Assembly (NCBI GenBank): GCA_028277585.1
Contig: JANQFY010000384.1
Coordinates: 1 to 32,779 of the forward strand
Source of the DNA: Sedimentisphaerales bacterium
Lineage (GTDB): Bacteria; Planctomycetota; Phycisphaerae; Sedimentisphaerales; Anaerobacaceae
Direction of reading: 5' to 3'
Length of the DNA stretch: 32,779 bases
Under the pieces are notes generated by a model. The model had not been told where the DNA came from. It saw nothing but the letters and a program-made list of their open reading frames with translations, and searched no databases. Within the stretch, counting starts at the first letter, position 1. The number at the start of each line of letters is the position of its first letter. Made by a program: the position numbers and the translations under genes. Shown here in pieces: positions 1 to 32,779 of the stretch.

Positions 1-2394
1 TCGATCTTCCTTGACGCGTGTCTGCGGGAAGGCATGTACACATTCGACGGTCCGACCCTCGCTGTCAACGGTTCATACCAACAGGGCGGGTACGCCGCGG
101 CGGGCGACCTGTTGCAGATGATTCCTTCGCGGGCCGGGGCGCCGATCTTCTATACCTTGGATGGTTCGGACCCGAGCGGGTCGCAGACGTCGACTGAGTT
201 GCCCATCGTGACACTCGTGGGCCGTGACACCACCAAATACGCTCTCGTGCCAACTGGCCCGGACGTGGGGGACTGGGGCAACATCCGAGGGTTCGATGAT
301 TCGAGTTGGATTGAGGTAGGGGGGTATCCCGGCGGCGTCGGATACGAACGCAATGTCGGCTACGAGACACACCTTGGTGTCAACCTGGATCGTTCGATGT
401 ATGGCGTCAACGGATCGTGTCTGATTCGGATCCCGTTCACTTTCTCGGCCGATCAGAGCGAACTGGGCCAGATGACGCTGGCGATGCAGTATGACGACGG
501 GTTTGTCGCGTATCTGAACGGCATGGAGATCGCCCGGCGCAATTTCACGGGCGAACCGACGTGGAACGCGACAGCGCAGAGTTCACACAATGACGTTGAC
601 GCCGTCGCGTTCGAAGCGATCGATGTGTCCGATTCACTCGGCGCCCTGCGCAACGGCGCCAACGTGTTGGCTATCCACGGGCTGAACGTCTCGACCACCA
701 GCTCGGATTTCCTGATCAACGCCAGACTGACCGCCTCACGCGAAGCGGCGATTGCGACGCCGGAAGGCGTGAAGGTCTATACCGCGCCGATTCCGCTGAG
801 CCAGAGCGTGCATGTCAGGGCGCGGGTTCGCGATGGCAACATCTGGAGCGCGTTGAACGAAGCGACATTTGCGATCGGGCCCGTCGCGCAAAGCCTGCGC
901 ATCAGCGAGATCATGTACCATCCAGCCGATCTGGGCGGCGCGGACGATCCGAATGTCGAGTACATCGAACTGACCAACGTCGGACCCGTTGCCATCAACC
1001 TGCGTCTCGTCGAGTTCACGAACGGCGTGTCGTTCACTTTCCCCGATCTCGAGTTGGCGCCACAGGCTCACACACTGATCGTTCGCGACCTGGCGGCTTT
1101 CGAGGGGCGCTACGGCTCAGACCTGCCGGTTGCTGGGGTCTATGAAGGCAGTCTCAGTAACGCGGGCGAGCGTCTTGAACTGCGAGATGCCGCCGGGGCG
1201 GTCGTCCAGAACCTGCGTTACAGCGACGATTGGTACGATCTGACCGACGGCGGTGGGTTCTCCCTGGCGCTGCGCGATCCGGCGAGTGGAGATCGAGCCG
1301 TCGGGTTTCCGCAAGACGCATGGCGGCCCAGCGCCATGGTGGGAGGCTCACCCGGCTTCGATGACGCCGATCAGGCTCCACCGTTTGGAGCGGTTGTCAT
1401 CAGCGAACTCCTCGCCAATTCAGCCGGTGGCGCCCCCGACTGGGTGGAGCTTCACAACACGACGGACCAGCCCGTCAGCGTGGGCGGCTGGTTCCTCAGT
1501 GACGACGAAGACGCTCCGACAAAGTACGAGATCGCGGCCGAGACGATCATCGCGCCGCACGGCTATCTGGTTCTCACCGAGGATCAGCATTTTGGCAATG
1601 ACGATGATCCCGGGGCCCAGGACGCCTTCGGTTTGAGCCGAGACGGCGAGACCTTGTTCTTGCGCTCGGGTTCCGAGGGGGTTCTGACTGGCTACAGTGA
1701 GCGGGTGACATTCGGCGCGTCCGATCCGAGCGTTACGCTGGGTCGTTACCAGACCAGCACCGGCGCCGTTGATTTCGTTGCGCTCGCGGTGCCCACCCCG
1801 GGGCTGGAGAACGCCGAGCCCAAAGTGGGACCGGTTGTCATCAGCGAGATCATGTATCACCCAGCTGGTTCTCAGGACGCCGAGTACGTCGAACTGCTTA
1901 ATGCGACTGATGCGCCGGTGACGCTCTACGATTTCACCCAGTCTGCGCCCTGGCGATTCACGGACAATCCCGAAGCCCCCAACATCGACGTGCTCTTGCC
2001 GGCCGATCCACCGGTGACGCTGGCGCCCTGGCGCTATCTCGTATTGGTCAAGGACCGGGCGGTCTTCGAGAGCGTCTATACAATCGGCCCCGAGACACAG
2101 ATCATTGAATGGGCTGAGGGGAGCCTGGACAACGCGGGCGAGGTCCTGCAACTGAGCAAGCCGGGGCGTCTGGATGAAGAGGACGGACGCTCCTGGATTG
2201 CCGTCGATCGCATTGCATACAGCGACGGTTCTCACGGATCGGACTTTCCCGGGGGCGTCGATCCCTGGCCTGTTGAACCGGATGGCCAGGGGCTGTCGCT
2301 GACCCGGATCGCGCCGGCCGAATATGGCAACGATCCGGTCAACTGGCAGGCCGCGGTTGATTCGGCCGGCGCCAGCCGTCGTCGGCCCCACTAG
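1..2394 (+). CDS. Secreted lamin-tail-domain protein, C-terminal part (5' end outside window)
   Basis: The frame is open from base 1, and the first in-frame ATG (base 34) lies inside what looks like domain sequence, so the gene starts upstream; 797 residues are visible. Residues about 49-58 (IFYTLDGSDP) and 257-285 (VKVYTAPIPL, then a VRARV strand) look like the two halves of a chitobiase/hexosaminidase C-terminal (CHB_HEX_C) fold. Between them sits about 200 residues resembling a galactose-binding-type beta-sandwich (FDDSSW near 98, YLNGMEIARRNF near 171). Three lamin-tail domains follow, at about 300-425, 463-600 and 611-760, each opening with ISEIMYHP or ISELLANS and a V/I-E-L motif. In related planctomycete proteins this architecture usually follows a CotH kinase domain, which would lie upstream; that is inference. 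Probably exported and surface-bound. The stop codon overlaps that of the convergent gene. Confidence 0.85.
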   Translation, partial: SIFLDACLREGMYTFDGPTLAVNGSYQQGGYAAAGDLLQMIPSRAGAPIFYTLDGSDPSGSQTSTELPIVTLVGRDTTKYALVPTGPDVGDWGNIRGFDDSSWIEVGGYPGGVGYERNVGYETHLGVNLDRSMYGVNGSCLIRIPFTFSADQSELGQMTLAMQYDDGFVAYLNGMEIARRNFTGEPTWNATAQSSHNDVDAVAFEAIDVSDSLGALRNGANVLAIHGLNVSTTSSDFLINARLTASREAAIATPEGVKVYTAPIPLSQSVHVRARVRDGNIWSALNEATFAIGPVAQSLRISEIMYHPADLGGADDPNVEYIELTNVGPVAINLRLVEFTNGVSFTFPDLELAPQAHTLIVRDLAAFEGRYGSDLPVAGVYEGSLSNAGERLELRDAAGAVVQNLRYSDDWYDLTDGGGFSLALRDPASGDRAVGFPQDAWRPSAMVGGSPGFDDADQAPPFGAVVISELLANSAGGAPDWVELHNTTDQPVSVGGWFLSDDEDAPTKYEIAAETIIAPHGYLVLTEDQHFGNDDDPGAQDAFGLSRDGETLFLRSGSEGVLTGYSERVTFGASDPSVTLGRYQTSTGAVDFVALAVPTPGLENAEPKVGPVVISEIMYHPAGSQDAEYVELLNATDAPVTLYDFTQSAPWRFTDNPEAPNIDVLLPADPPVTLAPWRYLVLVKDRAVFESVYTIGPETQIIEWAEGSLDNAGEVLQLSKPGRLDEEDGRSWIAVDRIAYSDGSHGSDFPGGVDPWPVEPDGQGLSLTRIAPAEYGNDPVNWQAAVDSAGASRRRPH

Positions 2395-3512
2395 ACTTTG
2401 ATGAAGGTCTTCTTGCGGTACATATGGAGCAGGATCAGCCAGATTACGGTGATTCCGGCGATCGCACGGACGAAGTCTTGCCAATCCCCCGTCCACTGCG
2501 CCAGCCCCCGCACTACGATGTCGCCCAGGTCTCGGAAGTCGTAGAGACGCGTGATCATGTAGATCGCGATGGCATTCATGCCGATGACGACGAAGGGGAA
2601 GGCCAGGAAACGCAGACGCAGTACGTCGATTACCAGGTAGAACACGCCGAGTAGCAGAAGGCTCCAGCCGCCGGCGTAGAGCACCATCGAACTGGTCCAG
2701 AGGTGCTTGATGATCGGGAAGATCCGTCCCCACCAGGAGCCCAGGTAGATACATGCGATTCCGGAGGCCAGCAGGAAGAGCGTCTTTCGGATCTTGCCCA
2801 GGTCAGATCGCAGTAACTGGCCCGCGAAGGCGCCCATCATGACGGTGGTCGCGAAGGTCATGCCGCTGAGAATCCAGGTATAGGTTGTGCCATCCTGGTA
2901 GGGGCCCAGGATCAGCTTGTCCAGGTAGATCGCGAGGTTACCCTGTTCGGTCAGTTGCCCTGCACCATGGCCCGGCACCGGCACGAAGGCCAGCAGTGCC
3001 CAGTAGAGTAGTAGCAGGGCGACGGTTGCGACGGCCTGCCAGCGTACCTTGAGATTCAACAGCAGGATCGACGCGATCAAATAACCAGCGGCGATCGCCT
3101 GGAGTGTATTGCTGTAGAGACGCAGTTTCGCCAGGTCATACTCCAGCAAGCGGCCCTGCGCAATCATGCCCAGGACCCACAGAACGACCACGCGCAGGAT
3201 GATATGCCAGTAGAGTCGCGCCTTGCTCTGCCCCTGGCCGAGTCGTTTGGCGAACGAGAACGGCATGGCGGCGCCGACCACGAAGAGGAATAGCGGCATG
3301 ATCAGATCCCAGGCGACGAACCCCTCCCAAGGCACATGGTGCGTGTGAGGGATAACGACCTGGTCGAACCAGGGGCTTTGCAGGCCCTGCGCCAAGCCGT
3401 GGAGGAGCCAGCCGCCCCCGATGATCCAGAACATGTCGAAGCCCCTCAGCGCGTCGAGCGACACCAAGCGTTCCTGCCTGGTCGGGGCGGGTCCTTCCAC
3501 GGGCAAATCCAT
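2391..3512 (-). CDS. NagX/HGSNAT-like membrane acyltransferase (DUF5009 type)
   Basis: A 373-residue polytopic membrane protein with about ten hydrophobic segments. The N-terminal LVSLDALRGFDMFWI segment (about residues 15-29) and the following HHVPWEGF...DLIMPLFLFVVG stretch are the hallmark of the COG4299/DUF5009 group, related to heparan-alpha-glucosaminide N-acetyltransferase and NagX. In HGSNAT a histidine in the equivalent region accepts the acetyl group. The likely job is transfer of an acyl group from a cytoplasmic donor to a sugar across the inner membrane; the substrate cannot be read from sequence. I chose the ATG at 3512 because AAGGAG lies about 7 bases upstream. An in-frame start at 3584 would add 24 arginine-rich residues with no matching ribosome site. 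The gene is alone, convergent with the upstream lamin-tail gene, and their stops share CTAG. Confidence 0.85.
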   Translation of the reverse strand: MDLPVEGPAPTRQERLVSLDALRGFDMFWIIGGGWLLHGLAQGLQSPWFDQVVIPHTHHVPWEGFVAWDLIMPLFLFVVGAAMPFSFAKRLGQGQSKARLYWHIILRVVVLWVLGMIAQGRLLEYDLAKLRLYSNTLQAIAAGYLIASILLLNLKVRWQAVATVALLLLYWALLAFVPVPGHGAGQLTEQGNLAIYLDKLILGPYQDGTTYTWILSGMTFATTVMMGAFAGQLLRSDLGKIRKTLFLLASGIACIYLGSWWGRIFPIIKHLWTSSMVLYAGGWSLLLLGVFYLVIDVLRLRFLAFPFVVIGMNAIAIYMITRLYDFRDLGDIVVRGLAQWTGDWQDFVRAIAGITVIWLILLHMYRKKTFIKV

Positions 3513-3929
3513 TCGCCAATCTCCTTCTACTCCGTCTCCTGAACGACTGAGGCGCCGACGCCGGGTCAGCCTGTCATCCGCCAATACTCCGGCCGACCAG
3601 TCGCAGTACAGCGGTCAACATACTCCAGCGGACTGGCCAATTCAACCCTCGTTGTTAGCCCCATAATTTCGGCAGATTTTGCAGGATAATATGTAACCGA
3701 TCCCGGGGGGTTGCCACTATAATATTTAGTCGGTGCGTCGCGCCCCGTATCAGTGCTGAAAATCCACCAAATCCTGTATTTATGCACAATAACGCAGTGA
3801 TTCGTTGCGTCTATACTTCGCGGATGGTTTGGCCCTGAGAGGGTCTGCGATGCGGTGGTGGCTCGCGAGAGCTTTTTCTGATTGACTCAGGCTGTTAAAA
3901 TAGAGAAAATACATTATTTAGGCATACTT
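3513..3929. other. 417-base intergenic region, divergent leader
   Basis: No convincing gene. It separates the minus-strand acyltransferase from the plus-strand export operon, so both promoters should be here. It contains an AT-rich island around 3660-3725 with a TATAAT-like box (3718-3723) but no good -35 partner. A short hairpin, GCTC-GCGA-GAGC, followed by five T residues sits at 3861-3877. A candidate promoter lies just before the operon. Confidence 0.5.
3882..3910 (+). promoter_or_regulatory. Candidate sigma70-type promoter for the export operon
   Basis: TTGACT (3882-3887) is followed after 17 bases by GAAAAT (3905-3910), four of six matches to the -10 consensus. The implied leader before the ATG at 3930 would be only about a dozen bases. 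The same TTG could formally act as a start codon for a 16-residue N-terminal extension, which I consider less likely. Weak evidence. Confidence 0.3.
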
Positions 3930-5822
3930 ATGAATCAATCTGACCACGAAGAATCGCACGGGTGGAGGCTCGGGTCAGGCTGGACATGCCTGATGATTCT
4001 GCTTTTGCTTGCAGGCGCCGTCCTGACGGGCTGTCGGTCCCCCCAGGAGCATCGGGAGAAGGCGGACGAGGTCGCCGCGGAGATCATTGAGGCCAAGCAG
4101 CAGGAGGCGCTGGGCAAGACCGAGTCGTTCAGCATCGAACGACCGAGCGATTTGCTCAGGCGTCGTCTTCTGGTCGAGCAGGGCCTGCTCTTTGCCGACG
4201 AAGCCTCGCTGGGAACGGACCAGCTCGAGCGCATTCCGCATTGGCCCAAGGACAACTATCCCGTCTCGACGAGGTCGCCCGATGCGATGATTGCGATCGA
4301 GCCGAACAAGCCGCTCAAACTGACGCTGAATGATGTGCTTCAGGTCGGGGCCCGAAACAGCTTCGACTATCAAACCCGCAAGGAGCGGGTCTTCCAGACT
4401 GCCCTCAATCTCGATCTGAGTCGAAACAACTTCCGCAACCTCTTCCGGGGCGAGGCGGACAGCACGCTGACGGCGAACACGACGGGCGACGAGACCGTCA
4501 CGACTGTAGACTCCGGTGCCGTGGCCGGTGTCACCCGAACCTTGAAGAACGGTCTGGACCTGAGTTCAGCCGTGGCGATCGATCTGGCGAATCTCCTGAC
4601 TCAGGGCGGCACCTCTTCGTTGGGCCTTGGCGGTAGCGTGAGCGCCTCGATTCCCTTGCTCAGGGGAGCAGGTCGGCACATCGTGACTGAACGGTTGACG
4701 CAAGCCGAGCGCGACGTCGTCTACGAAATATGGGATTTCGAGCGTTTCAAACGCAGTTTCGCGGTCGATGTGGCGCGGCGTTATTTCGATGTCCTGCGCC
4801 AGATGGACGCGGTCGCCAACGCCCGCGACAACTATCGCAGCGCCATCACGTCGGCTCGGTGGTCACAACGAAGGGCCGACGCCGGGCGCATCCGCGAGAT
4901 CGAAGTGGATCAGGCTGTGCAGCGTGAGCTCAGTGCGCGCAATAGTTGGATCTCTGCCCAGGAGCGGCTCAAAGGGAGTCTCGATTTCTTCAAGAGTTCG
5001 ATCGGACTTCCCCCCGATGGGCTGATCGAGTTGGACCCCAACGATCTCGTCCAACTGCGGGCGCTCTCGGAGGAGACGCTGGAGACGATGCGAACGGTCT
5101 CCAGGAGAGAGACGGCCGAAACGGCGCCGCCGGCCGATGCGCCGGTTACGTTGGTGCCGGCCAGCTATGAAGACGCCGGGGCGCTGGAGATGGACCCGAC
5201 GACGGCCGTGCAACTGGCTTTGGACAACCGACTCGACCTGCAAGTGGCGATCGGAGAAGTCTACGACGCTCAGCGGCAGGTGGTGGTTCGGGCGGACGCC
5301 CTGAGGGCGGGGCTGAACCTGGGTGGTTCGGCTGCTATTTCCGACAATGACGACGACGGCAGCTTGAGTTTCGAAGGAGCCCAATACACGGCGTTGCTGT
5401 CGCTGGATCTGCCGATCGAGCGGACCGCTGAGCGGAACGCCTATCGCAGCAGTCTGATTAGTCTGGAGCAGGCCACCCGGCGGGTCCAGTCGCTGGAAGA
5501 CGACATCAAGCTGGCCATTCGCGATCAGTTGCGCTCCCTGTTGGAGTCGCGCGAGAGCCTCAAGATTCAGGCCCAATCGGTGGTGGTTGCCGAAAAACGC
5601 GTCAAGAGCAGCACCCTGTTTCTAGAGGCCGGACGCATAGAAATTCGAGATTTGCTGGACGCCCAGGACTCGCTCCTCTCGGCGCAGAACTCCCTGACGT
5701 CGGCCGTCGTAAGCTATCGTATCGCGGAGTTGGAGCTGCAACGCGATCTGGGGCTGCTCGAAGTAAACGAAAAAGGACTGTGGCGCGAATACTCGCCCGA
5801 GGAAAACGATCATGACAGCTAA
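3930..5822 (+). CDS. TolC-family outer-membrane efflux lipoprotein
   Basis: A 630-residue protein with a long polar N-region, a hydrophobic stretch (LMILLLLAGAVLTGC) and a lipobox cysteine at residue 35, pointing to a lipid-anchored outer-membrane protein. The mature part holds two TolC-like (OEP) repeats with long helical segments and beta-strand stretches rich in T, G and S (around residues 165-250 and 450-490). The family forms trimeric outer-membrane channels for tripartite exporters. It is longer than the usual 430-500 residues because of an extra N-terminal region and an acidic insert at about 370-415. The ATG at 3930 is preferred over an upstream in-frame TTG at 3882 because it gives a standard lipoprotein signal, although the ribosome site is weak. 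It is the first gene of the operon; its end overlaps the adaptor gene by 11 bases, implying translational coupling. Confidence 0.88.
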   Translation: MNQSDHEESHGWRLGSGWTCLMILLLLAGAVLTGCRSPQEHREKADEVAAEIIEAKQQEALGKTESFSIERPSDLLRRRLLVEQGLLFADEASLGTDQLERIPHWPKDNYPVSTRSPDAMIAIEPNKPLKLTLNDVLQVGARNSFDYQTRKERVFQTALNLDLSRNNFRNLFRGEADSTLTANTTGDETVTTVDSGAVAGVTRTLKNGLDLSSAVAIDLANLLTQGGTSSLGLGGSVSASIPLLRGAGRHIVTERLTQAERDVVYEIWDFERFKRSFAVDVARRYFDVLRQMDAVANARDNYRSAITSARWSQRRADAGRIREIEVDQAVQRELSARNSWISAQERLKGSLDFFKSSIGLPPDGLIELDPNDLVQLRALSEETLETMRTVSRRETAETAPPADAPVTLVPASYEDAGALEMDPTTAVQLALDNRLDLQVAIGEVYDAQRQVVVRADALRAGLNLGGSAAISDNDDDGSLSFEGAQYTALLSLDLPIERTAERNAYRSSLISLEQATRRVQSLEDDIKLAIRDQLRSLLESRESLKIQAQSVVVAEKRVKSSTLFLEAGRIEIRDLLDAQDSLLSAQNSLTSAVVSYRIAELELQRDLGLLEVNEKGLWREYSPEENDHDS

Positions 5823-7713
5823 CAGCGGTAACAAGGCCGGCGGTGGGGGCAAGTCCTTCAAGGTCTTTGGTGTCCTGGTGATTATTGTGGCGATCGGCTT
5901 GGCGGTCGTCTGGCTCAAGGTGGTTCGGGCGGGCGAATCCTCGACCGCGGAAATGTCCACCTTCGCGGCCGAACGCGGCCCTCTGACCATCAGCGTGCTC
6001 GAATCGGGGACGATCAAGTCGCGCGACCAGGTGATTATCAAGAACGAGGTCGAAGGGCGAACCAACATCATCTTCTTGATCCCCGAGGGCACGCGGGTCA
6101 AGAAGGGGGATCTGCTGGTCGAGCTGGATGCCAGTACGATGGACGACGACAAGATCGAGCAGGAGATTCGGACGATGAACGCCGAAGCCTCCTACATCAA
6201 CGCCAAAGAGCAGTTGGAGATCACCAAGAGCCAGGCGATCAGCGACGTGAACGTTGCGGAATTGACGCTGGAGTTCGCGGTCCAGGATCTGGAGAAGTAC
6301 AAGAGCGGGCAGTTTCCCAACGACGAGACGGCCGCGCAGAACCAGATCGAGATCGCCCGCGAGAAGCTCACCCGCGACAAAGAGACGCTGAAATGGTCGG
6401 AGCGGCTGTTCGAGGAGAAGTACATCTCCCAGACAGAATTGCAGGCCGATACGTTGACCGTCAGCCAGGCCAGGAACAACCTGGAGTTGGCGGAGAACGA
6501 GTACGAACTGCTAAAGGACTACACCTACCATCGTCAGATCAAGCAGCTCAACAGTGATGTCGATCAGGCGCAGATGGCGCTGGAACGTACCCAGGCGAAA
6601 GCTCGGGCCGACGTTGTCCAGGCCGAAGCGGACTTCAAAGCCAAGGAGCAGGAATTCAAGCGTCAGAAGGCGCGGCTGGACAAGCTGATGGACCAGATCA
6701 GCAAGGCGAAGCTCTATGCTCCGGCCGATGGGATGGTGATCTACGCCACGACAGCGCGACGCGGCGGTTGGCGCGATAACCGCCAGCCTCTGGATGAGGG
6801 CGTGGAAGTGTATGAGCGTCAGGAACTGATCTATCTGCCGACCGCCGATTCGGCGATGGCGGAAGTGGATATCCACGAGGCGAGTCTGGAGAAGGTGAAG
6901 CTGGGACTTCCGGCCGTCATCACGGTGGACGCTCTGCCGGGCGAGCGGTTCATCGGCACGGTGGGCCGGATCGCACCCTTGCCCGACTCCCAGAGCATGT
7001 GGATGAATCCCGACCTGAAGGTCTACAACTCCGACATCTATCTCGAGAGCGAGTCTCCCGACCTGCGCACCGGCATGAGTTGCAAAGTCAACATCATCGT
7101 CGCCCAATACGAGGACGCGATCTACGTGCCCGTCCAGGCGGTGATTCGCGTCAAAGGTCAGCCTGCCGTCTACGTCGTCAAAGAGGACGGAACGACCGAA
7201 GAGCGAAAGGTGAAGATCGGCCTCGACGACAACAAGATGGTTGTGATCGAGAGTGGTCTGGAAGAGGGGGAAGTCGTCTGGTTGACGCCCCCGCTGAAAT
7301 CGGCCAGCGTCGAGTCGGGCTCCGAAGGCGTGTTGGGTGGAGATTCGGAAGAACAGGACGGTTCCACCGAGGAGCTGACGCAGCAGATCACCGACAAGCT
7401 CAAAGCGGCCAACGAAGCCAAGCCGGCCGCTCAGGCCGAGAAGGACGCATCCAAGGGGTCCGACGCGAACTTGATGGAGATGATGCGTAAAGGTATCCAG
7501 AACTTGCCGGCCGAGCAGCGTCAGGAGGCCCTGAAACGCATACAGAATATGACGCCGGCGCAACAGGCGCAGTTACGGAAGGCCATGCAAGGTGCGGCCG
7601 CGGGTGGCCAGGGACGTCGCGGCAGGCCCCAGCCGGGGCAGGGCGGACCACAGGGCGGTCGGCCGGCTGGACGCCCCAGACGTCCTCAAGGCGGTTCGGG
7701 AGGGGGCCAATAG
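5812..7713 (+). CDS. Periplasmic adaptor (MacA/HlyD family) with long C-terminal tail
   Basis: A 633-residue membrane-fusion protein. A single membrane anchor lies at about residues 17-36. The first lipoyl half-motif (EGTRVKKGDLLVELDAST) is at about 92-109, a long alpha-hairpin coiled coil runs over about 112-300, and the second half-motif (LYAPADGMVIY) is near 303-313. Beta-barrel and membrane-proximal domains continue to about 500, with VYVPVQAVIRV-type strands. Such adaptors connect an inner-membrane ABC transporter to a TolC channel. The last 130 residues are unusual: a charged helical region with EMMRKG and LPAEQRQEALKR heptad-like segments, then a tail made almost only of G, P, R and Q. 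The start has GAGG upstream and overlaps the TolC gene; the stop abuts the ATPase start. Confidence 0.9.
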   Translation: MTANSGNKAGGGGKSFKVFGVLVIIVAIGLAVVWLKVVRAGESSTAEMSTFAAERGPLTISVLESGTIKSRDQVIIKNEVEGRTNIIFLIPEGTRVKKGDLLVELDASTMDDDKIEQEIRTMNAEASYINAKEQLEITKSQAISDVNVAELTLEFAVQDLEKYKSGQFPNDETAAQNQIEIAREKLTRDKETLKWSERLFEEKYISQTELQADTLTVSQARNNLELAENEYELLKDYTYHRQIKQLNSDVDQAQMALERTQAKARADVVQAEADFKAKEQEFKRQKARLDKLMDQISKAKLYAPADGMVIYATTARRGGWRDNRQPLDEGVEVYERQELIYLPTADSAMAEVDIHEASLEKVKLGLPAVITVDALPGERFIGTVGRIAPLPDSQSMWMNPDLKVYNSDIYLESESPDLRTGMSCKVNIIVAQYEDAIYVPVQAVIRVKGQPAVYVVKEDGTTEERKVKIGLDDNKMVVIESGLEEGEVVWLTPPLKSASVESGSEGVLGGDSEEQDGSTEELTQQITDKLKAANEAKPAAQAEKDASKGSDANLMEMMRKGIQNLPAEQRQEALKRIQNMTPAQQAQLRKAMQGAAAGGQGRRGRPQPGQGGPQGGRPAGRPRRPQGGSGGGQ

Positions 7714-8469
7714 ATGGCTAAGGAAGCCTCCAGTGACGAGAAGAACGGCATTGTCAGGCTTGCCGATGCGCGCAAGACCTACCAGATGGGGACCGAGGAG
7801 GTCCGCGCCCTCGCGGGGGTGAGCACCTCGTTCGAGAAGGGCAGTTTCTGGGCGATCATGGGGCCCAGCGGATCGGGCAAGAGCACGATGATGAACGTCC
7901 TTGGGTGTCTGGACCGCTTGACCAGCGGCGCCTACTATCTGGACGGCCAGGATGTCAGCGAGATGGACGACGATTCGCTCAGCGAATTGCGGCTCAAGTA
8001 CCTGGGGTTCATCTTCCAGAGCTTCAACCTGATTCCTCAGTTGTCCGTGCAGCGGAATATCGAACTTCCCCTCTACTACCTTGGGTGGGACGCCGCTCAC
8101 AGCGCCGACCGCGCCAAGGAACTGGGCGAAGAGGTTGGGTTGGGCGACCGGCTGAACCATCGACCGACGGAGCTTTCCGGCGGGCAGATGCAGCGTGTCG
8201 CCGTCGCGCGGGCGCTAGCCAACGATCCGCAGATTATCTTCGCCGACGAGCCCACGGGCAACCTGGACTCCGTCACAGGCATTCAGATCATGGAGTTGCT
8301 GAGCAAGTTGAACCAACAGGGCAAGACCATCATCATGGTGACACATGAGCCGGACATCGCGGCCTATGCCAACAACCGGTTGCACATGATCGATGGTGTG
8401 ATCGATAGAATAGAAACAGGTGCACATGAGACACACGAAGATCGCCAGGAACATCTGGCTCGGCATTGA
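7714..8469 (+). CDS. ABC transporter ATP-binding protein, MacB/LolD type
   Basis: A 251-residue nucleotide-binding protein with a complete motif set: Walker [10 protein letters not shown] at 50-58, Q-loop glutamine at 102, signature LSGGQ at 154-158, Walker B IIFADE at 174-179 followed by PTGNLD, and the switch histidine at 211 (VTHEP). PTGNLD and the overall length are typical of MacB/LolD/FtsE-type subunits that drive mechanotransmission rather than membrane-spanning transport. In canonical MacB this domain is fused to the permease; here it is a separate chain. The ATG follows the adaptor stop directly (TAGATG), with GGGAGGGGG upstream. The 3' end overlaps the next gene by 44 bases in another frame. 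Confidence 0.95.
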
Positions 8470-9694
8470 AAATCTCCTGCTTCACAAGCTGCGTTCATTC
8501 CTGACCATGCTCGGCGTTGTTTTCGGCGTCGGTAGCGTCGTGGCGATGCTCTCGGTCGGCGAAGGCGCCAGCCAGGAGGCGCTGGCCAACATTCGCAAGC
8601 TGGGCAGCGACAACATCATCATCACCTCGGTCAAGCCGGTTGAGGATGAGCAGACCAGCACCCAACGTTCTCACATGAGCATCTATGGGTTGACCTACGA
8701 CGATCAGGCCCGGATCAGCCAGAGCTTCAGGCGCATTCGCAAGGCGGCGCCGGTCAAGCTGTTGCGCAAAGAGGCGCGTCTGCGTGAGCGCTCGATGGAA
8801 CTTCGCGTGGTTGGGACGACTCCCGAGTGGTTCGAATTGGTGCCGCGTGATATCGTGGCGGGCCGGGTGATCTATGCCGCGGATCAGGAAAAGCAGGCGC
8901 CCGTAGCGGTCCTGACCGAGTTCGGCGCCCGCAAGATCCTGGCGACCGAGGGGACGATCGGCCAGACCGTTCGCATCGGCGGGGACGAATTCGAGATCAT
9001 TGGGATCGTCAAGAGTGAGAGCGGCCAGGCGGGCAATATCCAGATCCCTGACGAGGACGTGGACATCTACATCCCGCTTGAAGTGGCGCGAGATTACTTC
9101 GGCGACATGTTCACCAAGATGACCTCGGGCTCGTTCCAGCGTGAGAAGGTGCAGTTGCATCAGATCATTGTCCAGGCAGACGGCCCCGACTCGGTCGAAT
9201 CCACCGCGGCCGGGATCGAGCGGATGCTTGAGCGGTTTCACAAGAGGAAGGACTACGAGATGAGCGTTCCTTTGGCGCTGCTCAAACAGGCCGAGGCGAC
9301 CAAACGCACGTTCAATATCGTTCTGGGTTCAATTGCCGGGATCAGTCTGCTCGTGGGCGGGATCGGGATCATGAACATCATGCTGGCCTCGGTGACCGAA
9401 CGGACTAGAGAGATTGGAATTCGCCGGGCGATCGGCGCCAAACGCCGGCAAATCGTCTATCAGTTCCTGATCGAGACGGTCGTCCTCTCCATGTTCGGCG
9501 GTTTGATCGGTCTGGGCGTGGGGACTCTGATTCCGTTTCTGATCACCTACTTCTCCGGCATGGTGACGGTGGTGACGATGAACAGTATTCTCTTGCCTCT
9601 GTTCATCAGTATGGGTATTGGGATTCTCTTCGGTCTCTACCCGGCGGTAAACGCCGCGCGGGTCGACCCGATCATCGCGTTGCGGCACGAGTAG
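8426..9694 (+). CDS. ABC transporter permease, FtsX/MacB type (copy 1)
   Basis: A 422-residue permease with the MacB layout: one N-terminal membrane helix (about residues 20-45, MLGVVFGVGSVVAMLSVG), a large periplasmic core domain, then three C-terminal helices in the FtsX domain containing GGIGIMNIMLASVTERTREI. The coupling region EIGIRRAIGAKR, which touches the ATPase, is intact. I chose the ATG at 8426 because AACAGG lies just upstream and the paralogue starts at the same residue; a GTG six bases earlier is also possible. It overlaps the ATPase gene by 44 bases. It aligns without gaps to the next gene over its whole length. Confidence 0.93.
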   Translation: MRHTKIARNIWLGIENLLLHKLRSFLTMLGVVFGVGSVVAMLSVGEGASQEALANIRKLGSDNIIITSVKPVEDEQTSTQRSHMSIYGLTYDDQARISQSFRRIRKAAPVKLLRKEARLRERSMELRVVGTTPEWFELVPRDIVAGRVIYAADQEKQAPVAVLTEFGARKILATEGTIGQTVRIGGDEFEIIGIVKSESGQAGNIQIPDEDVDIYIPLEVARDYFGDMFTKMTSGSFQREKVQLHQIIVQADGPDSVESTAAGIERMLERFHKRKDYEMSVPLALLKQAEATKRTFNIVLGSIAGISLLVGGIGIMNIMLASVTERTREIGIRRAIGAKRRQIVYQFLIETVVLSMFGGLIGLGVGTLIPFLITYFSGMVTVVTMNSILLPLFISMGIGILFGLYPAVNAARVDPIIALRHE

Positions 9695-9775
9695 TTCGTA
9701 CGGCGCTGTGCATCCCCAGGCGATACGCGGTACGCCGTGCGGCACGCGAATCGATCTCTGCAGGAGGATGTGCGC

Positions 9776-11044
9776 ATGCGACAGACGAAGATCGCTCGAA
9801 ACATCCGGCTGGGCATCGAGAACCTGCTGCTCCACAAGCTGCGCTCCTTCTTGACGATGCTCGGCGTGGTGTTTGGGGTCGGCAGTGTTGTGGCGATGCT
9901 TTCGGTGGGCGAGGGCGCCAGCAAGGAAGCCATGGCGCAGATCCGCAAGCTGGGCAGCAACAACATCATCGTCTCCTCCGTCAAACCGGTCGAGGACGAG
10001 GCGACCAACACGCAGCGGTCGATGATGAGCATCTTCGGCCTAACCTATGACGATTACGAGCGGATCGCCAAGAGTTTCGATACGATTCGTCAGGTTACCC
10101 CCGTGAAGCTGACGCGCAAGGAAACGCGACTGCGCGAACGAGCCATGGAACTGCGTGTGGTCGGGACGACTCCCGAATGGTTCAGATTGGTGCCGCGCAC
10201 CATTCTGGCCGGCCGCACGATCCGAGCGGAAGACCAGGAGAAGCTGGCGCCGGTGGTCGTGCTGACCGAATTCGGGGCCCGCAAGATTCTGGCGACCGAG
10301 AGTGTCATCGGTCAGACCGTGCGCATTGGAGGCGACGAATTCGAGATCATCGGCATCGTCAAGAGCGAGGGCGGCGAGGCCGGCAATCTTCAGATCCCGG
10401 ACCAGCAGGTCGACGCTTATGTCCCCATGGAGGTCGCGCGCCGCTACTTTGGCGACATCTTCACCAAGATGACCTCCGGCTCGTTCCAGCGGGAGAAGGT
10501 GGAGTTGCACCAGATCATCATCCAGGTCGACAAGGCCGAGCATGTCGAAGCGACCGCCGCCGGTATCGAACGGATGCTCGAGCAGTTCCACAAGAAGAAG
10601 GACTACTCGATGAGTGTCCCTCTGGCCCTGCTCAAGCAGGCCGAGGCGACCAAGCGGACCTTCAACATCGTGCTCGGCTCGATCGCGGGAATCAGTCTGC
10701 TGGTCGGTGGGATCGGAATCATGAACATCATGCTTGCCTCGGTAACCGAGCGGACGCGGGAGATCGGTATCCGCCGCGCGATCGGCGCCAAACGCCATCA
10801 AATCATCTACCAGTTCCTCATCGAAACCGTCGTGCTCTCGACCATAGGCGGGTTGATCGGCCTGGGCGTCGGCACGCTGATCCCGTTTCTGATTACCTAC
10901 TTCTCGGGGATGGCGACTGTGATGACGTTGAACGGGATCCTGTTGCCCCTGTTCATTAGTATGGGAATCGGGATTCTCTTTGGCCTTTACCCTGCCATCA
11001 ACGCGGCCAAGGTCGATCCGATCATCGCGCTGCGTCACGAGTAG
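9776..11044 (+). CDS. ABC transporter permease, FtsX/MacB type (copy 2)
   Basis: Also 422 residues and colinear with copy 1 with no insertion or deletion; by eye roughly four of five residues match. A run of about 60 residues from MSVPLALLKQAEATK through IGAKR is identical. Differences cluster in the periplasmic core domain, for example around residues 60-115 and 205-265. The start is fixed by AGGAGG at 9762-9767, eight bases before the ATG; an in-frame ATG at 9737 lacks such a site. An 81-base gap separates it from copy 1, the only sizeable gap within the operon. A heterodimer with copy 1, or alternative homodimers sharing the ATPase, are both possible; the transported substrate is not evident. 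Confidence 0.93.
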   Translation: MRQTKIARNIRLGIENLLLHKLRSFLTMLGVVFGVGSVVAMLSVGEGASKEAMAQIRKLGSNNIIVSSVKPVEDEATNTQRSMMSIFGLTYDDYERIAKSFDTIRQVTPVKLTRKETRLRERAMELRVVGTTPEWFRLVPRTILAGRTIRAEDQEKLAPVVVLTEFGARKILATESVIGQTVRIGGDEFEIIGIVKSEGGEAGNLQIPDQQVDAYVPMEVARRYFGDIFTKMTSGSFQREKVELHQIIIQVDKAEHVEATAAGIERMLEQFHKKKDYSMSVPLALLKQAEATKRTFNIVLGSIAGISLLVGGIGIMNIMLASVTERTREIGIRRAIGAKRHQIIYQFLIETVVLSTIGGLIGLGVGTLIPFLITYFSGMATVMTLNGILLPLFISMGIGILFGLYPAINAAKVDPIIALRHE

Positions 11045-11230
11045 CGACAGTCTGGGGGGCGGCGCCTGTGACGTTTTCCAGGGATTTCCTCACTTGGGCT
11101 GTAACCGGCTGTTCAGAGGCGCCCACTGTCTAAGCGAGCTGGCCGTGCGTGGATCGGTGTCGGAAGGGGGATGGTCTGCGTTCGGTGGCATGCGCGCGCG
11201 TATACGATGGGTAGTTTCCTTCACGAGGGT

Positions 11231-11288
11231 GGTGCCGATGTGACGGCGCCGGCTAGGCCGGATGCCTTGGAATAGCCGCATCGGCGCC
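11231..11288 (+). terminator. Strong 58-base stem-loop after the export operon
   Basis: GGTGCCGATG (11231-11240) pairs with CATCGGCGCC (11279-11288) over ten base pairs with one G-U. Inside is a second hairpin, CCGGC-TAG-GCCGG (11249-11261). A pyrimidine-rich run (CCCGTCTCTTTCTC) follows. It could end the operon transcript or be a leader structure of the propeller gene starting at 11318. No true poly-T tract. Confidence 0.4.
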
Positions 11289-11317
11289 CCCGTCTCTTTC
11301 TCGTGGGAGTCAAGAAT

Positions 11318-12604
11318 ATGAGTCGTCAAAGGATGGTGGTTCTTGGTGTGTTGCTCCTGAATCTGCGGCCCGTCTGGGCGGCGGATTGGCTGGGTTTTCG
11401 AGGCTCCAATGGGAACGGAATCAGCGAGGAGACTCAGTTGGTGACGACCTGGAGCGAGGCGGAGAATCTCGCGTGGAAGAGGGCGTTGCCCGGTCCCGGT
11501 TCGTCCAGTCCGATTGTCTGCGGCGATCGGGTCTTCGTGACCTGCTACTCGGGGTACGGCGTCGACAAACGCAATCCAGGTGAACCGAAGGACCTGAGGC
11601 GTCACCTGCTCTGCCTCAACGCCTCGGACGGTGTGGTCGTGTGGGAGAAAACCGTCGATGCAACGCTTCCGGAAGATCCCTATCGCGGCTATATCAGCGA
11701 ACATGGCTACGCCAGCAGCACCCCCGTCAGCGATGGGCAGCGGGTGTATGTCTTCTTCGGAAAGTCAGGTGTCTTCGCTTTCGATTTCGAGGGGAACCAG
11801 CTCTGGCAACGCGCCCTCGGAACGGAATCGAGCAATCGGAGATGGGGTTCGGCTGCCAGTCCGATCCTCCATGACGATCTGTTGATCGTCAACGCCTCCG
11901 AAGAGCGTCGGGCGTTGATCGCCCTGGACAAAGTCACGGGCCAGGAGGTGTGGAAGGTCGAGGCGGACAAGACCGAGCTGTCGTTCGCGACGCCCGTGAT
12001 TGCCGCGATCCCCGACGGTCGCAACGAACTGGTCCTCGCCGTTCCTTCGGAGGTCTGGGCGTTTGAACCACGGACGGGCGAACTGAACTGGTACGCCCGC
12101 ACCACGCTCGGAGGGAACATCTCACCGACCCCGGTAGCGCACGCCGGAGTGCTCTATGTCTTCGGCGGTTTCCCTTCGACCGAGGCGGTCGCCATCCGCG
12201 CCGGCGGCGCCGACGATGTGACGAACACCCACATTGCCTGGACCAGTCGCGACGCGTCGTACGTCCCCTCGCCGGTCGTGTACGAAGGGAATCTGTACTG
12301 GGTCAGTGACAGGGGACGGGCCTTCTGCGCCGAGGCGAAGACGGGCAAGATCCTTTTCGAGGAGAAACTGCCTCTCAAAGGAGGCAAGCCTGTCTACGCG
12401 TCCGTCGTCCTGGCCGATGGCAAGCTGTATGCTGTCAGTCGTACGGGCGGCGCCTTTGTGCTGGCCGCCAAGCCGCAGTTTGAGCAGCTCGCGCACAACC
12501 GCTTCGCCTCGGACGACAGCGATTTCAACGCGTCGCCCGCTATCAGCGATGGGCGTCTCTTCCTTCGCTCGAACCGTTTCCTGTATTGTGTAGTCGCCCG
12601 CTAG
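11318..12604 (+). CDS. Exported PQQ-type beta-propeller repeat protein
   Basis: A 428-residue protein with a signal peptide ending near residue 22 (PVWA, then ADWLGFRG). The mature start W-x-G-F-R-G is typical of planctomycete PQQ-like propellers. Repeated blades carry strands such as SSPIVCGDRVFV, LLCLNASDGVVVWEK, LIALDKVTGQEVWKVE and VYVFFGKSGVFAF; the A-x-D-x-x-T/D-G-x-x-x-W motif of WD/PQQ-like blades recurs. No quinoprotein dehydrogenase active-site signature is evident, so it is more likely a binding or scaffold protein than an enzyme. The ATG at 11318 is supported by GGGAG eight bases upstream; an in-frame GTG at 11303 would lengthen the signal peptide. It lies alone between the export operon and a CotH gene. 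Confidence 0.88.
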   Translation: MSRQRMVVLGVLLLNLRPVWAADWLGFRGSNGNGISEETQLVTTWSEAENLAWKRALPGPGSSSPIVCGDRVFVTCYSGYGVDKRNPGEPKDLRRHLLCLNASDGVVVWEKTVDATLPEDPYRGYISEHGYASSTPVSDGQRVYVFFGKSGVFAFDFEGNQLWQRALGTESSNRRWGSAASPILHDDLLIVNASEERRALIALDKVTGQEVWKVEADKTELSFATPVIAAIPDGRNELVLAVPSEVWAFEPRTGELNWYARTTLGGNISPTPVAHAGVLYVFGGFPSTEAVAIRAGGADDVTNTHIAWTSRDASYVPSPVVYEGNLYWVSDRGRAFCAEAKTGKILFEEKLPLKGGKPVYASVVLADGKLYAVSRTGGAFVLAAKPQFEQLAHNRFASDDSDFNASPAISDGRLFLRSNRFLYCVVAR

Positions 12605-12633
12605 TTCTCGCCTCCATACCTGCCGGTCGATCG

Positions 12634-12663
12634 AGGGACGCTGCTCTCCGGGAGAGCGTCCCT
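12634..12663 (+). terminator. Terminator-like hairpin after propeller gene
   Basis: AGGGACGCT (12634-12642) pairs perfectly with AGCGTCCCT (12655-12663) around a 12-base loop, 30 bases after the stop codon. Only a short TTGT follows, so termination is plausible but not certain. Confidence 0.5.
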
Positions 12664-12786
12664 TGTGACGTTTCACGGAGTCGCTCACTGCGATTCGTGC
12701 CTCGCAACGAAGAATTGGAGTAACCGTTGCGGTCGGCGCCTCCACCTGCCTTGTGAGATGACCATTGGCTAATATGGAGGTGTATC

Positions 12787-14889
12787 ATGAGAACCAGAAC
12801 GTATCTTGTGTTGGTGTTTTCGCTCCTTGTTGCTTCGACCGGGCTTGCCCAGGACGAGGACTTCTATGATGCAACTGTGTTGCGCACCCTTCACCTGGAG
12901 TTCTCCCAACCTGACTGGTGGAGCCAGTTGGAGGCGAACTACGATGCGAAGGAGAATATCCTGGCGACGCTGACTGTTGATGACGAGGTCTATGAGGACG
13001 TCGGGGTCCGATTTCGAGGGAATACGTCTTACCGGAAGACCGAAAACTCGCAGAAGAAGTCCTTCAACATCGAGATCGACTACGTCCTCGAGGATCAGCG
13101 TCTCATGGGCTACAAGACGCTCAACCTGGTCAACTGCATGAGCGATCCGACGTTCATGCGTGAGGTGCTGTACTCGAATACGGCGCGTCGACAGATCCCC
13201 AGTGCGAAGGCCAATTTCGTGCGTCTTGAAATCAACGGCGAGAACTGGGGTGTCTATGCCAATGTCCAGCAACTCAACGCCGAGTTCATTGAGGACTGGT
13301 TCGCGAGCAATGAGGGGACGCGCTGGCGTGCTCAAGGGACGATGGGGGGCGGCGCTCCGGGCCCGGGACCCGGCGGGGGAGGCCCTCCCCGGCAGAGCGT
13401 CCAGACGGTTGATGATAGTGTCGATGCCGTGCCTCTGGCCGAAGGCGGTGGGGTCACCAGCGGCGTTGCTGCACTGACCTGGCAGGGCGAGGGCTCGGCC
13501 ACGTATGAGGCGGCCTATGAACTGAAGAACACCAACCAGGATGATCCCTGGGCCAGCCTTATCAACACGTGCGACGTGCTGAACAACACGCCGCTGGCGC
13601 AGCTTCCCGACGAATTGGATTCCGTGCTCGATGTCGATCGTGCCCTTTGGGTTTGCGCCTTTGAGGTCATTTTTCAGGACGATGACGGCTACGTCAACAA
13701 GCGGGGCAGTGACTACGGTCTCTACTATGAACCTGAGACCGGGCGGCTGCATTTGATGCAGTATGACGGCAACGAGTGCATGTCCAATGAGCAGTGGTCG
13801 CTGTTCTACCGAGAGGACGACCCGGTCGTGCCCCTGATGTACCGCCTGATGGCCATCGACGCGTATCGTCAGCGGTACCTGGCCCATGCCCGCACCATTC
13901 TGGACTCGTTTCTGACGGAGGAGATGCTGTTCGCAGAGATCGACGCCTATCGCGCGCTTATCGAAGAGCAGGTGAAGTTGGATGACAAGAAGCTGTATTC
14001 CAATCAGGCGTTCGACAATGGGATCGAGGATCTGAAGGAGTTCGTGCAGGAGCGGCGGGACTATCTGTTGAGCAACCGGGCGCTCTTGCGATCGACTCCC
14101 GAGATCCTCGCGGTTGAGCAGGAGGCCTTCCAGAGCGAGCAGGGCGAGACGCTTGCGGTGACGGCGACCGTCGGCGACGCTGTCTCTGTCTCCGAGGTGC
14201 GGTTGTTCATCGCGGCGGGCCCCTTTGCATTCTTCGATTCGATAGCCATGGCCGATGACGGCCGCAGCGGCGACGGCGAGGCCGGGGATGGTGTCTGGGG
14301 CGCGAGTTTGTCAGGTTATCCCGCAGGGACGCAACTGCGCTACTACGTGCAGGCGATTGCCGATGACGGGAACGGCACCGCGACGTTCAGCCCGGCCGGT
14401 GCTGAGCACGAGGTCTACACGCACCTCCTGACCTATGGCGACACGACGTCCTCATCGGTTGTCTTCAACGAGCTGATGGCGCGGAACGAGAGCACGCTTG
14501 CCGATCCGCAGGGGGAGTACGACGACTGGATCGAGTTGAAGAACACCAGCGATCAGGTTGTCGATCTGACCGGTATGTACCTGAGTGACAACCCGGACAA
14601 TCCGCTCAAGTGGTCTTTCCCGGATGGGGCGCAGATCGAGCCGGGTGGGTATCTGCTGGTCTGGGCCGATGAAGATGGGGGCGATGAACCGGGTTTGCAC
14701 GCCAACTTCCGCCTCGCGGGGGACGGGGAGACCATCTGGCTGTTCGATACGATCGAGAATGGGCACACGCTGCTGGACTCCGTGACGTTCGAGGATCTGG
14801 ATGAGGATCAGAGCATGGGGCGTTCTCCGGACGGCGAAGGGCCCATGCAGGTACTGTCGATTCCGTCCCCGACGCGATCCAACGACTGA
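12787..14889 (+). CDS. Exported CotH-family protein with C-terminal lamin-tail domain
   Basis: A 700-residue protein with a signal peptide cut near residue 21 (STGLA, then QDEDF). Residues about 30-430 match the CotH layout: VGVRFRGNTS (73-81), KKSFNIEID (90-98), LNLVNC...FMREVLYS (112-130), VYANVQQLN (156-164), and DDDGYVNKRGSDYGLYY near 298-314, followed by LHLMQYDGNE (321-330). CotH proteins are spore-coat or secreted kinases and phosphate-binding proteins; a kinase role here is only inferred. The block before the second aspartate reads QYDGNE rather than the commoner W-D-x-D, so activity is uncertain. A Gly/Pro loop (MGGGAPGPGPGGGGPP) interrupts the fold at 186-201. A lamin-tail domain covers about 570-690. 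GGAGGTG precedes the ATG. Confidence 0.87.
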   Translation: MRTRTYLVLVFSLLVASTGLAQDEDFYDATVLRTLHLEFSQPDWWSQLEANYDAKENILATLTVDDEVYEDVGVRFRGNTSYRKTENSQKKSFNIEIDYVLEDQRLMGYKTLNLVNCMSDPTFMREVLYSNTARRQIPSAKANFVRLEINGENWGVYANVQQLNAEFIEDWFASNEGTRWRAQGTMGGGAPGPGPGGGGPPRQSVQTVDDSVDAVPLAEGGGVTSGVAALTWQGEGSATYEAAYELKNTNQDDPWASLINTCDVLNNTPLAQLPDELDSVLDVDRALWVCAFEVIFQDDDGYVNKRGSDYGLYYEPETGRLHLMQYDGNECMSNEQWSLFYREDDPVVPLMYRLMAIDAYRQRYLAHARTILDSFLTEEMLFAEIDAYRALIEEQVKLDDKKLYSNQAFDNGIEDLKEFVQERRDYLLSNRALLRSTPEILAVEQEAFQSEQGETLAVTATVGDAVSVSEVRLFIAAGPFAFFDSIAMADDGRSGDGEAGDGVWGASLSGYPAGTQLRYYVQAIADDGNGTATFSPAGAEHEVYTHLLTYGDTTSSSVVFNELMARNESTLADPQGEYDDWIELKNTSDQVVDLTGMYLSDNPDNPLKWSFPDGAQIEPGGYLLVWADEDGGDEPGLHANFRLAGDGETIWLFDTIENGHTLLDSVTFEDLDEDQSMGRSPDGEGPMQVLSIPSPTRSND

Positions 14890-14959
14890 TCGATCGGGGC
14901 CATAGGGGTGCCGAAGTCTTGCGTGGTGACGGAACGTGCTTCGAGGGGAGTGTTGCCCA

Positions 14960-15199
14960 ATGGGAACATCCGAGGAACGCCTGGACGAAATCATCGCGAG
15001 GACGAACTGCCCTCGAGGGTTTAAGTGCTGTCGACCCGAATTGGAGAATCTCAGCAAGGTCCAACTGTTGGGTCGGACCGGACTGATTGATTGTCTGGAA
15101 GAGAATGGCAACGGTTGCCCCCTCGGAGTTAGCTTTGGCTTCGGACAGTTCTGCACGTGTCTGGTGTGCGCCCACCTCCTCCGGCATCTGGGTCGATAG
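14960..15199 (+). CDS. Small cysteine-rich protein of unknown function
   Basis: A 79-residue protein with eight cysteines, arranged as NCPRGFKCC near residue 17, two single cysteines mid-chain (DCLEENGNGC) and FCTCLVC near the C-terminus. The spacing suggests a metal or Fe-S site, or a disulphide-stabilised small fold. No signal peptide is seen, so it is probably cytoplasmic, which favours metal binding over disulphides. I recall similar short proteins (N-C-P-x-x-F-x-C, ending F-C-x-C) in environmental bacteria, but cannot confirm the family here. The ATG at 14960 has AGGGGAG about nine bases upstream; an in-frame start at 14936 would add two further cysteines (GECC). It stands alone, 70 bases after the CotH gene, and may share its transcript. 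Confidence 0.7.
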   Translation: MGTSEERLDEIIARTNCPRGFKCCRPELENLSKVQLLGRTGLIDCLEENGNGCPLGVSFGFGQFCTCLVCAHLLRHLGR

Positions 15200-15349
15200 C
15201 GACGGTTCGGATGTCGTCATGACACTCGTTTTGTGACAAGGGCAGGCGAGCGGCTTGCGCAATGGTTGCACCATTACGCCGAGGTGTTTATCATCTCCCT
15301 TGAGATTCCTGTAGAATCGGGACATGACTGTTTTTGAAGGGATATGATA

Positions 15350-16048
15350 GTGAGGTGTATACGAGTCGCTGCCTGGGTGAGCATCTATAGTGTTATGGTG
15401 TCGTTGGCTGGTGCTGGAGAAGTGGCGGACCCGGATCCAAATCGTTTTGCCAAGGACATCCAGAGTTTTGCCGCCTGGGACAGCAAGAACGCCGTACCGG
15501 CCGATCCAATTCTCTTCGTGGGCAGCTCCAGCATTCGCATGTGGAAGACGCGCGAGTCGTTTCCGGACCTTCCTGTGATCAATCGCGGGTTCGGCGGCTC
15601 GCACATCTCGGATGTGGCCCATTTCTTCGACCGCATTGTCCTGCCTTATGCGCCGAAACTGATCGTCTTCTACGCTGGTGACAACGACGTTGCGGGTGGC
15701 AAATCCGCCTGTCGCGTCCTATGCGACTACCGTCGTTTCGTCGAACTGGTCCACACCAAACTGCCCGACACGTCGATCGTCTTCATTCCCATCAAGCCCA
15801 GCGGACGCCGGTGGTCGCTGTGGGGCGAGATGAAGAAGGCCAACGACCTCATCCAAGCGTTCTCAGGGAAAGACTCACGGCTGTTTCTTGCGGACCTGGC
15901 AACCCCGCTTCTGAATGCGGAGGGAAAGCCCGATGACAGTCTGTTCCTAAGCGATCGACTCCATCTCAATGGCAAGGGCTACCAGGCCTGGAATCGCGCC
16001 TTGCGTCCTGTAATGGAGAAGGCCTTGAACGCGAAGAGTGCGCGATAA
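15350..16048 (+). CDS. Exported SGNH/GDSL-type hydrolase
   Basis: A 232-residue protein with an N-terminal hydrophobic signal (ending near GAGEVAD). Four SGNH blocks are visible: block I ILFVGSSSIRMW with the nucleophilic serine near residue 60, block II NRGFGGS with the oxyanion glycine near 82, block III YAGDND with the conserved asparagine near 112, and block V DRLHLNGKGY with the catalytic Asp-His pair about 30 residues before the end. These enzymes cleave acetyl or other esters, often on polysaccharides. GAAGGG at 15336-15341 is only two bases from the ATG at 15344 but eight bases from an in-frame GTG at 15350, so I take the GTG. ATG initiation would add two residues. Confidence 0.88.
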   Translation: MRCIRVAAWVSIYSVMVSLAGAGEVADPDPNRFAKDIQSFAAWDSKNAVPADPILFVGSSSIRMWKTRESFPDLPVINRGFGGSHISDVAHFFDRIVLPYAPKLIVFYAGDNDVAGGKSACRVLCDYRRFVELVHTKLPDTSIVFIPIKPSGRRWSLWGEMKKANDLIQAFSGKDSRLFLADLATPLLNAEGKPDDSLFLSDRLHLNGKGYQAWNRALRPVMEKALNAKSAR

Positions 16049-16078
16049 TCCGGACGTTCGGCACCTACGCCGCCACTG

Positions 16079-16101
16079 TTGCTCCCTCGCTGGCGAGGCA
16101 A
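16079..16101 (+). terminator. Terminator-like hairpin after SGNH hydrolase gene
   Basis: CCTCGC (16085-16090) and GCGAGG (16093-16098) form the core; TTG (16079-16081) and CAA (16099-16101) extend the stem past a three-base bulge. TTCTCT follows. It lies 30 bases after the stop codon. Confidence 0.42.
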
Positions 16102-16106
16102 TTCTC

Positions 16107-16135
16107 TGGACAAAGCGAGGCGGATTTGCTACAAT
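16107..16135 (+). promoter_or_regulatory. Sigma70-type promoter for beta-helix gene
   Basis: TGGACA (16107-16112) and TACAAT (16130-16135) are separated by exactly 17 bases, each matching five of six consensus positions. The TG at 16127-16128 gives an extended -10 (TGCTACAAT). Transcription would begin near 16142, leaving a leader of about 210 bases. Confidence 0.55.
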
Positions 16136-16281
16136 ATGAGTTTGGGTGTGGGTGATATTCTAGTCTCGTCCTCTTGGAGCGGGGAGTGTTCAGTGTAGGT
16201 CCAGGACGGCGACGGCACGCCTCTGGGGGGCATAGAATCGCCTTGGAATGAGGAAAACCGGGGAAAAAGCGTTACGAACTG

Positions 16282-16325
16282 CATCTCGGATGGCACTAAC
16301 CAGAGACCGTTAAGCATCCGATTTT
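16282..16325 (+). promoter_or_regulatory. Leader inverted repeats with mutually exclusive pairing
   Basis: TCGGATG (16286-16292) can pair with CATCCGA (16315-16321), followed directly by TTTT (16322-16325), an arrangement like a weak intrinsic terminator. The same 5' arm can instead pair locally in CATC-TCG-GATG (16282-16292). The two structures exclude each other, as in attenuators. No known riboswitch class was recognised. Confidence 0.3.
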
Positions 16326-16353
16326 CAGTGAACTCTTTCGGAGGAGGTTACGC

Positions 16354-19062
16354 ATGTACTGCCGATCCCATTATCTGTCTGCACTAATCGCACTTGTCTG
16401 TCTCTCTGTCATCCCGGCCGCTGTGTTCGGCAGGACGCTGGAGGTCGAGAGCACCGGCAAGGTTGGCTACGCCACCATTCAAGCGGCCGTAGATGCGGCG
16501 AGCGAGGGGGATAGCATTGTCATTCATCCTGGGACCTATACAGGACCGGGCAATCGCGACATCGACCTGCGGCGCAAATCAATCACTCTTCGTAGCACTG
16601 ATCCGGCCGACCCGGCGGTCGTCGAGGCAACCGTTATCGATTGCCAGGGGGCAACTGGTTCGGCCCATCGCGGCTTCTATGCGATGGATTTCGCCGGGGC
16701 GATTTCCGGACTGACGATTATAAACGGACTGGCGTCGGTTGGCGGCGCCGTCTATTGCGAGAACGCGACGGTTGTGCTGTCATCGTGTCGGATTCTGGAC
16801 AATGCGACGTTGCCCGGCACCGATAAGACGGATGTCGATGGCGGCGCCGGCGGCGGTCTCTACGCCGTCGCCTCGGCTGTCCAGATCAGCAACTGCCTGA
16901 TCAGCGGCAACACCACGGGCGACGGGGCCGAATCACTGGTCAGTCTCGGCGGCAACGGGGGCAACGGCGCTGGGGTATTCTCACGCAACTCAGTGGTCTA
17001 CCTGTCCGACTCCATTCTCGCCGACAATGTCACAGGCTCGGGAGGAGACTCCAATGTCATGGCGGGCAATGGCGGTTCCGGTGGTGGCATTTACGGCGAC
17101 GCGCTGGTCTTGACGAACACCACCGTAGCGAACAACCGCACCGGTGCCGGGGGCCGTGGTCCCGTGGGCGGTCAGGGCGGTCTCGGAGCGGGCGTCTATG
17201 GTATGCGGGCTACGATCCAGCGTAGCGCCATCAAAGGCAATACGACCGGCGTCGGAGGAGACAGTACCGATGCGTTCAAGGGCACCGGCGGCCAGGGCGG
17301 CGCCGGGGGCGGCGTGTTTTGTCAGGACTCGCTGGAGATCGCCGATTCGTTGGTGGCCGGCAATCGATCCGGTCGCGGCGGCAGCGCCATGACGGTAGGC
17401 CCGGACGGGCGAGGCGGAGGCATCTGGTGCGCCCTGGGACGTATCGAACGCTGCACCATCGTCGAGAATGCCTCCATGCAGCAGAGAAGTGGCGTGGCGG
17501 GCCAGGGCGCCGGGGTGCTCTGCTCGGCCGATACCGTCATCACCAATTCCATTCTGTGGGGCAACACGCCGGATCAACTGGCGGGGCAGAACTGTGACAA
17601 CGTAACCTACTGCAATATCGAAGACGCGGCTTGCACGACCAGTGCCGGCGTCCTTGCCGTCGATCCACTCTTTGCACAGGCAGGGCAGTGGACCGATCCT
17701 GACAGCTCCAAGACGGCGGTGACGCCCGACGATCCCCAGGCCATTTGGATGGCGGGCGACTATCATCTGGCCGACGCGTCGCCGTGCATCGACGCGGGCG
17801 ATCCCGATTACGGGCGTGATCCGAATCAAACCGATCTCGATGGAAATCCGCGTCTGGCGGGAACGGCGGTCGATATCGGCGCCTACGAGATCCAGAGTCT
17901 CGTACCGGTCTATCGCTTCGAGTCGCCGAAGACGGGCAGGCACTTCTTCACGGCGATCGAGGGCGAAAAGGACCGGATCATCGCAATGTATCCTGACGCC
18001 TGGATGTTTGAAGGTGTTGCTTACTATGCCTATCTGCGATCGACGGCCGCGGGCCTGCTGCCGATCCACCGCTTCTGGTCGGGCAAGCTGGGCAGTCACT
18101 TCTATACGATCGATGCTGGTGAGAGAGACAGATTGCTGGCAAATTACCCAGATGTTTGGACTTACGAAGGGACGGTGTTCTATGCCTATCCGGTGGGTAG
18201 CCAACCGGCGGACGCGAAGCCTGTCTACCGCTTCTGGTCCGATGTGTTGGGTGCTCACTACTACACGATTGACGAAGCCGAGAGGCAGCTCTATCTCAGC
18301 GGCCAGGCCGGTGCCTGGGTCTACGAAGGAATCGCTTGGTATGCCTTCGATACGTCGGGAACGGGCGAGACGCCGGAGCAGCCGGGGGCTGCGACCGTCT
18401 ACGAGTTGAGCGCCGGGGCCGATGCGGTTTCCTACCAAATCCAGTTGAAGGCCTATCTGGATGGTCAGGAGGCTCGCATCGAGGGTGCGAATCTGGAATT
18501 CGTCTCGGCGACGAGCCGGATGCAGATGGCTCTCGACGCTACGGCGATGACGGCCAAGCTGAACGAACTCCACGTGGAGAGCGAACTGCTCCAGTATGAC
18601 GGGGCGGCCAGCCAGATCGGTGGAACGATTTCGATTCCGTTCTCCCTCTACGTCAGCGCCTTCTTCGACACGACAACGCCGCGCGGTCCCTATGCCATCG
18701 ATCCCAAGACGCTGTCCTTCCCAGCGGCGACCGAAGTTGGCTCCGTTGCAGCCGGTGAGGCCTTCTCCATCGTTGGCTCGGGTGTTGTGGAAGGGGACAA
18801 GTTCGACATCAACCTGGTCCTGAATCCGACCGACTTCCTGGTCGATGGCGTGGCGACCTTCGCCGATCTCAACGCGGGCGATCAACTCAACATGAGCATG
18901 GCCGGTCCCTTCCAGTGGCACCGCCAACAGCAGGAAGATACCCTGTTGGAGACGACCTTCAAGGGGCACGTGCTGAAACTCTGTGTGGTCTCCGCCCGCG
19001 TCCAAACGATGGGTCAGTGGCGTGGGAAACGCGCCCCCGGCAGTGAGAACGCGGCAAAATAG
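16354..19062 (+). CDS. Exported right-handed beta-helix protein with three DUF5648-like repeats
   Basis: A 902-residue protein. The signal peptide ends near residue 26 (AAVFG, then RTLEV). TIQAAVDAASEGDSIVIHPG (about 42-61) is the standard opening of planctomycete parallel beta-helix proteins of pectate-lyase-like fold. The helix runs to about residue 510 with many glycine-rich coil turns (GGxGGxGxGVY/F) and repeated SxxxGNTTGxGG turns. It ends with a choice-of-anchor-Q-like segment (SPCIDAGD, VDIGAYE). Three repeats of about 45 residues then follow (about 515-660), each with RF(E/W)S, G-x-H-F/Y-Y/F-T, an ER segment, W-x-(F/Y)-E-G and YAY/YAF, as in DUF5648. The last 230 residues are a beta-rich domain I do not recognise. 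It probably binds or processes a glycan at the cell surface. GGAGGAGGT gives a strong ribosome site. Confidence 0.85.
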   Translation: MYCRSHYLSALIALVCLSVIPAAVFGRTLEVESTGKVGYATIQAAVDAASEGDSIVIHPGTYTGPGNRDIDLRRKSITLRSTDPADPAVVEATVIDCQGATGSAHRGFYAMDFAGAISGLTIINGLASVGGAVYCENATVVLSSCRILDNATLPGTDKTDVDGGAGGGLYAVASAVQISNCLISGNTTGDGAESLVSLGGNGGNGAGVFSRNSVVYLSDSILADNVTGSGGDSNVMAGNGGSGGGIYGDALVLTNTTVANNRTGAGGRGPVGGQGGLGAGVYGMRATIQRSAIKGNTTGVGGDSTDAFKGTGGQGGAGGGVFCQDSLEIADSLVAGNRSGRGGSAMTVGPDGRGGGIWCALGRIERCTIVENASMQQRSGVAGQGAGVLCSADTVITNSILWGNTPDQLAGQNCDNVTYCNIEDAACTTSAGVLAVDPLFAQAGQWTDPDSSKTAVTPDDPQAIWMAGDYHLADASPCIDAGDPDYGRDPNQTDLDGNPRLAGTAVDIGAYEIQSLVPVYRFESPKTGRHFFTAIEGEKDRIIAMYPDAWMFEGVAYYAYLRSTAAGLLPIHRFWSGKLGSHFYTIDAGERDRLLANYPDVWTYEGTVFYAYPVGSQPADAKPVYRFWSDVLGAHYYTIDEAERQLYLSGQAGAWVYEGIAWYAFDTSGTGETPEQPGAATVYELSAGADAVSYQIQLKAYLDGQEARIEGANLEFVSATSRMQMALDATAMTAKLNELHVESELLQYDGAASQIGGTISIPFSLYVSAFFDTTTPRGPYAIDPKTLSFPAATEVGSVAAGEAFSIVGSGVVEGDKFDINLVLNPTDFLVDGVATFADLNAGDQLNMSMAGPFQWHRQQQEDTLLETTFKGHVLKLCVVSARVQTMGQWRGKRAPGSENAAK

Positions 19063-19065
19063 CCG

Positions 19066-19090
19066 CTGACCGCGCCCAGGCGCGGTTCAG
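19066..19090 (+). terminator. Hairpin after beta-helix gene
   Basis: CTGA-CCGCGC (19066-19075) pairs with GCGCGG-TTCAG (19080-19090) around a CCAG loop with one bulged T, just after the stop codon. An A run, not T, follows, so classic intrinsic termination is uncertain. Confidence 0.4.
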
Positions 19091-19120
19091 AAAAATATCT
19101 GGGTTCTCGGTAGTTTTTCT

Positions 19121-19151
19121 CCAGGCCGCTTGCCACAGGCAGGCGGCCTGG
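19121..19151. repeat. 31-base near-perfect palindrome overlapping the pseudopilin promoter
   Basis: CCAGGCCGC (19121-19129) and GCGGCCTGG (19143-19151) are perfect inverted repeats; inside, TGCC and GGCA (19131-19134, 19138-19141) continue the pairing around ACA. It covers the -35 box and most of the spacer of the promoter at 19130-19159, so it could be an operator. Confidence 0.65.
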
Positions 19152-19159
19152 GGTATAAT
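19130..19159 (+). promoter_or_regulatory. Sigma70-type promoter for pseudopilin gene
   Basis: TTGCCA (19130-19135, five of six) and a perfect TATAAT (19154-19159) are separated by 18 bases. Transcription would begin near 19166, leaving a leader of about 90 bases before the ATG at 19256. Confidence 0.6.
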
Positions 19160-19255
19160 CAGCAAGTTGGTCCGGTTGGGATAGGGATGTCATCTTGTGA
19201 TGCGGACGGCTGCTAGTCGGGATCGCAGACCTCCGTGAGAGGAGAACGCGCCATC

Positions 19256-20035
19256 ATGACACGCAACTCGAGAGCCTTCACGCTAATCGAACTATTGGTG
19301 GTCATCGCTATCATCGCCATCCTGATGGGGATCCTCATGCCGGCCCTGTCGCGGGTGAAGGACCAGGCGCGGGACCAGGCCTGTCGGGGGAATCTCAAGA
19401 ACGTGGGATTGGGCGTCCTGATGTACATTCAGGACCACGACTTCGTATTGCCCGATCTGCACACGCATACGAACAACACCAACGGCCATCTCTGGTGGGA
19501 TGACGCAGGCAATAACCTGCGGGCCGGCGATCTTCGCGCCTACTGGGGGATCGCTTACTACCCCTACATTGAGGACCGCGAGGTCTTCGGTTGCGCCGCC
19601 TTTCGCACGTTCGCTGAGACGGTTGCTAAGGAACTGCTCTATGGGGGCGACCCCAAGTTGATTTACACTTCCGCCTTCGGCGCCAACGGGTGGCTGAGCG
19701 AAGACAACACGCTCCGCATCAAGCGTCATTCCGAGGTGATTGTTGCGCATGATCACATGGAGCCGCGGATCGAGAATGGCAACGCGAGCAACTCGGACAT
19801 GCTGTTCGTCGGCCCCAGTGGGACGAATCTGACGCACTATCGCCAGGGGGGTGGTCGGGCTAACTGGTATCGCGGCATCTTCCGCCACAACATTCGGGCG
19901 CTCGACGACTTCGAGACCGGCGGCACCCTGAACATTCTCTGGCTGGACGGCCATGTTACCTCCATGCGCGAGTCCAACGGCGAAGATGTCCTGAAACGCT
20001 GGTACGACCCGCTCAACAAGCCGGAAAACCGGTAG
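19256..20035 (+). CDS. Type II secretion/pseudopilin-like protein with prepilin leader
   Basis: A 259-residue protein beginning with a prepilin peptidase site (RAFTLIELL at about residues 6-14) and a hydrophobic helix (VVIAIIAILMGILMPAL), followed by the charged segment found in type IV pilin and pseudopilin helices. The body ends in a W-L-D-G-H-V motif close to that of the planctomycete pilin-like family known for an H-x9-DG motif, although the histidine spacing here is not the strict one. Many planctomycetes carry dozens of such genes away from secretion clusters; their role is not settled. The ATG at 19256 follows GAGAGGAG by 12 bases. An in-frame GTG at 19235 would overlap that site and add seven residues before the leader. 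Monocistronic. Confidence 0.88.
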   Translation: MTRNSRAFTLIELLVVIAIIAILMGILMPALSRVKDQARDQACRGNLKNVGLGVLMYIQDHDFVLPDLHTHTNNTNGHLWWDDAGNNLRAGDLRAYWGIAYYPYIEDREVFGCAAFRTFAETVAKELLYGGDPKLIYTSAFGANGWLSEDNTLRIKRHSEVIVAHDHMEPRIENGNASNSDMLFVGPSGTNLTHYRQGGGRANWYRGIFRHNIRALDDFETGGTLNILWLDGHVTSMRESNGEDVLKRWYDPLNKPENR

Positions 20036-20115
20036 TCTAACGCGGTTCGTCTATCTCCATCGCCGCCTCCTGCCCACCGCAGGATTGCGCTGCTCCTCTG
20101 CGCCCCTACCGGCTA

Positions 20116-20128
20116 GCACGTGACGTGC
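20116..20128. repeat. 13-base palindrome between convergent genes
   Basis: GCACGT-G-ACGTGC is a perfect inverted repeat in the 209-base gap between the pseudopilin and antiporter genes. It contains CACGTG. It is too short to act as a terminator alone; protein binding is possible. No gene was seen in this gap. Confidence 0.35.
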
Positions 20129-20244
20129 GGCTCGTACGGCCACGGAAGGAACGATGCCATCACGCAGCGGGCAGGATGCGTACGATGAGGAGATTGCCCT
20201 CAAGAACTGAGTACTGGTTGTCAGCGGCCTTCTTCCGGTGGTTT

Positions 20245-21993
20245 TCAGCGGTGTCGAGCGCGGCGTCGGAGGATCAGGAGGGTCGCGATGATGGCCAGGA
20301 CGCCTAGCCCAAGGCCCCAGACGGGGCGCAGGCCCAGACTGCTGGGGACGTAGGCTCCGAGCAGTGCGACGGCGGCCACGACGAGGCTGTAGGGCAGTTG
20401 CGTTCGCACGTGCTGGACCAGGTCGCACGAACTGGCGATCGAGCTCATGATGGTGGTGTCGGAGATGGGGGAGCAGTGGTCTCCGAAGATGGAGCCGTCG
20501 AGTACGGCGCCTAGGCTGATCATCGTCGTCAACCCGTAGGTTTGCCCATCGATCGCATGGGCGATCGGAATCGCGGTCGGCATGAGGATCGCCATCGTTC
20601 CGTAGCTGGTCCCCGTGGCGAATGACGTCAGCGACGCGACCAGAAAGAGAATCGGCGGGAACAGATACGCCGGGATCTGGTCGGCCAGGATGGTAGTGAG
20701 GAATTCGCCCGTTCTGAGGGTGTCGCAACAGTTCTTCAGCGACCAGGCCAGGATCAGGATGACGAATGGAATCATCGCGCGCCGGATACCGCGTCGGAAG
20801 CAATGGACGACTACGGGGCGGCTCAGACCGCCGAACAGTTGCGCGATGATCAACGAGAGTGTCAGTCCAAACGACGAGGCGCATGCCAACACCAGCGGTG
20901 TATGCTCGGCGTGGCCGATCACCTCGCGCCAGTAGACCCAACTGGCCGGCGAGAGGGTCTCGATGTCCACGGGTTGGGCGGGCATCTCTTCAGCGGTCGC
21001 CGTCTGGCTGAGTGCTTGCCATTGTTGCATATCGGCCTTGAGCTTGGTGGTCCCGTCGAACCAGAGGCCTGTCAGGTGAAAGAGCACCAGTCCGGCCAGC
21101 GGGATCAGTGCTTTGAAGGCCCGGTCGGAGTTGCCGGCGGCTGGCATGGGGGTTCTCTTCTCGGCGGCCGCTTCATCGTCTGGGCCCTCCCCAAATGCCT
21201 TCTCCTGGGCCGTCTTCATGGGGCCGAAGTCGCAGTCCAGCAGGACGTGCAGGAACACGAAGGCGATCATCAGGAGGCAATAGAAGCGGAAGCTCAGGGC
21301 GTCGAAGAACATCGCGTACCCGCTCTTACCGAGTTCGAGCGTTCCTCCGATCTGTCCGAGCAGGCCGACCTCGTAGGCGATCCACGTGCTGATGACGGCC
21401 AGTCCTGCTATCGGCGCACTGGTGGCGTCGACGAGAAACGCCAGCTTTTCCCGACTGATACGAAACCGGTCTGTGATCGGCTGCATCATCGAGCCGACAA
21501 CGATCGCATTGGTGTAGTCGTCGATGAAGCACAGAATGCCCATCAGTGCCGTCGCCCCTTGAGCCGAGCGACGCCCTTTGATCCAGCGCAGGAGCCAGAC
21601 GATGATCCCCCGAAATCCTCCCGAGGCAATGAGGATCTCGATCATGACGAAGATGGGGGGGATGAACGCTAGAATCTGAAGGTAGGTTGTGTCGGTGACG
21701 GTCGAAGTCAGGTGACTGGCGGATGTCCTGAATCCCTCGACCCACGCGGCTGAACTCAGTGGCGCGCGCGGTATGTGGGTGAGCAGGCCGCCCGCGATGA
21801 TGGCGATTCCGAGGCTGGGCAAAACGTGGCGGGTCAGGAAGGCCAGCACGATCGCCAGCAGGGGAGGGATCACGCTGTACCATTGGGCTGCGGTGTCATC
21901 GGTCTGACCCCGTCCGAGCCAGGCCGCCAGCGTGCAGACCGCGGCGAAGACAGTCGCGGCCGCTGCAATCTTGGTGTATCGGTTCGCTTTCAA
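20245..21993 (-). CDS. NhaC-type Na+/H+ antiporter
   Basis: A 582-residue membrane protein with about 11-12 hydrophobic segments. Two family motifs are clear: CFIDDYTNAIVVGSMMQPIT (about 155-175) and GDHCSPISDTTIMSSIASSC (about 500-520), the acidic and polar half-helix signatures of the NhaC and related Na+/H+ antiporter group. A hydrophilic loop of about 90 residues mid-protein (EKAFGEGPDDEAAAEKR onward) makes it longer than the usual 460-520. The likely job is sodium or proton exchange, or amino-acid/H+ exchange as in some homologues, at the inner membrane. The start is a TTG at 21993 with GGGAG about four bases upstream; no ATG lies nearby. It is transcribed alone, away from the lipoprotein gene. 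Confidence 0.88.
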   Translation of the reverse strand: MKANRYTKIAAAATVFAAVCTLAAWLGRGQTDDTAAQWYSVIPPLLAIVLAFLTRHVLPSLGIAIIAGGLLTHIPRAPLSSAAWVEGFRTSASHLTSTVTDTTYLQILAFIPPIFVMIEILIASGGFRGIIVWLLRWIKGRRSAQGATALMGILCFIDDYTNAIVVGSMMQPITDRFRISREKLAFLVDATSAPIAGLAVISTWIAYEVGLLGQIGGTLELGKSGYAMFFDALSFRFYCLLMIAFVFLHVLLDCDFGPMKTAQEKAFGEGPDDEAAAEKRTPMPAAGNSDRAFKALIPLAGLVLFHLTGLWFDGTTKLKADMQQWQALSQTATAEEMPAQPVDIETLSPASWVYWREVIGHAEHTPLVLACASSFGLTLSLIIAQLFGGLSRPVVVHCFRRGIRRAMIPFVILILAWSLKNCCDTLRTGEFLTTILADQIPAYLFPPILFLVASLTSFATGTSYGTMAILMPTAIPIAHAIDGQTYGLTTMISLGAVLDGSIFGDHCSPISDTTIMSSIASSCDLVQHVRTQLPYSLVVAAVALLGAYVPSSLGLRPVWGLGLGVLAIIATLLILRRRARHR

Positions 21994-22050
21994 AGGACTC
22001 CCGTTATTGACGGATCGTGTGTTGCCGCCTTCTCAAATATGCTCGGCGGC

Positions 22051-22078
22051 GTGACTGTCACACGCATTTTCGCGAAAA
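22051..22078. repeat. Two adjacent palindromes upstream of antiporter gene
   Basis: GTGAC-T-GTCAC (22051-22061) and TTTTCGCGAAAA (22067-22078) are both perfect inverted repeats, 58 to 85 bases before the antiporter start. Their position fits operator or stress-response sites; the binding protein is unknown. Confidence 0.4.
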
Positions 22079-22369
22079 AGGCCTCCAAATCAAGTCAAAA
22101 CGCGCGCCTTTAATGCCGAGAGTACTCAAAGCCGGCTTAGCGTGTGAGTTGTCGCCACTCTTGGATTGACGGGCGGATCGGGGCGATTGGATGGGTCCTA
22201 TATCCTCGTTGATCTTGGCCTGTCAAAGCCGGTTGCATGCTGGCGCGGTCGCGGGTAATGGAAGTTGACCGGGCTGGCGGCTCCCTTGGAATCGAGGTGT
22301 GGCAGGGCGGTTCGGGGCGGTGCGGCAAGTAAAATCTGCGTTATCAGTGCTGATATCGGTGTTTTTTGC

Positions 22370-22398
22370 TTGCGTATTCGGATTGTGTTGCGTACAGT
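22370..22398 (+). promoter_or_regulatory. Weak candidate promoter for small lipoprotein
   Basis: TTGCGT (22370-22375) and TACAGT (22393-22398) are spaced by 17 bases. Only three and four of six positions match, so this rests mainly on spacing and placement. Confidence 0.25.
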
Positions 22399-22475
22399 CA
22401 AAGTAGATAGCGAGGTGGAACGCCTTGGTCGGGTGGCGGAGCACACGGTGGTCAGAGGTTGTAGGAGTGCAAGGA

Positions 22476-22748
22476 ATGAAGGTGGTCCTGTTCGTCGTAC
22501 TCGCGTTGACGCTGCTTCTTCTAGGCGGCTGCCACACTACGAATCGCAAAGGTCTCATCCGGGCCGGCTATGCCCCCGAGTATGTTGACGGCTACGTGGA
22601 TGGCTATTCGGCGGGATGTCATACGATCGGTCACCCCTTTTACCGCTTCAACCGAGACACCGACCGCTTCGAACAGGATCAGAAATACAAGAGGGGATGG
22701 GAAGACGGCTTCACGATTGCTCGCTGCGACTACGCAGCCGTGTGGTAG
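22476..22748 (+). CDS. Small lipoprotein of unknown function
   Basis: A 90-residue protein with a lipoprotein signal (MKVVLFVVLALTLLLLGGC, lipobox LGGC with cysteine at residue 19). The mature part has a short tandem repeat, GYVDGYVDGYSAG, and two further cysteines, then an RGWEDG segment near the end. The Y-x-D-G turns suggest a small repeat fold; no family was recognised. The start is set by GGAG at 22463-22466 about nine bases before the ATG; an earlier in-frame start (22425) would bury the signal peptide. It stands alone between the antiporter and a hairpin. Confidence 0.75.
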   Translation: MKVVLFVVLALTLLLLGGCHTTNRKGLIRAGYAPEYVDGYVDGYSAGCHTIGHPFYRFNRDTDRFEQDQKYKRGWEDGFTIARCDYAAVW

Positions 22749-22824
22749 GGCGTTGTTGTCTTCCTCAGGGAGTGGTAACCGCCGCGTAGCTTTGGACATG
22801 CCTTGGTATTGACATCACCTGGAG

Positions 22825-22853
22825 GGCGCGCTGCCGGCGGTGTGCAGCGCGCC
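22825..22853. terminator. Strong hairpin between convergent genes
   Basis: GGCGCGCTGC (22825-22834) pairs perfectly with GCAGCGCGCC (22844-22853) around a nine-base loop, midway between the ends of the lipoprotein gene and the ribbon-helix-helix gene. No T run on either strand, so it may be a bidirectional transcript-end structure rather than a classic terminator. Confidence 0.45.
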
Positions 22854-22914
22854 GCAATTCACGAGTTTCCGACTGGCGCCGATGTAAGTCGTGCGCCCGC
22901 GTCGGGGAAAGCGA

Positions 22915-23166
22915 CTACAACAACACGACCTGGTCATCTTCCGGGACGGCGGCCTCCTCCGGTTGGGCGGGTTGCCCCTGCGGCTTGACCGATACCTGAA
23001 TTCCCTCCGGGCTCTCACAAGCGTCGAGGGGTGACCAACGGCTCTTGGCCTTCTTGACGATGTCGATCAATCGTCCAATCACGGTGTCCGGCGTGTCGTC
23101 AAACGGATCAACGACGAGGCTCTTGAGTTCCTCGAACAGTTCATCGGATACCTTCACGGTCCTCAT
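22915..23166 (-). CDS. Small ribbon-helix-helix-like DNA-binding protein (SeqA-N-like)
   Basis: An 83-residue protein. The N-terminus MRTVKVSDELFEELKSL followed by DDTPDTVIGRLIDI has the pattern of a ribbon-helix-helix fold: a short strand with alternating residues, a helix, a turn with D-T-P, and a second helix. This pattern is shared with the SeqA N-terminal domain and many small antitoxin-like regulators. The C-terminal 35 residues are proline- and acid-rich and probably disordered. AGGAG lies eight bases before the ATG at 23166. No toxin gene lies beside it, so an antitoxin role is not supported; a stand-alone regulator is more likely. A longer in-frame start at 23295 would add 43 residues unlike the fold. 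Confidence 0.75.
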   Translation of the reverse strand: MRTVKVSDELFEELKSLVVDPFDDTPDTVIGRLIDIVKKAKSRWSPLDACESPEGIQVSVKPQGQPAQPEEAAVPEDDQVVLL

Positions 23167-23239
23167 GGTCTTTCTCCTGTCATTGGAGCAATTGGCTCTG
23201 GATGTTCGATCACCTGCAGCGCCCGCATTGGCGCTATCT

Positions 23240-23266
23240 AAACAATAGAAACAAACCGAAGGTTTG
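23240..23266 (-). terminator. Intrinsic-terminator-like hairpin on minus strand
   Basis: On the minus strand CAAACC-TTC-GGTTTG (23266-23252) is followed by a T-rich run (TTTCTATTGTT). It lies 74 bases before the ribbon-helix-helix start codon, so it could end a small upstream RNA or act as an attenuator in that gene's leader. Confidence 0.5.
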
Positions 23267-23345
23267 CCCAACCGGTGCGATCCGGTCACCCGCAAATACC
23301 GCTTGAAAGGGCTTTCCCTGGAGGGTCTGCCCCAGAGAGGCGTGT

Positions 23346-23367
23346 ATTGTGGAAACTACGTATTTTG
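23346..23367 (-). repeat. 22-base motif, copy 1
   Basis: Read on the minus strand this is CAAAATACGTAGTTTCCACA plus AT. It matches a second intergenic site (32548-32569, plus strand) at 20 of 22 positions, with 14 identical bases in a row. Relative to the ribbon-helix-helix gene it is about 180 bases upstream and in the same orientation as copy 2 is to its gene. Confidence 0.5.
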
Positions 23368-23602
23368 CGCCATTTGCAGGGAACCCGGTGAACTTGCCGC
23401 TCAAGCTTTGCCCGGTCTCGGCGAAAACAAGCATGGCGCAAGAAATGATTCTTCTGGTAGGCGAACGGGGCGCCCCTCTGAGGCTGTGCGCCCGGACCTT
23501 GTGGTCCTGGGCGGTAAGGTCGGGTGCCTGGGGTCTCCGCTTCCTGTGCGCCCGCGGTGCGGCATAAGGGGGCTAACGATCTGTATCTAGCAGGGAGGCT
23601 CA

Positions 23603-24223
23603 ATGAGGCCGAACGGAACGGAAGCATCGGCTGAGACGACGCGGTATCACGTACAGGCAGCGACATCGGACGATCTGGCAGCACTGGTTCAGATGCAGAT
23701 GGCGCTGCAGGAGAGCATGGGCGGTGTTGGGGCCAACATGCTCCATCTGGGCCGTCGCAGTACCGTGAGACTCGTCGACCACTACCAAAGGCAGATTGCC
23801 GACGACCAGACGCGAGTGCTGGTTGCCTGCGATGTGCCGTCCGCGGAGGTCGTGGCGATGGGCTCGGGGCGGATCTGGGTGCACGCCGAATATGTCCCGG
23901 CTCGTTCCGGGGAGTTGGTCGACATCTGGGTCGATCCGGACCATCGGCGGCGCGGCCTGGCCGGGCGGATCGCCCGGCGGCTTGTCCGGTTCTTCCGGGC
24001 CCGCCGGGTGGAGTTTCTCTCGGTCAATTACGTTTCGAGTAACGCCGCAGCCGAGGCCCTGTGGAAAGGGATTGGCTTCCACCCCACGTTGATCACGGCC
24101 ACCGCCGAACGACGCACCGTCGAGGCCTTCGCCGGCATGGAAACGCAGCGCATTGTCCCCGTCGGATACCGTGCGGCGATGGGGGACGAGCAGGTTCGCG
24201 CAAGTCTGAATCTGCTCGGCTGA
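23603..24223 (+). CDS. GNAT-family N-acetyltransferase
   Basis: A 206-residue protein with one GNAT domain over about residues 14-165. Motif A is clear: strand 4 VDIWVDPDHRRRGLAGRI (about 111-128), where the R/Q-x-x-G-x-G/A loop (here RRRGLAG) binds the pyrophosphate of acetyl-CoA. Motif B follows with VNYVSSNAAAEALWKGIGF (about 140-158), the usual N-x-x-A-x-x-x-x-x-x-x-G-F pattern. The substrate cannot be told. The C-terminal 40 residues extend beyond a typical single domain. GGGAGG lies about seven bases before the ATG. It stands alone; its end faces a small membrane protein gene. Confidence 0.9.
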   Translation: MRPNGTEASAETTRYHVQAATSDDLAALVQMQMALQESMGGVGANMLHLGRRSTVRLVDHYQRQIADDQTRVLVACDVPSAEVVAMGSGRIWVHAEYVPARSGELVDIWVDPDHRRRGLAGRIARRLVRFFRARRVEFLSVNYVSSNAAAEALWKGIGFHPTLITATAERRTVEAFAGMETQRIVPVGYRAAMGDEQVRASLNLLG

Positions 24224-24277
24224 CCCGATTGGCACAGCCCGGCCAAGCCTTACCCCGTTTTGTCGTCTGGCTCTCGC

Positions 24278-24679
24278 TCAGGCGTAGGGCAGATTGAGGA
24301 TCGAGTTCACCAGGATCACCACGATGGCGGCCGCGATCGTGAGCCGACCGCTGCTGTGTTTCGACCGACTCCAGGAGAGCAATCCCAGCGTCAAGGCGAC
24401 CAGCCCCAGCACGTTGGCCACTCCGAGAAACACCGCGATATTTCCGATGACATCCGGCTGTGCTTGAGCGGCCACCAGGCGGACGCGATGGGCGCCCTGA
24501 CTGATGAGTTCCCAGGGCATGGCGCCTTCGGTAGACTCGGTTTCCTGATTGGCGTTGTTATAGTTGTATGCGCTGCCGGCCGCCAGCAGGGCTTGGCCGC
24601 CAATGAACGTCCAGGCCAACAAGACGAGCACGAGACTCTTTGTCTTGCGGTTCTTCTTGTCTTTGCGAGATAGAGACAT
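24278..24679 (-). CDS. Small membrane protein of unknown function
   Basis: A 133-residue protein with a lysine/arginine-rich N-terminus (SLSRKDKKNRKTK) and three hydrophobic segments at about residues 15-34, 77-101 and 112-128. Between the first two lies a polar loop of about 40 residues rich in N, Q, E and S. By the positive-inside rule the basic N-terminus is cytoplasmic. No family was recognised. AAGGGGG lies about five bases before the ATG. It is convergent with the GNAT gene and downstream of, on the same strand as, the CBS gene, with a 223-base gap, so a separate promoter is likely. Confidence 0.75.
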   Translation of the reverse strand: MSLSRKDKKNRKTKSLVLVLLAWTFIGGQALLAAGSAYNYNNANQETESTEGAMPWELISQGAHRVRLVAAQAQPDVIGNIAVFLGVANVLGLVALTLGLLSWSRSKHSSGRLTIAAAIVVILVNSILNLPYA

Positions 24680-24902
24680 GTTGCCCCCTTAACGTTTGTT
24701 TCGGACGGTTGCGTTGGTTTGGAGGTGCGTTTCGTTCAGATCTTCAGCGTCATGTATCCAGACATACTTCAACCGGACCCACGTAAACTATGCGAATTGC
24801 CGCACGTTCGGGCAAATGGCGGCGCATCGATGGGTGTGCTGGTCGCGCCGGGATGTGATTATCGGTCGCGAGCGGATAGGGGAGACTGTTGCGTGGGCGG
24901 TC

Positions 24903-25931
24903 CTATTCCGGTTGGGCGGGCCCCGGCCAGGTTCCGCGTGCCGGGTCGACGGGTGAAACCCAGCCGGGCACTTGGGCCTGGGTGGGCATGTCACTCAGGA
25001 AGGTCTGCAAAGTCTCCATGTCCTGGGAAATGTATCGGACGATGTCGCGAAGCCGACTGGTCAGATCGCTCTGTTGGAGCTGGAGTCGCGCGAGTTCGGC
25101 TCGGACAGCGACTGCGATGTCGGTCTGGGTGATGATGCCGCAGACTTCATTGTCGGCCATGATGGTCAGACGGTGCAGGTGCATCTGATCCATCTTGATG
25201 CCCGCGCTGAGGACCGAGCAGTCGGGCGGGATCGAGACCATCGGAAACGACATGATATCGACCACCTGCATTTGATTGGGGTCGCGACGGAGAGCCACCA
25301 CGCGCCGGAGCACGTCCTTCTCAGTGATGATCCCCGCAGCGCCCTTATGATGGGTGGCGACCAGGCATGATACGCCGTTGGAGGCCATGATGCGCGCGGC
25401 CTCGGCGACCGAGGCCCCCGTATCGACCGTGAGGACTTCGGTGCTCATGATTTCGGAGACAGCCTTGAGGGGACTGATGGAGATCAAACCCCGCGTGACA
25501 TCCGTTTGGGTGGCGACGCCGACGAGTTGCCCGCTGTCGACGACGGGCAGGCGTTTGATGCCCTTGACTTCCATCACCTTACCGGCGGCAATCACCGAAG
25601 TGTCCGAGGAGACGGTTTCGACGGGGCTTGACATCCGATCGCTGACGCGCAGTCGATGGAACTCCGTGTCGGACCCAGCGACGCCCTTGAGTACGTCCTT
25701 ATCGGTGAGAATGCCAATCACCATTTCATCGTCTACAACGACTACGCAGGAGATGTTGTTGTCCGACATCTTCTTGGTGGCCGAGAAGACACTGTCCTCT
25801 GAGGTGACCGTGACCATCTCACAACTCATGATGTCGCGTATGCGCAGCGTGCGAGCGGTGTCGTTCGATTGGCGGGAGGATGGTTCCTTCGTTTGGGCGA
25901 TCGACGGGGAGTTTTCGGCTGTCAGTGACAT
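24903..25931 (-). CDS. Four-CBS-domain (two Bateman modules) regulatory protein
   Basis: A 342-residue soluble protein with four consecutive CBS domains at about residues 30-85, 95-150, 160-213 and 223-278. Each starts with a (D/E)-I-M-S or DRMSS-type motif and ends with a V/C-G-(I/V)-(I/L/A)-T-x-x-D core (GILTDKDVL, GVATQTDV, GIITEKDVL, GIITQTDI). CBS pairs bind adenine nucleotides and sense energy or ionic state. No catalytic or DNA-binding domain is attached; a helical C-terminal stretch (about 280-318) could bind a partner. GAGGG precedes the ATG at 25931. It is divergent from the alcohol dehydrogenase operon with a 222-base shared region. Confidence 0.92.
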   Translation of the reverse strand: MSLTAENSPSIAQTKEPSSRQSNDTARTLRIRDIMSCEMVTVTSEDSVFSATKKMSDNNISCVVVVDDEMVIGILTDKDVLKGVAGSDTEFHRLRVSDRMSSPVETVSSDTSVIAAGKVMEVKGIKRLPVVDSGQLVGVATQTDVTRGLISISPLKAVSEIMSTEVLTVDTGASVAEAARIMASNGVSCLVATHHKGAAGIITEKDVLRRVVALRRDPNQMQVVDIMSFPMVSIPPDCSVLSAGIKMDQMHLHRLTIMADNEVCGIITQTDIAVAVRAELARLQLQQSDLTSRLRDIVRYISQDMETLQTFLSDMPTQAQVPGWVSPVDPARGTWPGPAQPE

Positions 25932-26036
25932 TGGCGTATCCCTCTAACGGAGTTCCCACATGATATCTGTGTTATCAGCTTGCGACCCGGGTAAATCCTG
26001 GGGTGTTCAGGTGATACTATCGGCTTTTGCGCGGGC

Positions 26037-26068
26037 GGGCTTAGCTGAAAGCTCTTGGGGCTGAGCCC
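26037..26068 (+). promoter_or_regulatory. Nine-base-pair stem-loop upstream of the dehydrogenase operon
   Basis: GGGCTTAGC (26037-26045) pairs with GCTGAGCCC (26060-26068) with one G-U, followed by TTTACT. It overlaps the -35 box of the candidate promoter at 26055-26083, so it may be a DNA operator; it could also act as a weak terminator for an upstream transcript. Confidence 0.35.
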
Positions 26069-26083
26069 TTTACTCGGTAAAAT
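26055..26083 (+). promoter_or_regulatory. Candidate promoter for the dehydrogenase/glycerate kinase operon
   Basis: TTGGGG (26055-26060) and TAAAAT (26078-26083, five of six) are spaced by 17 bases. The -35 is weak, suggesting activator dependence. Transcription would begin near 26090, inside the palindrome below. Confidence 0.42.
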
Positions 26084-26098
26084 ACGTGTTTTCACGTA
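26083..26098. repeat. Palindrome at the predicted transcription start
   Basis: TACGTG-TTTT-CACGTA is a perfect 16-base inverted repeat sharing its first base with the -10 box, a common place for a repressor operator. On the minus strand it is followed by TTTT, so it also resembles a small terminator, but no minus-strand gene lies upstream of it. Confidence 0.5.
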
Positions 26099-26153
26099 GT
26101 CCCCATCGGCTCCTCGGGGCGATCGATCGGGGCGGATTAGAGAGGAGCCTGAC

Positions 26154-27434
26154 GTGACCGGATTCGAAGAGGCCCGAAACCTCCTGGCTCAGTTCAAGGG
26201 GGATTCGTATCGGTGCGGAGCCGATGCCTTGACCCAGGTGGGGCCGATTGTCACTGGCTTCGGGACGCGGGCGGCGCTGGTTCGTGGGACCTTCGCGCAG
26301 AGCGGGGAGGGCGTCCAGACGATTCGCACGTCGTTGGCCCAAGAGGGTGTGTACCTTGGCGCGGAGATCAGGGGCGCCCGACCCAACGCGCCCAAGGACG
26401 ACGTGATTCGGATCGCGAGCCAGTTACGAGCGGCGCGCCCTGACGTTGTCGTTAGCTTCGGTGGGGGCAGCACCATTGACGCGACAAAGGCGGCCAGTGT
26501 GCTCAGTGTCCTCGGAGGCGACGCCGGTGACTATTTCGGATTGTCTCAGGTTACTGAAGCGCTCCATCGGTCGGATCGAATCTTGACGCCGCATGTTGCG
26601 ATCCAGACGTTGGCCGGTTCGGCCGCCCATCTGACGAAGTACTCTAACGTCACCAATCTGGCGACGGGGCAGAAGAAGCTCATTGTTGACGACGCCATTG
26701 TCCCGGCCCACGCGCTGTTCGATCCCAGCGTTACTTGCGGCGTTCCTGCGGGGCTGACCGCCGACGGAGCCCTCGATGGCGTCTCGCATATGCTCGAAGT
26801 CCTCTACGGCGCCGTGGGTAAGCCCAGTTATGAGAAGGTCGCCCAGATTACCCAGGTTGGACTGCACCTGATCCTCAAGTACCTGCCGCTGGCGATTGCG
26901 GATCCGCAGGACATCCGGGCACGAACGGCGCTGGTGCTCGCGACCGATCTGGGGGGATACGCCATCATGATCGGCGGCACGAACGGAGGGCATTTGACGA
27001 GCTTTTCATTGGTCGACATTCTGCCGCACGGGCGGGCGTGCGCCCTGATGAATCCGTACTACACGGTGTTCTTCGCCCCGGCAATTGAGGAGCCCCTCCG
27101 CCTGGTGGGAAGGACCTATCGCCGGGCGGGGCTGACCCAGGCGGATGTCGACGACATGCGAGGTCGGGACCTGGGGATCGCGGTCGCTGAAGCGATGTTG
27201 GCATTCGCTCGGCGAATCGGCTTCCCGACGCGACTGGCTGATATCGATGGGTTCAGCCAGTCGCACATTGAGCGGGCCCTGAGGGCGGCCAAGGACCCTC
27301 AGTTGGCAATGAAGCTGCAGGGCATGCCGATCCCGCTTACCGCCGAGATGGTGGATCAGTACATGGGCTCTGTCCTTGAGGCCGCTCGGGATGGCTGCTT
27401 GCAGGCCGTCAGAAACGTGCCGTTGGAAGGGTGA
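26154..27434 (+). CDS. Iron-containing (group III) alcohol dehydrogenase
   Basis: A 426-residue enzyme of the Fe-ADH family, which interconverts alcohols and aldehydes or ketones using NAD(P). The nucleotide-binding loop GGGSTIDATK is at about 103-112. Metal ligands are all visible: D208 and H212 (DGVSH), H280 (GGTNGGH) and H292 (LPHGRAC). The length is somewhat above the family's usual 380-400. A GTG start at 26154 is supported by GGAG eight bases upstream in AGAGGAGCC. The glycerate kinase gene begins six bases after its stop. Together they suggest an aldehyde or hydroxyacid semialdehyde route ending in glycerate, for example tartronate-semialdehyde reduction, but related enzymes also act on hydroxybutyrate or lactaldehyde, so the substrate is open. 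Confidence 0.92.
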   Translation: MTGFEEARNLLAQFKGDSYRCGADALTQVGPIVTGFGTRAALVRGTFAQSGEGVQTIRTSLAQEGVYLGAEIRGARPNAPKDDVIRIASQLRAARPDVVVSFGGGSTIDATKAASVLSVLGGDAGDYFGLSQVTEALHRSDRILTPHVAIQTLAGSAAHLTKYSNVTNLATGQKKLIVDDAIVPAHALFDPSVTCGVPAGLTADGALDGVSHMLEVLYGAVGKPSYEKVAQITQVGLHLILKYLPLAIADPQDIRARTALVLATDLGGYAIMIGGTNGGHLTSFSLVDILPHGRACALMNPYYTVFFAPAIEEPLRLVGRTYRRAGLTQADVDDMRGRDLGIAVAEAMLAFARRIGFPTRLADIDGFSQSHIERALRAAKDPQLAMKLQGMPIPLTAEMVDQYMGSVLEAARDGCLQAVRNVPLEG

Positions 27435-27440
27435 GTGTCG

Positions 27441-28565
27441 ATGAAAGTTGTTGTCGCGATGGATTCGTTCAAGGGCAGCCTCACGGCTGTGCGGGCCTGT
27501 TCGATCGCCGCCGAGACGATCGAACAGGCCCTGGCCGGAACAGAGGTAGTACTCAAGCCGATGGCCGATGGCGGCGAGGGAACCGCCGCGGCGTTGATGG
27601 CGGCTCGGCAAGGGCAATGGATTGAACACAAAGTGACAGGTCCCTTGCCTTCGACGCCGGTTGACGCCGGTTTCGTTTGGCTACCTGAGGATCGCACTGC
27701 AGTGGTGGAGATGGCTTCGGCCAGTGGTCTCGAATTGATCGGCGAGGAGCAACGTAATCCTCTGTTCACGACCACCTACGGTACAGGCGAGTTGCTCGGC
27801 GCCGCTATCCGACACGGTGCCGAACGCATCCTGCTGGGTGTCGGGGGCAGTGCTACCGTTGATGGCGGGGTCGGAGCGGCGATGGTGCTGGGCTGGCGTT
27901 TCCTGGATGAGGAGGGGCGGGACATCTCTTTGGGAGGGGGTAGTCTCAGCAGGATAAGCGAGATCGCTCCCCCTTCAGAATCGGTCGATATTCCCGTTGA
28001 TGTGCTCTGTGATGTGGATAGTCCCTTGTGCGGTCCGCACGGCGCTGCTCGCGTCTATGGTCCCCAGAAGGGCGCGACGCCCGAAATGGTCGAGACGCTT
28101 GATCGGGGGCTGGCTCACTTGGCCAGTCAGGTCCGAGAACAACTCGGCGCTGAGATTGCGAGGATTCCCGGCTCAGGCGCCGCTGGCGGTCTCGCGGCCG
28201 GGGCGGTAGCGTTTCTGGATGCCCGTCTCGTTTCAGGAGTTGAGGTTGTCATGGACGAGACACAGCTTCGTGAGGCCGTCGCGGATGCCGATTGGGTCAT
28301 CACGGGTGAGGGATGCTTCGACCATCAGTCTCTGCGGGGCAAGGTCGTTTCCGGGGTCGCGCGGGTCGCCCGGGAAGGCGGCGCCCGGGTCGCGGTGCTT
28401 GCCGGCCGTGTTCTCGTATCCCCTCCGGCTCTGGAGATATTGGGGATTGACGTTGCCCTGGCGTGCATGGACGACTCGATGAGTCTCAGGCACGCTCTGA
28501 CGCACAGCGAAGAGCTTCTCCGGGCGGCCGCCTCCCGGCTGGCGCGCGATCATCTGGCCCTTTAA
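27441..28565 (+). CDS. Glycerate kinase (GlxK/GarK family)
   Basis: A 374-residue enzyme. Family features include the N-terminal DSFKGSLTA (about 8-16), MADGGEGT (about 42-49), YGTGELLGAAI, the GVGGSATVDGGVGA loop (about 133-146), and ITGEGCFDHQSLRGK near 289-303, which closely follows the TGEGR-D-x-Q-S/T-x-x-GK pattern of this family. Members phosphorylate D-glycerate, most often to 2-phosphoglycerate, feeding lower glycolysis. The length matches the usual 370-380 residues. I chose the ATG at 27441 because GGAAGGG lies nine bases upstream; a GTG at 27435 is only three bases from it. Transcribed with the alcohol dehydrogenase. Confidence 0.94.
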   Translation: MKVVVAMDSFKGSLTAVRACSIAAETIEQALAGTEVVLKPMADGGEGTAAALMAARQGQWIEHKVTGPLPSTPVDAGFVWLPEDRTAVVEMASASGLELIGEEQRNPLFTTTYGTGELLGAAIRHGAERILLGVGGSATVDGGVGAAMVLGWRFLDEEGRDISLGGGSLSRISEIAPPSESVDIPVDVLCDVDSPLCGPHGAARVYGPQKGATPEMVETLDRGLAHLASQVREQLGAEIARIPGSGAAGGLAAGAVAFLDARLVSGVEVVMDETQLREAVADADWVITGEGCFDHQSLRGKVVSGVARVAREGGARVAVLAGRVLVSPPALEILGIDVALACMDDSMSLRHALTHSEELLRAAASRLARDHLAL

Positions 28566-28627
28566 GCGGACCAATCTGGGAGGGCGGATAAGGTGCGGTA
28601 GGCGCCTGGGTTTCGCCCAGAATCTTC

Positions 28628-28656
28628 TTGGCTTCGCGGGCGATTTGGTGTAAAAT
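28628..28656 (+). promoter_or_regulatory. Candidate promoter for secreted protein gene
   Basis: TTGGCT (28628-28633) and TAAAAT (28651-28656) are spaced by 17 bases, matching four and five of six positions. It lies after the glycerate kinase stop, so the next gene probably has its own transcript. Confidence 0.42.
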
Positions 28657-28719
28657 AGGGCAAACCATGTAATATAGTGCATTCAGGAACGATCGTGCTC
28701 TCTTGGAGAGGGGTACTGG

Positions 28720-29352
28720 ATGAGTAAGTATCTGTTTTATGGGACATTTCTGGTAGTCATGGCCAATCTCTGTCTGGCGGCGCCTGAGCCGGCTATCGTT
28801 CAGGGGCCGGGGCAGTGGACAGTCGAAGTCAAATTCGAGCAGCCGCAGCAACTGGTGCTGCCCTGGGGCGGCAATGGCGCAGCCCGGTACTGGTACACGA
28901 TTCTGACCGTGACCAACCGAACGGGGCGGGATGTGGATTTCTACCCGCGCTGTGAACTGATGACCGATACTTTCCAGATCGTGCCGGCCGGCCGGGGGGT
29001 TCCGGCGGTTGTGTTCGATCGGATCAAGCAGCGCCACCAGAGCCGGTACCCGTTCCTCGAGATGCTGGATCGCGCCGATAACCGTATCCTGCAGGGCGAA
29101 GACAATGCCAAGGATATCGTCGTAATCTGGCGCGACTTCGATCCGCGCGCCACGGGCTTCAAGGTCTTCATTACGGGCCTGAGCAATGAGACGGCGATCG
29201 TGAATCATCCTGTCGCAGTCGATGGAAACGGGACGCCCGTCAAGATCTTCCTCCGCAAAACTCTGCAACTGGACTACGCTTTCCGAGGCGATCCGACCCT
29301 GAGAGATGCGGTCGAGGTCGTCTACAAGGACAAAGCCTGGGTCATGCGGTAG
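28720..29352 (+). CDS. Exported protein of unknown function
   Basis: A 210-residue protein with a signal peptide ending near residue 20 (NLCLA, then APEPA). The mature part is mostly beta-strand: WTVEVKFEQPQQLVLPWG, WYTILTVTNRTGRDVDFYP, VVIWRDFDPRATGFKVFITG, VKIFLRKTLQLDYAF. The T-N-R-T-G motif in the second strand resembles Ig-like or transthyretin-like domains in which a protein compares paired tissue of strands, but no family was recognised. Only one cysteine remains after signal removal. It is probably periplasmic. GGAGAGGGG lies about seven bases before the ATG. Convergent with the fusion kinase gene across a hairpin. Confidence 0.75.
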   Translation: MSKYLFYGTFLVVMANLCLAAPEPAIVQGPGQWTVEVKFEQPQQLVLPWGGNGAARYWYTILTVTNRTGRDVDFYPRCELMTDTFQIVPAGRGVPAVVFDRIKQRHQSRYPFLEMLDRADNRILQGEDNAKDIVVIWRDFDPRATGFKVFITGLSNETAIVNHPVAVDGNGTPVKIFLRKTLQLDYAFRGDPTLRDAVEVVYKDKAWVMR

Positions 29353-29366
29353 CGGGTCGGCTGGAA

Positions 29367-29385
29367 GCCTCCGCGCGGCGGAGGC
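29367..29385. terminator. Hairpin between convergent genes
   Basis: GCCTCCGC (29367-29374) and GCGGAGGC (29378-29385) pair perfectly around a GCG loop, 14 bases after one stop codon and 12 bases from the other. A pyrimidine-rich tail (CTCTCTCATTT) follows on the plus strand. It probably serves the plus-strand gene, possibly both. Confidence 0.55.
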
Positions 29386-29397
29386 GACTCTCTCATT

Positions 29398-32364
29398 TCA
29401 TGCTACGCCCATTCTGCGCAGACGCTGAATCAACTGCGGCAGTGTGTCGAAGCGATTCAGCCGTACGCCCACGGCTCTGCCTCCCGAATGGAGTTCTACG
29501 AACTCGGTGCTTGGATCGAGATTGAAGCGTCGGTAGAATGCCCGCCGGAGAAACTCCTTCACCTCAGTGACGTCTGCTTGCTCCGTATCGACGTGCACCT
29601 GGAAGTAGTCCCCCTGTCCGGCCGCGTTGATGCGCACTGCGACAGCCTCGGACCCAAACGCTCGTTTGAGCATTGCCTCGGCCAGATCGATCAAGGCCAG
29701 CCCTCGGAAGAAGTTGGATCCTTCGAGGCGGTGGAACTCGGGAGGATTCTTAGCCGATAGCGCCGCGTCATCCAGACCCCGGTTGTAATCAAATGCCGTT
29801 GCGCCATGCCGCTCCAGCCAGCGATTCAGGAGGTCGGGGCCCGTGTGATCATGCTCCCAGGCGAGTTGGCGCTCCATATCTTCCCGAGAGGGAAGGGCGT
29901 CGAGGGGCAGATCGATACAGCGATCGCCACGTTGGGACAGCGTGACGTACTCGATCCACTGATCCGGGTGACGGACCAGATAGAAGCACTTGGCCACTTC
30001 AGCGAAGAGGTACGCCAGCATGGCGCGCAACGGGACTCCCTCCTCTTGGACGACCTCGCCTGAGGGGGTGGCCCGTCTCAGAGGAGGATCGCGCCAGCCG
30101 GCGAAGATGGACTTCAGGGTCGCCTCCGCTTGGTCCGCCGCGGCGGGCCGGTTGAGCCGATGGGTGTCCATCAGTTCCTGGATGTACCAGCAGCGTTGGG
30201 CGTCGATGCGCTGTTGCAGTTCGTCGCGTTTGATCAGAAGGGGCAGGCGCAGCAGCAATGAGCAAAGCGATCGGCGACTTTCCAGGGACAGGACGCCGTC
30301 GGTAATCAGATCGTCTTCGACCTGCTGGAAGAAGTCTCGGTTCAGGGGCAGTTGGGTCAGTAGGGCTGCGATCTCCGCTGCCTTGCCTGTCATCTTGCGG
30401 GCTTCACTCGTTGTCAAGGGGCCGGCGCCGGGCGCTTCGGCGTAGCTGCCCCCGGACCAGCGCCAGGCATCCTGGTCGCGCGGCACAGTGTACGGAAAGA
30501 TAATCTGAAAGCGATCGGCGGGAACGGGAAACGTTCCGATGATGCGGTAGTTGTCCTTCGGATCCGATGAGATCAGCGTGCCGCACCCGGCCTGGCCCTT
30601 CTGTTCGGTAGCCTGGTCCAACGAGCCGGCGCGTACCCCCGTGCCATACTCGGCTTGGCAGGCCAGGTGCACGAGCAAGTCCGGCGGGATGCCGATCTCG
30701 AACAGGGCGTTGATCGCGTTCTTGGTCGCGACGGTGACGGCTGAGGAACTGGAAAAGCCGCCTTGAGGGATGTTGCCCGTCGAGGCCAGATGCAGGCCCT
30801 GGAACCGGCCGCGACCGAGATGGGCCCGGACCTTGGCGCCCAGCGTGCCCTCGCGCAGCGTGCGCATAGAGGCGATCGCGTTGCTAACCAGCGAGAAGGG
30901 GCGCCGCATATTCGTGCTGACCCAGAGCGTCATCGGAGGTAAGGGCCGTTGCTTTCTGCGCCGCTGTTCGATCTCTTCGTCGCTGAAATAGCCCAGTGAG
31001 AGCAGAACGGTCTCGCTCATGTGCGTGCCGAATTCCTCGTACGTGTGCAGATCGGCGACGTCGCTGCCCGGATACATCACGGGTGAATCGGAGGGAATCG
31101 AATTGATATTCTCGCGGTACTTCGGGTCCGTTGGGTGCAGATGGATCCGGCCGTCGGCCGCACTTTGGACGAGCATAACGATCTGCTCGGCGCCGGCGGC
31201 GTTGCCGGCGCCGATCGGCATCTGCCAGGCGGGCCCAAAGAACCGGACCATGTCGGGATGCATGAAGGCAATGCGCAGGCGCCCTCCAGAGATGCCGATT
31301 CCGAGCGGTTGATCTCCGCGAAATGCCAGCTCCTCTCTCTCGATCATCGCGGCAAGTTCTTCCAATTGCCGGGCGATCGAGGCGACCTGTCCAGCCGGTC
31401 GGTCGGCCGCAATGGCTCGGGCGATGTCCTCAGCCTCCTGTTCCTCGGGGAAGGGCAGCGAGCCGGTGGTTGCCAGAATTCCCTCCAGCAGGGCCAGGTC
31501 CCTGGGTCGCGTCACGTCGGAGCAGAGCAGGTCGTACTCGGGATCGCTCGGTGTTGTGGTCAGCGTACGGATGTCCCCGCCGTCGCGACTGATGGCTTCG
31601 ATGATATCGGTCAGATAGTATTGGCCCTGGGCGTTGGCGTTGCTCAGATTGCGCAGGTAACGCATCAGTGTTGTCGCGCGGATCACGTAAAGCGGGCAGT
31701 TCCCCTCCGTCAGGCCCAGCAGGTGTTGTCGCTTCGCCTCATCCCGTTCTTGGGCTATGTCCTTCTCCTCGATGATGTGCGTGACATGGCCGTTCCCGTC
31801 CCGTACGATGCGTCCTCTGCCTTGATTCTTGGGCGGTTCATAGCGGGCGGTCAGAAACGTCAGATCCGCCGGACGTTGCCCCTGGCGGTGTTGCTCACAG
31901 AGACGCCGAAACACCGAGGACGGGACGACTCGGTCACCCATTGTGATGACGAGCAGTGGGTCCCGAGCGATCAGGGTCGGGACACAAAATGCCTCGAAAG
32001 CCGCGAACGCCGTCCCACCGGTGGGGTTGTCAGAGTGGATGTACGTGTTGTCGTTGCCCAGTGCCGCTGAGACCTCCTCATGGCGATAACCCACGACGCC
32101 GATTGCCGGCGACGGGCTGAAACGGCGGAATGCTTCGATCGAATGGCGGGCCAGCGGGGTACCATGCACCAGTTGAATGCACTTCGGATCGCGGCCGAAC
32201 CGAGTGCCTTTGCCCGCAGCCAGAACGACCAGAACGGGTGTGTCCGTTGTGATGGCATCAAACGCGGCGAGGGTCCCGGGGTTGAGGATCTTTGCTTCGG
32301 CAAGCGTCGCCGCCTTTTCCAGAGGGCGCCCTACGCCGGGTCGGTGTGTCTGATCTTTTTCCAT
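29398..32364 (-). CDS. Fusion of GlmU-type nucleotidyltransferase and GHMP sugar kinase
   Basis: A 988-residue cytoplasmic protein. The N-terminal domain (about 42-300) has the GlmU-type sequence series: VLAAGKGTRFGRDPK (46-60), PTGGTAFA (114-121), TMGDRV (141-146), GRGRIVRD (182-189), IIEEKD (197-202), NCPLY, and AQGQYYLTDII (245-255), as in UDP-GlcNAc pyrophosphorylase; the left-handed beta-helix acetyltransferase part of GlmU is absent. From about 350 a GHMP kinase begins: RLRIAFMHPDM (in place of the R-x-N-L-x-G-E-H-x-D sugar motif), NIPQGGFSSSSAV (531-543) as the phosphate-binding loop, and GVRAGSLDQATE (576-587). The order of domains recalls Fkp of Bacteroides, but the pyrophosphorylase half is of another type. 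Probably makes an NDP-sugar from a free sugar. Start: ATG at 32364, or a GTG nine bases earlier. Confidence 0.85.
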   Translation of the reverse strand: MEKDQTHRPGVGRPLEKAATLAEAKILNPGTLAAFDAITTDTPVLVVLAAGKGTRFGRDPKCIQLVHGTPLARHSIEAFRRFSPSPAIGVVGYRHEEVSAALGNDNTYIHSDNPTGGTAFAAFEAFCVPTLIARDPLLVITMGDRVVPSSVFRRLCEQHRQGQRPADLTFLTARYEPPKNQGRGRIVRDGNGHVTHIIEEKDIAQERDEAKRQHLLGLTEGNCPLYVIRATTLMRYLRNLSNANAQGQYYLTDIIEAISRDGGDIRTLTTTPSDPEYDLLCSDVTRPRDLALLEGILATTGSLPFPEEQEAEDIARAIAADRPAGQVASIARQLEELAAMIEREELAFRGDQPLGIGISGGRLRIAFMHPDMVRFFGPAWQMPIGAGNAAGAEQIVMLVQSAADGRIHLHPTDPKYRENINSIPSDSPVMYPGSDVADLHTYEEFGTHMSETVLLSLGYFSDEEIEQRRRKQRPLPPMTLWVSTNMRRPFSLVSNAIASMRTLREGTLGAKVRAHLGRGRFQGLHLASTGNIPQGGFSSSSAVTVATKNAINALFEIGIPPDLLVHLACQAEYGTGVRAGSLDQATEQKGQAGCGTLISSDPKDNYRIIGTFPVPADRFQIIFPYTVPRDQDAWRWSGGSYAEAPGAGPLTTSEARKMTGKAAEIAALLTQLPLNRDFFQQVEDDLITDGVLSLESRRSLCSLLLRLPLLIKRDELQQRIDAQRCWYIQELMDTHRLNRPAAADQAEATLKSIFAGWRDPPLRRATPSGEVVQEEGVPLRAMLAYLFAEVAKCFYLVRHPDQWIEYVTLSQRGDRCIDLPLDALPSREDMERQLAWEHDHTGPDLLNRWLERHGATAFDYNRGLDDAALSAKNPPEFHRLEGSNFFRGLALIDLAEAMLKRAFGSEAVAVRINAAGQGDYFQVHVDTEQADVTEVKEFLRRAFYRRFNLDPSTEFVELHSGGRAVGVRLNRFDTLPQLIQRLRRMGVA

Positions 32365-32410
32365 ACGCTCCACTCGAACGCTCTACGCTTGAAACTCCTC
32401 CGAACAATCT

Positions 32411-32420
32411 CTCACGTGAG
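32411..32420. repeat. CTCACGTGAG palindrome in kinase leader
   Basis: A perfect ten-base palindrome with a CACGTG core, just downstream of the predicted start of the kinase transcript, where a repressor would act. Short, so chance is not excluded. Confidence 0.35.
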
Positions 32421-32437
32421 TCTATCAGACGTGTGCG

Positions 32438-32446
32438 ATTGTAGCA
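32438..32446 (-). promoter_or_regulatory. Extended -10 promoter of fusion kinase gene
   Basis: On the minus strand TGCTACAAT forms an extended -10 box (TG plus TACAAT), the same nine bases as at the beta-helix promoter (16127-16135). No good -35 is seen. Transcription would start near 32431, about 67 bases before the ATG. Confidence 0.42.
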
Positions 32447-32547
32447 ACTCAGAGTAATTGGGGCAGGGAGGCCGCCCTTCGGGGGAGAACGGGGGCTAAA
32501 GCGAGTAATGAGTTAGGCGTGGTGCATTCTGTCCGCGTTGCCCATTT

Positions 32548-32569
32548 CAGAATAAGTAGTTTCCACAAT
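32548..32569 (+). repeat. 22-base motif, copy 2
   Basis: CAGAATAAGTAGTTTCCACA plus AT; 20 of 22 positions agree with copy 1 near 23346. It lies 85 bases before the ATG of the exported protein at the window end. The two copies have the same orientation relative to the gene that follows. Confidence 0.5.
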
Positions 32570-32654
32570 TGACGAGGCGTTTGAAGCGGGGGAGCATAGG
32601 CTGTCCCGCGGTGGATTGCGGGTGTTTCGGCATCATCTCTATAGGGAGACTAAG

Positions 32655-32779
32655 ATGAAACGGTTCTTCAAAGGTATCGAAAAGGGGCGTCGCTGCGCGC
32701 TCGATCGGTGTGGCCTGTGGATTCTCGCCGCCTGCATCCTGGTCCAGGGGACGACCGCCTCGGGGCGTGTCACCGGGAT
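32655..32779 (+). CDS. N-terminus of an exported protein (3' end outside window)
   Basis: Only 41 codons are visible. The start is well supported: GGGAG lies about seven bases before the ATG. The sequence has a basic N-region (MKRFFKGIEKGRRCALDR), a hydrophobic core (WILAACILVQG) and a TASG-like cleavage region, so a signal peptide is likely. The rest lies beyond the window and no function can be given. It follows the 22-base motif and a set of competing GCGGG/CCCGC repeats, and diverges from the fusion kinase gene. Confidence 0.72.
   Translation, partial: MKRFFKGIEKGRRCALDRCGLWILAACILVQGTTASGRVTG

Follow-up and report, generated by a model that had tools for sequence, protein, structure and literature searches.

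The window (the whole 32,779-nucleotide stretch of DNA that was analysed) carries on its minus strand a gene in which a GlmU-type domain is followed, in the same chain, by a three-helix linker and a galactokinase-type GHMP kinase domain (Table 1); we refer to this protein and its orthologs as family A. Translation from the ATG at 32364 gives 988 amino acids and translation from a GTG at 32373 gives 991, both readings ending at 29398 (residue numbers below follow the 988-residue reading from the ATG), and no internal stop codon was found in the open reading frame over its whole translated length. The initial annotation, which gave no strand, had described a GlmU-like domain and a GHMP kinase in one chain, a description borne out by the open reading frame, the domain matches and the orthologs, and the motifs that it listed (AAGKGTRFG, GRGRIVRD, IIEEKD, AQGQYYLTDII and MHPDM) are all found in the translation. 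Family libraries recognize this protein of about 990 residues through partial domain matches only. The gene is convergent with an open reading frame at 28720-29352, and the nearest metabolic genes in the window, encoding an iron-containing alcohol dehydrogenase followed directly by a glycerate kinase (26154-28565, plus strand; likely a small catabolic operon), lie on the strand opposite to it. Elsewhere, the plus strand holds a tripartite export operon (3882-11044, with consecutive genes for an outer-membrane efflux protein, an HlyD-like fusion protein, an ABC ATPase and two MacB/FtsX permeases), a 902-residue and probably secreted protein with DUF5648 and choice-of-anchor Q domains (16354-19062), and two proteins with Lamin Tail Domains (34-2394 and 12814-14889), the second of which also has a CotH kinase domain.

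Table 1. Positions of the fusion gene and its parts in the window, and of related kinases at other loci
Feature	Location	Strand	Evidence or source
Fusion gene, family A	29398..32364	minus	Open reading frame and translation; 73 orthologous loci
GlmU-type pyrophosphorylase domain, approximately residues 40-305	31450..32256	minus	NCBIfam glmU, E = 3.8e-33; PDB GlmU; VIA Z 30
Three-helix linker, approximately model residues 287-343	31336..31506	minus	AlphaFold2 helices 287-299, 306-319 and 324-343
Galactokinase-type GHMP kinase with family-specific insertions, approximately model residues 353-969	29458..31308	minus	PF00288; VIA Z 25
Kinase-only member of family A	L087, 3999-6164		Armatimonadetes MAG
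Family C kinase	L123, 5499-7193
Family C kinase	L124, 5395-7047
Family C kinase	L125, 5572-7221
Family C kinase	L126, 645-2297

The NCBIfam glmU match of the amino-terminal domain spans residues 48-273; GlmU in the PDB is matched at E = 1.3e-19, and model residues 42-302 align with the GlmU structures 3spt and 1g97 at a VIA Z score of about 30. All matches to GlmU models stop at position 200-244 of about 450, before the acetyltransferase half, so that the acetyltransferase domain is absent, as had been proposed at the outset, and the protein falls short of the curated whole-protein glmU cut-off (115 bits versus 366.85). The same early proposal held that the layout is like that of Fkp, with another type of pyrophosphorylase; grouping of the amino-terminal half with Fkp was not seen, GlmU being matched instead, and a Pfam scan of the fusion protein gave no match to Fucose_pyrophosphorylase (PF07959) at E 0.01. 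Among 57 aligned full-length orthologs, residues G51, G53, R55, K61, G143-D144, G182/G184/R185, E199, D202, N222, Q246, Q248, Y250, T252, D253, D283 and T285 are invariant, and by alignment these cover the GlmU NTP loop, catalytic lysine, metal aspartate and sugar-phosphate site. In 48 of the 57, Asn113 stands where GlmU has its uracil-contact glutamine (Q76 of the Escherichia coli enzyme), and UTP is therefore a likely but not certain substrate. In the tree of this domain, family A forms one clade (support 99/98) with a second fusion family, family B; GlmU sequences are the nearest neighbors of this clade and other nucleotidyltransferases fall outside it, a placement to be read with caution because of long branches. 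Judged by these sequence comparisons, the amino-terminal domain of family A is derived from GlmU.

AlphaFold2 models built from the family alignment reached a pLDDT of 87.7 (whole protein) and 91.2 (carboxyl-terminal kinase alone). Residues 515-588 match Pfam GHMP_kinases_N (PF00288; E = 1.4e-10), and the kinase model aligns with human galactokinase 6gr2 at a VIA Z score of 25.2 (375/386 residues, 2.8 Å); galactokinases score 24-25 and human GalNAc kinase 23.9, with lower values for heptokinase WcbL (20), mevalonate kinase (20) and FKP fucokinase 9iip (19.2). The domain has about 620 residues versus about 390 for galactokinase, a difference due to the family-specific insertions, and scores 29 bits against the NCBIfam galactokinase cut-off of 443; it had been described earlier as a large GHMP kinase with an atypical sugar motif (MHPDM). 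All 57 orthologs keep R362, H369, D371, E572 and D583, and R362, D371, E572 and D583 are spaced as are R592, D601, E751 and D762 of FKP, which are shown or proposed functional residues of that enzyme (PMC11982464). The domain departs from galactokinase in having FMHPDM for GEHTDY, an extra invariant arginine (Arg364), NAAGQGD rather than GxGxGG as motif 3, and a P-loop that is invariantly one residue shorter (PxGGFSSSSA versus PxGxGLSSSA) and that the model predicts with low confidence.

A single scan of a species genome collection found orthologs of the fusion at 73 loci (50-71% identity), all of them MAG or uncultured by record title, in Planctomycetota, Verrucomicrobiota, Kiritimatiellota, Lentisphaerota, Acidobacteriota, Bacteroidota, Deinococcota and other phyla; several of the contigs are at least 100 kb long, and one ortholog lies on a 6.5 Mb chromosome. 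The 57 full-length orthologs align end to end with the window protein at 53-69% identity, and neither set of catalytic residues varies among them, so that the residues whose presence the initial annotation had asked about are found in both active sites. The occurrence of the same protein at 73 loci, with its motifs invariant in 57, rules out a chance fusion or an assembly join. Two candidate natural split genes, at L055 and L082, were rejected because they look like ORF-start and frameshift artefacts, tblastn giving a single continuous in-frame match at L055 and two matches that meet in different frames at L082. No match to the fusion was found on plasmids. The distribution of family A is patchy and rare: matches at E < 1e-100 occur in 5 of 61 genomes in a sample of close relatives (the window's own counted), family A matches in 7 of 148 genomes in an order-level sample, and the fusion in 1 of 391 genomes in an even phylum-level sample, this one being the window genome. 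The gene tree of family A mixes phyla (16 changes versus a minimum of 7), which suggests inter-phylum transfer, to which bin contamination could contribute.

Family B is a second planctomycete fusion, of about 905 residues (L094, L095 at 1494-4199, L096, L099, L127, L128 and L129; L097, in which the gene is broken by masked bases, was left out). It shares with family A the order of its parts, a GlmU-type domain followed by a GalK-like kinase, and differs in having the galactokinase signature PF10509, GHMP_C, a GRHVDH motif, a normal P-loop and an insertion in the amino-terminal domain; in L127 it adjoins genes for GDP-mannose dehydratase, GDP-fucose synthase and a polysaccharide flippase. Family C consists of stand-alone galactokinase-like kinases of about 550 residues with the motif GTHIDH or GMHIDH (Table 1). 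These adjoin a NagB-like gene in four genera, with a NagA-like gene upstream in at least two (both kinds of neighbor scoring under their curated cut-offs), a setting that ties this kinase branch to amino-sugar metabolism and makes family C a candidate amino-sugar kinase. The kinase profile of family A matches that of families B and C over 460 columns (E = 1.7e-10) and that of plain galactokinases in the P-loop region only (E = 0.0019); together with the common clade of the amino-terminal domains of families A and B, this profile match makes a single origin of the GlmU-kinase fusion plausible. In the kinase tree the branch of family A is so long that the family is unplaceable relative to family B, family C and GalK. 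The kinase-only protein of L087 nests inside family A and retains the same kinase motifs; its gene belongs to an exopolysaccharide operon, where it is flanked on one side by Wzz/Poly_export genes and on the other, with a 4-bp overlap, by a nucleotide-sugar SDR gene.

Around the fusion genes themselves we found no conserved neighbor gene or operon, the 110 adjacent genes representing 155 Pfam families. Co-directional neighbors within 90 bp are a NagZ-like GH3 gene in two Opitutaceae and a sulfatase gene in one; the GH3 gene lies directly downstream in L039 (4-bp overlap) and L032 (24 bp), and its products score under the NagZ curated cut-off. Operon context was set aside as a guide to substrate, since it offers only scattered sulfatases, GH3 proteins and SDR epimerases, all common in such genomes; the presence of NagA was likewise an uninformative correlate (NagA in 9 of 10 genomes).

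Taken together, the domain matches and the structural model indicate that the protein is probably a bifunctional kinase and pyrophosphorylase for sugar salvage. In a first step, the galactokinase-type domain would phosphorylate a free hexose-type sugar at C1 at the expense of ATP, with Asp583 as general base, Arg362 as transition-state stabilizer, His369 and Asp371 gripping the sugar and the Ser-rich P-loop gripping Mg-ATP; in a second step, the GlmU-derived domain would join the sugar-1-phosphate to an NTP, likely UTP, yielding an NDP-sugar for glycan synthesis. A role for the NDP-sugar product is favored by the exopolysaccharide context of L087 and by the family B neighbors in L127, whereas the bifunctional reading is weakened by the lack of a conserved neighbor, the short P-loop, Asn113, and the sub-cut-off scores of the GH3, NagA-like and NagB-like neighbors. 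Our tentative choice of substrate is an N-acetylhexosamine (GalNAc or GlcNAc), which would be converted with UTP to UDP-HexNAc. It is favored by the GlmU-type sugar-1-phosphate site, by the NagZ-like GH3 genes downstream in L039 and L032, and by the likeness of the kinase profile to families B and C, the latter of which stands beside NagB-like and, in part, NagA-like genes. Of the early proposals, that of an Fkp-like layout with a different type of pyrophosphorylase stands; on the substrate pair, which had been suggested to be possibly new, the evidence leans weakly toward N-acetylhexosamine. We would more speculatively, and with some doubt, regard these proteins as undescribed one-protein sugar activators, here confined to uncultured bacteria and spread across phyla, that turn a salvaged amino sugar or uronic acid into a UDP-sugar by means of a divergent galactokinase-type site with a shortened P-loop, possibly acting on a sugar without a known 1-kinase of the same fold (such as GlcNAc or MurNAc).

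A uronic acid, either galacturonate or glucuronate, converted by the same bifunctional mechanism to UDP-uronate as in a zebrafish fusion, is an unlikely substrate. The sugar-motif glutamate of human and E. coli galactokinases is Met368 in the fusion, a change that, with the invariant extra Arg364, would suit a carboxylate; however, local galactokinases carry glycine at this position (GRVELIGGHTDY), and loss of the glutamate therefore says little and was discarded as proof of a uronate. Similarly, the kinase-only gene of L087 overlaps an epimerase-like gene, but this SDR neighbor has no model over cut-off; and although the zebrafish fusion DrGKUP provides a precedent (PMC3938481), the kinase fold is nearest to galactokinase and GalNAc kinase among the folds compared above.

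We consider it quite unlikely that the sugar is galactose or another neutral Gal-type sugar, in which case the same two steps would give UDP-Gal without GalT and so bypass the Leloir pathway. The best fold match of the kinase is indeed a galactokinase, and no PF10509 galactokinase was found in the window's own genome, which is 80% complete; yet a Pfam scan found no PF10509 signature in the fusion protein either, and its amino-terminal domain is of the GlmU type and not the GalU/USP type. GalE is the next gene downstream in L075 (about 237 bp), but this is a single case.

It is also improbable that the kinase domain is dead or regulatory and that the pyrophosphorylase alone works. The atypical short P-loop and the NAAGQGD motif would be in keeping with such a loss, and yeast Gal3p, a relative altered in its P-loop, is a sensor and not a kinase. 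Against this, Arg362, Asp371, Glu572 and Asp583 are invariant, the SSSS loop is nearly so across many phyla, and the kinase-only member has kept the same motifs.

Of 27 genomes that carry the fusion, more than half have it as their top GlmU-type pyrophosphorylase match, and about ten have canonical GlmU as well. Among the genome of the Opitutaceae locus L039 (G538) and 37 relatives, canonical GlmU over the curated cut-off was found in 0 of 38, and a GlmU match at E 1e-25 in 6 of 38, each within an open reading frame of about 1000 residues. That the fusion stands in for GlmU, supplying essential UDP-GlcNAc where the canonical enzyme is absent, is most improbable despite its rank among the matches, because about ten carriers have both proteins and the Opitutaceae relatives lack canonical GlmU whether the fusion is present or absent, and because the fusion is so patchy and rare.

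The bifunctional enzyme that we favor invites comparison with several known systems. GlmU has the same pyrophosphorylase fold and motif set, whereas the fusion (about 30% identity, below the GlmU cut-off) has a kinase in place of the left-handed beta-helix acetyltransferase. Galactokinase and the human GalNAc kinase GALK2 share with the fusion kinase their fold (Z 24-25), the positions of the catalytic Arg/Asp/Asp and the GxxDQ motif, and are set apart by the fusion's GlmU-type domain, insertions, FMHPDM motif and shorter P-loop. Fkp of Bacteroides fragilis also has, in one chain, an amino-terminal pyrophosphorylase, a three-helix linker and a carboxyl-terminal GHMP sugar kinase with equivalent catalytic residues (by motif spacing), and the linker helices of the fusion are much like those described between the domains of FKP (PMC11982464); unlike in Fkp, the amino-terminal domain is GlmU-derived and the kinase is nearer to galactokinase than to fucokinase. 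The layout is not wholly new, since zebrafish DrGKUP, a glucuronokinase and putative UDP-GlcA pyrophosphorylase (the latter activity not confirmed for the proteins tested), likewise places a bacterial-type nucleotidyltransferase ahead of a GHMP sugar-1-kinase (PMC3938481). By its published architecture this animal protein is distinct, with about 620 residues (260 + 357) and a kinase of the glucuronokinase type, whereas the galactokinase-like kinase of the fusion alone has about 620. Literature searches found no GlmU-GHMP fusion and no pairing of GlmU-derived and galactokinase-type domains. Fusions of a salvage kinase and a pyrophosphorylase were thus already known (Fkp, DrGKUP), and what seems to be new, as judged from the papers searched, is the pairing of a GlmU-derived with a galactokinase-type domain. 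If active, the protein would join Fkp and the animal glucuronokinase fusion as a third type of kinase-pyrophosphorylase fusion, one made of GlmU-type and galactokinase-type parts, and would add a salvage branch to the carbohydrate metabolism of uncultured, probably polysaccharide-degrading bacteria. Because Fkp is in wide use for the one-pot synthesis of sugar nucleotides, a counterpart that makes a UDP-sugar (perhaps UDP-HexNAc) would be useful.
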